From assembly GCF_000365425.1 (NCBI RefSeq), contig NZ_AQOV01000001.1, positions 3,100,001-3,164,000 of the forward strand: DNA of 64,000 bases, read 5' to 3'. Both the position numbers and the translations under genes were made by a program. The notes below the pieces were generated by a model. The model was not told the origin of the DNA and ran no database searches. It was given only the letters and a program-made list of their open reading frames with translations. Positions within the stretch are counted from its first letter, which is position 1. Every line of letters starts with the position of its first letter. Below, piece by piece: positions 1-64,000 of the stretch. The DNA is from Methylomonas sp. MK1 (lineage in GTDB: Bacteria; Pseudomonadota; Gammaproteobacteria; Methylococcales; Methylomonadaceae).

Positions 1-1
1 A

Positions 2-628
2 ATAGCCACGCAGGAACAAACGATCAGCCCACCGGCCAAGAAAGTCTTGCCGCATCCGGCGGTTCCACAAGTCAAGCCGGTCGCCGAAAAATTGCTTACT
101 CAAGCAAAAGCCCCGGTTAAGGTGGTGACGGAACCCGAGCAACCGGTAGAATTACCGGAAGCTGTTGAAGTTCAGGAATCCGCCCCCAAATTATCGCCTG
201 AAGCGCTTCAGCAACAAATCGCTCAACTCGGCGAGCGCATCAGAAATACCCAGCAAAGCGCGCAAGATACTAAGATTAAATTCGTCAACTCGATTAGCAC
301 GCATAAGTATCTAGCGGCGCAATATGTCAAGGATTGGGAGGACAAGGTTGAGCGCACCGGCAATCTGAATTATCCTGAGGCCGCGCGCAAAAAAGGCGTT
401 TCGCAATCCTTGACCATGGATGTGGGGATCAATGCCGACGGCAGTATTTACAGCATGCGCGTCGTCAGATCGTCCGGCAATTCCGCGCTGGATGACGCCG
501 CGAAACGGATTGTGAAGATGAGTGCCCCGTTTGCCGCTTTACCCGATGATTTGTTGAGAGAAGTGAACGTTTTGGTGATTACCAGGGTCTGGAAATTCTC
601 AGACGAAACCGGCATGACTGCCCGCTAG
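2..628 (+). CDS. tonB: Energy transducer TonB-type protein, C-terminal part (5' end outside window)
   Basis: The frame is open to the left edge, so the start and the N-terminal membrane anchor lie upstream. A TTG at 47 is in frame but has no reason to be the start. Visible first is a Pro/Lys/Glu-rich linker (about residues 10-60) typical of the periplasm-spanning part of TonB. A Gln-rich helix follows, then a TonB C-terminal domain with the NYPEAARKKG motif, an SxxMxVxIxxDGxI-like strand and the end motif ITRVWKF. TonB passes proton-motive energy from ExbB/ExbD to outer-membrane receptors. The gene lies 16 bp upstream of yqgE; in Pseudomonas and relatives the same tonB-yqgE-ruvX order is found next to gshB, so gshB may lie just to the left. 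Family call is firm; which receptors it serves cannot be told. Confidence 0.85.
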   Translation: MATQEQTISPPAKKVLPHPAVPQVKPVAEKLLTQAKAPVKVVTEPEQPVELPEAVEVQESAPKLSPEALQQQIAQLGERIRNTQQSAQDTKIKFVNSISTHKYLAAQYVKDWEDKVERTGNLNYPEAARKKGVSQSLTMDVGINADGSIYSMRVVRSSGNSALDDAAKRIVKMSAPFAALPDDLLREVNVLVITRVWKFSDETGMTAR

Positions 629-644
629 CCCATACAGCACTCCA

Positions 645-1211
645 ATGACAGACGTTACTTATTTAAATAACCAGTTTTTGATTGCGATGCCCGGCTTGGC
701 CGATCCGCATTTTTTTCACACGGTGACATACCTGTGCCAGCACAACGAAGAAGGTGCGCTCGGCATCGTCATCAACCGACCGACCGGCATGAAGTTACGC
801 GATATTTTCGAGCAAATGGGGATTAAAACCGAGCTGGAAAATGTGTTGGAAACCCCGGTGTTCGCCGGCGGCCCGGTACAGCAGGAACGCGGCTTTGTGA
901 TTCACGATGCCTGCGAACAGCGCTGGGATTCCAGCATCAGCACGGCCGAGAATATCACCCTCACCAGTTCCCGCGACATTCTGGAGGCTATCGCCGAAGG
1001 CAAAGGTCCCAACCATTATTTGATCGCGTTAGGTTACGCCGGCTGGGGTAGCGGGCAACTAGAGAAAGAAATGGTCGAAAACGCCTGGCTGAACACGCCG
1101 TGCGGTGAAGAGATACTCTACGAAACGCCGATCAGCCAGCGCTGGAATGCGGCGGCGGGACAGTTGGGTATCGATATTAATCGTCTGACCACGCCGGCAG
1201 GTCATGGTTAA
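645..1211 (+). CDS. yqgE: YqgE/AlgH family protein (UPF0301)
   Basis: A 188-residue protein, the usual length for the family. The N-terminus (LNNQFLIAMPGLADPHF), the GALGIVINRP block and the GGPVQQERGF block are the classic YqgE/AlgH signatures, and the IALGYAGWGSGQLEKE segment near residues 126-142 is also conserved. No signal peptide or membrane segment is seen, so it should be cytosolic. Biochemical function is not established; AlgH was linked to alginate regulation in Pseudomonas. Its stop overlaps the start of ruvX by 8 bp, so the two are probably translated together. The overlap and the position after tonB match the common proteobacterial order. Confidence 0.95.
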   Translation: MTDVTYLNNQFLIAMPGLADPHFFHTVTYLCQHNEEGALGIVINRPTGMKLRDIFEQMGIKTELENVLETPVFAGGPVQQERGFVIHDACEQRWDSSISTAENITLTSSRDILEAIAEGKGPNHYLIALGYAGWGSGQLEKEMVENAWLNTPCGEEILYETPISQRWNAAAGQLGIDINRLTTPAGHG

Positions 1212-1650
1212 GGTCGATCCGCTGGCGGCAAAATTCAGCAGTGACGCGTATTTAGGGTTTGATTTCGGCAACAAAAAAATTGGGATCGCAGTGGGGCATG
1301 CCGATACCGGCATTGCCAGTCCGCTGCAAACCATCCAGTCGCTTAATCAGGTTCCGGACTGGCATAAAATCGGTCTGTTGATCGCCGAATGGCGGCCCAT
1401 AGGCCTGGTGGTCGGCATTTCCCGGCAACAAGACGGCTCGGATAATATTATTACTCCGCGCATGCAAAAGTTCTGCCGCCAGCTGAATGGTCGTTACAAT
1501 CTGCCGGTGCATCAAATCGATGAAACGCTAACCACGTTCGCAGCCAAACAAATGCTGTTCGACGACCTAAAGGTTAGCGCTGCTAAACTGTGGTCCGTGC
1601 AAGATCAACTGGCCGCTCAGATAATTCTGCAAAGCTGGTTTGATAAGTAA
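1204..1650 (+). CDS. ruvX: RuvX/YqgF, putative Holliday junction resolvase / pre-16S rRNA nuclease
   Basis: A 148-residue RNase H-fold protein. Strand one carries the first acidic residue in LGFDFGNKKIGIAVG, then the VVGISRQQDG block, and DETLTTFAAKQ supplies the second acidic motif near residue 105. Family members process the 5' end of 16S rRNA, and Holliday-junction resolution has also been proposed. The ATG at 1204 sits inside the last codons of yqgE, which implies translational coupling. A 98-bp gap with a weak hairpin plus T-run follows before pyrR, so the yqgE-ruvX unit may end here. Confidence 0.93.
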   Translation: MVKVDPLAAKFSSDAYLGFDFGNKKIGIAVGHADTGIASPLQTIQSLNQVPDWHKIGLLIAEWRPIGLVVGISRQQDGSDNIITPRMQKFCRQLNGRYNLPVHQIDETLTTFAAKQMLFDDLKVSAAKLWSVQDQLAAQIILQSWFDK

Positions 1651-1670
1651 AAGACGAAAACGGTTCTACG

Positions 1671-1708
1671 GCCAAGCAGCCCTTTATCCTGTCGCTTTTG
1701 GCTTTTTT
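1671..1708 (+). terminator. Weak candidate terminator after ruvX
   Basis: GCCAA (1671-1675) can pair with TTGGC (1698-1702), followed at once by six T. The stem is short and its inner part pairs badly. It lies 20 bp after the ruvX stop and 40 bp before pyrR, so partial termination between the two units is plausible but not shown. Confidence 0.35.
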
Positions 1709-1748
1709 CCAATTTCTATAACAATAACAAGATCCCCCTGTAACTGCC

Positions 1749-2270
1749 ATGCCAATCGCCACTCTCAACATCGATATCCTGCTCGACACTCTGGAAGCCG
1801 CGATTCGTCGGCAAATTAGCGAGCGCAATCTGCATAATCCGTTGCTGATCGGTATACACAGCGGTGGGGCCTGGATCGCACGCCATATGCATCAGCGCTT
1901 GGGCATGGGCGAACCCTTGGGCATGCTGGACATCACCTTTTATCGCGACGATTTTTCACAAATCGGCATGCATCCCAAGGTCAAGACCAGCCAACTGCCA
2001 CCGCACTTGGAAGGCCGCGACATCATCTTGATCGACGATGTGTTTTACACCGGCCGCACCATCCGCGCCGCGCTGAACGAGATTTTCGATTACGGCCGTC
2101 CTAACCAAGTGGTACTGGCGGTATTGATCGAACGCAACGGCCGGCAGATTCCGCTGCAACCGGATTGTCATGGCATCCGTATCGATCTGGCCGGCAACCA
2201 ACGCATCAAACTCACCGGCCCCGATCCATTGGGTATCGAGATTCAATCCCCGCAAGTGGTGGCGGCATGA
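1749..2270 (+). CDS. pyrR: PyrR bifunctional regulator / uracil phosphoribosyltransferase
   Basis: A 173-residue type I phosphoribosyltransferase. The PRPP loop is clear in [17 protein letters not shown] (about residues 94-110), preceded by the [10 protein letters not shown] block and followed by [14 protein letters not shown]. In Gram-positives PyrR binds mRNA to attenuate pyr genes; in gammaproteobacteria with this order it sits in front of pyrB-pyrC', where its regulatory role is less clear. I see no convincing anti-terminator/terminator pair in the leader. The TGA stop overlaps the pyrB ATG (ATGA), which argues for coupled synthesis. Confidence 0.95.
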
Positions 2271-3232
2271 CCCGACATATTCAGCTTACCGAACAGGGTA
2301 AGCTCAAGCATTTTCTGACGATCGAAGGCCTGGATAAGCAGCTGTTGACCGAGATTCTGGATACCGCCGAATCGTTTGCCGGCATGTCCGAACATCAGGT
2401 CAAAAAAGTGCCCTTGCTGCGTGGCAAGACCATCGTCAACCTGTTTTTTGAGAACAGCACCCGCACCCGTACCACCTTCGAACTAGCCGCCACCCGGCTG
2501 TCGGCGGACGTACTGAGCATGAATATCGCCACGTCCGCGACCTCCAAGGGCGAAAGCTTGCTGGATACCATTCATAACCTGGAAGCGATGCATGTGGATA
2601 TGTTTGTGGTCCGCCATGCCCTCAGTGGCGCCGCGCATTTCATCGCCCAACACACCGCGCCGCATATCAGCGTGATTAACGCCGGCGACGGCCAACATGC
2701 CCACCCGACCCAAGCCATGTTGGACATGTTCACGATCCGTCAGCATAAAAAGCAATTCGAAGGCCTGAAAGTCGCTATCGTCGGCGACATCCTGCATTCG
2801 CGGGTGGCGCGGTCGCAGATTCTGGCTTTAAACACCTTGGGTGTTGCCGAAGTCCGAGTGATCGCCCCAAAGACTTTGCTACCGGCGCAAGTCAAAAGCA
2901 TGGGCGTGATACCCATGCACGACATGGACGAAGGGTTGGATGATGTGGATGTGGTCATCATGCTACGTTTGCAAAAAGAGCGAATGAATTCGGCGTTTTT
3001 GCCCAGCGAAAGTGAGTTCTTCCGCTGCTTTGGTTTGACAGAAGCCAAGCTTAAACGCGCCAAAGCCGATGCCATTGTCATGCATCCCGGCCCCATCAAC
3101 CGGGGCGTGGAAATTGCCTCCAGCGTCGCCGACGGCCCGCAATCAGTAATCTTGCAGCAAGTCAGTAATGGCGTGGCAGTCCGTATGGCGATCATGTCGA
3201 TGGCGATGCACAGTCAGGGAGGTGCGGCATGA
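2267..3232 (+). CDS. pyrB: Aspartate carbamoyltransferase catalytic subunit
   Basis: A 321-residue ATCase, first committed step of pyrimidine synthesis (carbamoyl phosphate plus aspartate to carbamoyl aspartate). The carbamoyl-phosphate loop [17 protein letters not shown] lies near residues 53-70, HPTQAMLDM near 145 and [12 protein letters not shown] near 275. The frame is open further upstream, but the ATG at 2267 gives the standard N-terminus and an ATGA overlap with pyrR. No pyrI regulatory subunit is nearby; the partner is the inactive-type PyrC' downstream, as in the Pseudomonas holoenzyme. Its stop again forms an ATGA, here with a 25-codon mini-ORF. Confidence 0.96.
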
Positions 3233-3306
3233 CAAAATTACAGGATAGTAATTTTGCACCGCCAACGGCGGCCCGTAAGGGTGACGCACACGGAGGTGTG
3301 GCATGA
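3229..3306 (+). CDS. 25-codon mini-ORF coupled between pyrB and pyrC'
   Basis: An ATG at 3229 overlaps the pyrB TGA, and the frame runs 25 codons to a TGA at 3304-3306 that overlaps the pyrC' ATG at 3303. The sequence GGAGGTGxGGCATGA occurs at both junctions (3218-3232 and 3292-3306, 14 of 15 bases identical). Each copy supplies a Shine-Dalgarno sequence inside the preceding frame. The peptide starts MTKLQDSNF and is Ala/Gly-rich after that, with no recognisable domain. It may be a real coupling peptide or simply an in-frame 74-bp insertion or duplication that kept reinitiation intact. Confidence 0.4.
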
Positions 3307-4586
3307 GTAAAATACTGATTAAAAACGGCCATGTCGTCGATCCGGCCAATAACATCGACGCCATCGGCTCGGTCTGCATCGCCGACGGCAAGATCATCTC
3401 GGTATTGGAGCAAGCCGCCGATTTCACGCCCGAGCAAATAATCGACGCCAGCGGTCAGATCGTTTGCCCCGGCTTCGTCGACCTGAGCGTGCGCTTGCGC
3501 GAACCCGGTCATACCCAAAAAGGCAGTATCCTCAGCGAAACCCGTGCGGCTCTGAGCGCCGGCGTTACCTCGCTATGCCTGCCGCCCGATACCAAGCCTT
3601 GCATCGATAGTCCGGCGGTAGTCGAGTTTATCAAGGACAAGGCCGAAAAAGCCGACTACCCGCAAATCCACAGCATAGGCGCATTGACACAGCGCCTTGC
3701 CGGCAGTGAACTGAGCGCGATGTTCGCGTTGAAGCAGGCCGGCTGTATCGCCGTCAGCAATGCCAGCGAACCGCTCGGCAATCTGTTGATATTGCGGCGG
3801 GCAATGGAATATGCCGCCACTCACGACTTGTTGTTGATGTATCGCGCTAATGAACCCGCCTTATCCGGCAAGGGCTGTGCCCACGAAGGCGCGGTGGCCA
3901 GTCGTTACGGTTTGCCAGGCATCCCGGAAGCCGCCGAATCCATTGCCTTGGCGCAATGTCTGGAGCTGGCGGAGTTGACCGGTTGCCGAGTACATATTAG
4001 TCAAATCAGCTGCAAACAATCGGTGATTAAATTGCAGCAGGCCAAGAAATACGGCCTGAATGTGACGGCCGACGTGGCGATTCATCAGTTGCATTTAACC
4101 GAAGACCACATTACTCCGTTCGACAGCAATTATCACGTGCTGCCGCCGCTACGCAGTGCCATTGACCGTCAATATTTACGCGAAGGGCTGGTCAACGGCA
4201 CTATCGATGCGATTTGCTCCGATCACCAACCGCACGATCTGGATGCCAAACTAGGCGCATTTCCGGAAACCGAAGCGGGCGTTGCCGCGCTTGAAACCCT
4301 GTTGCCGTTGACGCTGGCGTTAACCCAGCAACATCGCATCGGTTTGTCGCAAGCCATCGCCAACCTGACCTGCAAGCCGGCACAAATTTTGGGTCTTGCT
4401 AGCGGCGTATTAACGCCGGGTTCTGCGGCCGATGTGTGTATTTTCGATCCGCAAGCCAGCTGGCAGGTTAACCGCGACAACTGGCTTAGCGCCGGTTGCA
4501 ATACGCCGTATTGGCAACAGACCTTGAGCGGGCGCGTGACTCATACCTTGCTCGCCGGTAATCTTACTTATCGTTTGGCGGATTAA
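3303..4586 (+). CDS. pyrC': Dihydroorotase-like PyrC' (probably non-catalytic ATCase partner)
   Basis: A 427-residue amidohydrolase-fold protein with clear dihydroorotase ancestry (PGFVDLSVRLREPGHTQKG, RVHISQIS, CSDHQPHD). The metal-binding HxH of active enzymes (DxHxHLREPG) reads SVR here. The later His of the HCED-type block is also gone (YRANEPAL), although the SDHQPH site is kept. Loss of HxH is the mark of the Pseudomonas-type PyrC', which holds PyrB in a dodecamer without catalysis. By that comparison a separate active dihydroorotase should exist elsewhere in the genome. The gene is coupled to pyrB through the mini-ORF. Loss of the HxH is seen directly; the structural role is inferred from the family. 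Confidence 0.9.
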   Translation: MSKILIKNGHVVDPANNIDAIGSVCIADGKIISVLEQAADFTPEQIIDASGQIVCPGFVDLSVRLREPGHTQKGSILSETRAALSAGVTSLCLPPDTKPCIDSPAVVEFIKDKAEKADYPQIHSIGALTQRLAGSELSAMFALKQAGCIAVSNASEPLGNLLILRRAMEYAATHDLLLMYRANEPALSGKGCAHEGAVASRYGLPGIPEAAESIALAQCLELAELTGCRVHISQISCKQSVIKLQQAKKYGLNVTADVAIHQLHLTEDHITPFDSNYHVLPPLRSAIDRQYLREGLVNGTIDAICSDHQPHDLDAKLGAFPETEAGVAALETLLPLTLALTQQHRIGLSQAIANLTCKPAQILGLASGVLTPGSAADVCIFDPQASWQVNRDNWLSAGCNTPYWQQTLSGRVTHTLLAGNLTYRLAD

Positions 4587-4657
4587 TCGTGAGCCGGTTC
4601 GGATTCGCCCTTTCATCTCAATGTACGAAGCACCGCGTACTCGTTAAGGAATAAATC

Positions 4658-5362
4658 ATGAGTTGTATCAAAAACCGCCGCGCCGACGGCTCGATGTCGT
4701 CCAGCATCATCGACGACCTGAAAGGCGATCAATCCTGGCGCATTTTTCGCATCATTAGCGAATTTACCGAAGGCTTCGACGAGCTATCCGGTTTGTGCGA
4801 CGCGATTTCGATCTTCGGTTCCGCCCGGTTACCGCCCGAGCATTTTTATTATCAAAAAACCGTGGAACTAGCGGAAATGCTGAGCAAAGAGGGTTTTGCA
4901 GTCATCAGCGGCGGTGGACCTGGCGTGATGGAGGCCGCCAACAAAGGCGCCATCCTGCACGATCAACCGTCCATCGGCTTGAACATCGAATTACCGATGG
5001 AGCAAACGCCCAACCCGTACCAAAATATTTCGCTGAATTTTCGCTATTTTTTCGTGCGTAAAGTGATGTTCGTGCGATATTCGATTGGTTACGTCTGTAT
5101 GCCGGGCGGTTTCGGCACGCTGGACGAGTTCTTTGAGGCCTTGACCTTGATGCAAACCCACAAGATCTATCCGATTCCGTTGGTATTGTTCGGCACCGAT
5201 TTCTGGAGCGGACTGATGGACTGGATGAAAGCCAAGATGATGGAGTACGGCACCATTTCCGAGGAAGATTTGGCGCTGATCACCGTCACCGACGATCCGC
5301 AAAAAGTGGTCGATATCATGGTTGCGCATCGCGAGTGGAAAGATTTGCAGCGCAAAAATTAA
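4658..5362 (+). CDS. LOG family protein (TIGR00730-type, cytokinin riboside 5'-monophosphate phosphoribohydrolase-like)
   Basis: A 234-residue Rossmann-like protein. The LOG signatures are complete: ISGGGPGVMEAANKGA near residue 85 and PGGFGTLDEFFEALT near 147. Family members split nucleoside monophosphates to base plus ribose 5-phosphate; in bacteria the physiological substrate is often unknown. There is an N-terminal extension of about 40 residues before the core fold, seen in one LOG subgroup. The start ATG follows an AAGGA at a good distance. It stands alone between pyrC' and the MoxR operon with 60-70 bp on each side. Confidence 0.9.
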   Translation: MSCIKNRRADGSMSSSIIDDLKGDQSWRIFRIISEFTEGFDELSGLCDAISIFGSARLPPEHFYYQKTVELAEMLSKEGFAVISGGGPGVMEAANKGAILHDQPSIGLNIELPMEQTPNPYQNISLNFRYFFVRKVMFVRYSIGYVCMPGGFGTLDEFFEALTLMQTHKIYPIPLVLFGTDFWSGLMDWMKAKMMEYGTISEEDLALITVTDDPQKVVDIMVAHREWKDLQRKN

Positions 5363-5428
5363 GCGCCCCGCAACTTTCAGGACTCAACTTGGTCACATTT
5401 TTGTTAAACATAAGGATTTTTCATACAC

Positions 5429-6415
5429 ATGACTGCGACAAGTCTTAGCCCCAGCCAAACCGCCTTACAAAATCTCAAAACCCACATCAATACTCAGATC
5501 ATCGGCCAGGAAGTGCTGGTTGAGAGGATGTTGATCGCCCTGCTGGCCGATGGTCATTTGTTGGTGGAAGGTGCGCCGGGTTTGGCGAAAACCCGCGCGA
5601 TCAATGTCCTTAGCCAAGGGATAGAAGCCGATTTTCATCGGGTGCAGTTTACCCCTGACCTGTTGCCGGCCGATTTGACCGGCACCGAAATATACCGGCC
5701 GCAGCAAGGCAGTTTCGAATTTCAGAAAGGCCCGCTATTTCATAATCTGATTCTGGCTGATGAGATCAACCGTGCGCCGGCCAAGGTGCAGGCCGCCTTG
5801 CTGGAAGCGATGGCGGAACGGCAGATTACAGTCGGCAAGGCCACTTATCCGCTGCCGCCCTTGTTCATGGTCATGGCCACGCAAAACCCGATCGAGCAGG
5901 AAGGCACCTACCCCTTGCCGGAAGCGCAACTCGACCGGTTTCTACTACATGTCAAAATCGATTATCCCAACGCCGAGCACGAGCAAGCCATCTTGCATCT
6001 GGCTCGCGCCGAAGCCAAGGGCGCCTTGCAAAACCAGGGCGGCGCACAACCAAAAGTCAGCCAGCAAGCTTTATTCGCGGCGCGCGGCGAAGTGCTGGAG
6101 TTATATCTGGCCGACAGTTTGGAACAGTATCTACTGCAAATCGTGCTGGCGACCCGTAATCCCGGGGTTTATGGTCAGGATTTGGCCGGCTGGATTCAAT
6201 ACGGCGCCAGCCCGCGCGCCAGCATTGCCCTGGACCGCTGCGCGCGCGCCAAGGCCTGGTTGCAACAGCGCGATTTTGTCGATCCGGGCGATATTCAGGA
6301 TATGGCTTACGATGTGTTGCGCCACCGTCTGATTCTGTCTTACGAAGCGGAAGCGGAAGGCATTAGCAGCGATTACGTGATCAAAGAACTGATAGCCAGA
6401 ATTGCCGTCCCCTAA
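5429..6415 (+). CDS. moxR: MoxR-family AAA+ ATPase
   Basis: A 328-residue AAA+ protein with Walker A GAPGLAKT (near residue 50), Walker B LILADEINRAPAKVQ (near 112), sensor 1 ATQNPIEQEGTYPLPEAQ and the C-terminal lid. MoxR ATPases act as chaperones with vWA-domain partners, assembling or activating enzyme complexes; in methylotrophs the name comes from methanol dehydrogenase maturation. Its stop touches the DUF58 start (no gap). It opens a long operon of Bat-type genes that includes two vWA proteins, its expected partners. Confidence 0.95.
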   Translation: MTATSLSPSQTALQNLKTHINTQIIGQEVLVERMLIALLADGHLLVEGAPGLAKTRAINVLSQGIEADFHRVQFTPDLLPADLTGTEIYRPQQGSFEFQKGPLFHNLILADEINRAPAKVQAALLEAMAERQITVGKATYPLPPLFMVMATQNPIEQEGTYPLPEAQLDRFLLHVKIDYPNAEHEQAILHLARAEAKGALQNQGGAQPKVSQQALFAARGEVLELYLADSLEQYLLQIVLATRNPGVYGQDLAGWIQYGASPRASIALDRCARAKAWLQQRDFVDPGDIQDMAYDVLRHRLILSYEAEAEGISSDYVIKELIARIAVP

Positions 6416-7333
6416 ATGACTAAATCGCCAGCGACCGACAACCCCCGGGTTACGGTCACTCTCAAAGCCTTGGTGGATCTGGCCAAACCGGCCGGCATGC
6501 TCAGCCTAGGACACGCCAATATCCGCGCGGCGCAAAGCGGTAATTATCTGTCGCATCTGAAGGGGCGCGGCATGGCTTTCGACGAAACGCGGCTCTATCA
6601 ACCGGGCGATGATGTGCGGCGTATCGACTGGCGCGTGACAGCCCGCACCGATAAGCCACACAGCAAAATTTTCAAGGAAGAACGCGAACGCCCAATGTTC
6701 ATCGCGGTGGATTACCGGGCAACCATGGCATTTGCCACGCGCGGCGTGTTCAAGTCCGTGCAGGCAGCCCGCTTGGCCGGTTTGCTGGCTTGGGCGGCGC
6801 TGAAGCAAGGCGACCGCATAGGCGGGCAGATTTTCAGCGATGACGGTTGCCAGGAATTGAAACCGCAAACCGGCAAACCGGCGCTGTTAAGATTTTTGAA
6901 TGCTCTGGTCAACCCGGACTATAACGGCGCAGCCGTGGTCAATCTGGCGCAACCTTTAGCCAGATTGCTGCATCATGCCCGACCCGGCAGTCGGGTTTAT
7001 ATCCTCAGCGATTTTCGCGGGATGAATAGTGCGGCCGAAAACCATCTGGCCAATTTGGCCCGGCATTGCGAAGTGGTGTTGGTGCATATCGCCGATCCGC
7101 TGGAGAGCAGTTTGCCGACCCAAGGCCGCTACCGCTTTACCGACGGCTGGCGCGAAGTGCTGATCGATAGCGGTGACAAACAGCGTCTACAAGCCTATCG
7201 GCAACGTTTTCAGGATCGGCAGGAGTATCTGCAAAAGCTGGCCAATAAACTGCGTCTGACCTTGATACCCTGCACGACCCAGCAAGCGCCTTTGGACGCA
7301 TTGAACGGCACCCGCGCGCATCCGGCGGCCTAA
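6416..7333 (+). CDS. DUF58 domain-containing protein (MoxR-associated)
   Basis: A 305-residue cytosolic protein carrying the DUF58 hallmark YQPGDDVRRIDWRVTAR (about residues 61-77) and the following KIFKEERERPMF. The C-terminal half has a vWA-like fold with VYILSDFRG. The start ATG directly follows the moxR TAA, so translation should be coupled. The MoxR/DUF58 pair is the conserved start of Bat-type operons in many bacteria. Exact molecular function is not established. Confidence 0.92.
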   Translation: MTKSPATDNPRVTVTLKALVDLAKPAGMLSLGHANIRAAQSGNYLSHLKGRGMAFDETRLYQPGDDVRRIDWRVTARTDKPHSKIFKEERERPMFIAVDYRATMAFATRGVFKSVQAARLAGLLAWAALKQGDRIGGQIFSDDGCQELKPQTGKPALLRFLNALVNPDYNGAAVVNLAQPLARLLHHARPGSRVYILSDFRGMNSAAENHLANLARHCEVVLVHIADPLESSLPTQGRYRFTDGWREVLIDSGDKQRLQAYRQRFQDRQEYLQKLANKLRLTLIPCTTQQAPLDALNGTRAHPAA

Positions 7334-7351
7334 AAAGTTCTCAATCAGGCC

Positions 7352-10300
7352 ATGCAAATTTCCAAGTTGTTCAACTCAGCCGATGTATCGTCGCAAAAGC
7401 CAGACCGCCGAAATACCGCGCCTATTGGGCCTTTAATACGGCTGGTACATATCGGCATACTGAGTTTGTTGATGTTTGTCGGCGGCTGGCTGGGCGTCAA
7501 AATGATCATTCCGCCCGGCTATGCCAGTCCGCTATGGCCGCCGGCCGGGATCGCCCTGGCCGCGCTGTTTATCGGCGGCCGCAAGCTTTGGCCCGGAATC
7601 TGGTTAGGCGCAGCGCTAAGCAATTTCCTGGTGACTATTGAGTTTTCCGGTCAACTGACCGCTCAAACCGCGATGTCTTCCTTTGCAATTGGCGGCGGCA
7701 GCGCCTTGCAAGCGCTGGTGGCCCTGGCCTTATCCAAAGCCTACGTAGAGCCGGGTTTGCCCAAATTGGATAGCCCTGCCGCCATCCTCAAGTTTTTTGT
7801 CCTGGCCGGGCCGGTAGCCTGTCTGATAGCGCCCAGCGTCGGCGGATCCGTACTTTATTCATTGGACTTGATGAGCCATGCGCAACTCTGGTCGTCCTGG
7901 CGAAACTGGTGGGTTGGCGACAGTTTGGGCGTGATGATTGTGACGCCGCTATTGTTTTGTTATTTCGGACGCCCCCGTGCGCTTTGGCAAGCGCGGCGCT
8001 TGAGTGTAGCGCTGCCTTTATTGGGCACACTGCTGGCATTGGTACTGGTATTTTTGCAAGCCTTTCAAGCGGAACGCACGCGCATTCAACAAGCTTTCGA
8101 TAGTCGGGCCGGCGAGATAGACCGGCTGCTGGTGGAATATGCCATTGATGTAATCGACAGTACGCTGGCGCTAAGAGATGTATTTTTGGCATCCGGGCAA
8201 GTGAATAGAGCCGAATTCAGCGTATTTTCCCAGGGTATCCTGCAACGCCATCCGGAAATTCAGGCCCTGGAATGGCTACCTCTGATCGCCCAAGCCGATT
8301 TGCCTGCCTTCGAACAAGCAGTCCGCGCCGAAGGATTTCCTGATTTTCGGGTTATCGAACGAGACAGTACCGGTCAACTGGTGAAAGCAAGCGCCAGACC
8401 GGAGTATTTTCCAATCATGTTTGTGGAGCCGATGGCCGGCAACGAAAAAGCCTTCGGCTTCGATTCCATGACAAATCCACTTAGCCGCCAAGCAAAAAAT
8501 CTGGCCCGCGCCAGCGGTAAACCTACCGCCTCGCAAAAACTGACGCTGATACAGCGTGACGATACGGATCCCGGCATTTTGGTGTCCATTCCGGTTCGCC
8601 GGCGTAACGCTGACGGCGATGCCTTGGATATTGCCGGCTATGTCACTGCAATCGTTCTGCCGACCAAAATGGTGGAAATAGTTACCAGGGGGCTTAACAC
8701 CGATATGCTGGGCATCAGCATTGATGATCTCAGCGCGCCCGCCGGAGAAACTGCTTTGTATGTAAAACCGGTACACAAGCAGGTGTCGTTAAACTACGAC
8801 TTGAAAAAATGGCAGCGTAGCTTTGCGTTTGTGGATCGTAATTGGCAAATTACCGTCACTCCGGATAGCGATTTTGTCAACGAACAAGGTTCAACGCTAC
8901 CTTTGATTACGCTGATCGGCGGTCTCTGTTTTACCAGCTTGCTGAGTATTTTATTGCTGATCATCAGCGGCAGAACCGCCTCCGTGCAAGCGTTGGTGGA
9001 AGAACGCACCCAGGCATTGGCCGACGCGGTTGCGGAGTTGGAAACCGCCGCCAATATCGCCAAGGAATCAGAATTAAAGCTGCGCACGATCGTCGATTCC
9101 GAACCGGAGTGCGTGAAACTGCTGGGGCGGGACGGCAGCTTATTGCAAATGAACCGCGCCGGTCTGGACATGATAGAGGCCGACACGCTGGAACAAGCCC
9201 AACAAGGACGCCTGGGAGACTTGGTGTTGCCCCGATACCGGACTGCTTTTGAAAAATTGACTCGACGGGTGTTTGCCGGCGCATCAGGCACACTGGAATT
9301 TGAAATCGTCGGCCTGAAAGGCCGGCAGCGCTGGTTAGACACCCACGCGGTGCCAATGCGCGATGCTGAAGGTAATATCGCGGCCCTGTTGGGTTTGACC
9401 CGCGACATTACCGAACGCAAGCAGGCCGAAGAACATCTGAAACTGGCCGCGCGGGTATTCAGCGAGGCGCACGAAGGCATTTTAATTACCGATCCCACCG
9501 GAATCATCGTCGATGTGAATCCGACTTTTTCCGAGATTACCGGCTATAGCCGGGCCGAAGTGATAGGCCGAAACCCCAGTATCTTGCAGTCCGGCAAATA
9601 CGGTGCGGATTTTTACCGGGATATGTGGCAAGCCTTGCGTGAAGCGCAACATTGGCAAGGCGAATTGTGGAACCGCAAAAAAAACGGCGAGTTGTATGCG
9701 CAATGGCTAACGGTTTCCGCCTTGTGCGATGCCGACGGCAAGGTCACTCACTATATCGGGCTATTTTCCGATGTCACGCAGGCCAAGCAGCAGCAACAGC
9801 TGCTGGAATTGTTTGCTCATTACGATCCGCTCACCCGCCTGCCGAATCGGATTTTATTCGCTGATCGCTTGAATCAGGCCATCGCCCACAGCAAGCGGGA
9901 AAACACCTTGCTGGCGATTTGCTTTCTGGACCTGGACGGCTTCAAGCCGGTCAACGACCAATTCGGCCACGACGTCGGCGACCGGGTGTTGGTTGAAGTG
10001 GCCGAACGAATCAAAAACGCGATTCGCGAGGAAGACAGCGTATCCCGGCACGGCGGCGACGAGTTCGCGCTATTGCTGGGCGATATAGACTCGATTGAAC
10101 AATGCGAACAAACCATCATGCGCATTCACCGGGCGATTGCCCAGCCGTATGTCATCGACGATCAGCCGATTTCGGTCGGCGCCAGCAGCGGTTTTACCGT
10201 ATATCCTCTGGATGATGCCGACGCCGACGCCTTATTGCGGCATGCCGACTATGCCATGTACCAGGCCAAATTGGCCGGCAAAAACCGTTGCCAGTTGTTC

Positions 10301-11509
10301 GATGCCAGCCACGACCAACAAGTCATGCATCGCCACCAACAATTGCGCGACATCGAAGCGGCGTTTTTAAACAACGAATTGTGCATGTATTACCAGCCCA
10401 AGGTCGACATTAAAACCGGCCAGGTTAAAGGCGTGGAAGCCTTGATTCGCTGGCAGCATCCGCAGCGCGGCATGGTGCCGCCGTTGGAATTTTTGCCGGT
10501 GATTGCCTCCACCGATCTGGAAATCCGCATCGGCAATTGGGTCATCGCTCAAGCCTGCGAGCAGTTGGCCGGTTGGCACGCGCGGGGGCTATTGTTGGAG
10601 GTCAGCGTCAATATCTCCTCCTACCATCTGTTGTGGTCCGGCATTGGCGCTTATATAGAAGAAACTTTGCGCCTTCATCCGGAACTGGATGCCCGCTATC
10701 TGCAATTGGAAATTCTGGAAAGCACCGCACTGGATGATTTGTCGGCGGTGAACCGGATTATTAAAAGCTGCCGGGAACAACTGGGGATCAGCGTGGCCCT
10801 GGACGATTTCGGCACCGGTTATTCGTCGTTGACGCATTTGCGGCATTTGTCGGTGGATACCGTGAAAATCGATCAGACCTTTGTCCGCGACATGCTCGAC
10901 GATCCCGACGACTACGCCATCATCGAAAGCGTGATCGCACTCAGCCAGGCTTTTAACCGGGAAGTCGTCGCGGAAGGCGTGGAAAGCCAGGAACAAGGCA
11001 TCGTGCTGTTGCTGCTGGGTTGCCATCTGCTGCAAGGTTACGCGATTGCCCGTCCGATGCCGGCTGCGGCGATTGCGGACTGGGTGATTGCTTACCGGCC
11101 TTTCGGCGACTGGCAAATTTATGCGGATGCCGAGCTGTCGGCAGAACAGATCGACATTGCGATTCGCCGGTTCGACACCCGGCAGTGGTTGCAGCGGGTA
11201 CAAGCCAGTCTGTTCGCGGAGCCACAAGGTGTCGTGAAAAGCTGGCCCATCATGGACCAGCGCCGTACCCATCTGGGCCGTTGGTTGAAGCAAGTACAAC
11301 ACGACAAACAGTATGCCCATGATTGGCTGGAAAGTATCGAACAATTACAACGGCAACTACATGTGCTGGCCGAGAGTCTGCTAAAGCGCTACGAAGCCGG
11401 CCAGCGCGATGCCGCGCGGGCAGGATTTAACGATCTGCGGGCTATTCAGCTGCAAATCGACGACCTGCTGGTTTTGTATACCCCACTCCCCAATTTGGAC
11501 GAGATGTAA
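7352..11509 (+). CDS. MASE1-CHASE-PAS-PAS-GGDEF-EAL cyclic-di-GMP enzyme, 1385 residues
   Basis: A membrane sensor with, in order: MASE1 multi-helix domain (about residues 25-240, SPLWPPAGIALAALFIGGRKLW), a periplasmic CHASE domain (about 250-480), a further membrane helix near 520-540, two PAS domains (about 570-800), GGDEF (about 810-980), EAL (about 995-1245) and a helical tail. The diguanylate cyclase motif GGDEF is intact at 901-905 with a product-inhibition RxxD (REED) five residues before it. The EAL site is also intact (E1029-A-L, VNIS, EILES, DDFGTGYSS, VKIDQ, EGVES). The protein could therefore both make and break cyclic di-GMP. The tail (about 1290-1385) resembles a CZB-type four-helix domain, but the usual Cys of the CxGxW motif appears as THLGRW, so that call is tentative. 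It sits 18 bp after DUF58 and 9 bp before DUF4381, inside the Bat operon. Confidence 0.93.
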   Translation: MQISKLFNSADVSSQKPDRRNTAPIGPLIRLVHIGILSLLMFVGGWLGVKMIIPPGYASPLWPPAGIALAALFIGGRKLWPGIWLGAALSNFLVTIEFSGQLTAQTAMSSFAIGGGSALQALVALALSKAYVEPGLPKLDSPAAILKFFVLAGPVACLIAPSVGGSVLYSLDLMSHAQLWSSWRNWWVGDSLGVMIVTPLLFCYFGRPRALWQARRLSVALPLLGTLLALVLVFLQAFQAERTRIQQAFDSRAGEIDRLLVEYAIDVIDSTLALRDVFLASGQVNRAEFSVFSQGILQRHPEIQALEWLPLIAQADLPAFEQAVRAEGFPDFRVIERDSTGQLVKASARPEYFPIMFVEPMAGNEKAFGFDSMTNPLSRQAKNLARASGKPTASQKLTLIQRDDTDPGILVSIPVRRRNADGDALDIAGYVTAIVLPTKMVEIVTRGLNTDMLGISIDDLSAPAGETALYVKPVHKQVSLNYDLKKWQRSFAFVDRNWQITVTPDSDFVNEQGSTLPLITLIGGLCFTSLLSILLLIISGRTASVQALVEERTQALADAVAELETAANIAKESELKLRTIVDSEPECVKLLGRDGSLLQMNRAGLDMIEADTLEQAQQGRLGDLVLPRYRTAFEKLTRRVFAGASGTLEFEIVGLKGRQRWLDTHAVPMRDAEGNIAALLGLTRDITERKQAEEHLKLAARVFSEAHEGILITDPTGIIVDVNPTFSEITGYSRAEVIGRNPSILQSGKYGADFYRDMWQALREAQHWQGELWNRKKNGELYAQWLTVSALCDADGKVTHYIGLFSDVTQAKQQQQLLELFAHYDPLTRLPNRILFADRLNQAIAHSKRENTLLAICFLDLDGFKPVNDQFGHDVGDRVLVEVAERIKNAIREEDSVSRHGGDEFALLLGDIDSIEQCEQTIMRIHRAIAQPYVIDDQPISVGASSGFTVYPLDDADADALLRHADYAMYQAKLAGKNRCQLFDASHDQQVMHRHQQLRDIEAAFLNNELCMYYQPKVDIKTGQVKGVEALIRWQHPQRGMVPPLEFLPVIASTDLEIRIGNWVIAQACEQLAGWHARGLLLEVSVNISSYHLLWSGIGAYIEETLRLHPELDARYLQLEILESTALDDLSAVNRIIKSCREQLGISVALDDFGTGYSSLTHLRHLSVDTVKIDQTFVRDMLDDPDDYAIIESVIALSQAFNREVVAEGVESQEQGIVLLLLGCHLLQGYAIARPMPAAAIADWVIAYRPFGDWQIYADAELSAEQIDIAIRRFDTRQWLQRVQASLFAEPQGVVKSWPIMDQRRTHLGRWLKQVQHDKQYAHDWLESIEQLQRQLHVLAESLLKRYEAGQRDAARAGFNDLRAIQLQIDDLLVLYTPLPNLDEM

Positions 11510-11518
11510 ACATTCAAC

Positions 11519-11986
11519 ATGGAACCATTGCCTTTAAAAGATATTCATTTGCCCGATTCGGTGACATTTTGGCCGCCGGCGCCGGGCTGGTGGTTGTTAG
11601 CGGTATTGTTGCCGTTACTGATTTTTTTGTGCCGTTATTTTTATAAACGCATCCGCCGCCAGACTGCGGCCAAAACTGCCGCCAAGTTGTTGTCCGCCAT
11701 TCGCCGGGATAGAGGGGCCGATGCCAGACAGACCCTGGCGGCCTTGTCCGCCTTGTTGCGGCGCGTAGCCATCAGTACCGCGCCGCGTAGCGATGCGGCC
11801 AGCTTGCGTGGCGAGGCTTGGCTGAGCTACCTGGACCAATCCTTGCCGGATGCACCGTTTAGTCAAGGTCCCGGCCGTTGTCTAGCCGACGGCCATTACC
11901 GGCAAACACCACCGTCCGACGCAGAACTGGAGGCGTTATTCGAGTTGTGCGAACGCTGGTTGAAGCAGCAGGCGAAAAAAAGATGA
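11519..11986 (+). CDS. DUF4381 domain-containing membrane protein
   Basis: A 155-residue protein with the DUF4381 opening LPLKDIHLPDSVTFWPPAPGW, one strong membrane helix (about residues 24-42), then a basic, Ala-rich cytosolic domain. DUF4381 proteins sit between DUF58 and the vWA genes in proteobacterial Bat-type operons and are thought to work with the MoxR/vWA complex at the inner membrane. The stop overlaps the next ATG as ATGA. Confidence 0.9.
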   Translation: MEPLPLKDIHLPDSVTFWPPAPGWWLLAVLLPLLIFLCRYFYKRIRRQTAAKTAAKLLSAIRRDRGADARQTLAALSALLRRVAISTAPRSDAASLRGEAWLSYLDQSLPDAPFSQGPGRCLADGHYRQTPPSDAELEALFELCERWLKQQAKKR

Positions 11987-12969
11987 TCGAATTGCACTGG
12001 CCTTGGTTGTTATGGTTGTTACCGCTACCGCTGTTATTGCGTTGGCTGTTGCCGGCACGTGCCGTCGCCCAACAAGCGGCATTGAAAGTACCGTTTCTGG
12101 ACGATTTCGGCCCCAGCGCCAGTCGGGTAGTCAGCAGCGATAGGCGCTGGCCGCTGTGGTTGGCGGCGTTGGCCTGGGTATGTTTGCTGGTGGCGGCCGC
12201 TCGTCCGCAATGGCTGGGCGAACCCATCGAGCAAGCAGTCAGCGGCCGCGACTTGATGCTGGCTGTGGACGTGTCCGGCAGTATGCAGGAGGAAGATTTC
12301 ATCCTCGGCAAGCAGCGCGTCGATCGGTTAACTGCCATCAAGCAAGTGGCCGGCGATTTTATTCAACGCCGGGTCGGCGACCGCTTGGGTTTGATCCTGT
12401 TCGGTACGCAAGCCTATTTACATGTGCCGTTGACCTTTGATCGCAAGACTGTGCAAACCCTGCTGCACGAGGCGTTTATCGGCATTACCGAGGACGACCC
12501 GAAAACCTCGATAGGCGACGCTATCGGTTTGGCAATCAAACGTCTGCAACAGCAGCAAGATGCCAGCCGGGTGTTGATTTTGTTGACCGACGGCGCCAAT
12601 ACCGCCGGGGAGTTGACGCCTTTGAAAGCTGCTGAACTGGCTGCAGAACACAAACTGAAAATCTACACGATAGGCATAGGCGCCGACGAAGTGTTGGTGC
12701 GCAGCCTGTTCGGCACCCGCCGCGTCAACCCCTCCGCCGATCTGGACGAAAAGACTCTGACCGCGATTGCCGACGCCACCGGTGGCCATTATTTCCGGGC
12801 TCGAAACACCGAAGAGCTGGAAAAAATCTACCGCATGCTGGATCAACTGGAACCGGTTGAAAAAGACAAACAATACTTCCGGCCGCGCAGCGAATTGTTT
12901 TATTGGCCGCTGGGCCTGGCCTTGTTATTGACGGGCTGGTTAACCTTGGCCCGATTGAGGTGGTCATGA
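11983..12969 (+). CDS. batA: vWA-domain membrane protein (BatA-like)
   Basis: A 328-residue protein with two N-terminal membrane helices (about 5-20 and 57-75), a vWA domain and one C-terminal helix. The MIDAS metal site is intact (AVDVSGSMQEEDF, DxSGS), with the later T in LLTDGANT. The frame is open further upstream, but the ATG at 11983 overlaps the DUF4381 stop and gives the normal BatA start. BatA-type proteins are presented to the periplasm and pair with a second vWA/TPR protein; the system was named for aerotolerance in Bacteroides. Its stop overlaps the next gene (ATGA). Confidence 0.93.
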   Translation: MIELHWPWLLWLLPLPLLLRWLLPARAVAQQAALKVPFLDDFGPSASRVVSSDRRWPLWLAALAWVCLLVAAARPQWLGEPIEQAVSGRDLMLAVDVSGSMQEEDFILGKQRVDRLTAIKQVAGDFIQRRVGDRLGLILFGTQAYLHVPLTFDRKTVQTLLHEAFIGITEDDPKTSIGDAIGLAIKRLQQQQDASRVLILLTDGANTAGELTPLKAAELAAEHKLKIYTIGIGADEVLVRSLFGTRRVNPSADLDEKTLTAIADATGGHYFRARNTEELEKIYRMLDQLEPVEKDKQYFRPRSELFYWPLGLALLLTGWLTLARLRWS

Positions 12970-14756
12970 ATTTTGCCGATTTTCATTTCCTGCGGCCCTG
13001 GTGGTTGCTGGCTGTATTACCGGCCGCGCTGTTTTTGATCTTGTTGGTGCGGCATCGGCATGGGCGCGGTAACTGGAGCGAAGTCTGCGATGCCGAGTTG
13101 TTGCCCTTTATTTTGCAAGACAAACCGCTGCAACAGTCGCGCGGCAATTTGTTCGGCGCCGGTTTTGCCGCGTTGTTGACCATCGTTGCATTGGCCGGTC
13201 CGACCTGGCAGCGTTTGCCGGGCCCGGCTTTTAGAAACGACGCTGCGCTGGTGATTGCGCTGGATTTGTCCAAATCCATGGATGCCGCCGACATCAAACC
13301 CAGCCGTATCGGTAAGGCCCGCTACAAAATCGCCGATTTACTGAAGCAACGCAAGGACGGTCAAACCGCGCTGCTGGTCTACGGCGGCGATGCCTTTACC
13401 GTCACACCGTTGACCAACGATACCGCTACCATCGATAGCCAATTGGCCGCGCTGACCACCGACATCATGCCCAGTCCGGGCAGCAACACCGGCGTGGCGC
13501 TGAATGCGGCGGTGGCTTTGCTGCGCCAGGCTGGCCTGGTCAAGGGACATATCCTGCTGGTCACCGACGGCGCCGATGCCGATGTGGCCGAGCAGGCCGA
13601 ACACTGGCTGGGCGATTATCGGCTCTCGGTACTGGCGATGGGTACGCCGGAAGGGGCGCCTATCCAGTTACAGGGGGCCGGGTTTTTAAAGGACAGTAAT
13701 GGCGCTATCGTGGTCGCGAAGTTGGACGAGGCAGCGCTGAGCACGTTAGCCCAGCATGGTCGCGGTATTTATCAGCCGGTGACCGCAAACGATGCGGATG
13801 TCGAGAATTTGGGGCGTTTGTTCAATAGCGCCGACACCGGTGGCGAAAATTTGGATAGCAATCTGTTGTTGCAACAATGGGATGAAAAAGGTCCCTGGCT
13901 GCTGTTGTTAGTATTACCGTGGGCGGCTTTGCAATTTAGAAAAGGTTTGTTATTGGCCTTGCTGTGTTTATTGCCGTTGCCGAAGAACAGCTACGCGCTG
14001 GACTGGCAGAGCCTATGGCAAACGCCGGATCAGCGCGCCAAGCAGGCTTTCGAGCAACAGCAATATCAACAAGCTGCCGAGCAGTTCGACAACCCGGATT
14101 GGCGCGCCGCCGCCCAATACAAGGCCGGTCAATATCAAGAAGCCGCCGAGACCTTGAAAAACACCCAAAGCGCGGAAGGCCATTACAACCGCGGCAATGC
14201 CTTGGCTAAGGCCGGCCAGTTGCAGGAAGCCGTGCAAGCCTATCAACAGGCGCTGCAACTTGATCCTAAGCATCAGGATGCGAAATACAATAAGGAACTG
14301 GTCGAGAAGAAGCTGAAAGAACAGGAACAACAAAATCAGCAGGACCAAAATCAGCAAGACGAGCAAAAACAGGACAAACAGAAATCGTCCGATCAACAGC
14401 AAAAACAGCAACAGCAGGACGGCAAGTCTGATCAAGACGATAAAGACTCGCAGCAGGAGCAAAAGCCCCAAGACCAGCAAAAAGCCGACGCCAAGCAGGA
14501 CGCGGAACAAAATAAGGCGAAAGAAGACCAACAGTCCGAAGCGGAGGCCAAACAGCAAGCTGAGCCGCAGCCGCCCAAGCAAGAGCCGACAGACCAGGAA
14601 AAAGCTGCGCAAGCCACGGAAAAAAATGAAACAGAACGTGCCAACGAGCAATTATTGAAGCGCATACCGGACGAGCCGACCGGCTTGTTGAAGCGTAAAT
14701 TCAAATATCAATACGGTCAGCGCAATCGAGCTAACCAGTCCGGTCCTGCATGGTAA
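12966..14756 (+). CDS. batB: vWA-TPR membrane protein (BatB/BatC-like fusion)
   Basis: A 596-residue protein: helices at about 12-30 and 60-80, a vWA domain with MIDAS IALDLSKSMDAAD, a helix near 310-330, then TPR repeats (about 380-440, HYNRGNALAKAGQLQEAVQA). A low-complexity tail of about 120 residues rich in Gln, Lys, Asp and Glu follows, and the end is basic. The BatB vWA and BatC TPR parts, separate in Bacteroides, are fused here, as is common in proteobacteria. The start ATG at 12966 overlaps the batA stop. The Gln/Lys-rich tail also produces a long Leu-rich open frame on the other strand that is only its shadow. Confidence 0.93.
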   Translation: MNFADFHFLRPWWLLAVLPAALFLILLVRHRHGRGNWSEVCDAELLPFILQDKPLQQSRGNLFGAGFAALLTIVALAGPTWQRLPGPAFRNDAALVIALDLSKSMDAADIKPSRIGKARYKIADLLKQRKDGQTALLVYGGDAFTVTPLTNDTATIDSQLAALTTDIMPSPGSNTGVALNAAVALLRQAGLVKGHILLVTDGADADVAEQAEHWLGDYRLSVLAMGTPEGAPIQLQGAGFLKDSNGAIVVAKLDEAALSTLAQHGRGIYQPVTANDADVENLGRLFNSADTGGENLDSNLLLQQWDEKGPWLLLLVLPWAALQFRKGLLLALLCLLPLPKNSYALDWQSLWQTPDQRAKQAFEQQQYQQAAEQFDNPDWRAAAQYKAGQYQEAAETLKNTQSAEGHYNRGNALAKAGQLQEAVQAYQQALQLDPKHQDAKYNKELVEKKLKEQEQQNQQDQNQQDEQKQDKQKSSDQQQKQQQQDGKSDQDDKDSQQEQKPQDQQKADAKQDAEQNKAKEDQQSEAEAKQQAEPQPPKQEPTDQEKAAQATEKNETERANEQLLKRIPDEPTGLLKRKFKYQYGQRNRANQSGPAW

Positions 14757-14859
14757 ATCCCGGTAGGAATACAGACTGAAAATTCAAGGTGGCTTTCGTC
14801 TTGATTAAAACCAGGCACCGTAAGCCCGACACTCTAACAACTCGTGGTGCTATGAAACG

Positions 14860-16158
14860 ATGGATATAGGCTTAATACTGATTTTGATCCTGATCAACGG
14901 CGTGTTTGCGATGTCGGAAATGTCGCTGGTCTCGTCCGGGCTGGCCCGCCTACAAAAACTGGCCGGCGAAAAACGCGCCGGTGCACGTACCGCACTGAAA
15001 CTACATAAAGATCCGTCGCGGTTTTTATCCACGGTGCAGGTCGGCATCACGTCTGTCGGTATTCTCAGCGGTGCGTTGGGCGAGGATGCTTTGACCGAGC
15101 CTTTGTATCGGCAACTGCTGAACATCCCCCTGCTGGCGCCCTATGCCCAGAGTATTGCGCTGATCGCCACAGTCTTTCTGATTACTTATTGTTCCGTAGT
15201 CATCGGCGAACTGGTGCCCAAGCGGCTGGCTTTGCTGCATCCGGAGCGGATTGCGGTGTTTATCGCCCGGCCTATGCATACGCTGTCGCAGATTGCCAGT
15301 CCGGTCGTCTGGCTGCTGTCGTCGTCCAGCACGTTGATACTACGGCTATTCGGCGCGCATCGGCCGCCGCAGACCAGTGTCACCAACGAAGAAATCAAAC
15401 TGCTGATGGAAATCGGTGCGGAATCCGGCGTGTTTCACGCCAGCGAAAGCCATTTGGTCGGCAACGTCTTGCAACTGGATGAACAAATGCTCGGCGCGGC
15501 CATGACGCCCCGTCAACAGATATACGCTATCGATTTAAGCGATCCGGACGCGACAGTGCGCGCCGAAATCGCCGACTGCCCCTACGCCCGGGCGGTAATC
15601 TGCCGAGACGGTCTGGAAAATGTGGTCGGAATCTTGCAAAGAAGCGATCTGCTGAAACCGGCAATGGCCGGAGCAGGCTTGGATATTGAGCCTATCCTGC
15701 ATGCGCCGTTATATGTGCCGGAAGCCATGACGCTAAGGCAATTACTGGAGTTTTTCCAGGAAAAGCGAGCCGATCTGGCGCTGGTCGTAGACGAATATGG
15801 CGACATTGAGGGCTTGGTGACGCTCAGTGATGTGCTGAAAGCCATCGTCGGCCACCTGCCCAGTCGCACCAATCTGGACATTGATGTGGTGCAACGTAGC
15901 GATGGTTCGTGGTTGGTGGATGGCGGCTTATCGATTCAGCGTTTGAAAACGGTGATCGGTATGGACGGCAATTTACCCGGAGAGGCCGACAATGCCTATC
16001 ACACTGTGGGCGGCTTCATTCTGTTTTACCTGGAAAAAATTCCCCAAGTAACGGACAACTTCGAATTCCGGCAATGGCGTTTCGAGATCGTCGATATCGA
16101 CGGCACTCGCATTGACAAGGTGTTGGTTAGCCAAATGCCGCCCGACGCCGCAATTTAG
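14860..16158 (+). CDS. Hemolysin/CorC-family membrane protein (DUF21-CBS-CorC_HlyC)
   Basis: A 432-residue protein. The DUF21 (CNNM) membrane domain covers about residues 1-180 with the opening LILILINGVFAMSEM and the STVQVGITSVGILSGALGE block. A CBS pair lies at about 200-330 (VVDEYGDIEGLVTLSDVL) and a C-terminal CorC_HlyC domain at about 345-425. CNNM/CorC proteins bind Mg-ATP and take part in Mg or Co export or resistance; the haemolysin label is historical. It starts 103 bp after the vWA-TPR gene and precedes a metal-type RND pump, so it is the first of three possible metal-homeostasis genes that separate batB from batD. Confidence 0.9.
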   Translation: MDIGLILILILINGVFAMSEMSLVSSGLARLQKLAGEKRAGARTALKLHKDPSRFLSTVQVGITSVGILSGALGEDALTEPLYRQLLNIPLLAPYAQSIALIATVFLITYCSVVIGELVPKRLALLHPERIAVFIARPMHTLSQIASPVVWLLSSSSTLILRLFGAHRPPQTSVTNEEIKLLMEIGAESGVFHASESHLVGNVLQLDEQMLGAAMTPRQQIYAIDLSDPDATVRAEIADCPYARAVICRDGLENVVGILQRSDLLKPAMAGAGLDIEPILHAPLYVPEAMTLRQLLEFFQEKRADLALVVDEYGDIEGLVTLSDVLKAIVGHLPSRTNLDIDVVQRSDGSWLVDGGLSIQRLKTVIGMDGNLPGEADNAYHTVGGFILFYLEKIPQVTDNFEFRQWRFEIVDIDGTRIDKVLVSQMPPDAAI

Positions 16159-16293
16159 CGCTTCGTTAAATTGCGTTTGTCGGCCAAAAGCGCAATAGGC
16201 GCCAACCAAGCTATCCGCTAACGTGGCTTGCATCCGGCATAGTCCGTTATTAGTTAATTGCTTGAAAAAATTATTTTGTTTAAAGGAAAGACC

Positions 16294-17430
16294 ATGACCT
16301 CCTCGCTCCAGACTCCATTCCGCTCCTCGCCACTTATGGCAGCGCTATTTTTGCTGAGTTTTGCCTTACCCGCCTTTGGCGCCGATTTGAAACCGGTCCT
16401 GGAAGCCTCGCCCGCCTTGTTAAAGCTGCTGAGCATCGCCGAGGTTAAACCCGGCGAAGTCGGTGAATCTCTGAATCTTTCGGCCAGGGTGGAATTGGAT
16501 CAACATAGGGTCGCGCGCATCGGTGCCTCGGTTACCGGGCGGATTACCGAAATCGATGCCATGCTCGGTCAAGCAGTGAAAAAGGGCGAACGTCTGGCGC
16601 TACTGAACAGTACCGAGTTGGGCAAAGCGCAGTCCGACTATTTGAAAGCCGCGTCTCAAGTCAATTTACGCCGGATTACCGTCAAACGCGCCGAGCGCTT
16701 GCTGGAAAGCGGTGTGATCGCGGAGGCCGAGTTTCAGGAGCGGCAGAGCGTGTTGACCGAAGCGGATGTTGATTTACGTGCTGCCAGCGATCAGTTGCGG
16801 GTGATGGGCATGAGCGAAGCCGATTTAAAACGCCTGGACAAACAACGCAGTATTCACTCCTTTTCGCCGGTTACCGCCAGCATAGACGGGGTGGTGATCG
16901 AGCGTAACGTCGCCATCGGCCAGGTGGTGCAGCCGGCGGACAGCTTGTATACCGTTGCGGATTTGTCGCAGCTATGGCTGGTTGCGGAAATTCCCGAGCA
17001 ACAAGCGCATTGGGCGCGGCAAGGTGATCAAGCCTTCGCCGAGGTGCCGGCGTTGCCGGGGCAGGAGGTTAGCGGCAAGCTGATTTATGTCGCCGATATG
17101 GTCGATTCCGACACCCGCACGGTGACGGTGCGGATGGCCTTGGCCAATCCGCAGCGATTGTTCAAGCCGCAGATGCTGGCCACCTTGAAAATCAGCAAGC
17201 CCGGTTCGCAAACTTTAATCGTCCCCAGTCAGGCAGTGGTTAGGGAAAATGATAAGGATTTTGTGTTTGTCGACACCGGCTCAGCACGTTTTGAATTACG
17301 CCCGGTGCGGCTGGGTCGCGAAGAAGCCCAGAAACGACCCTTGCTGGAAGGCTTGAAAGCGGGTGAAAAAATTGTCGTGGGCGGTGCGTTTCATTTAAAT
17401 AACGAACGCCTGCGCAGCACCTTGGAGTAA
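16294..17430 (+). CDS. RND efflux periplasmic adaptor (CzcB/CusB family)
   Basis: A 378-residue membrane-fusion protein. The frame opens at 16258, but the ATG at 16294 follows AAAGGAAAG and gives a clean signal peptide (hydrophobic core LMAALFLLSFALPAFGA). Next come the biotinyl-lipoyl half (VTGRITEIDAMLGQAVKKGERL), a helical hairpin (about 110-175), the second lipoyl half (ASIDGVVIERNVAIGQVV), a beta-barrel and the membrane-proximal domain. It should bridge the pump encoded 3 bp downstream to an outer-membrane channel. No channel gene (CzcC/TolC type) is present in the window. Substrate cannot be told; heavy metals are likely by family. Confidence 0.9.
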   Translation: MTSSLQTPFRSSPLMAALFLLSFALPAFGADLKPVLEASPALLKLLSIAEVKPGEVGESLNLSARVELDQHRVARIGASVTGRITEIDAMLGQAVKKGERLALLNSTELGKAQSDYLKAASQVNLRRITVKRAERLLESGVIAEAEFQERQSVLTEADVDLRAASDQLRVMGMSEADLKRLDKQRSIHSFSPVTASIDGVVIERNVAIGQVVQPADSLYTVADLSQLWLVAEIPEQQAHWARQGDQAFAEVPALPGQEVSGKLIYVADMVDSDTRTVTVRMALANPQRLFKPQMLATLKISKPGSQTLIVPSQAVVRENDKDFVFVDTGSARFELRPVRLGREEAQKRPLLEGLKAGEKIVVGGAFHLNNERLRSTLE

Positions 17431-17433
17431 AGC

Positions 17434-20400
17434 ATGATTAATAGCCTTATTGCAGCCGCTCTGCATCAGCGCGTGCTGGTGGCGGTGCTGGCGGTGGCGG
17501 TCACGCTGTTCGGGGTGCGCGCCGTGCAGCAGTTGTCGGTGGATGCGTTCCCGGATGTCACCAATATCCAGGTCCAAATCGCCACCGAAGCCACCGGCCG
17601 CTCGCCGGACGAAGTTGAACGTCTGGTCACCGTGCCCCTGGAAATAGCGATGGCCGGCCTGCCCGGCCTGGAAGAAATGCGTTCGATGAACAAAAACGGC
17701 TTGTCGTTGATTACCTTGATTTTCACCGATAGCACCGAAGTGTATTTTGCCCGGCAATTGGTGATGGAACGGCTGATAGAGGTGAAGCAGCAGATGCCGG
17801 AAGGTATCAATCCGGTGCTGGGGCCGGTGTCCACCGGTTTGGGCGAGGTCTATCAATACACCTTGGAACGCGACGACGACGGCCAGCGGGCCTTGACCCA
17901 GGAGGAATTGCAACAGCGCCGCGAAGCGCAGGACTGGGTGGTGCGGCCGCTGTTGCGTGGGATTCCCGGCGTCGCGGAAATCAATTCCCAGGGCGGCTAT
18001 GTCAAGCAATACCAGGTCTTGGTCAATCCCAATCGCCTGCATCACTATCGGATTTCCTTGAATGAAGTATTCGAGGCGCTGGCCAGAAATAACGCCAACA
18101 GCGGCGGCGGCGTGCTGGCGCATTATGCCGAGCAATACCTGATTCGCGGCGTCGGTTTGATCAACGAAGTCAAAGACATCGGCAATATCGTCTTGAAGGA
18201 AGAAAACGCCGTGCCCGTGCATATGCACGATGTTGCCGAAATCAAAATCGGCCATGAAGTTCGGGTTGGCGCGGTCCTTAAGGATGGCTATACCGAAGCG
18301 GTCGGTGGCGTCGTTATGATGTTACGCGGCGGTAACGCCAAGGAAGTGGTGAGCCGGATCAAGGCGCGAGTGGCGGACATCAACGCGAAAGGCATGCTCC
18401 CGCATGGCCTGAAAATTATCTCCTATTACGACCGTAGCGATCTGGTCGATGCGGCCTTGCATACCGTGACCAAGGTTCTGCTGGAAGGTATCGTCTTGGT
18501 GGTGATCGTGTTGTTCCTGTTTTTGGGCGATGTGCGTTCCAGCCTGATCGTGGTCAGCACCTTGATCGTCACGCCCTTGGTGACGTTTATCGCGATGAAT
18601 CAGCTCGGTCTTTCCGCTAATCTGATGTCGCTGGGCGGCTTGGCGATTGCGATTGGTTTAATGGTGGACGGCTCGGTGGTGGTGGTGGAAAACGCGTTTC
18701 GACTGCTCGGCGAACGCAAGGGCCGCGCCACCAGCCGGGTGAAAGTAGTGATGACCGCCGCGCAAGAAGTTGCGACACCAGTGCTGTTCGGCGTGGGTAT
18801 CATCATATTGGTATTTTTACCGCTGATGACGCTGCAAGGCATGGAAGGCAAGATGTTCGCGCCGCTGGCGTATACCATCGCGATAGCGTTGCTGATTTCG
18901 CTGATCGTGTCGCTGACCTTGTCGCCGGTACTATGCGCTTTTTTACTGGAGGGGCACGACGGCGAGCACGACACTAAGCTGATCGCCTTCATTAAACGGA
19001 TTTATTTACGAATGCTGGATTGGGCGATGGCCAATCGGTTGAAAGTGGTGGGCGGTGCGGTCGGCGTGTTTGCCGCCACGTTGGCCTTACTGCCCTTGCT
19101 GGGCACATCGTTCATTCCGGAGATGAAGGAAGGCTCCATCGTGCCGGGGATTAACCGGATGCCGAATATTTCGCTTGAGGAAAGCATCAATGTGGAAATG
19201 CAGGCGATGAAGATGGTGATGGAAATTCCCGGCGTGAAAACCGTGGTCAGCGGCGTGGGTCGCGGCGAAAGTCCGGCCGATCCGCAAGCGCAAAACGAAT
19301 CGACGCCCATCGTTACGTTGAAACCGCGGGAAGAATGGCCGAAAGGCTGGACTCAGGACGATATAGCCGATGCGATGAGCGCGAAACTCACCGAAAATCT
19401 GCCCGGCATGCAGGTGGTGATGGCGCAGCCGATTTCCGACCGGGTGGACGAAATGGTCACCGGCGTGCGCTCCGATGTAGCGGTGAAAGTCTTCGGCGAC
19501 GATCTGGCTGAACTGAAACGCCTGGCGGACGCTATTGCCGGCGTAGCCAACAGCGTGAACGGTGCTCGCGATATTCGGGTTGAGCGCCTGACCGGTCAGC
19601 AATATTTAAATATCACCGTCGATAGGCAAGCCATCGCCCGCCACGGTTTGAATGCAGCGGACATTCACGACGTCATAGAAACCGCGATAGCCGGCAAGGT
19701 GGCGACCGAGATTTATCAAGGCGAACGGCGCTTTTCGGCGGCGGTGCGTTTGCCGGAGCAATTTCGGAATAATATCGGCGCTATCGACGCGTTGATGCTG
19801 ACCTCCGCGAACGGCGCGCGCGTGCCGCTGGGCGATGTCAGCAACATCACCTTAAACGACGGCCCGGCCTTGATCAGCCGGGAAATGGGTAAACGCCGCA
19901 TCGTGGTGGGTATAAACGTTCGCGACCGGGATTTGGGCGGCTTCGTCGCCGAGCTGCAAAAAGCCGTGGCCGACAAGGTGCAATTGCCGGAAGGCTATTA
20001 TTTGCAATGGGGAGGCCAGTTCCAGAATATGGAACGAGCTTTGGGACATTTGCAGATGATCATCCCGGTCACCATCGCGGCGATTTTCTTTTTGTTGTTT
20101 ATGCTGTTTAAATCGCTGCGCTTTGCCGCATTAATTATTCTGGTGCTGCCGTTTGCGTCGATTGGCGGCATCATCACGCTGTTTCTCAGCGGCGAGTACC
20201 TGTCGGTGCCGGCTTCGGTGGGATTCATCGCCTTGTGGGGCATAGCGGTGCTGAATGGCGTGGTATTGGTGTCGTATATCCGTTCGCAGCGGGAAAGCGG
20301 CCTGAGTCTGGATTATGCGATACGGCGCGGTTGCGAACAGCGTTTTCGGCCGGTGATGATGACGGCCACGGTGGCCTTGCTGGGTCTGGTGCCGTTTTTG

Positions 20401-20559
20401 TTTGCCATCGGCCCCGGTTCCGAAGTGCAAAAGCCCTTGGCTATCGTGGTGATAGGCGGCTTGATTAGTTCCACGCTGCTGACGCTGGTGGTATTGCCGG
20501 TGTTATACGGATGGTTCGATGATCGCCGCGATATACATAAACCTTTTTCGATGAAGTAA
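17434..20559 (+). CDS. RND efflux pump, heavy-metal (CzcA/CusA) family
   Basis: A 1041-residue pump with the HME-RND opening (FGVRAVQQLSVDAFPDVTNIQ), twelve predicted membrane helices and two large periplasmic loops. In helix 4 the motif reads GGLAIAIGLMVDGSVVVVEN. The DFG aspartate of the classical cobalt/zinc/cadmium group (DFGxxxDGAxxxxEN) is replaced by AIG, while the second Asp and the Glu remain. That is closer to the AIAIG pattern of monovalent-metal pumps such as CusA, but the Met track of CusA was not checked. The gene is 3 bp after its adaptor, and its stop is followed directly by the batD ATG. Confidence 0.92.
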   Translation: MINSLIAAALHQRVLVAVLAVAVTLFGVRAVQQLSVDAFPDVTNIQVQIATEATGRSPDEVERLVTVPLEIAMAGLPGLEEMRSMNKNGLSLITLIFTDSTEVYFARQLVMERLIEVKQQMPEGINPVLGPVSTGLGEVYQYTLERDDDGQRALTQEELQQRREAQDWVVRPLLRGIPGVAEINSQGGYVKQYQVLVNPNRLHHYRISLNEVFEALARNNANSGGGVLAHYAEQYLIRGVGLINEVKDIGNIVLKEENAVPVHMHDVAEIKIGHEVRVGAVLKDGYTEAVGGVVMMLRGGNAKEVVSRIKARVADINAKGMLPHGLKIISYYDRSDLVDAALHTVTKVLLEGIVLVVIVLFLFLGDVRSSLIVVSTLIVTPLVTFIAMNQLGLSANLMSLGGLAIAIGLMVDGSVVVVENAFRLLGERKGRATSRVKVVMTAAQEVATPVLFGVGIIILVFLPLMTLQGMEGKMFAPLAYTIAIALLISLIVSLTLSPVLCAFLLEGHDGEHDTKLIAFIKRIYLRMLDWAMANRLKVVGGAVGVFAATLALLPLLGTSFIPEMKEGSIVPGINRMPNISLEESINVEMQAMKMVMEIPGVKTVVSGVGRGESPADPQAQNESTPIVTLKPREEWPKGWTQDDIADAMSAKLTENLPGMQVVMAQPISDRVDEMVTGVRSDVAVKVFGDDLAELKRLADAIAGVANSVNGARDIRVERLTGQQYLNITVDRQAIARHGLNAADIHDVIETAIAGKVATEIYQGERRFSAAVRLPEQFRNNIGAIDALMLTSANGARVPLGDVSNITLNDGPALISREMGKRRIVVGINVRDRDLGGFVAELQKAVADKVQLPEGYYLQWGGQFQNMERALGHLQMIIPVTIAAIFFLLFMLFKSLRFAALIILVLPFASIGGIITLFLSGEYLSVPASVGFIALWGIAVLNGVVLVSYIRSQRESGLSLDYAIRRGCEQRFRPVMMTATVALLGLVPFLFAIGPGSEVQKPLAIVVIGGLISSTLLTLVVLPVLYGWFDDRRDIHKPFSMK

Positions 20560-22260
20560 ATGATCAATTGTATGCATAGACATTATTGCGCGTGGCTGTT
20601 GTATGGCCTGTTAATGCTGTTGAGCACCGCGATACAGGCGGCGGAGATTCAAGTGGCGGTTGATCGCAATCCGGTCGGCCTTAACGAATCGTTTCAGATT
20701 ACCTTCACGGCCAGCGAAGATCCGGACGGCAACCCCGATTTCGCGCCCTTGCAGGAAAATTTCGAAATTCTCAGTCAGCAACGCAGCAGTAATTCGTCGT
20801 GGGTGAATGGCAAGAGCAGTCGTAGCGAACAGTGGGTTTTGCGGGCGATGGCCAAACAAGCCGGCGAGTTGTTCATTCCGCCGATTGCCTTCGGCGCCGA
20901 CAGCAGCAAGCCTTTGAAACTGGTCGTCAACGAAAATACCGCCGCTCCGCAAGGCAACGACGACATATTTCTGGACGTGACAGCCACGCCCGAGCAACCT
21001 TACGTGCAGTCGCAGGTGTTGTACACGCTGAAGTTGTTCCGCAAAGTACAGATTACCCAGGCCAGTCTTAGCGAGCCGGAGATCAAGGATGCGCTAGTCG
21101 AAAAACTGGGCGAGGACAGTACCTACGCCACCCAGATCAAGGGCGTGGATTATTGGGTGACGGAACGCAAATATGCCATTTTTCCGCAGCAAAGCGGCGT
21201 GTTTACCATTGCGCCGTTGATCTTGAATGCCGAATACCTGAGCAATCAACGCCAACCGCGTTTTAACGGCTTCTTCAATCGGCCGGATACAGAAACCCGG
21301 CGGGTGGCTTCCAAAGCCATCACTTTAAACGTACAAGCGGTGCCGGCCAGCTTTAAAGGCCCGAACTGGTTGAGCGCCGAGTCATTAAAACTTAGCGAAA
21401 CCTGGTCCGACTCTAGCCTGCAAACCAAAGTCGGCGAACCCTTGACCCGCACGCTGACGCTCAGCGCGAAAGGTGCCACGGTGGGCCAGTTACCGGAGTT
21501 GCTCGATAAGACCGCTATCGACGGTATCAAAACCTATCCGGATCAACCAGTGCTGAAGGAAGATAAGGAAAGCGACGGCTTGACCGCACTGCGCGAGGAA
21601 AAAATTGCCTTCATCCCTTCCAAGCCCGGCGAATACAGTTTGCCGGCGCTGGACATCGTTTGGTTCAACACCAAAACCCAGAAAACGGAAACCGCGCATC
21701 TGCCCAGCGTCAAGCTGACCGCTTTGGCCGGCGCAACGGATACGCAAGTGCCGGCTACGCCCGCTACATCGAGTGCGCCGCAAGAGCCGGCAACCAGCCC
21801 AGTGACCACGTCGCCGATTACTGTTACCAGCAGCAGCGATACCCGTATTTGGCAAGCGGTATCGGCGACTTTGGCACTGGGCTGGTTGCTGACTATCGTT
21901 GTGTTGTATCGTCGCCCATCCACCAAAGGTTCAACGGCCAAACGCGTTGAGCTTGTGCCGGAAACCGCGCTGGAAAAGACCCTGAAACGCGCTTGTTGGG
22001 AAAATAACCCGCAGGCCGCCAAACAGGCCTTGCTGCAATGGGGTAAGGCCGAGTTCGGCGCGGAGAGTTTGGGGGCGATTGCGGCGCATTGTACCGGGGC
22101 ACTCCGTGAAGAGATTTTGGCACTGAATCGCTTGTTATATTCCGGGCGGAATCAGGATTGGCAAGGCCGGAATCTTTGGCAGGCATTTTCTACCAAACCC
22201 GCAGCGACCAGCGGCGAGGGGAAAAGCAACGACGGTTTAGAGCCCTTGTTCAAGATCTAA
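20560..22260 (+). CDS. batD: BatD-like protein (oxygen tolerance family)
   Basis: A 566-residue exported protein: signal peptide (about residues 8-27), repeated Ig-like beta domains beginning QVAVDRNPVGLNESFQITF, a Thr/Ser/Pro-rich linker near 395-425, one membrane helix (about 430-450) and a short cytosolic helical end. This is the BatD layout. BatD normally follows batA/batB directly; here it follows a CorC gene and an RND adaptor-pump pair. The ATG at 20560 abuts the pump stop with no gap, so expression is tied to the pump. An in-frame ATG at 20572 is an alternative start. Confidence 0.88.
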   Translation: MINCMHRHYCAWLLYGLLMLLSTAIQAAEIQVAVDRNPVGLNESFQITFTASEDPDGNPDFAPLQENFEILSQQRSSNSSWVNGKSSRSEQWVLRAMAKQAGELFIPPIAFGADSSKPLKLVVNENTAAPQGNDDIFLDVTATPEQPYVQSQVLYTLKLFRKVQITQASLSEPEIKDALVEKLGEDSTYATQIKGVDYWVTERKYAIFPQQSGVFTIAPLILNAEYLSNQRQPRFNGFFNRPDTETRRVASKAITLNVQAVPASFKGPNWLSAESLKLSETWSDSSLQTKVGEPLTRTLTLSAKGATVGQLPELLDKTAIDGIKTYPDQPVLKEDKESDGLTALREEKIAFIPSKPGEYSLPALDIVWFNTKTQKTETAHLPSVKLTALAGATDTQVPATPATSSAPQEPATSPVTTSPITVTSSSDTRIWQAVSATLALGWLLTIVVLYRRPSTKGSTAKRVELVPETALEKTLKRACWENNPQAAKQALLQWGKAEFGAESLGAIAAHCTGALREEILALNRLLYSGRNQDWQGRNLWQAFSTKPAATSGEGKSNDGLEPLFKI

Positions 22261-22313
22261 GGTTCGAAGCTGTAGAGGTGCAAGATCTTGTCTATCCGCA
22301 GCTGTACGACAGC

Positions 22314-22865
22314 TCAGCCGCGCCCGTTCAGATGCGCCAAAGCCATATACAACGCGGCAATCGAACGGGCTTCACTGCATTCGCCGCTGGCTAACAAGGT
22401 ATCGATACTATTCAACGGCCAAGGCACCACTTGCAGCTCTTCCGGCTCGTCGCCGACCAGTTTTTCCGGATACAGTTCTTCGGCGAGAATAATATCTATC
22501 GTGTGTTCCAAATAGGCCGGCGCCAGCGATACGCGGTGCAAATGCTGTAACTTGGCAGCGCCGTAACCGATTTCTTCTTTCAACTCGCGATTGGCGGCGT
22601 CCAGCATGTCTTCGCCGGCATCGAGCTTGCCTTTGGGTAAGCCCAGTTCGTAACGATGGATGCCGGCGGCATATTCCCGAACCAGCAGCACCGTGTCTGC
22701 ATCCAACATCGGCACAATCAGCACCGCGCCATGCGAGGCGCTGCGGGCCAGACGCTCGTATTGGCGGCGCTCACCGTTGCTAAACTCCAGGTCCAGAGCT
22801 TCGATGCAGAATTGCCGGGTTTGGGCGATGACGGTTTGTTTCAGAATTTTCGGTCTGTTGGGCAT
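22314..22865 (-). CDS. nudE: NudE-type ADP-sugar/dinucleotide Nudix hydrolase
   Basis: A 183-residue Nudix protein. The Nudix box is complete (GKLDAGEDMLDAANRELKEE then IG). NudE hydrolyses Ap3A, ADP-ribose and NADH. The start gives PNRPKILKQTVIAQTRQF, as in E. coli NudE. It ends 53 bp from the batD stop, convergent, with only a small AGCTGT/ACAGCT palindrome between them and no T-tract. A chemoreceptor gene lies 71 bp upstream on the same strand. Confidence 0.9.
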   Translation of the reverse strand: MPNRPKILKQTVIAQTRQFCIEALDLEFSNGERRQYERLARSASHGAVLIVPMLDADTVLLVREYAAGIHRYELGLPKGKLDAGEDMLDAANRELKEEIGYGAAKLQHLHRVSLAPAYLEHTIDIILAEELYPEKLVGDEPEELQVVPWPLNSIDTLLASGECSEARSIAALYMALAHLNGRG

Positions 22866-22936
22866 CGGCTCAGGTTCTACAACTTGGTTGCTAAAGTGGG
22901 TTTGCTTTTGACGCTAAGATCCGCGCAAAAGCACTT

Positions 22937-24448
22937 CTAACTGTTGGCTAACTTGAAAAAACCAACCACGTTTTGCAGTTGTTCGGCTTGGCCGTTCAAT
23001 TCCTCGGCGGTTGCCGCCATTTCTTCCGAGGCGGCCGCGTTTTGTTGAGTAACTCTGTCCAGCTGACGCATGGCCTCGCTGATTTGTTTGATGCCGCTGG
23101 CTTGTTCGGCAGACGCTGCATTGATCTCTTGCACCAGGTCCGCCGTTTTAACGATGTCCGGTAGAACATGGCCGATGAGTACGCCGGCTTTTTCGGCAAT
23201 CGAGACGCTGTTGGAAGCCAGTTCGTTGATTTCCGCCGCCGTGGTGCGGCTGCTTTCCGCCAGTTTACGGACTTCCGCCGCCACCACGGCAAAGCCTTTA
23301 CCGTGTTCGCCGGCGGAAGCGGCTTCGATTGCCGCGTTTAAGGATAATAAATTGGTTTTGTAGGCAATATCTTCGATTAGCCCGATTTTTTTCGCAATGT
23401 GTTTCATGGCATTGACCGTTTCGATCACCGCTTCCCCGCCTTGTTTGGCCTCGCTGGCGGATTTGCCGGCCATCTGTTCGGTAACGTGAGCGTTTTCGGT
23501 ATTTTGCTGAACCGAAGCGCTGAGTTGTTCGATGGAGCTGGTGGTTTCTTCGACACTGGCCGCCTGCTCGGTGGTGGCTTGGCTGATCGATTGCGCGGTA
23601 GCGCTAACTTCCTTGGACGCGGAGCTTAATACGTCGGCGTTACCCAGAACTTGCTGTACGACGTTACTGAGCTGGTCGCGCATGCCTTTTAAATCGTACA
23701 GCAAACTGCTGTGGTCGCCTTCCCGCAGTTCTATCGCCACGGAAAGGTCGCCGGCGGCCATGGTATTGACCGCTTCGGCAGCATAGCTGGGTTCTCCGCC
23801 AAGCTGCGTCATTAAGCTTTTAGTAATCAGATAGCCGGCAACGCCGCCAATCACCACGGAAATTAGCGCCAATGTGGTAATCAAGTTAACGCTTTGATTA
23901 ACCGTTTCCTTGGCTTCTACTCCGGATTGTTTCATTAGTTTGGTTTGAAACTCGATTAGCGCGGCTACTGAATCTATATACTCGGTTTGTAACTTCCTGA
24001 CTTGAGTCAGCAGGAAATCCGTTGCTTCCGCTTGCTTACCCTCTCCGGCCAATTTGATGAACTGATCCTGGGCGGTCACGTAAGGTGTACGGGCATCCAG
24101 CACTTTTTTGAGTACGGCTTTACCTTCCACGCTGCTAATACTCTCGTCGAGTTTATCCAGGTTTTCCTTGATGGTGCGGCGCGCGTCTTGAATACGGGCC
24201 AATTCCTTATCAATGGCGGCTCGATCTTTGATAATCAGGGTATTACGCATCGAGCGGGCGATAACGTTGATGTTGCTGATGACATTATTGGCCCAGACCG
24301 TTTTCGGAAATTTATCGTTGACCATATTGTCGATGTTGGACAGCAGGTCGTTCATGCCGTTGATGCTGATGCCGGCAATAATGGCCAATAACAGTAGGAC
24401 ACCGCTGAATCCCAGGCCTAAACGGGTCCGCACTCTCATGGTACTCAT
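22937..24448 (-). CDS. Methyl-accepting chemotaxis protein
   Basis: A 503-residue chemoreceptor. The frame opens at 24526, but the ATG at 24448 has a strong AAAGGAG ahead of it and gives the standard [14 protein letters not shown] start. Helix one is at about 12-32, followed by a four-helix-bundle ligand domain (about 35-185), helix two (about 190-210), a HAMP domain and a long signalling hairpin whose tip reads [20 protein letters not shown]. The C-terminus ends without the NWETF-type pentapeptide used for CheR tethering. The ligand is unknown; the 4HB domain is compatible with small organics. No che genes are in the window. Confidence 0.93.
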
Positions 24449-24624
24449 GAATTTAACTCCTTTCGACGGCTGATGCCGGACAACACAGATATGCAAGCTT
24501 TTAATCCTTTTTCTTATAGACATCAAGCCTAGCTGAACTTGGCGATTTTCCGGTTAGAATAAAAAACTCATTAAGGCTGTGTTTGGGAACGACAAGCGCT
24601 ATTGAATGATAAGGATAAACTGAC

Positions 24625-25281
24625 ATGCTCGACTGGAAACAAATCGATACCGTGCTGTTGGATATGGACGGCACTTTGCTGGATTTGAATTTCGATAATC
24701 ATTTTTGGCAGGAGTTTGTGCCCTTGCGCTTTGCCGAACTGCACAGCCTAACGCTTGAGGACGCCAAACAGCAGTTGGCGCCGCGTTTCAAGGCGATGGA
24801 AGGCAGACTGGAATGGTATTGCCTGGATTATTGGACCCAGGAATTGGCTTTGAATATCGCCGGAATGAAGCAGGAGTTGGCTGGCTTGATTGCGGTGCAT
24901 CCACACGTCACCGAGTTTCTGGATGCTGTGCGAGCCAGCGGCAAACGCTTATTGTTGGTGACAAACGCTCATCGAGACAGTTTGAATCTGAAGATGGAAA
25001 AGACGTGTTTACAGGCGTTTTTTGATGAAATTGTTTCGTCGCATGATTTTGGTTTTGCCAAGGAGCAGCAAGGTTTTTGGCAAATCCTGCAAGATAAACA
25101 TCTGTTTGCAAAGGACAGAACGTTGCTGGTAGACGATAGTGTTGCCGTGCTGACGTCCGCCCGGACGTTCGGCATTGCTCATCTAGTGTCGATCAGCAAG
25201 CCGGATAGTCAACGGCCGGTTAAGCAGGTTGCTGAGTTTGTGGCGGTGGAGGATTTTCGGGCGTTGATGCCTGGTTTGTAG
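24625..25281 (+). CDS. yrfG: HAD-family GMP/IMP nucleotidase (YrfG-like)
   Basis: A 218-residue HAD phosphatase with motif I LDMDGTLLDL (residues 12-21), motif II LLVTNAH, the conserved Lys in GFAKEQQGFW and motif III LLVDDSVAVL. The phrase FDNHFWQEFVPLRFAE and the length match YrfG, which removes phosphate from GMP and IMP. The last 62 bp overlap the 3' end of rhlB on the other strand, so the two C-termini are encoded antisense to each other. RBS is AAGGA at a suitable distance. Confidence 0.88.
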   Translation: MLDWKQIDTVLLDMDGTLLDLNFDNHFWQEFVPLRFAELHSLTLEDAKQQLAPRFKAMEGRLEWYCLDYWTQELALNIAGMKQELAGLIAVHPHVTEFLDAVRASGKRLLLVTNAHRDSLNLKMEKTCLQAFFDEIVSSHDFGFAKEQQGFWQILQDKHLFAKDRTLLVDDSVAVLTSARTFGIAHLVSISKPDSQRPVKQVAEFVAVEDFRALMPGL

Positions 25282-26560
25282 CAGTTGCTGGGCGGGGCGG
25301 CCGGTGCTCCCTGGGTTTGTGATCCGCGCGCGGCGGGCGTTTGTCGCGCTGCATGACCCGTTCGCGCGGCTCACGTCGTTCGGGTTTGATTACGTCTTCC
25401 ACCATCAATTCCGGGGTGATGGTTTGCACCGGCACTTTCTCGCCGATGTAATCCTCGATGTCCGGCATCGAGTAAGCGTATTCCTCGCAAATAAAGCTGA
25501 TCGCCTCGCCGCTGGCACCAAAACGGGCGGTACGGCCGATCCGATGCACGTAATCCTCAACGTCCTGCGGCAAGTCGTAATTGAACACATGCGATACGTC
25601 GGGGATGTGTAAACCGCGCGCGGCTACGTCGGTCGCAATCAAGAGTGTGACCCGATTTTCCTGAAAATCATTGAGCAAGCGCTGGCGCTTTTCCTGCGGC
25701 ACGTCCCCGCTGAGCATGGCCACTTTGTGGCCGTTGGCAGCCAGATAATCGTCCAGCTGCTCGGCGCAGCGTTTGGTGTTGACGAAGACGATGCTGCGCT
25801 GCGGTTGGTGATGTTTCAGCAAGCCCAGCAACAGCGGGATTTTTTGCTCGTTGGCCGGACAGTAAGCCACTTGATTGATGGCTTTGGAAGTCACTTCCTC
25901 GGATTCGATGCGAATCAGCACCGGGTTGTTCATGTGCTCATAAGCCAGTTCGGTGACTTTATAAGACAACGTAGCGGAAAACAGCATATTCAAACGCTTT
26001 TCTGCCGGCGGCATGCGGCGCAGCAGGAAGCGGATGTCCTTGATAAAGCCCAAATCGAACATGCGGTCGGCTTCGTCCATCACGGTGACCTGGATGTTAT
26101 CCAGCGTGAACGCGCCTTGCCGGTAAAAATCGATGATGCGGCCCGGCGTGCCGATAATGATGTCGACATTGCCTTTGATTTTATCCAACTGCTTTTGGTA
26201 GTCGGTACCGCCGTAGATCAGCGCAAACTTCAGGTTCAGATACTTGCTCAGAGCAACCGCATCTTTGTGAATCTGGATAGCCAGTTCGCGGGTTGGTGCG
26301 AGAATCAGCGCGCGCGGGTTCTTGATTTTTTCGCTTTCGTCGTTGATCAGATGCTGAAAGGTTGCCAGCAGAAACGTGGCGGTTTTACCGGTGCCGGTTT
26401 GGGCTTGGCCGGCAATGTCTTTGCCTCTTAACGACAAGGGCAAAGATTTATCCTGAATCGGCGTGCAGTTGATGAATCCTGCTTCTTTCAGACCTTTGAT
26501 GATGGAGTCGGACAGCTCCAAATTGCTAAAACGCGTTTCCGTTAAATGTGTTTTCTTCAT
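25220..26560 (-). CDS. rhlB: ATP-dependent RNA helicase RhlB
   Basis: A 446-residue DEAD-box helicase with Q motif (FINCTPIQDKSLP), motif I AQTGTGKTATFLL, motif II DEADRMFDLGF, motif III SATLSYKVTE and motif VI HRIGRTARFG. RhlB works in the RNA degradosome with RNase E. The start MKKTHLTETRFSNLELSD is typical. The C-terminal tail is longer than in E. coli and rich in Pro, Arg and Gln; its last 20 codons lie antisense to the end of the HAD phosphatase gene. rhlB is divergent from trxA, the arrangement also seen in Enterobacteria where rho follows trxA. Confidence 0.94.
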   Translation of the reverse strand: MKKTHLTETRFSNLELSDSIIKGLKEAGFINCTPIQDKSLPLSLRGKDIAGQAQTGTGKTATFLLATFQHLINDESEKIKNPRALILAPTRELAIQIHKDAVALSKYLNLKFALIYGGTDYQKQLDKIKGNVDIIIGTPGRIIDFYRQGAFTLDNIQVTVMDEADRMFDLGFIKDIRFLLRRMPPAEKRLNMLFSATLSYKVTELAYEHMNNPVLIRIESEEVTSKAINQVAYCPANEQKIPLLLGLLKHHQPQRSIVFVNTKRCAEQLDDYLAANGHKVAMLSGDVPQEKRQRLLNDFQENRVTLLIATDVAARGLHIPDVSHVFNYDLPQDVEDYVHRIGRTARFGASGEAISFICEEYAYSMPDIEDYIGEKVPVQTITPELMVEDVIKPERREPRERVMQRDKRPPRADHKPREHRPPRPATATNQASTPENPPPPQTQQPA

Positions 26561-26602
26561 AGCCCGATAGAATAAACTAAAAAGCCGCGCGGTTGAAATC
26601 GA

Positions 26603-26632
26603 TTGACAATTAAAGCGCCGCGAAACTATAGT
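26603..26632 (+). promoter_or_regulatory. Sigma-70-type promoter for trxA
   Basis: TTGACA at 26603-26608 and TATAGT at 26627-26632 with an 18-bp spacer; transcription would start near 26639, leaving a leader of about 23 nt before the trxA GTG. This is the closest match to consensus noticed in the window. Confidence 0.65.
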
Positions 26633-26661
26633 CTTGACTTTGTAAACTAATGGAGAATGGC

Positions 26662-26988
26662 GTGAGCGACCTAGTCCTTCATGTATCAGACGCTGATTTT
26701 AATGAAACTGTGTTGAAAGCCGGTACGCCGGTATTGGTCGATTATTGGGCAGAATGGTGTGGTCCGTGCAAAATGATCGCCCCGGTTTTGGATGAAATTG
26801 CATCCGAGTATCAAGGCAAACTCACTGTTGCCAAGCTGAATATCGACGAAAACCCCAAAACGCCTCAGCACTACGGTGTACGAGGTATTCCGACTTTGAT
26901 GCTTTTCAAGGGCGGCGAAGTGGAAGCGACTAAAGTTGGCGCCTTAACCAAATCCCAATTGGCTGCGTTTATCGATAGCAACCTCTAA
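26662..26988 (+). CDS. trxA: Thioredoxin 1
   Basis: A 108-residue thioredoxin when started at the GTG at 26662. That start has a GGAG 7-8 bases upstream and gives [13 protein letters not shown], aligned with E. coli TrxA and of the same length; an ATG four codons earlier (26650) is less likely because it lies on that RBS. Active site WCGPCK at C33/C36, cis-proline RGIPTLMLF. General dithiol reductant of the cytosol. It precedes rho as in E. coli. Confidence 0.95.
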
Positions 26989-27001
26989 ATCGAGCCGAAT
27001 C

Positions 27002-27037
27002 ACCGGATTTATTAAAAATGTTTTTGATAAGTCCGGT
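27002..27037 (+). terminator. Long stem-loop after trxA
   Basis: ACCGGATTTATTAAAAA (27002-27018) pairs with TTTTTGATAAGTCCGGT (27021-27037): 17 pairs with two G-U wobbles. It lies 14 bp after the trxA stop and is followed only by TATT, so it may act as a terminator or 3'-end stabiliser. It overlaps the -35 element of the candidate rho promoter. Confidence 0.5.
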
Positions 27038-27051
27038 TATTGCGCTAGAAT
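27024..27051 (+). promoter_or_regulatory. Candidate rho promoter
   Basis: TTGATA (27024-27029) and TAGAAT (27046-27051) with a 16-bp spacer, leaving a leader of about 105 nt before rho. Long rho leaders with autoregulation are known in E. coli; a regulatory role here is only inferred. Confidence 0.4.
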
Positions 27052-27162
27052 TTTCTCCGCTTGCTTCTTCGCATTCTGAACGTCCTTAATTAATCCAACA
27101 ACTACCTGCCGCTGTAAACAGCACTCTGCTGTTTTGCATTTCTTTCATTTCCCTTAATCAAC

Positions 27163-28419
27163 ATGAATCTTACCGAGTTAAAACTTAAACAAGTCACTGA
27201 AATCATTGCAATTGCCGAGTCCTTGGGGCTGGAAAATATCGACAGAGCCCGAAAGCAGGAATTGATTTTTGCGATTTTGAAGAAACAGGCTAAGAGCGGG
27301 GAAGATATTTTTGGCGATGGGGTTTTGGAAATACTGGCGGACGGATTCGGTTTTTTAAGAACCCCCGGTTGTTCTTATTTGGCGGGCCCCGACGATATTT
27401 ATGTATCGCCCAGCCAGATCCGACGTTTCGGTTTGCGCACCGGCGATACGGTCAGCGGTAAAATTCGCCCACCCAAGGAAGGTGAACGTTATTTCGCGAT
27501 GTTGAAGGTGGAAAGCATCAACTTCGAATCGCCCGAGCAATCCAAAAACAAGATTTCCTTTTCCAACCTGACACCGCTGTTTGCCAACAAACGCTTCCGC
27601 CTGGAGCAAGGCAACGGTACCAGCGAAGATTTAACCGCCCGTATCATCGACTTGATTGCCCCTATCGGTAAAGGCCAGCGCGGCCTGATCGTTTCTCCGC
27701 CGAAAGCCGGTAAAACCATGATCATGCAAAGCATTGCCCATGCCATTGCCGAGAATAATCCCGAATGCTACCTGATCGTACTGCTGATCGACGAACGCCC
27801 GGAAGAGGTGACCGAGATGGAGCGTTGCGTGCGCGGCGAAGTGGTCTCCAGTACCTTCGACGAACCGGCCACCCGCCACGTGCAAGTGGCCGATATGGTC
27901 ATCGAAAAAGCCCGGCGCATGGTTGAGCACAAGCACGACGTGGTTATACTGTTAGACTCGATTACCCGTCTGGCCCGCGCTTACAACATGGTGGTGCCTT
28001 CATCCGGCAAATTGTTGTCCGGCGGTGTGGATGCCAACGCGCTGGAAAAACCCAAACGCTTTTTCGGTGCGGCGCGGAATATAGAAGAAGGCGGCAGTTT
28101 GACCATCATCGCCACCGCACTGGTCGAAACCGGCTCGCGGATGGACGAGGTGATCTTCGAAGAATTCAAAGGTACCGGTAACATGGAACTGCATCTGGAG
28201 CGGAAAATCGCTGAGAAACGGATCTATCCGGCCATTAACATCAACCGCTCCGGCACCCGCCGTGAAGAATATCTGGTTGATCCTGACGAACTGCAAAAAA
28301 CCTGGATTTTGCGGAAAATCCTGCAACCGATGGACGAACTGGCGGCATCCGAATTTCTATTGGGTAAACTCAAAGACTTTAAAACCAATGCCGCGTTCTT
28401 TGAGTCGATGAAACGATAA
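27163..28419 (+). CDS. rho: Transcription termination factor Rho
   Basis: A 418-residue Rho of standard length. N-terminal helical domain ([19 protein letters not shown]), cold-shock-like RNA-binding domain (DGFGFLR, about residues 60-66), Walker [10 protein letters not shown] (about 178-186), Walker [18 protein letters not shown]-loop and R-loop in the C-terminal ATPase. Hexameric RNA-dependent translocase that ends transcription. An inverted repeat follows 16 bp after the stop. Confidence 0.97.
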
Positions 28420-28434
28420 TTACGCAACGCCCGC

Positions 28435-28460
28435 CGACGAGCGGTAATCATCGCTCGTCG
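28435..28460 (+). terminator. Hairpin after rho without T-tract
   Basis: CGACGAGCG (28435-28443) and CGCTCGTCG (28452-28460) form a perfect 9-bp stem with an 8-nt loop, 16 bp after the rho stop. No T-run follows, so it may be an RNA 3'-end stabiliser rather than a classic intrinsic terminator. Confidence 0.5.
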
Positions 28461-28645
28461 CAAACCGGCTAAACCAAGCTGGCCAAACAATCTCCAATCC
28501 TGATTTGTCCCTCTGTTTTCTCCATAAAACACAAAAACCTATCCTTAGCCTGAGGCGCAGGCAGCTGCATACCAATACATTTGATGGTTATCGATGTGTT
28601 TAATTTTGTTATATTGCGCGACGACCTTAAACGAGGAGTACGGCC

Positions 28646-30340
28646 TTGCGAACAACCAGCAAATTTTTTATGCAATTCGTCCGATTAGCAGGCCCGTTCT
28701 GGTGCTCGGAAAATAAGACGACCATCCGGACCTTATCGGCGTTTTTGGTCGCGTTGACAGTGGCGCAAATTGCAGTGTCGGTGATTATTACCGAATGGAG
28801 CGCGGATTTATTCGATGCCTTGGAGCAGCGCTCTATGTCCAGACTGTTTACCCAGGTTGGCCTGATCGTCTTGATTTTTATCGCGAATATGGCGATTACA
28901 GCTACCCATCTGGTCGTCAAACGTCGTTTGCAATTGAGTTGGCGGGGTTGGCTAACCGACAAATTGATCGGCCAATGGATGCGCGACGGCCGACACTATC
29001 TGGTTACTCATTTGCCGGGGCAGCATGATAATCCTGATGGCCGGATCGCAGAAGATGTGCGCATTTCCACTGAATACGCAATTGATTTGTTACACACTTT
29101 TTTTTATTGCTTACTGTTGTTGACCAGTTTTACCGAGATACTGTGGACCTTGTCAGGGACCGTTACGGTAAATTTAGGTTTGGTCGAAATCCCCATTCAA
29201 GGCCATCTGGTCTGGTTGGCGCTGATTTACGCCGCTAGCGCATCCACGCTGGGTTGGTGGATCGGTAAACCGCTCACCATGGCTACCGACAACAGACAGA
29301 CCGTGGAAGCCAATTTCCGCTTCGCGCTGGTCAAAGCCCGCGAGAATGCGCAAGCCATTGCCTTGATCCACGGTGAGCGCCATGAGAATCCGCATTTTCA
29401 CCGCTTATTCGGGAATATTGTCGACGCCTGGAATCAGCAAACCCATGCTTGGCAACGTATCACCATGTTCAGCTCTGGTTATTCGATACTGTCGATGGCG
29501 TTCCCTATTCTGGTGTCGGCACCGCGCTTCATTCTGGGTACTATCAGCCTGGGGGCATTAATGCAATCCGCGCAGGCTTTCCAGCAAATGGTCGCGGCTT
29601 TGTCCTGGCCGGTTGACAATATGGGTAAGGTTGCGGAATGGCGCGCCTCAGTCGAGCGGGTATTGGGATTGAGCAAGGCTTTGGAACAATTGGAGCGGGA
29701 AATCGCCAAACCCGATCCGTATCGAATTCGTTTGGTTAAAAGTGACAAATCCGTATTGGCATTTCGCGATTTATGCATTTCGCGTTTAGACAGAATTATC
29801 TGCGTATCTACCCTTAACGAAGAAATCAAGGCCGGAGAGCGGGTGTTGATTGCCGGTAACGCCTTTTCCGGTAATAAGCTGTTCAAAGCCATAGCAGGCC
29901 TTTGGCCGTGGGGCGAAGGCGTGATCGAATTGCCGAATGATGAAAGAATGTTCTTTATGCCGCCGCGTCCGTATCTACCGACCGGCACTTTGCGCGCGTC
30001 AATTTGCTACCCATCCGACCCTTCCGCTTTCGATCAGCAGGTTTTGGAAAATACCCTTGAACTGGCCGGTGTGAAAGAGCTGGAAGAGCAGCTCGATCAG
30101 GTTGCTGATTGGGAGAAGAATCTTGAGCGTGAACAGAAACAACGTTTGGGCCTAGTGCGGCTGTTGTTGCACAAACCTAAATGGATACTGATGCAGGAAG
30201 CCTTCGATTCACTCGACCCCGAAGGTGAAGTGGATATGGTTAATATGATTCATAAAAGGCTCTCGGATTCGGCAGTACTGACCATCACCAAGCAGCCCAA
30301 CATACAGGCCTTGTACAAACGGCGGATTACCCTCTGTTAA
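28646..30340 (+). CDS. YddA/SbmA-like ABC protein with degenerate ATPase domain
   Basis: A 564-residue permease-ATPase fusion. The membrane half (about 1-340) matches the ABC_membrane_2/SbmA-BacA type (WSADLFDALEQRSMSRL, WRGWLTDKLIGQWM, DNPDGRIAEDVR). The nucleotide-binding half keeps the overall fold signature (AIAGLWPWGEGVIE, RPYLPTGTLR, RLLLHKPKWIL) but has lost the catalytic motifs. Walker A reads GNAFSGNKL at 404-412 (Lys replaced by Asn), the Q-loop Gln is Pro, the signature reads LEREQKQR, Walker B has Gln517 in place of Asp, and the switch His is missing. ATP turnover looks unlikely. The start is a TTG behind GAGGAG. It stands alone after rho; a GH5 gene follows 42 bp on. Confidence 0.85.
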   Translation: MRTTSKFFMQFVRLAGPFWCSENKTTIRTLSAFLVALTVAQIAVSVIITEWSADLFDALEQRSMSRLFTQVGLIVLIFIANMAITATHLVVKRRLQLSWRGWLTDKLIGQWMRDGRHYLVTHLPGQHDNPDGRIAEDVRISTEYAIDLLHTFFYCLLLLTSFTEILWTLSGTVTVNLGLVEIPIQGHLVWLALIYAASASTLGWWIGKPLTMATDNRQTVEANFRFALVKARENAQAIALIHGERHENPHFHRLFGNIVDAWNQQTHAWQRITMFSSGYSILSMAFPILVSAPRFILGTISLGALMQSAQAFQQMVAALSWPVDNMGKVAEWRASVERVLGLSKALEQLEREIAKPDPYRIRLVKSDKSVLAFRDLCISRLDRIICVSTLNEEIKAGERVLIAGNAFSGNKLFKAIAGLWPWGEGVIELPNDERMFFMPPRPYLPTGTLRASICYPSDPSAFDQQVLENTLELAGVKELEEQLDQVADWEKNLEREQKQRLGLVRLLLHKPKWILMQEAFDSLDPEGEVDMVNMIHKRLSDSAVLTITKQPNIQALYKRRITLC

Positions 30341-30382
30341 CGGGTAAGTTGTTCTAGGGCATCCGTTGTTACGGGGGTTGTC

Positions 30383-31486
30383 ATGACGTCTGCTAACAAG
30401 CTGCGCGGTGTGAATCTGGGCGGTTGGTTGGTTTTAGAAAAATGGATGACCCCCAGTTTGTTTGCCGGGTTGAATGCCAGGGACGAAACCGGTTGGTGCG
30501 TCGAATTGGGCCGCGACGCAGAAACGCGTTTGCAGCAGCATTGGCAAACCTTCATCACCCGCGCCGACTTTGCCTGGTTGGCGCAAGTCGGGATCAATGC
30601 GGTGCGCATCCCGGTTGGCTACTGGCTGTTCGCGGCCGATTACCCCTATCATCATAGTTTCGGCGCGGCACGGCATCCCTTTGTCGGCGGCGGTGCAGAG
30701 GTGCTTGATCGTGCTTTCGATTGGGCCGAAGAATTTGGGTTAAAGGTCGTTGTCGATCTACATGCCGCGCCCGGCTGTCAGAACGGTTTCGATAATGGCG
30801 GCATCCAGGATGTCTGCGAGTGGCATACCCAAGACGCCTATATCGACTATTCCCTGGAGACTCTGGAACGATTGGCGCAGCGTTACGGCAAGCGCCCGGC
30901 CTTGCATGGGATTGAGGTGTTAAACGAGCCGCGCTGGGATGTGGATACGGAATTGTTGCAACGTTACACCGATGCCGCTTATTGGCGCATTCGCCGCCAT
31001 TGTCCGGCCGAACAGGTGGCGGTGATATTTCATGATGGTTTCCGGTCGTTTCGCGAATACGCCGGTTTTTTACAGCTGCCCGATTATGGCAACGTGATCT
31101 TCGATATACACCGTTATCAATGTTTTGTGCAGGACGATATCGACAAGGATATTTATCGGCATCTGCAAAAAGTTGTTTGCGACTGGAAAACCGAAGCTGA
31201 CGAGATCATCGGCGGTCTTGGTTTGCCGACCTATGTCGGCGAATGGAGTTTGGGTTTGGATGCAAAACTGGCGGCACTTTGGGCCGACGGGTCTTTCGAT
31301 CATGCCCATACGCAGATGGACGATATTCAATTCGATATCGCTTGTCGCGGTTACGCGGCCGCCCAGCTGGCCGTGTTCGAAAAGTATCTGGGGTGGTTTT
31401 TCTGGAGCTATAAAACCGAGGATATGCCGCAATGGAATTTTCGGGAATGCGTCGAGCGTGGCTGGTTGCCGGGCAAGTTTGCTTGA
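30383..31486 (+). CDS. Glycoside hydrolase family 5, exo-beta-1,3-glucanase-like
   Basis: A 367-residue GH5 enzyme. It opens with LRGVNLGGWLVLEKWMTPSLF, the typical start of the yeast EXG1-like subgroup (GH5_9), and carries the acid/base in VLNEP (E182) and the nucleophile in YVGEWSLG (E287), plus HAAPGCQNGFDNGG. No signal peptide is visible, so it appears to be cytosolic, or exported by an unusual path. A role in turning over an intracellular or imported beta-glucan is inference. It follows the degenerate ABC protein by 42 bp and may be co-transcribed with it. Confidence 0.87.
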   Translation: MTSANKLRGVNLGGWLVLEKWMTPSLFAGLNARDETGWCVELGRDAETRLQQHWQTFITRADFAWLAQVGINAVRIPVGYWLFAADYPYHHSFGAARHPFVGGGAEVLDRAFDWAEEFGLKVVVDLHAAPGCQNGFDNGGIQDVCEWHTQDAYIDYSLETLERLAQRYGKRPALHGIEVLNEPRWDVDTELLQRYTDAAYWRIRRHCPAEQVAVIFHDGFRSFREYAGFLQLPDYGNVIFDIHRYQCFVQDDIDKDIYRHLQKVVCDWKTEADEIIGGLGLPTYVGEWSLGLDAKLAALWADGSFDHAHTQMDDIQFDIACRGYAAAQLAVFEKYLGWFFWSYKTEDMPQWNFRECVERGWLPGKFA

Positions 31487-31620
31487 CGCGTGGAGCGCTT
31501 GCGAAAATATTTAGTATTTTAAGTGGGGGATTTGCGTTCTGGAACGTCTTACTATTAACAGCATCATAGCAATCATGCCGGATGGGTATGCTTTAGCCGA
31601 GAATGATGATTAGGTGTAAT

Positions 31621-31881
31621 ATGAAAACAAGACGATCTAGAACCAAATTGGACAAAATGTCGCCGGAAGCCTTGGATGCCAGCTTCCCGTCTGCGCGCTA
31701 TTTTCAAGTTCACTTCGAATATCTGCATGAAACCATAAATGAATTGAAACAGCAGCTTACTCAATCCAACCAGCAAATTGCCGAACTGCAACAGCAGCTG
31801 CAAGCCCAGTCATTGGGCGAAATGCCAACGGTAAATTATGCTGCCGATACAAAGTCTACGGGTAATTTGCGCCAGTCTTAA
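31621..31881 (+). CDS. Small coiled-coil protein of unknown function
   Basis: An 86-residue protein with a basic start (KTRRSRTKLDKMS), a segment SARYFQVHFEYLHETINEL and a Gln/Leu heptad region (about residues 38-65) that should form a coiled coil. The ATG at 31621 follows AGGTG; an upstream ATG at 31603 is possible. I recognise no domain. It ends 5 bp from the moaE stop, convergent. The regular codon use and RBS support a real gene, but no function can be assigned. Confidence 0.6.
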   Translation: MKTRRSRTKLDKMSPEALDASFPSARYFQVHFEYLHETINELKQQLTQSNQQIAELQQQLQAQSLGEMPTVNYAADTKSTGNLRQS

Positions 31882-31886
31882 CAGCC

Positions 31887-32345
31887 CTAAGGTTGCTTTA
31901 GATAGCCGTTACTGTTTTTTTCTACCCAGCGTATTTGCCCGGATTCCAAGGTTTCTCGTTTCCAAAACGGCGCCTGACTTTTCAAGTTTTCCATAATGAA
32001 GCGGCTGGCGTCAAAAGCGTCGCCGCGATGCGCGGACCACACCGCCACCAGCACCAGCGTATCGTTGGGTGATACGTGGCCGATGCGGTGGATCAGCAAC
32101 ACATCCAACAACTGCCACTGGCTTTGGGTTTGTTCGACAATATGCTGCAATTGTTTTTCGGTCATGCCCGGATAATGTTCCAAGTACATGCCGCGTACCT
32201 CGTCACCTTGATTAAAGTCGCGCATGGTGCCGACAAAGACGCCGGTAGCGCCGTATTTGCCGGCCATGTCGACAGCTTGGGCTTGAAAATCGGCCAGTTC
32301 TTGCCAGGGATCGAAAATCTCGCCGCTGAGTTTGATGGTCATCAT
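31887..32345 (-). CDS. moaE: Molybdopterin synthase catalytic subunit MoaE
   Basis: A 152-residue MoaE. GATGVFVGTMRDFNQGD, LEHYPGMTEKQL, HRIGHVSPNDTLVLV and the catalytic Lys region PFWKRETLESG are all present. It transfers sulfur from MoaD to precursor Z to make molybdopterin. Two ATG codons in a row (32345 and 32342) can start it. It lies one base downstream of the moaD stop, so the pair is one operon. Confidence 0.95.
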   Translation of the reverse strand: MMTIKLSGEIFDPWQELADFQAQAVDMAGKYGATGVFVGTMRDFNQGDEVRGMYLEHYPGMTEKQLQHIVEQTQSQWQLLDVLLIHRIGHVSPNDTLVLVAVWSAHRGDAFDASRFIMENLKSQAPFWKRETLESGQIRWVEKNSNGYLKQP

Positions 32346-32346
32346 T

Positions 32347-32586
32347 TCAACCTCCGGTCACCGGTGGAAAAAACGCCACTTCGTCGCCGTCGTCAACTTC
32401 AGCATCCAGCCCGACATACTCCATATTGATCGCCGCCAACATCGTATCGGGCATGTCCACGTTCGGATTAAGCCGTTGCCAAACCTCAAGTACCGTCAGC
32501 GGCGCCTCGATTGTGAGTTCGTCGCCGCTACGACCTAAGCGGTCCTTCAAGCTTGCAAAGTAAAGCACTTTAATCGACATCTTCAT
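32347..32586 (-). CDS. moaD: Molybdopterin synthase sulfur carrier subunit MoaD
   Basis: A 79-residue ubiquitin-fold protein ending in the required Gly-Gly (FFPPVTGG), which is thiocarboxylated. The start is either 32586 or the second ATG at 32580. It is divergent from moaC across 47 bp, too short to hold two full promoters without overlap, so the two units may share regulatory DNA. Confidence 0.93.
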   Translation of the reverse strand: MKMSIKVLYFASLKDRLGRSGDELTIEAPLTVLEVWQRLNPNVDMPDTMLAAINMEYVGLDAEVDDGDEVAFFPPVTGG

Positions 32587-32633
32587 TCACCCGGTAATAC
32601 AATGCTTGACTGATTTAACTTGCCTAGTATGCC

Positions 32634-33122
32634 ATGTCCAATTCGACGCTCACTCATTTTAATGCCGCTGGAGAAGCCCATATGGTGGATGTCGGGGATA
32701 AGGCCATCACCCAGCGTCAAGCGGTTTGCGAGGGGTACATCGAGATGCAGCCGGAAACCTTGGCGCTGATTGTGGCCGGCACCCACAAGAAGGGCGACGT
32801 GCTGGGCATCGCCCGCATTGCCGGCATTATGGCCAGTAAAAAAACCGCCGATTTGATTCCGCTCTGCCACCCTTTACCGATCAGCCATGTCGAGCTTAGC
32901 CTGCAAGCCCAAACCGACTTGAGTCGGGTCTATTGTCAAACCACAGTGAAGACCACCGGCCAAACCGGCGTGGAAATGGAAGCGCTCACCGCGACTCAGA
33001 TTGCCTTGTTGACTATTTACGATATGTGCAAAGCCGTGGACCGCGGCATGACGATTCAAGGGGTGCGCTTGCTGGAAAAAAGCGGCGGCAAGTCCGGGCA
33101 TTGGCGACGTGACGACGCTTAA
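32634..33122 (+). CDS. moaC: Cyclic pyranopterin monophosphate synthase MoaC
   Basis: A 162-residue MoaC with [35 protein letters not shown], the [10 protein letters not shown] block and [10 protein letters not shown], the full active-site set. It acts with MoaA in the first step of molybdenum cofactor synthesis. moaA and moaB are not in the window. It ends 15 bp from the BamC-like gene, convergent. Confidence 0.95.
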
Positions 33123-33137
33123 CTCAACCCTTCCCGC

Positions 33138-33719
33138 TTATTCGTCGGTCTTCTTGTCAGGTTGGCGGTTGATGATTTTTTCGTCTATGGCCTTGTGTAG
33201 CAGGCGTATCAGCTCTGCCGAGCCATCTTCGCCAAACTCCAAGTCGTCCGGTTTTGTTAGGTTGGCATTGACGGTTAAGCCTCGCCGCTCTTCTTTCAAC
33301 TTGATGGTGTACTCGGCTTCGTCGTAATCATTATTCAATAAGGAGCGCAACAAGCCGACATCCTTGCCGCTGGTGTCTGGGTCATAACGCACCTGGAAGC
33401 GTTGATCTTCCTGGCTTTTATCCAGCACTTCGATATTGCTGATTTTCAATGCCGTGGCGACCATTTCCCAAGCCCGGTCGGGGCGGGTTTTTAAGGTAAG
33501 CACGGGCTTGCCCCCTTCGTCGGTAAACGCCATCAAATCGGCCAGAGCCGACTTGGGCTTTAAATCGTCGGCAGCCACTGCCGGCTGCGGATTGGTGTGT
33601 TCTATCGGTAAAACCGGCGGCAGTTCCAAGTGATGGGTGTCGCGGTATTTGTCCGGCGCATCCGCGCAAGCTGTCAGCAACAGGCACGGTAGGCCGTAAG
33701 TCAGGGTTCTTAACAACAT
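33138..33719 (-). CDS. bamC: BamC-like outer-membrane lipoprotein
   Basis: A protein of about 193 residues with a lipoprotein signal peptide (LLLTAC, lipid Cys near residue 19) and a BamC/NlpB-type domain. The segment RPDRAWEMVATALKISNIEVLDKSQEDQRFQVRYD is the helix-grip unit seen twice in E. coli BamC. This protein is shorter and seems to carry one such unit. The frame opens at a TTG at 33734; the ATG at 33719 gives the cleaner signal peptide. It follows the nitrilase gene closely. BamC is an accessory part of the outer-membrane protein assembly machine. Family call is moderate. Confidence 0.65.
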   Translation of the reverse strand: MLLRTLTYGLPCLLLTACADAPDKYRDTHHLELPPVLPIEHTNPQPAVAADDLKPKSALADLMAFTDEGGKPVLTLKTRPDRAWEMVATALKISNIEVLDKSQEDQRFQVRYDPDTSGKDVGLLRSLLNNDYDEAEYTIKLKEERRGLTVNANLTKPDDLEFGEDGSAELIRLLHKAIDEKIINRQPDKKTDE

Positions 33720-33724
33720 AAAGC

Positions 33725-34543
33725 TCACTCGCAAAAAAAGCGTCTGTGTTCCAACACAGGGAAAGACAAGCGGGTTTTTTCCAGGCGGCTTTTATCGATT
33801 TCGGCACTGACGAAGCCTGGGCCGGTTTTGTAACAGTCAAGCACCACGCCCCACGGATCGATCACCATGCTGTGGCCGTAGGTTTGCCGACCATTCATAT
33901 GAAAGCCGCCTTGATTTGGGGCAATGACGTAGCAGAGGTTTTCGATGGCGCGGGCTCGCAATAACACTTCCCAGTGCGCGGCGCCGGTTTTGGCGGTAAA
34001 TGCGGAAGGAATGACCAATATATCCAGGCCTTGCCGGGTCATTGGCCGGAAAAACTCCGGGAAACGCAAATCGTAGCAAACCGCTACACCAAGTCGGCCG
34101 AATGGCGTATCGATCACGCAGGAGGCGTCGCCGGCTTCCACCGAATCGGATTCGCGGTATTCTTCGGCGGTGTCCGGCACGCTGACGTCGAACAAATGCA
34201 CCTTATCGTAGCGGGCGACCCGGTCGCCTTGTTCGTTGTAAATCAAACAGGCGGCGCGGACTTTGTTGGGGGCGGTGGCCTGCATCGGCATCGTGCCGCC
34301 TATCACCCAAACCCCGTATTTTTTCGCGGTGGTGGCCAGAAAGTCCTGGATAGGGCCTGAGCCATCCTGTTCGCTGACTTTCACTTTGTCGTATTCGTTC
34401 ATGCCCATAATGGCGAAATTTTCCGGCAAAGCCACCAGTTTCGCGCCGGCTTTTACGGCTTCAGCGATCTGTTTCTCGGCTTCGAGCAAATTGGCGCTGA
34501 CTTGTGGTCCGGAGGCCATCTGGATGGCGGCACATATGGTCAT
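33725..34543 (-). CDS. Carbon-nitrogen hydrolase (Nit2/YbeM-like)
   Basis: A 272-residue nitrilase-superfamily enzyme with the Glu-Lys-Cys triad visible in ALPENFAIMG, YDKVHLFDV and GVAVCYDLRFPEFFR. Bacterial members of this branch act as deaminated-glutathione amidase (repair enzyme) or omega-amidase; which one cannot be decided here. The order rng-yhdP-nitrilase on one strand is common in gammaproteobacteria (there often followed by tldD). Confidence 0.88.
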   Translation of the reverse strand: MTICAAIQMASGPQVSANLLEAEKQIAEAVKAGAKLVALPENFAIMGMNEYDKVKVSEQDGSGPIQDFLATTAKKYGVWVIGGTMPMQATAPNKVRAACLIYNEQGDRVARYDKVHLFDVSVPDTAEEYRESDSVEAGDASCVIDTPFGRLGVAVCYDLRFPEFFRPMTRQGLDILVIPSAFTAKTGAAHWEVLLRARAIENLCYVIAPNQGGFHMNGRQTYGHSMVIDPWGVVLDCYKTGPGFVSAEIDKSRLEKTRLSFPVLEHRRFFCE

Positions 34544-34611
34544 GAGGTGTCCCTGATTTTAATTGTTTTCGATAGTTTTAACTGTTGGGGAAGCTTGGTC
34601 GGCAGGGCCGC

Positions 34612-37600
34612 TCATTTGCTCAGCGATTCCAGCCAGCCGCCGGTTAGGCCCCGCCAGGCTTTTTGCACTAGGCCGTCCTGATCGTGCAGCGGCGTAACCT
34701 CGACATTACCCCAGGGCCCGGCAAGTTTGTATTGCGAGCCGAAAAAATAACCTTCTTTGTAATCGTCCGTCACTACCTGGGTAATGATACTGGCGATACC
34801 GCCGACGATTGTACCAGCAATCGGCACAGCCCCGGAACTCTTGGGCACGACGGCGACGCGATGGTCCATGGTCTTTTTCACCAGGTCGGCGGTGCCAGCT
34901 ATGCTGAGTTTCGCCGATACCGCGTCGATCAATAAATTGTCGGTATAGGCCAGACCATTGCTGATTTTAAAATCGCCGGTAATCTGGTCAAAGGCCAGAC
35001 CCTGCCGGTAGACATCGGTAAAATCCAGACTCAAGCGTTTGGCCCATTGCTCCATGGCGATCAAGCCCAACAAGCGACCAAAGCCGGGTTCGATGCTGGA
35101 AATGCGGCCGTCGCTGAATTTCAGTTGCATTTGTCCGGTCAGGTTGGCCGTGGCAAACTGCTGCGGGGCGCCGTGCCAGCCGCCGTTGAAATTGATTTCG
35201 GCATGTGTGCCTCTTAAATCATCGGTAAAACCCAGCTGCGACAAGAACAAGCCAAAACCGTTCATGTTCAGCTTGCCGGTCAATTGCGTCGAGCTGCCAC
35301 CGACCAGTTTGATCCAGTCCGCGCTGAAGTCTATCGTACCGGCCACGCTGGCCAGTTGCACATGCTTGAAATGAATACCGTTGATCAGCCGTTCGGTATG
35401 CAGTTTTAAGCTGCCCAAATCCACGCCGCGCCATAGTAGCTGCTTGCTGTCGATGTCGATCAAGGGCAAGTCGGTGACCACTTCTTCCGCAGCATCGAAA
35501 TTCAGGCCGTCCATCGCCGACAAATTCAGATAATCCATCTGTAGCTTGATAACGTTCGCGCCGCCGCGTTGATCGGGTAAGATCAATTTACCGCGCGCCA
35601 TCGGGCTATCCAACGTGGCTTGCCAAGCCTGATTCAGATGCTGGAGCCGGCATTTCAGCGCGCCGATGTTCTGGCCCTGCCAGATCAGTTGCTCGGTATC
35701 CAGCATCACTTCTTTTAAGGCCGGCAAGCGTTGCTGAGTTTCGGTATCGGAGAATGCGGCAAGCGCGTCAGATAATTTGAATTGCGGTTGCCGGATTTGC
35801 AATTTCAAACCGGCCGGTTCAAAAAAGTCCGCCTGTTCTTGGCCGAAGACGATATGCCCGGAATGCAGCTGATTTTGTTTGCCGTCTATCAACAGTGCTG
35901 CGTTCAATTCCTTGCCGTAAGCAACTTTTAAAGGCAAGTAAGCGCTGCTGCTTTCGAGCGTAAATTGCAGATTCAAGGCTTGCTCTTGATCGGCCGATTT
36001 GGCCAGCGCATCCTGAGTGTTGATCGTTACACCCTGTAAGTTGCTGCTTATATTCAGGGTAGACGGCCTAGCCGCGTCGTAAGGTAGTGTCAATACGGTT
36101 TGATAGTTAAAGCTACCGTCGGCAACCTGGTTTTTCAGGAAACTGAATTGTTTTTCCAGGCGGTTGATGTCGGTCGTGCCGTCTATCAGGATTTGCGTGG
36201 CGCTGGCATCGCTTTGCAGTACGGCGTGTATTGGATAACCCAGGGTACTGCCTTCCAGGCGGTTGCTGCTGACCCTATCTTCCGTAAAGCGCAGTACGCC
36301 GCTGATGTCGTTGACGGCAAGATCGACCGGCTTGACCAGTAAGCGGGCCTTATCCAGATGCGCATCCACTTTAACGGTGGTCGGTAGCGTTTCGTAGTAA
36401 GCGATTTTCAAATCAAGATCGACCTGGGTGTTGCCATCCGGGGCCAACACTTTGGCCAGCGGATCGATTTTGGCGCGTAACGGGGTTTTTTGCAGATACT
36501 GCAAACTGTGCGGTAACTTGCTCTGCACCTGGCCCAACACGTAAACATAATCGCTATTGGCCAGATCCGGAATCGAGACCACGGCTTGATTGATATCAAC
36601 GTTTTCGCTACGGCCGCCATTGATCGCCACCTTCAGGTCCGCACCGAGGAATTGCACGTCGGCATGCACCCCGCGCAAATGCGGCCATAAGGCATTGAAC
36701 TGGATTTCACCGTCGTCTATCGCAAACACCACCTCAAACCGGCCGGGACCGTTGCTGAACGGAAAGTCCGCCAGCTTGCCGTTCAACAGCATTTCGCCCT
36801 TGTCGATATGCCCGCCGATAAAGGCGTCGTCCAGCCAGGCGACCGCATCCTTACCCATAATTTTGGCCGGCAGGTATTGCGGTACGTTACTGATGTCTTT
36901 GAAATTGCCGAAACGGGTGCGCATATCGATAACCGCACTATCGTTATTTTTCGGGACACTGAGTTGCAGATTGGTTTGGGTGTGGAAGGCGGCGCTGTCG
37001 AGTTGCAGATTTTCGCTGGAAATTTGCCAGTCGGTATCGGTTTGCCGCCAGTCGATTCGGCCTTGCAAGCGCGGGACGTCCAGGCTACTTCTGAACATTT
37101 GCGGCGCATTGAATTTGGCGTTCATGCTGTCAAATATCAATTGCCCGCCTTGGTCGCCGGCGATGATCGAGCCGCTCAGTGCCTGTATTTGCGGCAGGTC
37201 GCCTTGCGCATCATTTCCAAGCTGGCTGAAACGTCCGTTTAGCGCATAGCGTTGCTGGTTGCCGTCAAAATAAAACGCCAAGTCTTGCAAATTGCCTTGC
37301 GGATTGAGTTTCAGCCATTTAGCCCAATCGGTTTGCTCTGCCGGCAGAAACGGCGGTATCAGATGCATCAAGGCTTGCAAATTTAACTGTTTGATCACGC
37401 CGCTGAGATTGCCCTGCGCGTCCTGCTGTAGATAGACCTCACCATCCCGCCAGCGCTGATGATTGGCGAAGACATTAACGTCGTAGGCACTCCAGCGTTG
37501 CCGGCCATTTTGCTCGGTCCAAGCCAGATTGCCTTCAAAGGTGTCGAGTTGCAGCGGTTTGCCTTGCTGCCTGCTGAGTTTAATCTGTTGACCTTGCAGA

Positions 37601-38415
37601 TAACCGCTGACTTGGTAAGGCATGGAGTCACGCCATTGGCTCCAGATCCGCATATCGCCCGAGCCGGATTCCAAATGCAAGCCCAGCGGTAAATCCTCGA
37701 TCAGCCAAGCCGGCCCTTGCAGATTGCTGCCTTCCACATAAATTTGACCGTTAATCGCGTTGGCCTGGAAAATATTGCCGTTAAGCCGCGCGGAAATGCG
37801 CAAGCTATCGCCGTATTGCTCGGGCAGGCTGCTGAGCAGATGGATCTCGTGGCTTTGATCGAGATAGTGGTTTTTGATCAGCAAATCGAAGTGTTCGACA
37901 GTCACCGGCGGTCGATGCCGCTTCAGATCCTGCCAGGTCACCTGGCTTTGCAGAATCTCGTATTTGCCCCCCTGTAACAGCCATAGCGGTTGCTCGTCGC
38001 TACTTTGCAGGCCTTTGATACTGAGGCTACCGTCCTCGTTACGCAGAATATCCAGTTTGGCGCCCACCAGCGTCACCCAACTGGCGGCCATGGGGTCCTG
38101 GGTGAATAACCATTCCAGTAAATCGATGCCGATCCGCACTTCTTGCAGGCGGATAGCGGGCTTCGCGCCGGCTTCGCTGCCTTCGATAGCGATTTCCCGC
38201 AGCAAGAATTCCGGGCTGAAGCCGCGCATATTCGCGCCCAGTTTACCGATATGTAGCGGAATACCGGTGGTATCGCGGACTTTTTGTTCGAGTGCGCTAC
38301 GGTAATCGGCAATATCGATCAAAAAAACCCGTACCGCGCTCAAGACGAGGGCTATCGCGATCAGTGACCAGAACAGCAGGTGTCGGGTGGCCCGGGTGAC
38401 GTGGTGAATAACCAA
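34612..38415 (-). CDS. yhdP: YhdP family AsmA-like protein
   Basis: A 1267-residue giant with one N-terminal membrane helix (about residues 12-33) and the rest a long beta-strand-rich periplasmic part (DUF3971 then the AsmA_2 C-terminal region with GGIASIITQVVTDDYKEGYFFGSQYKLAGPWGN). AsmA-like proteins such as YhdP, TamB and YdbH bridge the periplasm and help carry phospholipids to the outer membrane. The start is a TTG at 38415 behind AGGCGG. It lies 9 bp after rng in the same direction. Confidence 0.93.
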   Translation of the reverse strand: MVIHHVTRATRHLLFWSLIAIALVLSAVRVFLIDIADYRSALEQKVRDTTGIPLHIGKLGANMRGFSPEFLLREIAIEGSEAGAKPAIRLQEVRIGIDLLEWLFTQDPMAASWVTLVGAKLDILRNEDGSLSIKGLQSSDEQPLWLLQGGKYEILQSQVTWQDLKRHRPPVTVEHFDLLIKNHYLDQSHEIHLLSSLPEQYGDSLRISARLNGNIFQANAINGQIYVEGSNLQGPAWLIEDLPLGLHLESGSGDMRIWSQWRDSMPYQVSGYLQGQQIKLSRQQGKPLQLDTFEGNLAWTEQNGRQRWSAYDVNVFANHQRWRDGEVYLQQDAQGNLSGVIKQLNLQALMHLIPPFLPAEQTDWAKWLKLNPQGNLQDLAFYFDGNQQRYALNGRFSQLGNDAQGDLPQIQALSGSIIAGDQGGQLIFDSMNAKFNAPQMFRSSLDVPRLQGRIDWRQTDTDWQISSENLQLDSAAFHTQTNLQLSVPKNNDSAVIDMRTRFGNFKDISNVPQYLPAKIMGKDAVAWLDDAFIGGHIDKGEMLLNGKLADFPFSNGPGRFEVVFAIDDGEIQFNALWPHLRGVHADVQFLGADLKVAINGGRSENVDINQAVVSIPDLANSDYVYVLGQVQSKLPHSLQYLQKTPLRAKIDPLAKVLAPDGNTQVDLDLKIAYYETLPTTVKVDAHLDKARLLVKPVDLAVNDISGVLRFTEDRVSSNRLEGSTLGYPIHAVLQSDASATQILIDGTTDINRLEKQFSFLKNQVADGSFNYQTVLTLPYDAARPSTLNISSNLQGVTINTQDALAKSADQEQALNLQFTLESSSAYLPLKVAYGKELNAALLIDGKQNQLHSGHIVFGQEQADFFEPAGLKLQIRQPQFKLSDALAAFSDTETQQRLPALKEVMLDTEQLIWQGQNIGALKCRLQHLNQAWQATLDSPMARGKLILPDQRGGANVIKLQMDYLNLSAMDGLNFDAAEEVVTDLPLIDIDSKQLLWRGVDLGSLKLHTERLINGIHFKHVQLASVAGTIDFSADWIKLVGGSSTQLTGKLNMNGFGLFLSQLGFTDDLRGTHAEINFNGGWHGAPQQFATANLTGQMQLKFSDGRISSIEPGFGRLLGLIAMEQWAKRLSLDFTDVYRQGLAFDQITGDFKISNGLAYTDNLLIDAVSAKLSIAGTADLVKKTMDHRVAVVPKSSGAVPIAGTIVGGIASIITQVVTDDYKEGYFFGSQYKLAGPWGNVEVTPLHDQDGLVQKAWRGLTGGWLESLSK

Positions 38416-38424
38416 AATAGCCGC

Positions 38425-39882
38425 CTATAACAACACCACGTCGTAGTGCTCCTGATTGTATTCGGCTTCAGCGCGGATTTTGATGCCGACTTTCAAGAAC
38501 ATTTCCAGCTCCGCCAGCATATCGGCTTCTTCGTCGAGCAACATCTCCACGACTTGCTCGGACGCCAATACCAAGATTTGTTGGACATTGTATTGCCTGA
38601 CCACGCGAATAATTTCCCGAAATATCTCCAGGCAGATCGATTCCGGGGTTTTCAATACGCCGCGGCCACCGCAAGTCGAGCAAGGTTCGCAGAGGATGTG
38701 TTCCAGACTCTCGCGGGTGCGTTTGCGGGTCATTTCCACCAGGCCCAGTGCCGACACCTCGGTGATTTTGGTCTTGGCGTGGTCCTTGTCCAGATTGCGC
38801 TGTAGCGCGGTCAACACCTGCTTTTTGTGATCCTCGCTTTGCATATCGATGAAATCGATAATGATGATACCGCCCAAATTGCGCAGCCGCAGCTGGCGGG
38901 AAATGGTCTGGGCCGCTTCCAGATTGGTCTTGAAGATGGTTTCTTCCAGATTGCGGCCGCCGACGTAGCCGCCGGTATTGACGTCCACCGTGGTCATCGA
39001 TTCGGTTTGATCGAACACCAAATGGCCGCCGGATTTGAGCTTGACCTTGCGGTCCAGCGCCTTGCTGATTTCGTCTTCGACATTGTATATATCGAACACC
39101 GGCCGTTCGCCGGAATAATGTTCGATCACCGAGACGATTTCCGGGACGAAAGTTTCGGCAAACTCGACCAGCCTTAGAAAGGTTTCCTTGGAATCGACAC
39201 GGATTTTTTCGATACCGTCTTTGTATAAATCCCGCAAGGTGCGAATGCTGAGCGGCAGGTCTTCGTGGATCAAGGTTTTTACCTTGGCTTTGCTGCTTTT
39301 TTCCAGGATGGATTCCCAGAGTTTGTGCAAAAAAGTCATGTCGGAATACAAAATCACATCTTCCACGCATTCGGCGGCCGTGCGGGCGATAAAGCCGCCA
39401 GGCACCTGGTGCTTCAGCTGATAGGCTTCGATGCAAGCCCGCAAGCGGGTGCGCTCGGATTCGCATTCGATGCGCTGCGAGACGCCGGAGTTGCCGGCAT
39501 AGGGCATGTAAACCTGATAGCGGGAGGGGATGGAAATGTCGGTGGTCAGCCGCGCGCCCTTGTTGCCGAGCGGGTCTTTGGTGACTTGTACCACCAGTTT
39601 TTGGCCTTCCTTTAGATAGTGCTCGATATTTTCCGAGGCTTTTTCGGCCAGTTCCTTACTACTGAAATCGGATAAATGTAAAAACGCGGCTTTTTCCAAA
39701 CCAATATCGACAAAGGCCGCCTGCATGCCGGGCAAAACCCGACATACCTCGCCTTTGTAGATGTTGCCGACCAAGCCTTTTTGCCGGACCCGCTCGATAA
39801 TCAGTTCTTGCAGTACGCCGTTTTCAATCACCGCCACCCGGGTTTCCGGCGGCGTGACGTTGATTAATATTTCTTCGCTCAT
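38425..39882 (-). CDS. rng: Ribonuclease G
   Basis: A 485-residue RNase E/G-family protein without the degradosome tail, so RNase G. S1 domain near residues 38-120, catalytic Asp in IIIIDFIDMQ (about 302-311), Zn-link CEPCSTCGGRG (about 402-412). It processes the 5' end of 16S rRNA and takes part in mRNA decay. It overlaps maf by 4 bp (ATGA), the same order as rng-yhdE in E. coli. Confidence 0.96.
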   Translation of the reverse strand: MSEEILINVTPPETRVAVIENGVLQELIIERVRQKGLVGNIYKGEVCRVLPGMQAAFVDIGLEKAAFLHLSDFSSKELAEKASENIEHYLKEGQKLVVQVTKDPLGNKGARLTTDISIPSRYQVYMPYAGNSGVSQRIECESERTRLRACIEAYQLKHQVPGGFIARTAAECVEDVILYSDMTFLHKLWESILEKSSKAKVKTLIHEDLPLSIRTLRDLYKDGIEKIRVDSKETFLRLVEFAETFVPEIVSVIEHYSGERPVFDIYNVEDEISKALDRKVKLKSGGHLVFDQTESMTTVDVNTGGYVGGRNLEETIFKTNLEAAQTISRQLRLRNLGGIIIIDFIDMQSEDHKKQVLTALQRNLDKDHAKTKITEVSALGLVEMTRKRTRESLEHILCEPCSTCGGRGVLKTPESICLEIFREIIRVVRQYNVQQILVLASEQVVEMLLDEEADMLAELEMFLKVGIKIRAEAEYNQEHYDVVLL

Positions 39883-40454
39883 TGAATAATGTCTATGCCT
39901 GCTAGGCTTAATAATTGCGCGGTTTCGAATAGCGGTAAGCCCATCACGCCGGAAAAACTGCCGGTGATCGATTCGATAAACACGCTGGCCAAGCCTTGAA
40001 TTGCATAGGCTCCAGCCTTGTCGTGAGGTTCCTCAGTCTGCCAATAGGCGACGATTTCCTGGTGGCTCAAGGGTCGGAAACGCACTTCGCTGACGCTAAG
40101 CGCCTGCCAGTGTTGCTCACCGCGTAAGGATACCGCGCTATACACTTGATGCTTGCGTCCCGACAAATGACTGAGCATTTCAATGGCGTGCTGCAAATCC
40201 TCGGGTTTACCCAGGATACGGCCGTCACAAATCACGCTGGTATCCGCAGCCAGTACCGGTAAATCGGTAGCGGCCGTTGCCAGACAGAGTGCGGATTTTT
40301 CCGCGGCTACCCGCTCGACGTAAGCAGCGGGCGCTTCGCCCGGCCAAGGCGTTTCGTCAATATCGACCGCCATGATACTGTGACGGATGCCGATTTGCTT
40401 GAGCAATTCGCTACGGCGCGGTGAGGCGGACGCCAGGATCAGTTGTGGGTGCAT
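39879..40454 (-). CDS. maf: Maf/YhdE nucleoside triphosphate pyrophosphatase
   Basis: A 191-residue Maf protein with ILASASPRRSELLKQIGI, LAADTSVICDGRILGKP and the EEPHDKAGAYAIQG block. YhdE-type Maf hydrolyses dTTP/UTP and modified pyrimidine nucleotides. Four bases separate it from rlmH, and its stop overlaps rng. Confidence 0.94.
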   Translation of the reverse strand: MHPQLILASASPRRSELLKQIGIRHSIMAVDIDETPWPGEAPAAYVERVAAEKSALCLATAATDLPVLAADTSVICDGRILGKPEDLQHAIEMLSHLSGRKHQVYSAVSLRGEQHWQALSVSEVRFRPLSHQEIVAYWQTEEPHDKAGAYAIQGLASVFIESITGSFSGVMGLPLFETAQLLSLAGIDIIQ

Positions 40455-40458
40455 GCGC

Positions 40459-40923
40459 TTAACGATGGTAAGGGTGGTTATTCAACAGACTCCAGGCCCG
40501 GTAGATTTGTTCAGCGACAATCACTCGAACCAAAGGATGCGGAAAAGTCAGCGGCGATAAACTCCAGGATTCCTGCGCCAGATCGCGCACTTGCTGAGAC
40601 AAACCTTCCGGTCCGCCTATCATCAGCGCAACCGGCTGACCGTTGCCCAGCCAGCGTTGCAGGGCTTGCGCCAGATTCGGCGTGGTCCAGGGTTTGCCGG
40701 GAATATCCAGCGTCACCACGTGAGCCCGGCCCGGCAATGCCGCTATCATGCGTTCTCCTTCATCCTTGGTTATCCGGGCAATGTCGCCGCTGCGGCGTTT
40801 GTCCGGGGCGATTTCCTTTAACAGCAACTCGCATTCGCGCGGTAGCCGCTTGGCATATTCATTATAACCTTGCTGTACCCAGTCCGGCATTTTGTTGCCA
40901 ACGGCGATCATGTGTATTTGCAT
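40459..40923 (-). CDS. rlmH: 23S rRNA pseudouridine-1915 N3-methyltransferase
   Basis: A 154-residue SPOUT enzyme of standard length. MQIHMIAVGNKMPDWVQQGY at the start, knot motif LMIGGPEGLSQQV and the end HPLVRVIVAEQIYRAWSLLNNHPYHR are diagnostic. It opens the rlmH-maf-rng-yhdP block; rsfS/nadD, its frequent partners, are absent. The region upstream (40924-41166) separates it from the divergent NuoM-like gene. Confidence 0.96.
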   Translation of the reverse strand: MQIHMIAVGNKMPDWVQQGYNEYAKRLPRECELLLKEIAPDKRRSGDIARITKDEGERMIAALPGRAHVVTLDIPGKPWTTPNLAQALQRWLGNGQPVALMIGGPEGLSQQVRDLAQESWSLSPLTFPHPLVRVIVAEQIYRAWSLLNNHPYHR

Positions 40924-41166
40924 AGCGCTTAAAAGCTTTGTCCTTGCGGTAAACCTGGATGAATAAACCGGGTGGCATTCATGGGCTTAGCCCTTGCTCA
41001 GTAACATGACGAATTGAACCCCGAAATCCCGTTATTTTTGATGCGCGTAGGGTACACGAAGCTTTTGGCTTTGCGAAATCGACGCTACGGTCGATGGAGC
41101 GAGGCCCTGTATTTAGCGATGGTTTATTTAAACCAATTTTTTGCCGGATTGGCTTTTTTCAACCAA

Positions 41167-42681
41167 ATGTCGTTAGAATGTTTGCTGTATTGGACTTTGA
41201 CGATAACAATGGTGATGCTAAGCGCGCTGTTATGGACCCCGGCGCTGGGGGCAATATTGCTGGTACTGGTCTCCGGCCAGAACAGCCGATTGATCAGAAT
41301 TGTAGCGAATCTATTCAGCCTGGCGGCTTTGCTGATGGCTTGTTTGCTATTGGCCCAGTTCGACGTCAGCGACACCGCGTTGCAGTTCAGCGAGTTTTAC
41401 CCTCTGAACCCCAAACTCGGCAGCGCATACGCACTGGGCGTGGACGGCCTGTCGATGCCGATGCTGGTGCTGGCTACTCTGTTAACTTGTATTTCCCTGT
41501 TGGCTTCCTTCTCCCTGTCCGATAGCATCAAGGGCTATCACATCTCCATTCTGTTGTTGGAATTCGGCATGCTCGGCGTGTTTATGGCACAAGACTGGGC
41601 GCTATTTTACATCTTCTGGGAAGTGACCTTAATCCCGCTGTTTTTCCTGATCGACCGCTGGGGCGGTAAGCGCCGTCACGCCGCCAGCCTGAATTTTGTG
41701 CTGTACACAATGGGCGGGTCGGTGTTCATGCTGCTGAGTTTACTGGCGATCAGTCAATACGATTTGGAAAACCAGGGTTCCCTAATGGCATCCATGGGCC
41801 AAGCCGCGCAAAACATGCCGGTGGTCGAGCAAGTCCTGGTGCTGCTGGGTTTCCTGATCGGTTTTGGCGTAAAAATGCCGATCTTTCCCTTGCATGGCTG
41901 GTTGCCGCTGGCTCACGTCGAAGCACCCAGCCCGATCAGTATCTTGTTGTCCGGTATCCTGCTGAAAATGGGAGCCTATGGCTTATTGCGCTGCGTGGTG
42001 ATGTTGCCGGTTGCCGCCAAACTCATCCAGCCCTTGCTGGTATTTCTAGCGCTGTTCGGCATGATTTACGGCGGCTTGCTGGCCTGGCGGCAGCGCGATT
42101 TGAAAGCCATGGTGGCTTATTCGTCGCTGAGTCATATGGGCGTCGTCTTACTCGGTATCGCCGCACTGAATCAAACCGGCTTCACCGGCGCGATATTGCA
42201 AATGACCGCCCACGGCCTGATTGCCGGCGCATTGTTTCTATTGGTGGGCCTGCTTTACGAACGCACACATACCCGCAACATCCAGGATTACAGTTCGCTG
42301 GTACAAGTCATGCCGCGCTTCGCCACCTTGACCACCTTGACCTTGCTGGCGGCGATGGGCCTGCCCGGCTCAGTGGGTTTTATCGCCGAACTGCACACGC
42401 TAATCGGCGGCTTTCAGCAATGGGGCGGTTTGATGGTGTTTTTTAGTTTGAGCATCTTGATCAGCGCCGCCTATGCCATGCGCACCATCGGCTTGCTATT
42501 TACCGGGCCGGTGAAACCGCAGATGCGCGACATCGCCGATTTGAAATCGCTGGAATTGATGGCCTCAGGAGTGTTGGTAGGCGGGATTGTGTTGTTTGGT
42601 TTGTTGCCGGCGCCTTTGATTGATTTGTCTACTGCGACAGTAGGGAAGATGTTGGCGGTGATGGGGGAGAGGTTGCCGTGA
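41167..42681 (+). CDS. NuoM-like proton-channel subunit, first of four
   Basis: A 504-residue antiporter-type (PF00361) membrane protein when started at the ATG at 41167; the frame is open back to a TTG at 41014, but that stretch does not look like NuoM and would give 555 residues. The key charges are all present: Glu in FYIFWEVTLIP, Lys in FGVKMPIFPLHGWLP, Lys in LLKMGAYGLLR and Glu in VGFIAELHTLIGG. By these it should conduct protons. No other complex I genes (nuoA-K) accompany it; the next gene is dabA after a 423-bp structured gap. I infer a part in an inorganic-carbon pump rather than in respiration. Confidence 0.85.
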   Translation: MSLECLLYWTLTITMVMLSALLWTPALGAILLVLVSGQNSRLIRIVANLFSLAALLMACLLLAQFDVSDTALQFSEFYPLNPKLGSAYALGVDGLSMPMLVLATLLTCISLLASFSLSDSIKGYHISILLLEFGMLGVFMAQDWALFYIFWEVTLIPLFFLIDRWGGKRRHAASLNFVLYTMGGSVFMLLSLLAISQYDLENQGSLMASMGQAAQNMPVVEQVLVLLGFLIGFGVKMPIFPLHGWLPLAHVEAPSPISILLSGILLKMGAYGLLRCVVMLPVAAKLIQPLLVFLALFGMIYGGLLAWRQRDLKAMVAYSSLSHMGVVLLGIAALNQTGFTGAILQMTAHGLIAGALFLLVGLLYERTHTRNIQDYSSLVQVMPRFATLTTLTLLAAMGLPGSVGFIAELHTLIGGFQQWGGLMVFFSLSILISAAYAMRTIGLLFTGPVKPQMRDIADLKSLELMASGVLVGGIVLFGLLPAPLIDLSTATVGKMLAVMGERLP

Positions 42682-43110
42682 TGTTGTTTTTTATCGACCT
42701 TTCTTCATCTTCAGTAATGCGTCGCTATCGCGACAGGTTTTTAAAGTCGGTTCTCGCACCGACAGGCGAGATACTTTCGCTACGAAAACCATCCGTGGTT
42801 TTCGCCCTTCGGGCCAGCCTACCAGCTGTTCAAATTCGTTCCAGACGAATTTGTGCTTGTCCAAAGAAAAGTATCCAAAAGAAAAGACACCCGGATGCCG
42901 CTTTTATCCTGCGCTCCTCGCTTTTGAACGGGGTTGCCGAAAGGGGCTTCCTGCCCCTTCGGCAACGTGCGGCATCCATGCCGCACCCCTGCGGGCTGAT
43001 CCGTTCAAAAGCTCCGGTGCTCGGCGCGGCATGCGGGGTAAAAACCCTTACCAACTTAAGAGACAACGTTTATCGTCCGGTGTGTCAATGAATATGGAAT
43101 TGATTTGATC
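42682..43110. repeat. Palindrome-dense non-coding element between NuoM-like gene and dabA
   Basis: Several perfect inverted repeats follow each other: GTCGC/GCGAC (42721-42734), GTCGGT/ACCGAC (42746-42763), CGAAAACCA/TGGTTTTCG (42783-42804), CAAATTCGT/ACGAATTTG (42831-42853), a near-perfect 14-bp stem with one bulged base (42933-42966) and GTGCGGCAT/ATGCCGCAC (42967-42986). The last two lie inside an outer 12-bp stem GCTTTTGAACGG/CCGTTCAAAAGC (42920-42931 with 43001-43012). Open frames here in both directions are rich in Pro, Arg and Cys and look non-coding. This resembles a dispersed repeat (REP/MITE-like) that folds strongly as RNA. It holds no gene I can support. Confidence 0.7.
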
Positions 43111-46100
43111 ATGCAAGATTCCTTACCGAATATCGCCTCGCCGCGCGACACAATCCTTGATGCAATCCATCACCTGGATCATGTGTTGCCGGGGCAAGCA
43201 CCGATTCACGATTTCGTCCATCACAATACCTTGCATGGCTTTCAACATTTGCCGTTCGAGCAAGCGCTCTCGGAATTTACCCAGCTAACCGGCATCAGTT
43301 GTTATCTGTCCGCCGCACAGTTTCGGGAGTTTTATGCGCAAGGCCGGATAGGCGATGAAGATATTGATGCCGCGTTGGCCCAGCAATTTGGGGATGCGCT
43401 GGAGACTGAGATTTGCAAGGTCAATGGCAAACCCGTTACTCAGCAAATGCTTTACCGGCTGGCCTTGCTGCACGATTTGCAGGCGCTGACGCCCGCGCAA
43501 TTCGATTGGCAGGTGCGAGAACTCGGTGTGTTGGATAAGCCGGCCGCCGCTGGCGAAACGGCTCGTGAATTGTGGGATGCATTGCTCGCCAAGCTGGAGC
43601 TGCAAACGCCGGATTTACATCCGGAAGATTTGCTGGATTTGTCCGCCGAGCAGATCCGGCAATGGCTGCCGGACATAGCAGATGCCGGCGCGGAGCAGCA
43701 GATGCGCCAATACGGCATGGAGAGCCTGACAAATCTGTTTGCGCAGGTCGGCGATAGTTTAACCTTACGCGGCTTACTATTGGCATTAACCGGCAAGGAT
43801 ATTCTCGACTCGGTGCGGCCAACGTTAATTCGCTTATGCGCCTCTTTGCTGGACGAAGGTTTGGCGGCCTGGCGTTTACCCAAGCGGGAAGAGCTGGGTC
43901 TGTATGAAGCCTGGCGCGAGAGTTTGATCTACGATGCGCAACCGGTTTTTCAGGAACTGAACGATTGGCAAGCGATTACGGCGGCACTCCCGGCCGATGC
44001 CATCGACGCCATCGCACAGCAGTTGACGGCGCTGACTGTCCCCGAGCAACGCTGGGCAGGCTATTTGCAAAGACTGGCCTTGGAATTACCGGGATGGTCC
44101 GGCTTGATCAACTGGCGTCAGACCCACCCCAATTATCAAGCAGACGACGACACCAAGCCCTTATTGGCGGATTACTTGGCGATACGCTTGACCTTGGACC
44201 GACTTTACGCGGAACAGCTATGCAAACAATGGCATTGCGAGGCACAACTAGACCGGTTACGCGGCTATTTTTCGAAAAATCTGGCGGAGTTTTCGGTCAG
44301 GCAAGCCTTGTTTCAAGGCCAATTGCCTGAGTATCTGGCACTGGCAGCGCAGTCTTTGCTTAACGACGCGGCGCGGGACAAACAGGCTTGGCAGACCTTG
44401 GCCGAACGGATTTGGACCTGGCAACTTAGCCCGCTGGCTCCCTCAGCCCTCAGTATTTATAACCAGGGTTGGCGGCTGTTTCGCCTTTGCCAATTGCTTG
44501 GGTTAACCGCCAGTGACGTGCAGCGTTCAGAGCCGGCGCCGCTGCTGGAATGCTTGGCCGTCATCGACACTTTCAGCGAGGCTGATCGCAGCACTATTTG
44601 GCTGAACGCCTACGAACGCCACTATCAACAAGCGCTGCTGCAAGCCCTGCACGCCAATCATAATCGCGGGCGCTGGGCGCAACGAGACAGCCGCCCCGCA
44701 GCGCAAATCGTGTTTTGCATGGATGACCGCGAGGAAGGCATCCGCCGCCATTTGGAGGAACTCAATCCGGCCATCGAGACGCTGGGCGCCGCCGGATTTT
44801 TCGGGGTGCCGATGAATTATCAAGGACTGGACGACAGCAAATTGACGGCCTTGTGTCCGGTGGTGGTGGTGCCGGCGCATAATGTTCAAGAATGCAGTCA
44901 ACCAGGCCAGGAAAAAGCCATGGCTCGCCACCGGCAAGGCCGTAATCTGAAACAACGGCTTGCCAATCTGCTCCATCATGGTTTGCGCCGCGATGCGCTG
45001 TTGGCGTATCCGATGATCAATGCCATGGCGCCGTTTACCTTGCTCGGTTTGCTGGCGAAAAGCTTCATTCCGCAAACTCAGCATCAGCTGTTGGCTGCGA
45101 CGGCAAAATCGATGGCGCCTGACGTGGTCTCGCAATTGAATTTTACCGCTGCCGATGATTCGATTCCGGCCACACCGCAACAGCCGCGCCTGGGTTTTAC
45201 CGACCAGGAACAAGCCGACCGGATCGCCGGATTTTTGCGCAATACCGGCCTGACCTACGGTTTTGCCGAATTGGTGGTGCTAATGGGCCATGGCTCGATG
45301 AGCCAAAACAATCCGCATTTATCCGCTTACGATTGCGGTGCCTGTAGTGGGCGGCACGGCGGACCGAACGCCCGGCTGTTCGCGGCGATGGCCAATCGCC
45401 CTGAGGTGCGGCAGTTGCTAGCTGACAGAGGTATTAAGATACCGGACGATACTTGGTTTATCGGCGCAGAGCACAACACCTGCGACGAAGACATCACGTG
45501 GTACGACAGCGCTACCGTGCCGACCGAGCGACGAGCGGCTTTCAACAAATTCGTGCAGCAGATGCAACACGCGCAGCGTATGTCTGCTCACGAGCGTTGC
45601 CGGCGTCTGGCTTCCGCACCGCGCCGGCCAGAACCGCAGCGGGCTTTACGACATTTTCTGGAGCGCGCTACCGACTTTTCCCAGGCTCGCCCGGAGTTAG
45701 GGCATGCCACCAACGCTGCCGCATTGGTCGGCAGACGCTCGTTGACGCAAGGCGCGTTTTTCGACCGCCGCCTGTTTTTGATTTCCTACGATCCCAGCCA
45801 GGACCCGGAAGGTGCAGTTTTAGAGGGCATCTTGCTGGCGGTCGGTCCGGTCGGTGCCGGTATCAATCTGGAATATTATTTTTCCACCGTGAATAACGAG
45901 CGGCTGGGTTGCGGTTCGAAAGTGCCGCACAATCTGACGGGCTTTTGCGCGGTGATGGAAGGCGCCGGCAGCGACCTGCGCACCGGTTTGCCGCGACAAA
46001 TGATTGAGATTCACGAGGCCATGCGCTTACAAATCATCGTCGAGGCCAAAACCTCGGTGCTGGAACAAATTTATGGCCGGCAGGAAAGCTTGCGGGAATT

Positions 46101-46308
46101 GATCGGTGGCGGCTGGGTGCATTTAAGCGCTAAAGATCCGGATAGCGGCGAGATATTTGTGTTTCAGCGCGGTGTTGGATTTGTAAGTTGGCAGCCTAGC
46201 GACATCCAGCTGCCGTTACGGGACAACTCACCGGATTGTTATCGCGAGGAAACCCTGCCGGTGGCGCCGATGCTGATCAAACAGCCCGAGTTCATGGGAG
46301 TTGTCTGA
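43111..46308 (+). CDS. dabA: DabA (DUF2309), inorganic-carbon transporter subunit
   Basis: A protein of about 1065 residues, larger than the roughly 800-residue DabA of Halothiobacillus. The start is the ATG at 43111 (a TTG two codons earlier is in frame). It opens with FVHHNTLHGFQHLPFEQAL, typical of DUF2309. The beta-carbonic-anhydrase-like zinc site is intact: C536 and D538 with R540 in FCMDDREEGIRRH, H727 in LMGHGSMSQNN and C742 in YDCGACSGRHGG, 15 residues after the His, as in characterised DabA. DabA with a NuoL-like DabB is known to take up CO2/bicarbonate energised by ion motive force. The NuoL-like gene starts 2 bp downstream. Residues are seen; transport is inferred from the family. 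Confidence 0.9.
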   Translation: MQDSLPNIASPRDTILDAIHHLDHVLPGQAPIHDFVHHNTLHGFQHLPFEQALSEFTQLTGISCYLSAAQFREFYAQGRIGDEDIDAALAQQFGDALETEICKVNGKPVTQQMLYRLALLHDLQALTPAQFDWQVRELGVLDKPAAAGETARELWDALLAKLELQTPDLHPEDLLDLSAEQIRQWLPDIADAGAEQQMRQYGMESLTNLFAQVGDSLTLRGLLLALTGKDILDSVRPTLIRLCASLLDEGLAAWRLPKREELGLYEAWRESLIYDAQPVFQELNDWQAITAALPADAIDAIAQQLTALTVPEQRWAGYLQRLALELPGWSGLINWRQTHPNYQADDDTKPLLADYLAIRLTLDRLYAEQLCKQWHCEAQLDRLRGYFSKNLAEFSVRQALFQGQLPEYLALAAQSLLNDAARDKQAWQTLAERIWTWQLSPLAPSALSIYNQGWRLFRLCQLLGLTASDVQRSEPAPLLECLAVIDTFSEADRSTIWLNAYERHYQQALLQALHANHNRGRWAQRDSRPAAQIVFCMDDREEGIRRHLEELNPAIETLGAAGFFGVPMNYQGLDDSKLTALCPVVVVPAHNVQECSQPGQEKAMARHRQGRNLKQRLANLLHHGLRRDALLAYPMINAMAPFTLLGLLAKSFIPQTQHQLLAATAKSMAPDVVSQLNFTAADDSIPATPQQPRLGFTDQEQADRIAGFLRNTGLTYGFAELVVLMGHGSMSQNNPHLSAYDCGACSGRHGGPNARLFAAMANRPEVRQLLADRGIKIPDDTWFIGAEHNTCDEDITWYDSATVPTERRAAFNKFVQQMQHAQRMSAHERCRRLASAPRRPEPQRALRHFLERATDFSQARPELGHATNAAALVGRRSLTQGAFFDRRLFLISYDPSQDPEGAVLEGILLAVGPVGAGINLEYYFSTVNNERLGCGSKVPHNLTGFCAVMEGAGSDLRTGLPRQMIEIHEAMRLQIIVEAKTSVLEQIYGRQESLRELIGGGWVHLSAKDPDSGEIFVFQRGVGFVSWQPSDIQLPLRDNSPDCYREETLPVAPMLIKQPEFMGVV

Positions 46309-46310
46309 GT

Positions 46311-47882
46311 ATGGCAGCCTACGCAACCCTGATTCCCTTATTCCCGTTATTGGCCGCGCTGCTGATCGGCGGCCTGCATTTTTGCCGGATTATCGACGGC
46401 GAGGCCGGCGAGAAAACCACGGCCCGGCTGGCTTTAACGGCTATCAGCCTATCGGTGTTGACCGCCTTAAGCTTATTGATAGCTGATTTATCCGGCCAGC
46501 TTCCCGACTCAGTCTCATACGGTACCTGGCTGCGCAGCGGTTCGCTGATCATAGATTACAAACTGACTACCGGCGGTTTCAGTCTAGCTTTGGCGAGTCT
46601 GTTTTCCTTGCTGTTGCTGGTCGCGATACGTTTCTCGGTGAATTATATGCACCGCGAGACCGGCTTCCATCGTTTCTTTTTCGTGCTGAATTTATTCGCG
46701 GCGGCGATGCTGTTATTGGTGTTATCCGGCAATGCGGTGTTTACCTTTATCGCCTGGGAAATAGCCGGGGTTTGTTCTTACTGGCTGATTGCTTACGCCT
46801 ACTACCGCCCCATCGCAGCGCACAATGCCACGCGGGTGTTTGTGACCAATCGCATCGGCGACGGCGGTTTTATTCTGGCCATTGGCCTGGCTTTGGCTTG
46901 GCTGGAAAATGCCGACTGGCAGACTATTAACCTTAGCGCGGCCGATCTGGAGCCTGGCGACGCCACTTTGCTGGCCTTGAGTTTTGCCGTGGCGGCATTT
47001 GCCAAATCCGCGCAGATTCCCTTCACGCCCTGGCTGGCGCGGGCGATGGAAGGGCCGACGCCGTCCAGCGCCATTTTCTACGGCGGCGCCATGATCCATG
47101 CCGGCGTGTTTTTGATTATCCAGTTAGAGCCCCTGTTTATGCAGGCGCCGCTGGCGATGTCTTTGTTGACTGTGATCGGCGCGTTGACGGCGATTTATAG
47201 CTATTGGGTAGGCTTGAGCCAGACCGATATTAAAAGCTCGCAAATCTTTGCCACCTCCGCGCAACTGGGTTTGATGTTTGTTGAATGCGGCTTGGGCTTT
47301 TGGACTTTGGCGGCTTGGCATCTGTGCGCGCATGCCGTGGTGCGTTGCTATTTGCTGCTCACCGCTCCTTCCATCTTACACAACACCCACGGTCAAGCTA
47401 TCCGACCGGTGGCACCGGCGTTGGCAAATTGTCGCTGGGCATTTATCGCGTCCTTGCAGCGCGGTTGGCTGGAACCGGCCATGGATTGGTTGCTAGTTAA
47501 ACCGGTTTTGCGGTTGGCCAAAGATGTGCGGTATATCGACGAGCACATCGTCGATCCTGCCCTAGGTGCGCCGGCACCGGCGATCAAAGCCGTGTCGTCC
47601 TTGGCGCAATGGGAAGAACAAAAAATGGGTGCCAACCTGAATAGCCAGGAAGATAGTTTCGCGCAAGGCAGCGGTTTGGCCGGCAAACTGGCACAGTGGA
47701 CGGCGGCCTTGCTTAACTGGTTTGAATATCACTTTATTCTGCGCGGCATCGGCCGTGATTCGATTCGGCTCGGCCGGCGTCTGGGTCAGGCCGCCAACCG
47801 TTTCGAGCAATTATTGTTACAGCCGCGCTATCTGGCGTTGTTTGTGTTGATCACCTTGATGGTAGCGCTGGGATACCGATGA
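46311..47882 (+). CDS. dabB: NuoL-like proton-channel subunit (DabB-like)
   Basis: A 523-residue PF00361 protein started at the ATG at 46311, 2 bp after the dabA stop. It carries the NuoL-type N-terminal block (NYMHRETGFHRFFFVLNLF), Glu in TFIAWEIAGVCSYW, Lys in FAKSAQIPFTPWL, a His (MIHAGVFLI) in place of the second Lys and the GLSQTDIKSSQIFATSAQLG segment. It lacks the long lateral helix of complex I NuoL; the C-terminal 130 residues instead form an amphipathic/soluble segment and one last helix. Position and subfamily identify it as the DabB partner. It overlaps the next gene by ATGA. Confidence 0.87.
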   Translation: MAAYATLIPLFPLLAALLIGGLHFCRIIDGEAGEKTTARLALTAISLSVLTALSLLIADLSGQLPDSVSYGTWLRSGSLIIDYKLTTGGFSLALASLFSLLLLVAIRFSVNYMHRETGFHRFFFVLNLFAAAMLLLVLSGNAVFTFIAWEIAGVCSYWLIAYAYYRPIAAHNATRVFVTNRIGDGGFILAIGLALAWLENADWQTINLSAADLEPGDATLLALSFAVAAFAKSAQIPFTPWLARAMEGPTPSSAIFYGGAMIHAGVFLIIQLEPLFMQAPLAMSLLTVIGALTAIYSYWVGLSQTDIKSSQIFATSAQLGLMFVECGLGFWTLAAWHLCAHAVVRCYLLLTAPSILHNTHGQAIRPVAPALANCRWAFIASLQRGWLEPAMDWLLVKPVLRLAKDVRYIDEHIVDPALGAPAPAIKAVSSLAQWEEQKMGANLNSQEDSFAQGSGLAGKLAQWTAALLNWFEYHFILRGIGRDSIRLGRRLGQAANRFEQLLLQPRYLALFVLITLMVALGYR

Positions 47883-49420
47883 ATACCCCTATTGTTTTCT
47901 GGCATGCAGTGGCGGCTGTGCCGCTGTTAACGGTGTTGACGTTGGTGCCGTTGCTGACCATGTTGGCGGTGGTATTCGCCAAGCCGATTTATAGCGTACG
48001 GCTGGCCTTTGGCGGCGCGCTGCTAAACGTGGTGCTCAGCATTTATTTGTTGCTGATATTCGATTCGGAAACCCCCGGCATCCATCTTGCCGAACATTTT
48101 CAATTGCTGGGGATGAACTATCGGGTTGGTGTGGACGGCACCAATATTCTGTTTATTCCGCTGACGGCAATTTTAGGTTTGCTGGCGCTGGTGTATACCC
48201 TGATCACCCGGCATCGCAATGATCGTCTGTTTATCGCCTGCTTACTGGCCTATCAAGGCATTTTAATCGGTGCCTTTGCGGCACTAAACACCCTGCAATT
48301 CTGGTTCTGGTGCTTGCTGGAACTGGTGCCGGTGGTGTTATTAACGGTGTTCGCCGGTACCGGCAAACAGCGCAACCAGGTAGTGAAATCGGTATTGCAA
48401 TACTGGCTGTCCGGTCTGGCGATGAGTCTGGCCGGTTTTGTGCTGTTGAGCTTTGGTTTGGCGCAAAACGGGCTGGATCTAAGTTTTGATTGGTTAACCT
48501 TGAAACATCACAACCTGGCGATTCCCAACGAAACCCTGATCTTTATCCTGCTGTTTTTCGGCTTTGCCATCCGCATGCCGCTGTTTCCGTTTCACGCCTG
48601 GCTACCCTTGCTGGCCGAACACGGCACGGCTGCCAGCGCGGCGATTTTTCTAACCGGCTTGAAGCTGGGCATTTACGCCTTGATCCGCTTCATTCTGCCG
48701 CTAGTGCCCGGCGCCGCCGAGCAGTGGGTGCATTTTGTCGTCGATCTGGGCTTGATAGGCATTTTTTACGGCGCCTTGCTGGCACTGATGCAAATCAATA
48801 TGCGCCGGCTATTGGCGTTTGCGGTGATCAGTCATACCGGCATGTTGGTGATAGGTGTGTTTTCCTTCAACGATTTTGCGTTGGAAGGCAGTATTCTGCT
48901 GTCGATAGCTTACGGTCTGGCGACTGCCGGCATGCTGTTCAGTATCGGTTTGATTTACGAACGCACTCGTACGTCCTTTCTGCCGCGTTTGGGCGGTTTG
49001 TTCGAGACCAATTCGACGATTGCCTTGCTGTTTTTGATTTCCGCGCTCAGCACCATGGTCATGCCCGGCACGCCGGGTTTTGACGCGGCGCATTTGTTGA
49101 TCGAGGGCACCATCGAGGAACACGGTTGGTATATCGCGATTGCGATTTTGCTGGGTAACGTGCTGGGCGCGGCTTTTTTGCTCTGGGCGTTTCAGCGGCT
49201 GTTCATTGCGCATCCCAAACGCTTCGTGCAGCCCTACGGCAGCATTCATCACCCGGTGTTAAAAGAACGGATTATCGCTGTGACTATTTGCGGCTTGCTG
49301 ATCGGCACCGGTTTTTACACCACCCCCTGGCTGAAATATATCGATCAGGAAGCCAAGGAAATCGGCGAACATTATCCGGAACATCACAGCCACCACATGA
49401 ACGGCCCGCACCATGATTGA
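47879..49420 (+). CDS. NuoM/NuoN-like subunit with altered channel residues
   Basis: A 513-residue PF00361 membrane protein with about 14 helices and a His-rich C-terminus. The Glu in FWCLLELVP and the Lys in TGLKLGIYALIR remain. The usual Lys of the GFAxKxPLFPFHxWLP helix is Arg (GFAIRMPLFPFHAWLP) and the last-channel Glu of PGxxGFxxE is changed (PGTPGFDAAH). This suggests a specialised or weakened proton path. It overlaps dabB by 4 bp and the next NuoM-like gene by 8 bp, so all three should be made together. Confidence 0.82.
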   Translation: MNTPIVFWHAVAAVPLLTVLTLVPLLTMLAVVFAKPIYSVRLAFGGALLNVVLSIYLLLIFDSETPGIHLAEHFQLLGMNYRVGVDGTNILFIPLTAILGLLALVYTLITRHRNDRLFIACLLAYQGILIGAFAALNTLQFWFWCLLELVPVVLLTVFAGTGKQRNQVVKSVLQYWLSGLAMSLAGFVLLSFGLAQNGLDLSFDWLTLKHHNLAIPNETLIFILLFFGFAIRMPLFPFHAWLPLLAEHGTAASAAIFLTGLKLGIYALIRFILPLVPGAAEQWVHFVVDLGLIGIFYGALLALMQINMRRLLAFAVISHTGMLVIGVFSFNDFALEGSILLSIAYGLATAGMLFSIGLIYERTRTSFLPRLGGLFETNSTIALLFLISALSTMVMPGTPGFDAAHLLIEGTIEEHGWYIAIAILLGNVLGAAFLLWAFQRLFIAHPKRFVQPYGSIHHPVLKERIIAVTICGLLIGTGFYTTPWLKYIDQEAKEIGEHYPEHHSHHMNGPHHD

Positions 49421-50984
49421 TAATTTCCCTTGGCTGTCCTTGTGTCTGGCTTGGCCGCTACTGGGAGCGCTGTCGCTGGTATTCATCCGGGATGGCCAGT
49501 TAGCCAAGCGCGGTGCATTACTGGTAGCCGTTGTCGAATTGCTTTTTACCATCGCCGCGGCTTGGGTTTTCGATACTGCGCGCGGCGATTTTCAGTTGCT
49601 GGAAGACTATCCCTGGATACCCGGCCTGAATATTCACTATCAACTCGGTGTAGACGGTATCTCGATACTGTTCTTGCCGATGACTGCCTTGCTGACGCTG
49701 ATGACTTTGTTGGCCAGCTGGAATAGCGTACAACGACTAAACCGCTTTCAGTTGGCGCTGATGCTGGCACTGGAAAGCGTGACCATCGGCGTGTTCACGG
49801 CTCTGGACCTAGCCTTGTTCTTCCTGTTTTGGGAGCTAACCTTGCCGCCGATTTTCTTCCTGATCGGTTTATGGGGGATCGGCGCCGAGCGACGGCATGC
49901 GGCGATGAAATATACCTTGTACATGTTATTCGGCGGTGTGCCCTTGTTGTTCGGGATTATTTTGTTGGCGATTAATCATGCGCACTATACCGGGGGGGCG
50001 ATTCCGCAGGATTTGGCTTTCAGTCTGCCGGTGTTGTTGAACACACCGATACCCGAGTCGGCGCAAGGCTTGATTTTTTTGTTGCTGATTTTGGGGTTTG
50101 CGGTAAAAGCGCCGTTACTGCCCTTCCACACCTGGTTGCCGACCACGGCAATGGAGGCACCGACTTTTCTGAGCGCCTTGCTGGTCGGCTTGAAATTGGG
50201 CGTTTACGGCATCATTCGCTTTGCGATACCACTGGCTCCGCAAGCGGGTCTGGAGCATCGCTGGCTGTTGGCGATACTCGGTGCGGTAACGCTAATTTAC
50301 GGTGCCTTGATCGCGTTGCAGCAAACCAATCTGCGCCGCTTGTTGGCTTATTCCAGCATTAGCCATGTCGGGTTGGTGATTGTCGGTATCGCCACTTTTA
50401 ATCTGCAAGGTTTACAGGGCGCGGTCATGCAGTTGCTGAATTTCGGCATTGTCGCCGGTAGCTTGATGCTAATCGCCGGCATGATTCAGCAACGTTTGGG
50501 TAGTACCGATTTGGTTCATCTCGGCGGCTTGGCCAAGCCCATGCCGCGGCTGACCGTCTTATTCTTTGTATTTGCGCTGTCCAGCATCGGCGTGCCCGGC
50601 ACGAATGGCTTCCCGGCCGAATTACTGATGGTTCTCGGCGCTTTGCAAGCCTATCCGGCACTGGCGATGGTGGCTTTGTTCGGTGCGGTATTGGGCGCGG
50701 CGTATCTGTTGGGTTTTGTCAGACGAGCATTTTTCGGCCCGGTTGTGCACGACAGCGTAGCCAAAGCACAGGATCTGCGTCCCCGTGAGCTGATACTGTT
50801 GGTCGTGCCTGCGCTGCTGGTATTGGTGATAGGCCTTTATCCGCAATGGCTGTTGTCCTGGCAAGAAACCAGTTTGCAGTCCTGGTGGCAGCGGTTAAGC
50901 GTGGCGGTTCCGCAGGCGACAACGGAATCGAAACTCACGCAGAGAACCACAATTTCAGGTGCGCAGAGCGAGGGTTCAATATAA
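49413..50984 (+). CDS. NuoM-like proton-channel subunit, last of four
   Basis: A 523-residue PF00361 protein with the full set of channel charges: Glu in FFLFWELTLPPIF, Lys in FAVKAPLLPFHTWLP, Lys in GLKLGVYGIIR and Glu in GTNGFPAELLMVLG. It resembles NuoM of complex I most closely among the four. The start lies inside the 3' end of the previous gene (8-bp overlap). It closes the tightly packed dabA-dabB-NuoM-NuoM unit; a carbonic anhydrase gene with its own possible promoter follows 148 bp on. Confidence 0.87.
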   Translation: MIDNFPWLSLCLAWPLLGALSLVFIRDGQLAKRGALLVAVVELLFTIAAAWVFDTARGDFQLLEDYPWIPGLNIHYQLGVDGISILFLPMTALLTLMTLLASWNSVQRLNRFQLALMLALESVTIGVFTALDLALFFLFWELTLPPIFFLIGLWGIGAERRHAAMKYTLYMLFGGVPLLFGIILLAINHAHYTGGAIPQDLAFSLPVLLNTPIPESAQGLIFLLLILGFAVKAPLLPFHTWLPTTAMEAPTFLSALLVGLKLGVYGIIRFAIPLAPQAGLEHRWLLAILGAVTLIYGALIALQQTNLRRLLAYSSISHVGLVIVGIATFNLQGLQGAVMQLLNFGIVAGSLMLIAGMIQQRLGSTDLVHLGGLAKPMPRLTVLFFVFALSSIGVPGTNGFPAELLMVLGALQAYPALAMVALFGAVLGAAYLLGFVRRAFFGPVVHDSVAKAQDLRPRELILLVVPALLVLVIGLYPQWLLSWQETSLQSWWQRLSVAVPQATTESKLTQRTTISGAQSEGSI

Positions 50985-51019
50985 CTTTTGCTTTAGCCCA
51001 GATTTAGATCGCAAAGCAA

Positions 51020-51047
51020 TTGCTATATAGTTTCGATTCGATATAGT
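51020..51047 (+). promoter_or_regulatory. Candidate promoter for the carbonic anhydrase-SulP pair
   Basis: TTGCTA (51020-51025) and TATAGT (51042-51047) with 16 bp between them; TATAGT also occurs at 51026-51031, giving a short direct repeat. The leader would be about 80 nt. It would allow the carbonic anhydrase to be made independently of the dab genes. Confidence 0.4.
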
Positions 51048-51132
51048 ATTACCGATAAACGCACATTCTTTTGAATAACCCGTTCCGGATACGCTCCAGA
51101 ACGCATAGTGATAGAAAATAAGGACACCCATT

Positions 51133-51765
51133 ATGATTACGCCCACGAAATTACTACTTGAAAACAAAGCCTGGTCGGAAGAAGTCAGTAGAAAAGACCC
51201 CGAATTTTTTGTCCAGTTGGCCAAAGAACAAAAGCCCGACTTTTTGTGGATAGGCTGCTCGGATAGCCGAGTGCCCGCTGAGACAGTCGTCAACGCCAAG
51301 CCCGGCGAAATTTTTGTGCATCGCAATATTGCCAATCAGGTCATCGTCACCGATTTCAATTGTCTGAGCGTTTTGCAATATGCCATTTCGGTCTTAAAAG
51401 TTAAGCACGTTATCGTTTGCGGCCATTACGGCTGCGGCGGCGTAAAAGCGGCCTTGCAGCCGCAAAAATCCGATCTGGTTATCACCAATAAATGGTTGCT
51501 GCACATTAAAGATATATACCGTTTGCATCAGGAAGAGCTTGAGTCTATTCCGCCGGAGAAAAAAACGGATCGCCTGATCGAGCTGAATATCATCGAGCAA
51601 GTTTATCGCCTAGCGCACACCTCGATTATTCAGTCGGCCTGGAAACACGGGCACAAACCCACTTTACATGGCTGGGTATACGGCCTGAACGACGGCTTGA
51701 TCAATGAATTGATCAAACTCGACCATAACACGCAAATCAATCCGATTTACCGCTATGCCGACTAG
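51133..51765 (+). CDS. can: Beta-class carbonic anhydrase
   Basis: A 210-residue beta-CA. Zinc ligands C42, H98 and C101 (IGCSDSRVP and CGHYGCGG) and the Asp44-Arg46 dyad are in place, so it should interconvert CO2 and bicarbonate. No signal peptide, so cytosolic. It sits between the dab genes and a SulP transporter, a setting that points to carbon supply. RBS AAGGA lies about 10 bases before the ATG. Confidence 0.95.
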   Translation: MITPTKLLLENKAWSEEVSRKDPEFFVQLAKEQKPDFLWIGCSDSRVPAETVVNAKPGEIFVHRNIANQVIVTDFNCLSVLQYAISVLKVKHVIVCGHYGCGGVKAALQPQKSDLVITNKWLLHIKDIYRLHQEELESIPPEKKTDRLIELNIIEQVYRLAHTSIIQSAWKHGHKPTLHGWVYGLNDGLINELIKLDHNTQINPIYRYAD

Positions 51766-51797
51766 CATCCGGATTTTCGCAACGACTGGGTAAACCA

Positions 51798-53357
51798 ATG
51801 AAATCTCAATTGAATTCTTATATGAAACATCTGCACCAGGACTTACCGGCCGGTATCGTAGTCTTTCTGGTGGCTTTACCGTTATGCCTGGGGGTTGCAT
51901 TAGCGTCCGGTGCGCCTTTGTTTTCCGGGATTATTGCCGGCTTGGTGGGCGGTATTCTGGTTTCCTGGGCCAGCGGCTCGCAATTGAGCGTTTCCGGACC
52001 GGCAGCCGGATTGACGGTTATCGTCTTCGAAGCCATCGAAACCCTGGGTGGCTTTGGCGGTTTTTTGCTGAGCGTGGTGCTGGCCGGCGGCTTGCAAATA
52101 GTGCTGGGCTTTTTGAAAGCCGGGGTGATTGGTGCATTTTTTCCGGCTTCGGTAATTAAAGGCATGCTGGCGGCGATTGGCTTGATTTTGATCATCAAGC
52201 AAACGCCGCATGCCACCGGTTACGATACCAGCTTCGAAGGCGATGAAAGTTATATGCAGGAGAGCGCGGGATCGAGCTTTTTTGAATTGTCGGAGGCCTT
52301 GGAAGCGATAACCCCCGGCGTGACTATCGTCAGTGCCGTGGCGCTATTGATTTTGATCGTTTGGGATTCCGGATTTATCAAGCAGTTCAAACTTTTAAAG
52401 CTGATTCCCGGTCCGTTGCTGGCCGTTATTTGGGGTGTCAGTTTCAACGCGCTGGCTTTGCGTTTTGCGCCCGATATGATGATTGGCGAAAAACACCTGG
52501 TATCGCTTCCCGAGTTGGGCAGTACCGCCAACTTTATCAACCAATTGCGCCTGCCGGATTTCAGTTATTTCAGCAATCCGAAAATTTACAGCGTAGCGGT
52601 GACCATTGCGATTATCGCCAGCCTGGAAACCTTGCTGAGCATAGAGGCGGTCGATAAATTGGACCCGCACAAACGCGTTGCGCCTACCAATCGGGAGCTT
52701 AAAGCCCAGGGCCTGGGCAACATGGTCAGCGGCTTGATGGGCGGCCTACCGATTACCGCCGTGATCGTGCGTAGTTCGGCCAATATCAATGCCGGCGGCC
52801 AGACCAAAATAGCGTCATTCTTACACGGCGTTTTGCTATTGGTCAGCGTGCTGTTTTTTGCGAAATATTTGAACATGATTCCGCTGGCCTGTTTGGCGGC
52901 AATTCTGCTGCAAACCGGCTACAAACTAGCGAAGCCGGCACTGTTCGTGGAGTTTTATCGCAAGGGCTGGAATCAGTTCGCGCCGTTTGCGATTACCGTT
53001 GTGGCGATTTTATTCACTGACCTGTTGCTGGGTATTGCCATCGGTATGGCTGCCGGATTCTACTTCGTCTTGAAAGCCAACTTCCATGCGGCGATTACCT
53101 TGACCCAGCACGGCGACCATTATTTATTGCGCCTGCATAAGGATGTCTCCTTCTTGAATAAGGCCTTGCTACGCAAGCATCTATCCGCCATACCCAATGA
53201 TTGTGAATTGCTGATTGACGGCTCCAAAGCGTTGTTCATCGATCAAGACATCATTGAAACCATCGCGGATTTTCTACTGGCCGCGCGGGATCGCGGTATT
53301 AATTTAGAAATCCAGGGCTTTAGCGTCTCATGTGACATTTCTTCGTCCGCTCACTAA
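51798..53357 (+). CDS. SulP-family anion (bicarbonate/sulfate) transporter
   Basis: A 519-residue SulP transporter: membrane region (about residues 12-430) starting DLPAGIVVFLVALPLCLGVALASG, the SGPAAGLTVIV motif, LETLLSIEAVDKLDPHKR and a short STAS-like cytosolic end (about 440-515). SulP proteins next to carbonic anhydrases often carry bicarbonate (BicA-like). With a CA gene 32 bp upstream and dab genes before that, bicarbonate is the most likely substrate, but sulfate cannot be excluded from sequence. Confidence 0.88.
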   Translation: MKSQLNSYMKHLHQDLPAGIVVFLVALPLCLGVALASGAPLFSGIIAGLVGGILVSWASGSQLSVSGPAAGLTVIVFEAIETLGGFGGFLLSVVLAGGLQIVLGFLKAGVIGAFFPASVIKGMLAAIGLILIIKQTPHATGYDTSFEGDESYMQESAGSSFFELSEALEAITPGVTIVSAVALLILIVWDSGFIKQFKLLKLIPGPLLAVIWGVSFNALALRFAPDMMIGEKHLVSLPELGSTANFINQLRLPDFSYFSNPKIYSVAVTIAIIASLETLLSIEAVDKLDPHKRVAPTNRELKAQGLGNMVSGLMGGLPITAVIVRSSANINAGGQTKIASFLHGVLLLVSVLFFAKYLNMIPLACLAAILLQTGYKLAKPALFVEFYRKGWNQFAPFAITVVAILFTDLLLGIAIGMAAGFYFVLKANFHAAITLTQHGDHYLLRLHKDVSFLNKALLRKHLSAIPNDCELLIDGSKALFIDQDIIETIADFLLAARDRGINLEIQGFSVSCDISSSAH

Positions 53358-53400
53358 TGCAAAACCGGCTACTTTAAGCCGCTACCAATGCAAAGTTGCT

Positions 53401-53439
53401 AATCGGTTTCGGAAAAAGCCGCGCCGAAACCGATTTTTT
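53401..53439 (+). terminator. Strong intrinsic terminator after the SulP gene
   Basis: AATCGGTTTCGG (53401-53412) and CCGAAACCGATT (53424-53435) form a perfect 12-bp stem with an 11-nt loop, followed by a T-run to 53439. It closes the plus-strand carbon-uptake island. Confidence 0.9.
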
Positions 53440-53604
53440 GACGCATGTATTTCGGGTGTTTTTGATAGCGGAGTCTAGTTGATAAACTCCGCCTTGCTAA
53501 AAATCTGGTCAGTCGGCTTTTAATCGCTTAGCCCTATAATAGCCGGGGCGGTTGGCGACTTTCGCCTCGCCAATTTTTCCGATCTCCCCGAGGCTATATC
53601 AACC

Positions 53605-55968
53605 ATGTCCAGAATGCGCGTCGCCTTCTTGTCGATTACCGGTGTTATTTTCAGCGGAATTGCTTTGATAATAGGGCTGTTGCTGGCATCTCTGCCCGCC
53701 GAAAATGGCGAGGTGGTTTTGCCCGGCCTTTCCAGTCAAGCCAGCGTTAAAAGCGATACGTTCGGCGTGCCGGAAATCGAAGCAACGCAGCGGGAAGACG
53801 CCTATCGTGTGCTGGGCTACTTGCATGCCCGCGACCGTTTGTTTCAGATGGAATTGATGCGCCGCAAAAGCACCGGACGCCTAGCCGAGCTGTTTGGCGC
53901 CAAGGCACTGGATGCGGACCGCAAACAACGCGTCTATCAAATGGACCGCGCCGCGCAACGCATCGTTACCGATTTGCCGCCGGCCCAACGTCTGGCATTG
54001 CAGGCTTATGTCGATGGGGTGAATCAATTCATCGACCATGCCCGTGTCCTGCCGCCGGAGTTTCTGGCGCTGCGCCACCGCCCCGAGACGTGGCGCCCCG
54101 AAGACAGCATTCTCGTGGTGTTGGCGATGTTTCAAACCCTGAACGGCCAGGAACAGGACGAGCGCATGGTCAGCGTCATGGCTCGCGCACTGCCTCAGGA
54201 GCTGGTGACGTTTTTGACGCCGGATACCGATCCCTACGCCAAGGAATTGGTCGGCGGCAGCCAACCGCGCCGCTTCCAGCCAGCGATTCCGCTTGAGGCG
54301 CTGGCCAGCCTGCCCGGCAGCGATTCAACGTTGGCACTTAATCAAGCAGTGGATGCCGAAAACGTGGTGTCCGGATCCAACAACTGGGTGGTCGCCGGCA
54401 GCAAAACCAGCGATGGCCGGGCGATGATTGCCAACGACATGCACTTGGCGCTGAATGTGCCCAACATCTGGTACCGCGCCGATCTGAACTACGACAATCG
54501 CCATATCTACGGCATCACCTTGCCCGGCGTACCCGCCGTAATCGTCGGCGGCAACGATGATGTGGCCTGGGGCTTTACCAATGTCACCGGCGACTTCCTG
54601 GATTTGATCCGCCTGGACGTCGATCCGGCCCATCCCGGCCAATATCGCACGCCGCATGGCTGGCAAGCATTTACCGAACACCAGGAAACCATTCGGGTTA
54701 AAGGCGAGCCCGACGTGACGCTGACCTTGCGCGACAGCGAATGGGGGCCGGTATCGGATCAAGATTTACTGGGTCAGCCAGTGGCGATCAAATGGACTGC
54801 GCTTGAGCCGCACTTTGTGGACCTGGGCCTGATGGATATGGACCAAGCCCGTAATACCCAACAAGCCGTGGCGATAATGAATCGGTTCGGCGGGCCGCCG
54901 CAGAATGTGGTGATTGCTGATCGTGACGACCATATCGCTTGGACTTACATGGGGCGCTTCCCCAAGCGCCGCGGATTCGACGGTCTGATCAGCCAGTCTT
55001 GGGCCGACGGCAACCTTGATTGGGCTGGCTCTATCCCTCCCGATGAATTGCCACGGCTGCTAGACCCGGCGGACGGTTTTATTGTCACCGCCAACAATCG
55101 TACCCTGGGCCGGGATTATCCTTATGTGATCGGCCATAACTGGTCCTTGAGCTATCGGGCGCACCGCATCGAGGAATTGCTGAAAAGTCGCAATGGCCTG
55201 ACCGAACAAGATTTGCTGGCAATCCAACTGGATACCCGCAGTGAAGTTCTGGCGTTTTATCGGCAATTGGCACTGGACGCTTTAGACCATCTGAGCGACG
55301 CGGACGACGGTTTGCAAAAAGCCCGCAACGCCATCGCGGCCTGGGACGGCTATATGCAAACCGATAGCCTAGGCGCGCCAATCTTGAGTGAATTCCGAAC
55401 CCGCCTCGCCGGCGCAGTGTTTGAAAAAGTGGTCGCTGCTAGCCAAACGCTGGACCCGCAATTTCGTTACGCCTGGCGGGAAATGGAAACGCCGCTCCGG
55501 CAATTGCTGACACAACGGCCCAAGGGTGTGCTGAATCGGCGTTATCAAGACGATTGGCAGGCCATGATCGTGGCAACCTTGCGGCAAACCGTGCAAGCGC
55601 TGCGTGAGAAATATCCCGCTGTCGAACCCGATCAACTGACCTGGGGTATGACCCACCCGGTTAATTTACGCCACCCGTTCAGCAAAGTAGCGGCTGTGTT
55701 GAGCGGCGTACTGGACATGCCCGCCTTCGACAGCGACGGCTGCGCCAGCGTATGCGTCAAGGTCATGGACAACGCCCATGGCGCCAGCGAACGGCTGGTC
55801 TTGTCGCCCTCCCACCCGGAAGCCGCCATATTCCACATGCCGGGCGGCCAGTCCGGCCACCCTTTATCAGCACATTACCGCGACCAGCAGAATTTTTGGC
55901 GGGATGGAGTGGCCTTGCCGTTGCGGTCGGCGAAGGCTGAGGAGGTGTTGCAGTTTGTGCCGCAATGA
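53605..55968 (+). CDS. Penicillin acylase family Ntn hydrolase
   Basis: A 787-residue precursor with an N-terminal membrane or signal helix (about residues 8-28), alpha-subunit part (DTFGVPEIEATQREDAYRVLGYLHARDRLFQMEL), a spacer and the catalytic Ser258 in SGSNNWVVAG, which becomes the N-terminus of the beta subunit after self-cleavage. Asn and Arg/Trp blocks (ANDMHLALNVPNIWY, GVPAVIVGGNDDVAWGFTN) follow. Homologues cleave amide bonds in acylated compounds, including acyl-homoserine lactones in some species; the substrate here is unknown. It stands alone after the carbon island. Confidence 0.92.
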   Translation: MSRMRVAFLSITGVIFSGIALIIGLLLASLPAENGEVVLPGLSSQASVKSDTFGVPEIEATQREDAYRVLGYLHARDRLFQMELMRRKSTGRLAELFGAKALDADRKQRVYQMDRAAQRIVTDLPPAQRLALQAYVDGVNQFIDHARVLPPEFLALRHRPETWRPEDSILVVLAMFQTLNGQEQDERMVSVMARALPQELVTFLTPDTDPYAKELVGGSQPRRFQPAIPLEALASLPGSDSTLALNQAVDAENVVSGSNNWVVAGSKTSDGRAMIANDMHLALNVPNIWYRADLNYDNRHIYGITLPGVPAVIVGGNDDVAWGFTNVTGDFLDLIRLDVDPAHPGQYRTPHGWQAFTEHQETIRVKGEPDVTLTLRDSEWGPVSDQDLLGQPVAIKWTALEPHFVDLGLMDMDQARNTQQAVAIMNRFGGPPQNVVIADRDDHIAWTYMGRFPKRRGFDGLISQSWADGNLDWAGSIPPDELPRLLDPADGFIVTANNRTLGRDYPYVIGHNWSLSYRAHRIEELLKSRNGLTEQDLLAIQLDTRSEVLAFYRQLALDALDHLSDADDGLQKARNAIAAWDGYMQTDSLGAPILSEFRTRLAGAVFEKVVAASQTLDPQFRYAWREMETPLRQLLTQRPKGVLNRRYQDDWQAMIVATLRQTVQALREKYPAVEPDQLTWGMTHPVNLRHPFSKVAAVLSGVLDMPAFDSDGCASVCVKVMDNAHGASERLVLSPSHPEAAIFHMPGGQSGHPLSAHYRDQQNFWRDGVALPLRSAKAEEVLQFVPQ

Positions 55969-56293
55969 CGGTAGTGGGGCTGATTGAATATCGGTGGTTT
56001 GGCAACTAGAAAACGACAAACCAGAGCTGCCAGCTAAAATTAATCTGAAACACCAAGAAAAGTCCAACAAGCTGACGTTTGATGGGTCCGCACGACTTAC
56101 CCTAAAACGCATAAAAGCTTACGTACCGACAAGTTTCGAGCCGGATTCCTCCAATTACGCTGACGGCGTTACGCGTGCTGAGGACAGACGGTATTGGGGC
56201 TAACACTCGAACGCCAAGCAGATGTAGTCTTAGCTTTTTGGGTTATCCTAGTAGTGTTTTTAACTGTTAAATTGACTTAATAAAGGTACAGCA
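55969..56293. other. Intergenic stretch without a supportable gene
   Basis: A 69-codon frame at 55994-56203 has no domain, no good RBS and mixed composition, so I do not call it. Two similar 17-mers, GACGGTAGTGGGGCTGA and GACGGTATTGGGGCTAA (about 55967-55983 and 56187-56203, 15 of 17 identical), flank it and may mark a small insertion. Confidence 0.4.
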
Positions 56294-56797
56294 ATGAATC
56301 ACGGAAAAATGAAAAGATATCTGTCGGGTTTCAGCCTCTCGGTATTGGTTTTAATGTTGTATGGGTGCGCTTCGGCCAATTTGAGTGTAGTGCAGGCAAT
56401 GGCTGCTAAACCGGCTTCAGCATCACTGATTCTGATTGATAACACCGGAAGCAAGGTTTCTAATGAGGACATTGGCAATTTGAAATCTGCTTTTTCCGAT
56501 TCATTGCAAAAAGCCGGCGTCAAGATTGTATCGACCGAGAATAAAGACGTAGCGGCCGTCGTTGGTCAAATTCAACAATACGATAAAGGCAGTAAAGCGC
56601 TTCGGTACTTTGTCGGCTTCGGCGCTGGCACAGGTAAAATGAAAACGGCGTGGAAAGTGTCTGATCAGACCGGTGGCGAAATCGGCAGCTGTAATATCGA
56701 TGGCAGTATTTCGATGGGGGTGTTTGGCGGCGATTTTTATAACGTCCATGAAAAAGCCGCCGAGGCATTCTCGCAATTTTTCACCGGGACCAAGTAA
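56294..56797 (+). CDS. DUF4410-type lipoprotein
   Basis: A 167-residue lipoprotein: signal peptide with lipobox LYGC (Cys near residue 25), then a domain starting SLILIDNTGSKVSNEDIGNLKSAFSDSLQKAG and a Gly-rich strand FVGFGAGTGKMKTAWKVSD, as in DUF4410. The function of the family is unknown; members are surface or periplasmic lipoproteins. RBS AAAGG lies before the ATG. A second lipoprotein starts one base after its stop. Confidence 0.75.
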   Translation: MNHGKMKRYLSGFSLSVLVLMLYGCASANLSVVQAMAAKPASASLILIDNTGSKVSNEDIGNLKSAFSDSLQKAGVKIVSTENKDVAAVVGQIQQYDKGSKALRYFVGFGAGTGKMKTAWKVSDQTGGEIGSCNIDGSISMGVFGGDFYNVHEKAAEAFSQFFTGTK

Positions 56798-56798
56798 T

Positions 56799-57200
56799 GT
56801 GGGCCTTATCAAGTTGCGGCGGTTTTATATCTCTTTACGCTCAGCATTCTTGCTGTTAGCCTTGAATGGCTGCGGCACACTATTTGGCGGCCTGACCCAA
56901 GACATTAAATTGACAAGCGATCCTCCCAACGCGCAAGTGATTGACACCGATACTGGCGTGAAATACAACACACCTGTCATTGTTTCTTTGGAAAAAAGCA
57001 TTTCGCATTCCCTTGAATTTTCTAAAGAAGGTTATAAAACCGAGGTTGTACCTTTAAGAAGAGAGGTCCGGTTTGTTTGGTGGTTTCTTGATGCGTTTTC
57101 GCTCGGAGTGGGGAATTTGATCGATGCTGCAAGCGGCGGGTTATTCGATATCAAACCCGAGCAAGTACATGTCGCACTTGACCCAAAGTCTGGAAGCTAG
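56799..57200 (+). CDS. PEGA-domain lipoprotein
   Basis: A 133-residue lipoprotein if begun at the GTG at 56799, directly after the previous stop. That start gives a positively charged n-region (KLRRFYISLR), a hydrophobic core and lipobox LNGC. Next is a PEGA-like strand set (LTSDPPNAQVIDTDTG, HSLEFSKEGYKTEVVPLRRE) and a hydrophobic patch near residues 90-112 (VWWFLDAFSLGVGNLIDAASGG). The frame is open further upstream inside the DUF4410 gene, but that part lacks a signal peptide. Likely surface- or wall-binding; the partner is unknown. Confidence 0.7.
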   Translation: MGLIKLRRFYISLRSAFLLLALNGCGTLFGGLTQDIKLTSDPPNAQVIDTDTGVKYNTPVIVSLEKSISHSLEFSKEGYKTEVVPLRREVRFVWWFLDAFSLGVGNLIDAASGGLFDIKPEQVHVALDPKSGS

Positions 57201-57216
57201 CGTGACTCGCCGGAAA

Positions 57217-57349
57217 ATGAAAACAACATTTCAAGGTGGCTTTGCATGCTATTTTTCTAACCGGTTGCGCCGAGGTCGTTAACCTCTCTGACCGGCGCCC
57301 CTCAGTGGACGTTGGGCCTCCTCAAGGCAGGTTACTTATACATGCATAA
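57217..57349 (+). pseudogene. Possible frameshifted small lipoprotein remnant
   Basis: From a GTG at 57236 a 37-codon frame reads through a lipobox-like AIFLTGCAEVV to a TAA at 57347. The ATG at 57217 lies in another frame. Removing one A from the A-run at 57220-57223 would join it to give MKQHFKVALHAIFLTGCA, a good lipoprotein signal peptide. This may be a decayed or misread gene. Evidence is suggestive only. Confidence 0.3.
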
Positions 57350-57380
57350 GGCTTTTCGCCAAACGTCCAGATACACTGAG
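57301..57380 (+). repeat. Imperfect long hairpin upstream of the small membrane ORF
   Basis: CTCAGT (57301-57306) pairs with ACTGAG (57375-57380) and GGACGTT (57307-57313) with AACGTCC (57362-57368). The right arm has a short bulge and the loop is about 48 nt. It ends 22 bp before the ATG of the 50-residue ORF and could be a leader structure. Confidence 0.4.
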
Positions 57381-57402
57381 TCACTCGATAAGGAGAAATA
57401 CC

Positions 57403-57555
57403 ATGAAACAACACGAAAGTTTTAATAGCCACCAGAATCCGCTAGTACTACCTTTCCATTTGGCGCTCCGCCACCTTCACAAGAATGAGCGATGGATTTT
57501 GGTTTTGTTCTCAATTCTTTTTCTGGTGGATTGGTGGCTGGGATGGCCGATTTAG
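57403..57555 (+). CDS. 50-residue small membrane protein
   Basis: An ATG at 57403 with an excellent RBS (AAGGAG, about 8 bases upstream) opens a 50-codon frame ending TAG at 57553-57555. The first 30 residues are polar and His-rich (four His between residues 4 and 26). A strong single membrane helix follows, rich in Trp, Leu and Phe (about residues 31-48, ILVLFSILFLVDWW). It is unlike any family I know. The RBS and the clean helix argue for a real small protein; there is no clue to function. It sits between two lipoprotein genes and the convergent kinase gene. Confidence 0.55.
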   Translation: MKQHESFNSHQNPLVLPFHLALRHLHKNERWILVLFSILFLVDWWLGWPI

Positions 57556-57664
57556 CTTAGTAAGGTACTGATTGAACGCATTGGATGCCATACGTGTTTT
57601 ATGCGCCTGTCCCTTACATCTAAGCCATTAGCCCGGTGATTTCATGTAACCAAGAACATTCAAG
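57556..57664. other. Short convergent gap
   Basis: Between the small membrane ORF and the 3' end of the minus-strand kinase gene. I see no hairpin with a T-tract and no further frame worth calling. Confidence 0.4.
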
Positions 57665-58729
57665 TTACCCGCCTTTGCATCGAGCAATTAAACGCTCCAA
57701 TAAGTCCTTCTGCCGCTCGATACTGGCGCACAAAACAAATAGCGCCTGCGCCCGTTCCAGGTTTTGCCGGGGCGCGCTAACTTTGAAGTATTGGTTGCCG
57801 TCCAGATAATCGCTGAAAAAGCGCAGGCCCAGTTCAAACGGAATCAGCCAGATGGCCGGGTAGAGATAGTCGTAGTCGTTGGCGGTGAAAAACTCGCCGG
57901 CTTCTTGCAGGTAGCTTTCCAGTATGGTCTGGCAGCGGGCCAGGTCGAATTCGTTGTTGCTGGGGTTGTGGCAGCAGGAGCGCAGGCAGTCGCCGATGTC
58001 GTAATGCACCAGGCCGGGTTTGACGGTGTCCAGATCGATCAGGCTGACGATGCGGTCGCTGCCGGGTTCGAATAGAAAATTGTTCAGTTTCGGGTCGCCG
58101 TGTATCACCCGTTCGCACAGTTCTCCGCACTGTTTGGCTTGCTCCAGGACGGGGATTCGTTGCTGCATCCGGTCGATAAAATCCCGGCATTCGTTAAATG
58201 CCGTATCGCAGGTGACTTGCAACGGCTGCGCCAGCCGTTGCCGATAAGTTTCAAAGTAGCTTGGCGTGATATGGAAGCCCGGCAGGGTGTCGTGCAGCTC
58301 AGCGGCGGGCAGGGTGGCGCATAGCTTGTGAAAGTGTGCCAGGGCAAAGCCGACTTGGCTGGCTTCCGCCGGATTGCTGATGTACTCGCGGCTCTCGGCG
58401 GGCTCGATCAATTCCAACGCTCGCCAGACTTGGCCGCTATCGTCCCGATAACTCGCCGATCCAGCCACAGTGGGCAGCATGGCCGGAATTTGCAGACGCA
58501 CATCGGCGGCACGCTGCGAGCCGATGTGCCGATTCAGCCGTTGCAGATTGGCGATGACCTGTTCCGGTTGCGGAAATACCCGACCGTTCAGGCCTTGCAA
58601 TACAAAGCGATTGCCGTTGCTTGGGGTGACGAGATAGGTGTCGTTGATCAGGCCGTTACCGAGCGGGCTGATCTGCGGTGCGCTGCCGAGGCCGGTAAAT
58701 TGTTCGGCTATCTGCTGTAGCCGAATCAC
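57665..58729 (-). CDS. Phosphotransferase, NahK/APH-like kinase
   Basis: A 354-residue protein with the aminoglycoside-phosphotransferase fold. [11 protein letters not shown] at the nucleotide loop, catalytic [13 protein letters not shown] (about residues 208-220) and the metal site [22 protein letters not shown] are intact. The overall pattern is closest to N-acetylhexosamine 1-kinase-type enzymes, which phosphorylate sugars rather than antibiotics. A kinase for a sugar or small alcohol is the best guess. It overlaps rdgB by 4 bp (ATGA). Confidence 0.8.
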
Positions 58730-59313
58730 AGCCCGGCAAGTTGTTGACTAAGCGCCCGCAAAGCTTGGCCGCGATGGCTGAGAGCGTTTTTTAATTCCGG
58801 GGCCAGTTGCGCCGACGAGCATTGGTACTGCTCAACCCAGAACACCGGATCGTAACCAAAGCCGTTTTCACCCACAGCTTGCCGCAAAATCCGGCCTTCC
58901 CAAACGCCTTGGGCGATGATGGGCGTCGGGTCCAACGCATGACGTAGATAAACCATCACGCAGATGAAACGCGCGCTGCGTTCTGTGTCCGGCACGTCGC
59001 GCATTTCTTCCAGTAACTTGTCCAGATTCGCTTGGTCCGAAGCGCCGACACCGGCATAACGCGCCGAAATCACGCCAGGCGCGCCGCCCAACGCATCCAC
59101 CGCCAAACCCGAGTCATCGGCAATGGCCGGCAAGTTGCAATGCGCCGCAGCGTTGCGGGCCTTGATGATGGCGTTTTCGATAAAGGTCGCGCCGGTTTCT
59201 TCCGGCTCGACCACATTAAACTGCGATTGCGGCAGGATTTGGTCGTTTTGCAGGATGGCCTGAATTTCCCGAATCTTGCCGGCATTACCGCTGGCCAAAA
59301 CTATCGAACTCAT
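58726..59313 (-). CDS. rdgB: XTP/dITP diphosphatase (RdgB/HAM1)
   Basis: A 195-residue house-cleaning enzyme: [20 protein letters not shown] at the start, [20 protein letters not shown] with the metal Asp pair, SARYAG, and [12 protein letters not shown]. It removes inosine and xanthosine triphosphates. It lies 5 bp after rph, the order also common in E. coli relatives. Confidence 0.95.
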
Positions 59314-59318
59314 TTCTT

Positions 59319-60068
59319 TTACAGCACGACTCGCAGCGGGGCTGGCTTTTTCGCTTCCCGCAATGCCGCTTGCTGTTTTTCCAGCAGCTGATTGATGCCG
59401 AACTCGGCCAATTCCAGCATCGCGTTAAGCTCGTCTTTTCTAAACGCATGACCTTCGGCGGTACCTTGCACTTCGATGAAGTGGCCGGCTTCGTTCATCA
59501 CCACGTTCATGTCGGTTTCGGCTTGATGATCTTCAGCATAGTCCAGATCCAGCACCGGTACGCCGTTATAAATCCCCACCGATACCGAAGCCACTTGCCC
59601 ATGCAGCGGGTTTTTCTTGATTTTGTGAGTTTTTAACAGATGTTCAATAGCAATCGACAAAGCGACGAAGCCGCCAGTGATGGACGCGGTGCGGGTGCCG
59701 CCGTCGGCTTGAATCACGTCGCAATCGATGGTGATGGTGTTTTCACCCAGGGCTTTTAAGTCAATGGCCGCGCGCAAGGAGCGGCCGATCAAACGTTGAA
59801 TTTCCAGGGTGCGGCCGCCTTGTTTGCCGCGGCCGGCTTCGCGGTCCATCCGGCTGTGGGTGGAGCGCGGCAACATGCCGTATTCCGCGGTTACCCAGCC
59901 CTCACCTTTGCCTTTCAAGAAGCGAGGAACGCTGTTGTCGACGCTGGCGGTGCATAGAACCCGAGTATCGCCGAACTCCACTAACACCGAGCCTTCGGCA
60001 TGTTTGGTGTAATTGCAGGTGAAGCGTATTTCGCGCAGTTGATCGGGGTTGCGTCCGCTTGGTCTCAT
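59319..60068 (-). CDS. rph: Ribonuclease PH
   Basis: A protein of 249 residues when started at the ATG at 60068 ([12 protein letters not shown]); another ATG lies two codons earlier, but it abuts the GCGAG RBS. Motifs [27 protein letters not shown] and [19 protein letters not shown] are the tRNA-processing phosphorolytic core. It trims tRNA 3' ends. Slightly longer than the usual 238-240 residues at the C-terminus ([10 protein letters not shown]). Confidence 0.95.
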
Positions 60069-60125
60069 ATTCATCTCGCTGGTATATAAATTGCCGGCAT
60101 TATACTGGCTTTACCGGGCGGATTT

Positions 60126-61031
60126 TTAACTATTGCCGGGACTGAGAGCCTGCTGTAACTCTGCCACGCTTTGCGGTCTATTCTCTGGAAAAACCGCCAT
60201 GGCCCAATCGATGGCTTTCAGTAAATACTCGGGAAAATGCCGTTTATGCGCCTTCACGGCCGGTGCTAAATCGTCCTGTTTGATGCGATCCGGCGAGGGC
60301 TGCGGGATTTTATAATCCAAACAGGCGCGCATACTGGCGCCCACCGCATAAATGTCCGACCAAGGGCCGAGATTGCCGTTGTTGTCGTATTGTTCGATCG
60401 GCGAATAACCGTTGGTTAGCACCTTGGCGCGGTTGCGTTGTGGGTCCAGGGTGATTTTGCGGATGGCACCGAAATCCAGCAGCAAGGGATCGTTTTCGCT
60501 GCGGATCAAAATATTGGCGGGCTTGATGTCCAGATGCACCAGACCTTTTTGATGCACCGCTTCGACGCCGGTCAGCAACAGCTTGAATACGGTCAGCAAG
60601 AAGTCTTCGTTAATCGGCAGGCTGCGTTTGTGGAGGATTTTGTCCAGGGTGATGCCGTAGTCGTAAGTCATCACCATATACACGGTGTCGTTGGCCTGGA
60701 AGAAATTAATCACATCGACGATATTGTGGTGCTTGAGCATCGCCAGCACTTTGGCTTCTTCAAAGAATAACGAGCGGCCGCGCATGAACAGTGTCTTGGC
60801 CTCCTCATTATTGGGTACGACTAGATTGTTCCAGGTGCGGTGCGCCAACTTGCGGGGTAGATATTCCTTAATCGCCACCTGAATCTGATCGGCCAACTGC
60901 CTGGCCAGATACACCGAGCTAAAGCCACCATGCGCCAATTCCCGCTCGATCATGTACTGATCTATAATGGTTCCCGATTGAAGGTAATTCCATTCCTTGG
61001 GATAAGTTTCTGGATCGTAGTATTCGGCCAT
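60126..61031 (-). CDS. Serine/threonine protein kinase (Hanks type)
   Basis: A 301-residue soluble kinase from the ATG at 61031. Gly-rich loop ELAHGGFSSVYLA, Lys in VAIKEYLPRKLA, catalytic loop HLDIKPANILI with Asp and Asn, and DFGAIRK. No membrane helix or sensor domain follows the kinase core, unlike PknB types. It is divergent from yicC across 43 bp and lies upstream of rph and rdgB on the minus strand. It contains no phosphatase partner. The target is unknown. Confidence 0.9.
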   Translation of the reverse strand: MAEYYDPETYPKEWNYLQSGTIIDQYMIERELAHGGFSSVYLARQLADQIQVAIKEYLPRKLAHRTWNNLVVPNNEEAKTLFMRGRSLFFEEAKVLAMLKHHNIVDVINFFQANDTVYMVMTYDYGITLDKILHKRSLPINEDFLLTVFKLLLTGVEAVHQKGLVHLDIKPANILIRSENDPLLLDFGAIRKITLDPQRNRAKVLTNGYSPIEQYDNNGNLGPWSDIYAVGASMRACLDYKIPQPSPDRIKQDDLAPAVKAHKRHFPEYLLKAIDWAMAVFPENRPQSVAELQQALSPGNS

Positions 61032-61074
61032 GTGCAAAGCTGGGCGGGTTAAGCGTAACGATTATAGGTGAAAA

Positions 61075-61938
61075 ATGATAAGAAGCATGACCGCTTTCGC
61101 GGACGGCGAAATAAGCGCCGACAATCTGACCATCCTTTGCGAATTACGTTCGGTCAACCATCGTTACAGCGATCTTAGCGTCAAGTTGCCCGAGCGACTA
61201 CGCTTTGTGGAAGCCGACGCCCGCCGCCTGATTGCCGACAAACTGAAGCGCGGCAAAATCGAATGCGCCTTGAGTTACAAAAAGCAAGCCAGCGATAACA
61301 GCTTCAATATCAATCGGGAAATAATCGAAAAGTTGCTGACGGCTACCGCGGGTATCGAAGCGATGATGAGCAATCCGCAGCCGTTTTCCGCATTAGAGGT
61401 GCTGGCGTTTCCGGGGGTGCAGCAAGAAACCGAAACCGACAAGGAAGCGCTACGCGAAAAAATTGTCCAGTTACTGGACTTAACGCTGGATAAAATGCTG
61501 GAAACCCGCGCCCGCGAAGGGGCGCAACTGGCGCAATTATTAGAAGATCGTTGTCAAAAGATTAATTTGTTGGTCGAAGCGGCCCACAAACGTATGCCGG
61601 ATGTGTTGCACAACCTGCGTAGCAAGCTTACCAGCCGGGTGTTGGAGATGGTGGCCGAACCTAATTTTGATCGCTTGGAGCAGGAGTTGGTGTTGCTGGC
61701 GCAAAAACTTGATGTGGCCGAAGAACTGGATCGCTTGGAAACCCATGTCGCCGAAGTGCTGCGCACCTTGAAACAACCGGAACCCACCGGCCGCCGTCTG
61801 GATTTTTTAATGCAGGAAATGAACCGGGAAGCTAACACCTTGGGCTCCAAGTCCGCTGACCGGGAAATGACGCAGATTTCCATCGATTTGAAGGTGCTGA
61901 TCGAGCAAATGCGAGAGCAAATTCAGAATATTGAATAA
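61075..61938 (+). CDS. yicC: YicC family endoribonuclease
   Basis: A 287-residue YicC protein. MIRSMTAFADGE start, CELRSVNHRYSDLSVKLPERLR, and the C-terminal DUF1732 block RRLDFLMQEMNREANTLGSKSAD are all standard. E. coli YicC has been reported to act as an endoribonuclease affecting small RNA turnover. A strong terminator follows 38 bp on. Confidence 0.94.
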   Translation: MIRSMTAFADGEISADNLTILCELRSVNHRYSDLSVKLPERLRFVEADARRLIADKLKRGKIECALSYKKQASDNSFNINREIIEKLLTATAGIEAMMSNPQPFSALEVLAFPGVQQETETDKEALREKIVQLLDLTLDKMLETRAREGAQLAQLLEDRCQKINLLVEAAHKRMPDVLHNLRSKLTSRVLEMVAEPNFDRLEQELVLLAQKLDVAEELDRLETHVAEVLRTLKQPEPTGRRLDFLMQEMNREANTLGSKSADREMTQISIDLKVLIEQMREQIQNIE

Positions 61939-61976
61939 TGTTTCAGGCTGTCCCGGACAGTCCCACCAACTAAACG

Positions 61977-62002
61977 AAGCCCAGTAAGTCTGGGCTTTTT
62001 TA
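61977..62002 (+). terminator. Intrinsic terminator after yicC
   Basis: AAGCCCAG (61977-61984) and CTGGGCTT (61990-61997) with a 5-nt loop, followed by a T-run. A separate small palindrome, CTGTCC-C-GGACAG (61948-61960), lies just before it. Confidence 0.88.
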
Positions 62003-62045
62003 TGCCTAGACATTCCCAAGTAATCCCAAAAGAGCGCAAGTTTTA

Positions 62046-62099
62046 GGTGTACCACTGGGTGTACCAATGGCATAATTGTTCAAAATTTGGTGGTACACC
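62046..62099. repeat. GGTGTACCA repeats upstream of an integrase remnant
   Basis: GGTGTACCA occurs at 62046-62054 and 62058-62066 in direct orientation and once inverted (TGGTACACC, 62091-62099). It ends 18 bp before the integrase-like ATG. Such short repeats beside an integrase gene are the usual form of arm-type recombinase sites; that role is inferred. Confidence 0.5.
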
Positions 62100-62117
62100 A
62101 CATAGGGAGCGCGAATC

Positions 62118-62297
62118 ATGGCAAAGCTGACTGATATACAGATAAAGGCATGGATTAAAAACGGCGAACGCTTTGAAGGTAAAAGCGATGGTGACGGGCT
62201 TTATCTGAGCTATCGTGAAAATTTTGCCGCACCTATCTGGAGGCTTCGCTACAAAATTAAAGGCGTCTCAAGATGGGTGACAATGGGCAGCCTTTGA
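62118..62297 (+). pseudogene. Truncated tyrosine integrase, N-terminal stub
   Basis: A 59-codon frame starting MAKLTDIQIKAWIKNGERFE and continuing GDGLYLSY, WRLRYKIKGVSRWVTMGSL is the arm-binding (DUF4102) N-terminus of a P4-type tyrosine recombinase. It stops at a TGA at 62295 just where GxYP would follow, and no catalytic domain (RHRY residues) is found after it. The rest has been lost, so this is a relic of an integrated element. Confidence 0.75.
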
Positions 62298-62368
62298 TTA
62301 CGACACCACAAAGCGGCCGGACCACCAGCTGACGCAAAGCCGAGAAACTGCACACGTTTTTCTTAAGC

Positions 62369-62889
62369 TCACGGTGCACAACTCACCACCAATTCGTCAC
62401 TGTATTGACCCACTTCCAAATCTTTCACCACATAAACCGCCGTATAACGGCGCAACTCTGGCTTACCGGCAACCAAAAGCGGGCGGTTATCGACATAGCG
62501 AGTTGGGGTATCACGGGCTAGAAACACAAATTCGCTTTCATTCTCCCGCTGAGAATAGATATTGATGCCGTCGCTTTTGAATTTTTGAAAACTCAACACC
62601 ACATTACCACCGGTCTGATCCGCAGCCTTCAGCACCGGCTTGGCATCGGTTAAATCCGTATTGATTTCCGCGCCGACGATACCCAACAGACTAACCAGTG
62701 CCTCCGTATAACCGGGGTGGGCCTTGATCCGTCGCGCCAATGCTCTTACCTTATTTTCGAACCGCGATAAGCCTGCTTTTCAGCGGTCGCATGATGCGCG
62801 GCTGCGGCGGCAATATTGGCGGCGGATACTTTGCAATGCAGTTCTTGGTTCTCGGTGTTGCAAACTGCAAGATTCAGCAGTTGCGCTAC
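62369..62889 (-). pseudogene. Frameshifted and truncated hypothetical gene
   Basis: The main frame (62369-62779) encodes ARRIKAHPGYTEALVSLLGI, then GNVVLSFQKFKSDGINIYSQ and a Pro-terminated end VVSCAP, a C-terminal domain I know from bacterial proteins of unknown function. Just upstream the Ala-rich helix typical of the same family (SAANIAAAAAHHATAEKQAY) continues in a different frame (62746-62889) and meets a stop at 62890-62892. A frameshift near 62755-62780 thus separates the halves and the N-terminus is missing. The TTG at 62740 is not a convincing start. Confidence 0.65.
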
Positions 62890-62905
62890 CTAACTAGTGT
62901 TCCGC

Positions 62906-64000
62906 TCACATTACAGTCAGCAAATCCTGAATCTGCTGCCTAACATCCCGGCCTTGACTATCCTGCTCGACCGCCATGATAAACAAGCAGCGTCCTTGGC
63001 TAGATTTCGCCCACAATTCACCCACCGCACGCTTTTCGGCTGAATCGTCGTTGCTAGCGTAGGCTTCACCCTTATATTCGACGACCAGCATCCGGCCGTC
63101 TTGCAGTTCGCAGACAAAATCCGGATAAAAGCGGTTATGAGCTAGTGGTAGCCAAAACGAAGCATGATCCCGGCGCACCAAGTTCCTTATCCAGTATTTC
63201 ACTTCTAACAAACTTTCTATCGCTTGCGCGCATTCAAACTCTTCGCCTTGGGCTTTCAAATCCTCGATGATAGGGAAAAAGTGCTTCTGAAATTTGTGCC
63301 GACCGGCGTAATACGGCGGACGCGCCGGGTAATGTTCCGGCGTGAAGCGGTAGACGAATTCATCCGTCAATACCACTTGCGCCGCATGGCCGAACAAGGT
63401 TTGCTGGTAACCGGCTTTTTGCGCGCGTTTGCGATATAAGCCGATCAAATCCCTGACCGCCCGCAGTAAGGGATATTTATTGCGAACCAGCGCCGTCAAA
63501 TTAATGTTCGGTTGCTGCAATAGATCGTTAATCAGCAAGGCGCTGAATTTGATCAAATCCCGCTGCAATACGTCCGGTTGCCGGCATTCCCGATCCAGCC
63601 AGCCGATCAAGTCTTGTTCGGTGACATCCAACAAATCTTCATTGAGGTTAATCACCTCATTTTGCTGGGCAATGTGGTAACTGATTTCCTTGCCATCCAA
63701 ATCAATGGAAAAACTGTTGCTGGTTTCCTGTATCCTAAAATTATTCAATTTGGCCGGGTAATCCAGCAAGTTCAACTGACCGTTTTCCAGAATGGTTTCC
63801 GGTTCTATCAGTTCCAATTCGTCTTGAATGTAAGCGCACAGCAAGGGCAAACGACCAAAACTTTCGCCACGCTCCGAAGGCGCCTTTTGCGCCTGGATAC
63901 TTTGATTGTGAATGCGTAAATCGCGGGCGATGGTTTCTTGCGCCGGCTTTTTACCCACCGCTTTCAACAAGGCTTGCTGCAACGGTTCGGACACTTCACC
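62906..64000 (-). CDS. C-terminal part of a probable type III restriction/DEAD-type helicase subunit
   Basis: The frame is open through the right edge; the GTG at 63994 is only the last in-frame start-like codon visible. About 365 residues of the C-terminus are seen, with no helicase motifs because these would lie beyond the edge. Near the end a PD-(D/E)xK-like nuclease site is visible: YPDFVCELQDGRMLVVEYKGE, where Asp and the Glu-x-Lys fit the pattern of Res subunits of type III restriction enzymes and related helicase-nucleases. The methylase gene (mod), if any, is outside the window. The placement next to integrase and pseudogene relics suggests an acquired defence locus. Confidence 0.65.
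   Translation of the reverse strand, partial: GEVSEPLQQALLKAVGKKPAQETIARDLRIHNQSIQAQKAPSERGESFGRLPLLCAYIQDELELIEPETILENGQLNLLDYPAKLNNFRIQETSNSFSIDLDGKEISYHIAQQNEVINLNEDLLDVTEQDLIGWLDRECRQPDVLQRDLIKFSALLINDLLQQPNINLTALVRNKYPLLRAVRDLIGLYRKRAQKAGYQQTLFGHAAQVVLTDEFVYRFTPEHYPARPPYYAGRHKFQKHFFPIIEDLKAQGEEFECAQAIESLLEVKYWIRNLVRRDHASFWLPLAHNRFYPDFVCELQDGRMLVVEYKGEAYASNDDSAEKRAVGELWAKSSQGRCLFIMAVEQDSQGRDVRQQIQDLLTVM

Follow-up and report, generated by a model that had tools for sequence, protein, structure and literature searches.

Could a DabA-type carbonic anhydrase be driven by more than one antiporter-like membrane subunit? The question is raised by a seven-gene run, M1-dabA-L-M2-M3-beta-CA-SulP, in the genome of Methylomonas sp. 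MK1 (G000), which lies in the 64,000-nucleotide stretch of DNA analyzed here (the window; Table 1). The first-pass annotation had described seven genes in this order on one strand, closed by a perfect intrinsic terminator. Both descriptions were borne out: every gene is present with Pfam support, and the terminator hairpin has a folding energy of −18.6 kcal/mol (z −2.5).

Table 1. Features of the DabA locus of Methylomonas sp. MK1, in positions of the window.
Feature	Position	Strand	Description and support
M1	41209..42681	+	NuoM-like antiporter subunit with four key proton-path residues; PF00361 234.5 bits, TIGR01972 476 bits
M1/dabA gap	42682..43100	.	Sequence shared with other Methylomonas-type loci at this position; holds no convincing gene
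dabA	43111..46308	+	Long form, 1065 aa; beta-CA-like catalytic subunit; PF10070 851 bits
L	46311..47882	+	NuoL-like/DabB-type, shorter than NuoL; Proton_antipo_M 125 bits
M2	47879..49420	+	NuoM-derived, three key residues lost; Proton_antipo_M 132 bits
M3	49413..50984	+	NuoM-like with four key proton-path residues; Proton_antipo_M 222 bits, TIGR01972 486 bits
beta-CA	51133..51765	+	Beta-carbonic anhydrase (Can-like); Pro_CA PF00484 176 bits, NF007756 272.5 bits
SulP	51798..53357	+	SulP-family anion transporter, candidate bicarbonate importer; Sulfate_transp PF00916 185 bits
Terminator	53401..53440	+	Intrinsic; 12-bp perfect stem (53401-53435 including an 11-base loop), then U-run

The M1 open frame starts at 41014 and holds two plausible ATGs, at 41167 and ~41209; we favored the latter because the NuoM profile match opens at residue 69 of the frame. 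A 137-aa frame (42678-43091) was considered as a small extra subunit of the hneap_0908 kind and rejected, as it has no family match and is conserved intergenic sequence. The Proton_antipo_N match of L is borderline (24.6 against a cut-off of 24.5).

Do these genes belong together? Of the 54 named loci with enough flanking sequence, 52 have M1, the long dabA, L, M2 and M3 together in a single cluster. In the phylum sample, where we judged a DabA to be "long" if it matched model A1 over nearly its full length, the five-gene cluster was found in 31 of 35 genomes with a long DabA, G000 itself not being counted; of the other four, two carry M1-M3-L-M2 on a separate contig and two are broken at contig ends. 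Within the genus, the long DabA and M2 (at least 79% identity) are both present in 21 of 25 genomes and both absent in 4. No M gene was found near a short DabA in any of 20 regions, with a 1010-aa frame (G356:C13, 638 bits) classed as a shorter DabA; its region, L214, holds DabA and L only, and the contig begins at DabA. Furthermore, M1, M2, M3 and L each form one clade (99-100% SH-aLRT, 12 rows each), and the set occurs in methanotrophs, ammonia oxidizers, sulfur-oxidizing symbionts and Magnetococcales. These results indicate that M1-dabA-L-M2-M3 is an old unit that is near-strictly co-inherited.

Several irregular loci were inspected individually. Locus L084, with M1-DabA only, looked like an exception, but its genome carries L-M2-M3 on a different contig. 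A Thiothrix locus (L103) reads M1-DabA-L-DabA-L-M2 to the end of the examined stretch and was scored as non-matching. An apparent fusion of DabA with a neighboring gene in G027 (a 1613-aa open frame) was also rejected, as the frame is merely stop-free beneath M1, which is read in a different frame.

Could M1-M3 instead be an H+ or Na+ antiporter in its own right, one that shares a transcript with an ordinary two-subunit DabA-L and serves pH or ion balance without being physically coupled to it? NuoM-like proteins are akin to antiporter subunits, other DABs are two-gene units, and in two genomes (G197 and G201) DabA stands apart from M1-M3-L-M2. On the other hand, L, the presumed partner of DabA, remains with the M genes where DabA has moved, and the co-occurrence in the genus (21/21 versus 0/4) also counts against independent systems. 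The best NCBIfam models for the M and L proteins are NuoM and NuoL, with scores for Mrp large subunits (MrpA/MrpD type) far under the cut-offs. We consider a separate antiporter quite unlikely.

Nor do the M genes appear to serve a respiratory complex I. In the tree, M1, M2 and M3 group with NuoM and L with NuoL/DabB, as in the membrane arm of that enzyme, but the whole G000 genome yielded only six PF00361 matches, all inside three DabA loci, and no match to NuoH (PF00146); with these two profiles, no complex I gene was found outside the DabA loci. For these two profiles, the initial observation that the window has no other complex I genes extends to the genome. The proposed heterotroph or methanotroph setting also held: G000 is a Methylomonas-type methanotroph with PEP carboxylase, and no RuBisCO was found in it.

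Do all of the membrane subunits carry protons? The first-pass annotation had counted four channels, a count that did not survive. In M1, the TM5 Glu, TM7 Lys, TM8 Lys and TM12 Glu are each present in 71 of 71 sequences, and the same four sites are intact in 57 of 57 M3 sequences. M2, the sister of M3, has lost three of the four in 64 of 64 sequences: the TM5 Glu is gone, the TM7 Lys is Arg, and the TM12 Glu is replaced by another residue, next to which stands a His, with only the TM8 Lys retained. L is a shortened DabB-type subunit in which part of the NuoL fold is missing. The best reading of the sequences is therefore that two proton units, M1 and M3, would be intact. M2 nevertheless ranks among the best-conserved subunits and carries an invariant charged set (R232, K262, D402 and H405, 32/32 each).

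The conservation of a subunit that has lost three of its four key residues suggests another possibility, namely that the M subunits have a structural or gating role and that the protons spent per CO2 are as in DAB2. This would also agree with two more tested positions at which M3 departs from NuoM (at NuoL K305, Arg in 54 and Leu in 3; at NuoL H338, Phe in 57/57), and with our calculation that one proton is already thermodynamically ample at ordinary proton-motive force (PMF); both weigh against a multi-proton pump. However, it is difficult to see why M1 and M3 would retain all four key residues if neither protons nor charges were transferred, and we regard a purely structural or gating role as unlikely.

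How might L and DabA connect to such an arm? Structures were predicted for these two proteins only, each as a single chain. The L model spans NuoL 1-562 using ~408 residues, and the missing segment is probably the TM12-14 region. Four residues of L are nearly invariant (E144 and R175 in 67/68; D178 and K229 in 68/68). E144 is the TM5 Glu, which is found in none of 19 DAB2-type DabBs. In DabA, C538, D540, R542, H729 and C744 match C351, D353, R355, H524 and C539 of DabA2 (P0003 numbering); the zinc ligands Cys, His and Cys are present in 80 of 80 long DabA sequences and the Asp and Arg in 79. The protein thus shows the features of the DAB/DAC superfamily, namely PF10070, the Cys/His/Cys zinc site with the Asp-Arg dyad, and an adjacent NuoL-like partner (PF00361). 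Its likeness to beta-CA is based on VIA-align and on how its sequence aligns with DabA2; a Foldseek search of the predicted DabA model against the PDB gave no match at E ≤ 0.001, and DAB2 entries were absent among the 50 structure matches listed from each of the longer lists for the DabA and L models.

The finger of DabA differs as well. The finger Glu, present in 19 of 19 DAB2-type DabAs (12 by alignment, 7 by motif), occurs in 2 of 80 long DabAs and is Gly in Methylomonas sp. MK1, whereas a Lys or Arg stands four residues, or one turn, beyond that site in all 80; the finger Lys of Methylomonas sp. MK1 is Lys652. We rejected the idea that the Glu was lost simply because M genes were gained, since the second two-gene type (L197-type) also does without it (3/3 aligned fingers). 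As the DabBs of this type keep the TM5 Glu (4/4; L197, L051b, L077b and L214), neither trait is strictly tied to the M genes, a point against the five-subunit reading given below.

Its retention in many bacteria suggests that the five-gene set probably acts as an enlarged CO2 trap powered by the membrane. From the computed gene set, co-inheritance, residues, predicted folds and genome context, we infer its physical assembly, proton direction, stoichiometry and physiological role as follows. M1, DabA, L, M2 and M3 would assemble into a single membrane complex, which we call an "extended DAB", with DabA as a zinc beta-CA-like enzyme seated on L. Protons flowing down the membrane gradient via M1 and M3 and into L/DabA would drive the one-way hydration of CO2 to bicarbonate. 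L and the DabA finger together may mimic NuoL: the gating ion pairs and TM5 Glu would come from L, and a Lys/Arg of the finger would sit near the position of NuoL's TM12 Lys, so that the complex-I charge pattern would be continuous across L, M1 and M3. M2 would be a conserved non-pumping linker or an altered conduit. With 2-3 protons per CO2 instead of ~1, the pump might work at low PMF, and extra energy per bicarbonate from the added channels would be thermodynamically possible. The bicarbonate might feed PEP carboxylase and other anaplerotic carboxylases, with CA and SulP as accessories. We hold this reading, a vectorial carbonic anhydrase that protons drive through a complex-I-like arm in which two proton units, not four, are intact, to be the best explanation, with slightly more confidence than doubt.

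Could the same machine run in reverse, with an exergonic DabA reaction pumping several ions outward per turnover to conserve energy? This was proposed for YbcC in 2017 (PMC5700660), and the lack of a complex I gene among our PF00361 and NuoH searches of G000 would suit it. However, DAB2 of Halothiobacillus neapolitanus (DabA2-DabB2, cryo-EM) was later reported to be a proton-driven CA that accumulates DIC (PMC13144422), the zinc site is conserved, and hydration at pH 7.5 yields ~1.2 log units at equal concentrations, which is little for outward proton pumping; reverse use therefore seems very unlikely. About equally unlikely is a different coupling ion, either Na+, as argued for MpsAB (as told in PMC13144422), or another species conducted by M2, whose altered charged set might point that way. 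M1 and M3 match NuoM models, and DAB2 is reported to have no Na+ requirement (PMC13144422).

A bolder extension of the extended DAB, which we offer as speculative and rather improbable, is a redox-free counterpart of NDH-1MS: a complex I arm (NuoL plus three NuoM-derived subunits) on a beta-CA-like enzyme, reversed by proton influx into a "low-gear" CO2 trap. M2 would have turned from a proton channel into a conduit for CO2, bicarbonate or force, and the DabA finger lysine would complete the charge chain otherwise completed by NuoL.

Are the carbonic anhydrase and the SulP transporter part of the pump? The first-pass annotation had set both beside a possibly larger pump complex and suggested looking for the seven-gene order elsewhere. 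The enlarged DabA-type unit stands, and its five-gene core is widely kept, but CA or SulP lies within 2.5 kb in only 14 of 41 complete loci having 2.5 kb on both sides. Genes for SbtA, SulP, CsoSCA-like or LCIB-like proteins adjoin some loci, which favors the extended DAB, but 15 of the 20 neighbor proteins scanned matched no carbon-uptake family. Beta-CA and SulP are a Methylomonas-type add-on outside the conserved core. The SulP protein scored 118.2 bits against the curated BicA model, not reaching the cut-off of 880; it could still be a bicarbonate carrier of another SulP type. Being soluble, the CA encoded in this operon would be apt to short-circuit the build-up of bicarbonate, which counts against the extended DAB, as do the 14 of 41 loci and the 15 of 20 neighbors.

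If the extended DAB is real, carbonic anhydrase chemistry can be coupled to a membrane arm of the complex I type with no electron transfer involved. DabA systems having one, three or four antiporter-like subunits would form a natural series in which to study the number of protons that each CO2 costs a vectorial carbonic anhydrase, and how energy passes between antiporter-like subunits, a central open question for complex I. The host range would bear on CO2 acquisition by low-energy bacteria, even those without RuBisCO.

How does the unit compare with known systems? DAB2 shares the PF10070 enzyme, the same zinc and Asp-Arg site, and a NuoL-like partner; in the TM12-14 region the partner departs from NuoL in DAB2 and probably does so in L. 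However, DAB2 has two subunits, an essential finger Glu444 and Ile in place of the TM5 Glu (PMC13144422), whereas the Methylomonas set has five genes, a finger Lys/Arg, the TM5 Glu and a dabA gene ahead of L. DAB1 of H. neapolitanus, with NuoL before and PII after a 1046-aa DabA1 (PMC4633670), is set apart by its gene order; as DabA1 is also long, length alone is not diagnostic of the five-gene type. Cyanobacterial NDH-1MS (NdhF3-NdhD3-NdhB plus CupA) likewise places a CO2-hydrating protein at the NuoL-like end of a multi-antiporter arm and has one antiporter-type subunit that lost charged lateral-path residues, but it is a redox-driven full complex I, the fold of CupA is unlike known CAs, and the altered subunit is the NuoL-like one (PMC6981117). 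In G032, a four-gene DabA-L-M-M cluster (L218) pairs a long DabA with genes of NuoL and NuoM type and has a divergent gene resembling a SulP-CA fusion; it differs in that its L has a NuoL-like length (683 aa), both M proteins keep the four key residues and the cluster has no M2-type subunit. As this DabA groups with the DAB2 branch, the bolder reading would even allow the multi-subunit form to have come first, with the two-gene DABs as reduced versions.

In our literature search, which excluded the 2019 Nature Microbiology DAB paper, NuoM alongside DabA or YbcC was mentioned only in the COGNAT study of 2017 (PMC5700660), as far as the available portions of the sources go. That study described "clade C" operons of YbcC (COG3002), with ybcC/dabA upstream of a nuoL homologue and with NuoM and SulP genes, and proposed that more membrane genes may go with more ions moved, the same idea as in the first-pass annotation. 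Clade C very likely takes in the five-gene kind; the available part of the study treats it in passing as an unknown complex, without the five-gene rule, the residues, the degeneration of M2 or the link to CO2. The five-gene unit is thus a new variant of the DabA operons, whose association with NuoM and SulP was already noted in 2017.

All seven genes that the first-pass annotation had placed in the island were found, in the order M1-dabA-L-M2-M3-beta-CA-SulP, together with the intrinsic terminator that closes it. The genes from dabA to M3 follow one another head to tail, overlapping or separated by only a few bases, and M1 is spaced from dabA by ~430 bp (42682–43100) without a convincing gene. 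This intergenic sequence is common to other Methylomonas-type loci, at the same place. In locus L049, the matches to it are on the strand opposite to those of loci L048, L052 and L067 despite the like orientation of the four loci; thus, inversion or mobility of the element is possible. A penicillin-amidase family gene (53605–55968) lies downstream of the island, and the window also contains a VWA/TPR gene (12903–14756) and a BatD gene (20560–22260).

Features of the inorganic-carbon uptake island (window coordinates)
Feature	Position	Remark
M1	41209–42681	NuoM-like
dabA	43111–46308	long form
L	46311–47882	NuoL-like, DabB-type
M2	47879–49420	NuoM-derived
M3	49413–50984	NuoM-like
beta-CA	51133–51765	
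SulP	51798–53357	
Intrinsic terminator	53401–53440	3' of SulP

How widely is this arrangement conserved? Relatives were encoded at 193 loci in a genome scan with DabA; the best 80 of these were kept as the named loci. These come from Methylomonas, Methylobacter, Nitrosospira, Nitrosomonas, tubeworm and clam symbionts, Thiothrix, Magnetococcales and others, and among these best 80 of 193, the loci closest to the window are from Methylomonas. M1-DabA-L-M2-M3 occur in that order in 52 of the 54 named loci with enough flank (1.6 kb before and 5 kb after). The exceptions are L084, with L-M2-M3 on a separate contig, and the Thiothrix locus L103 (7478–20942), in which dabA-L is duplicated (M1-DabA-L-DabA-L-M2, where the fetched stretch ends). 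An even phylum sample of 398 genomes, which is not independent of the named set because some of its contigs match named ones in length and look identical to them (e.g., L159 and L110), included 69 with a DabA match and 36 with the long DabA, a class judged from match lengths. The 36 include the MK1 genome (G000), and all of the other 35 were fetched: 31 carry all five genes clustered, two (L212 and L213) have contig ends inside DabA, and in two the long DabA stands by itself (L208 and L209) while the other genes, in the rearranged order M1-M3-L-M2, lie on a different contig (L227 and L228; genomes G197 and G201). A contig end cuts an M gene in L174 and L228, and the M2 of L174 is split over two frames. 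Within the genus, 21 of 25 genomes have both long DabA and M2 and the other four have neither, some of the matches being contig-end fragments.

As a control, we used 20 shorter-DabA regions. Two are those of G000; the other 18 come from as many sample genomes, out of the 33 in which every DabA is of the shorter kind. None of the 20 has an M gene; 19 have one DabB-type gene, and one is fused. The four-gene variant L218 (genome G032; 3965–15278) counts against a clean rule: it reads DabA-L-M-M, with a DabA of the other branch, a NuoL-like L of 683 aa and two M genes. A divergent gene resembling a SulP-CA fusion adjoins it.

At the tail of the island, beta-CA and SulP lie 3' of M3 in 11 named Methylomonas-type loci. 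Other loci have a SulP-like gene upstream, or none seen within the flank; L065 and L216 each have a long SulP gene that also matches CA weakly, which suggests a SulP-CA fusion. All five genes are present in 92 loci (from overlapping named and unnamed sets), and SulP or CA lies within 2.5 kb in 14 of the 41 that have 2.5 kb on both sides. When 20 proteins encoded next to nine of the loci were scanned against Pfam, 5 were classed as carbon-uptake and 15 as not. The scan detected SbtA beside the island in Nitrosospira (L058) and Nitrosovibrio (L068), SulP in L097, and, each by a small margin over the Pfam cut-off, a CsoSCA-like protein (L058:17063–18178, − strand; 35 bits) and an LCIB-like CA (L112:16967–18136, − strand; 28 bits). 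Since SulP/CA neighbours were found at only part of the loci, the core is five genes, with carbon-uptake neighbours in some.

In trees made by a quick method, with SH-aLRT support only, M1, M2, M3 and L form one clade each (99–100), and M2 and M3 are sisters (98). M1, M2 and M3 all group with the NuoM of complex I, and L joins DabB and NuoL. The long DabAs are one clade (99), counting in two with partners on another contig; their sister comprises the DabAs from four two-gene loci (L197, L051b, L077b and L214; 96). On the opposite side of the DabA tree, which was rooted by midpoint and leaves long-branch placement unsure, lies the set resembling the two-subunit DAB2 of Halothiobacillus neapolitanus, with L218 at its base.

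The four key residues of complex I (TM5 Glu, TM7 Lys, TM8 Lys and TM12 Glu; NuoM 144, 234, 265 and 407) are invariant in M1 (71 sequences) and M3 (57 sequences) and present in both M proteins of L218. Compared with NuoM, M3 has Arg (54) or Leu (3) at the NuoL K305 column and Phe (57/57) at the H338 column. In all 64 M2 sequences, the TM8 Lys is kept, the TM5 Glu is absent, TM7 carries Arg, and the TM12 Glu is replaced, with an invariant His next. M2 is not decaying: when ten Methylomonas-type loci are compared, its identity among the closest four is 97–98% (M1, 97–99%; DabA, 87–90%) and its pN/pS is about 0.03 versus 0.12–0.15 for DabA. L keeps the gating ion pairs (E144 and R175, 67/68 each; D178 and K229, 68/68 each), and Lys/Asp are absent from its K399/D400 columns, the alignment there being weak. 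The TM5 Glu occurs in all four DabBs of a second two-gene type and in none of 19 DAB2-type DabBs; its position in DAB2 is Ile151, read as holding the channel open in the available part of that study (PMC13144422).

In the 80 long DabAs (79 loci plus the window), the zinc-site Cys, His and Cys are always present, and the Asp and Arg in 79. At the column of Glu444, carried by the DAB2 finger, only two of the 80 have Glu; four residues further on stands Lys (76) or Arg (4). The finger Glu occurs in 19/19 DAB2-type DabAs (12 by alignment, 7 by motif) and is absent from three aligned L197-type fingers.

The window (G000:C1:3100001–3164000) belongs to a 5.23-Mb genome with three matches to PF02461 (AMO/particulate methane monooxygenase family) and one PEP carboxylase. 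NuoH had no match in this genome, and its six PF00361 matches all lie inside the three DabA loci; the two further DabAs are ~865 aa each, each with one DabB-type gene. RuBisCO was found in 0/25 genomes of the genus and in 5/41 of the whole relative set. From these results, the host is a methanotroph carrying three DAB systems, in which RuBisCO and complex I genes were not found. Across the genus, complex I seems mostly absent. Strong NuoH matches occurred in only 1 of the 25 genomes; weaker ones (E about 1e-33 to 1e-37), in 8 others, are perhaps hydrogenase-4-like clusters.

Could several subunits feed protons to one DabA? In the favoured account, the charge pattern of NuoL would be restored jointly by L and the DabA finger (TM5 Glu, TM7 Lys and, close to where the TM12 Lys would be, a Lys/Arg of the finger), with M1 and M3 as two proton units of the NuoM type. 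Proton entry by way of these units would power or gate the hydration of CO2 by DabA in one direction. At pKa 6.35 and pH 7.5, the computed limiting bicarbonate/CO2 ratio at 80 mV is 10^2.5 with one proton versus 10^5.2 with three. Because one proton at 150 mV already gives 10^3.7, extra protons are useful mainly at low PMF, or for speed and one-way control. The mechanism leaves unexplained why the operon also encodes a free CA, which would counteract bicarbonate accumulation; near-equilibrium carboxylase supply fits this better than a carboxysome-type concentrating system.

The enlarged-complex interpretation of the first-pass annotation is partly right and, going by the available part of the 2017 COGNAT study, was partly anticipated there: YbcC operons of 'clade C' carry NuoM and SulP, and the number of ions was suggested to rise with that of the membrane genes (PMC5700660). 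In the accessible portions of other reports, DAB2 is a proton-driven vectorial CA (PMC13144422), NDH-1MS has an NdhF3 whose lateral path has lost charged residues (PMC6981117), and DAC is treated as a multisubunit or two-subunit complex (PMC10880623, PMC12628692). The literature searched gave no description of the five-gene rule, the M2 changes or the finger changes. As far as searched, four things are new: the near-strict five-gene unit, the persistence of its gene set where the cluster has been split, M2's conserved loss of three key residues, and the finger Glu-to-Lys switch together with a kept TM5 Glu in L.
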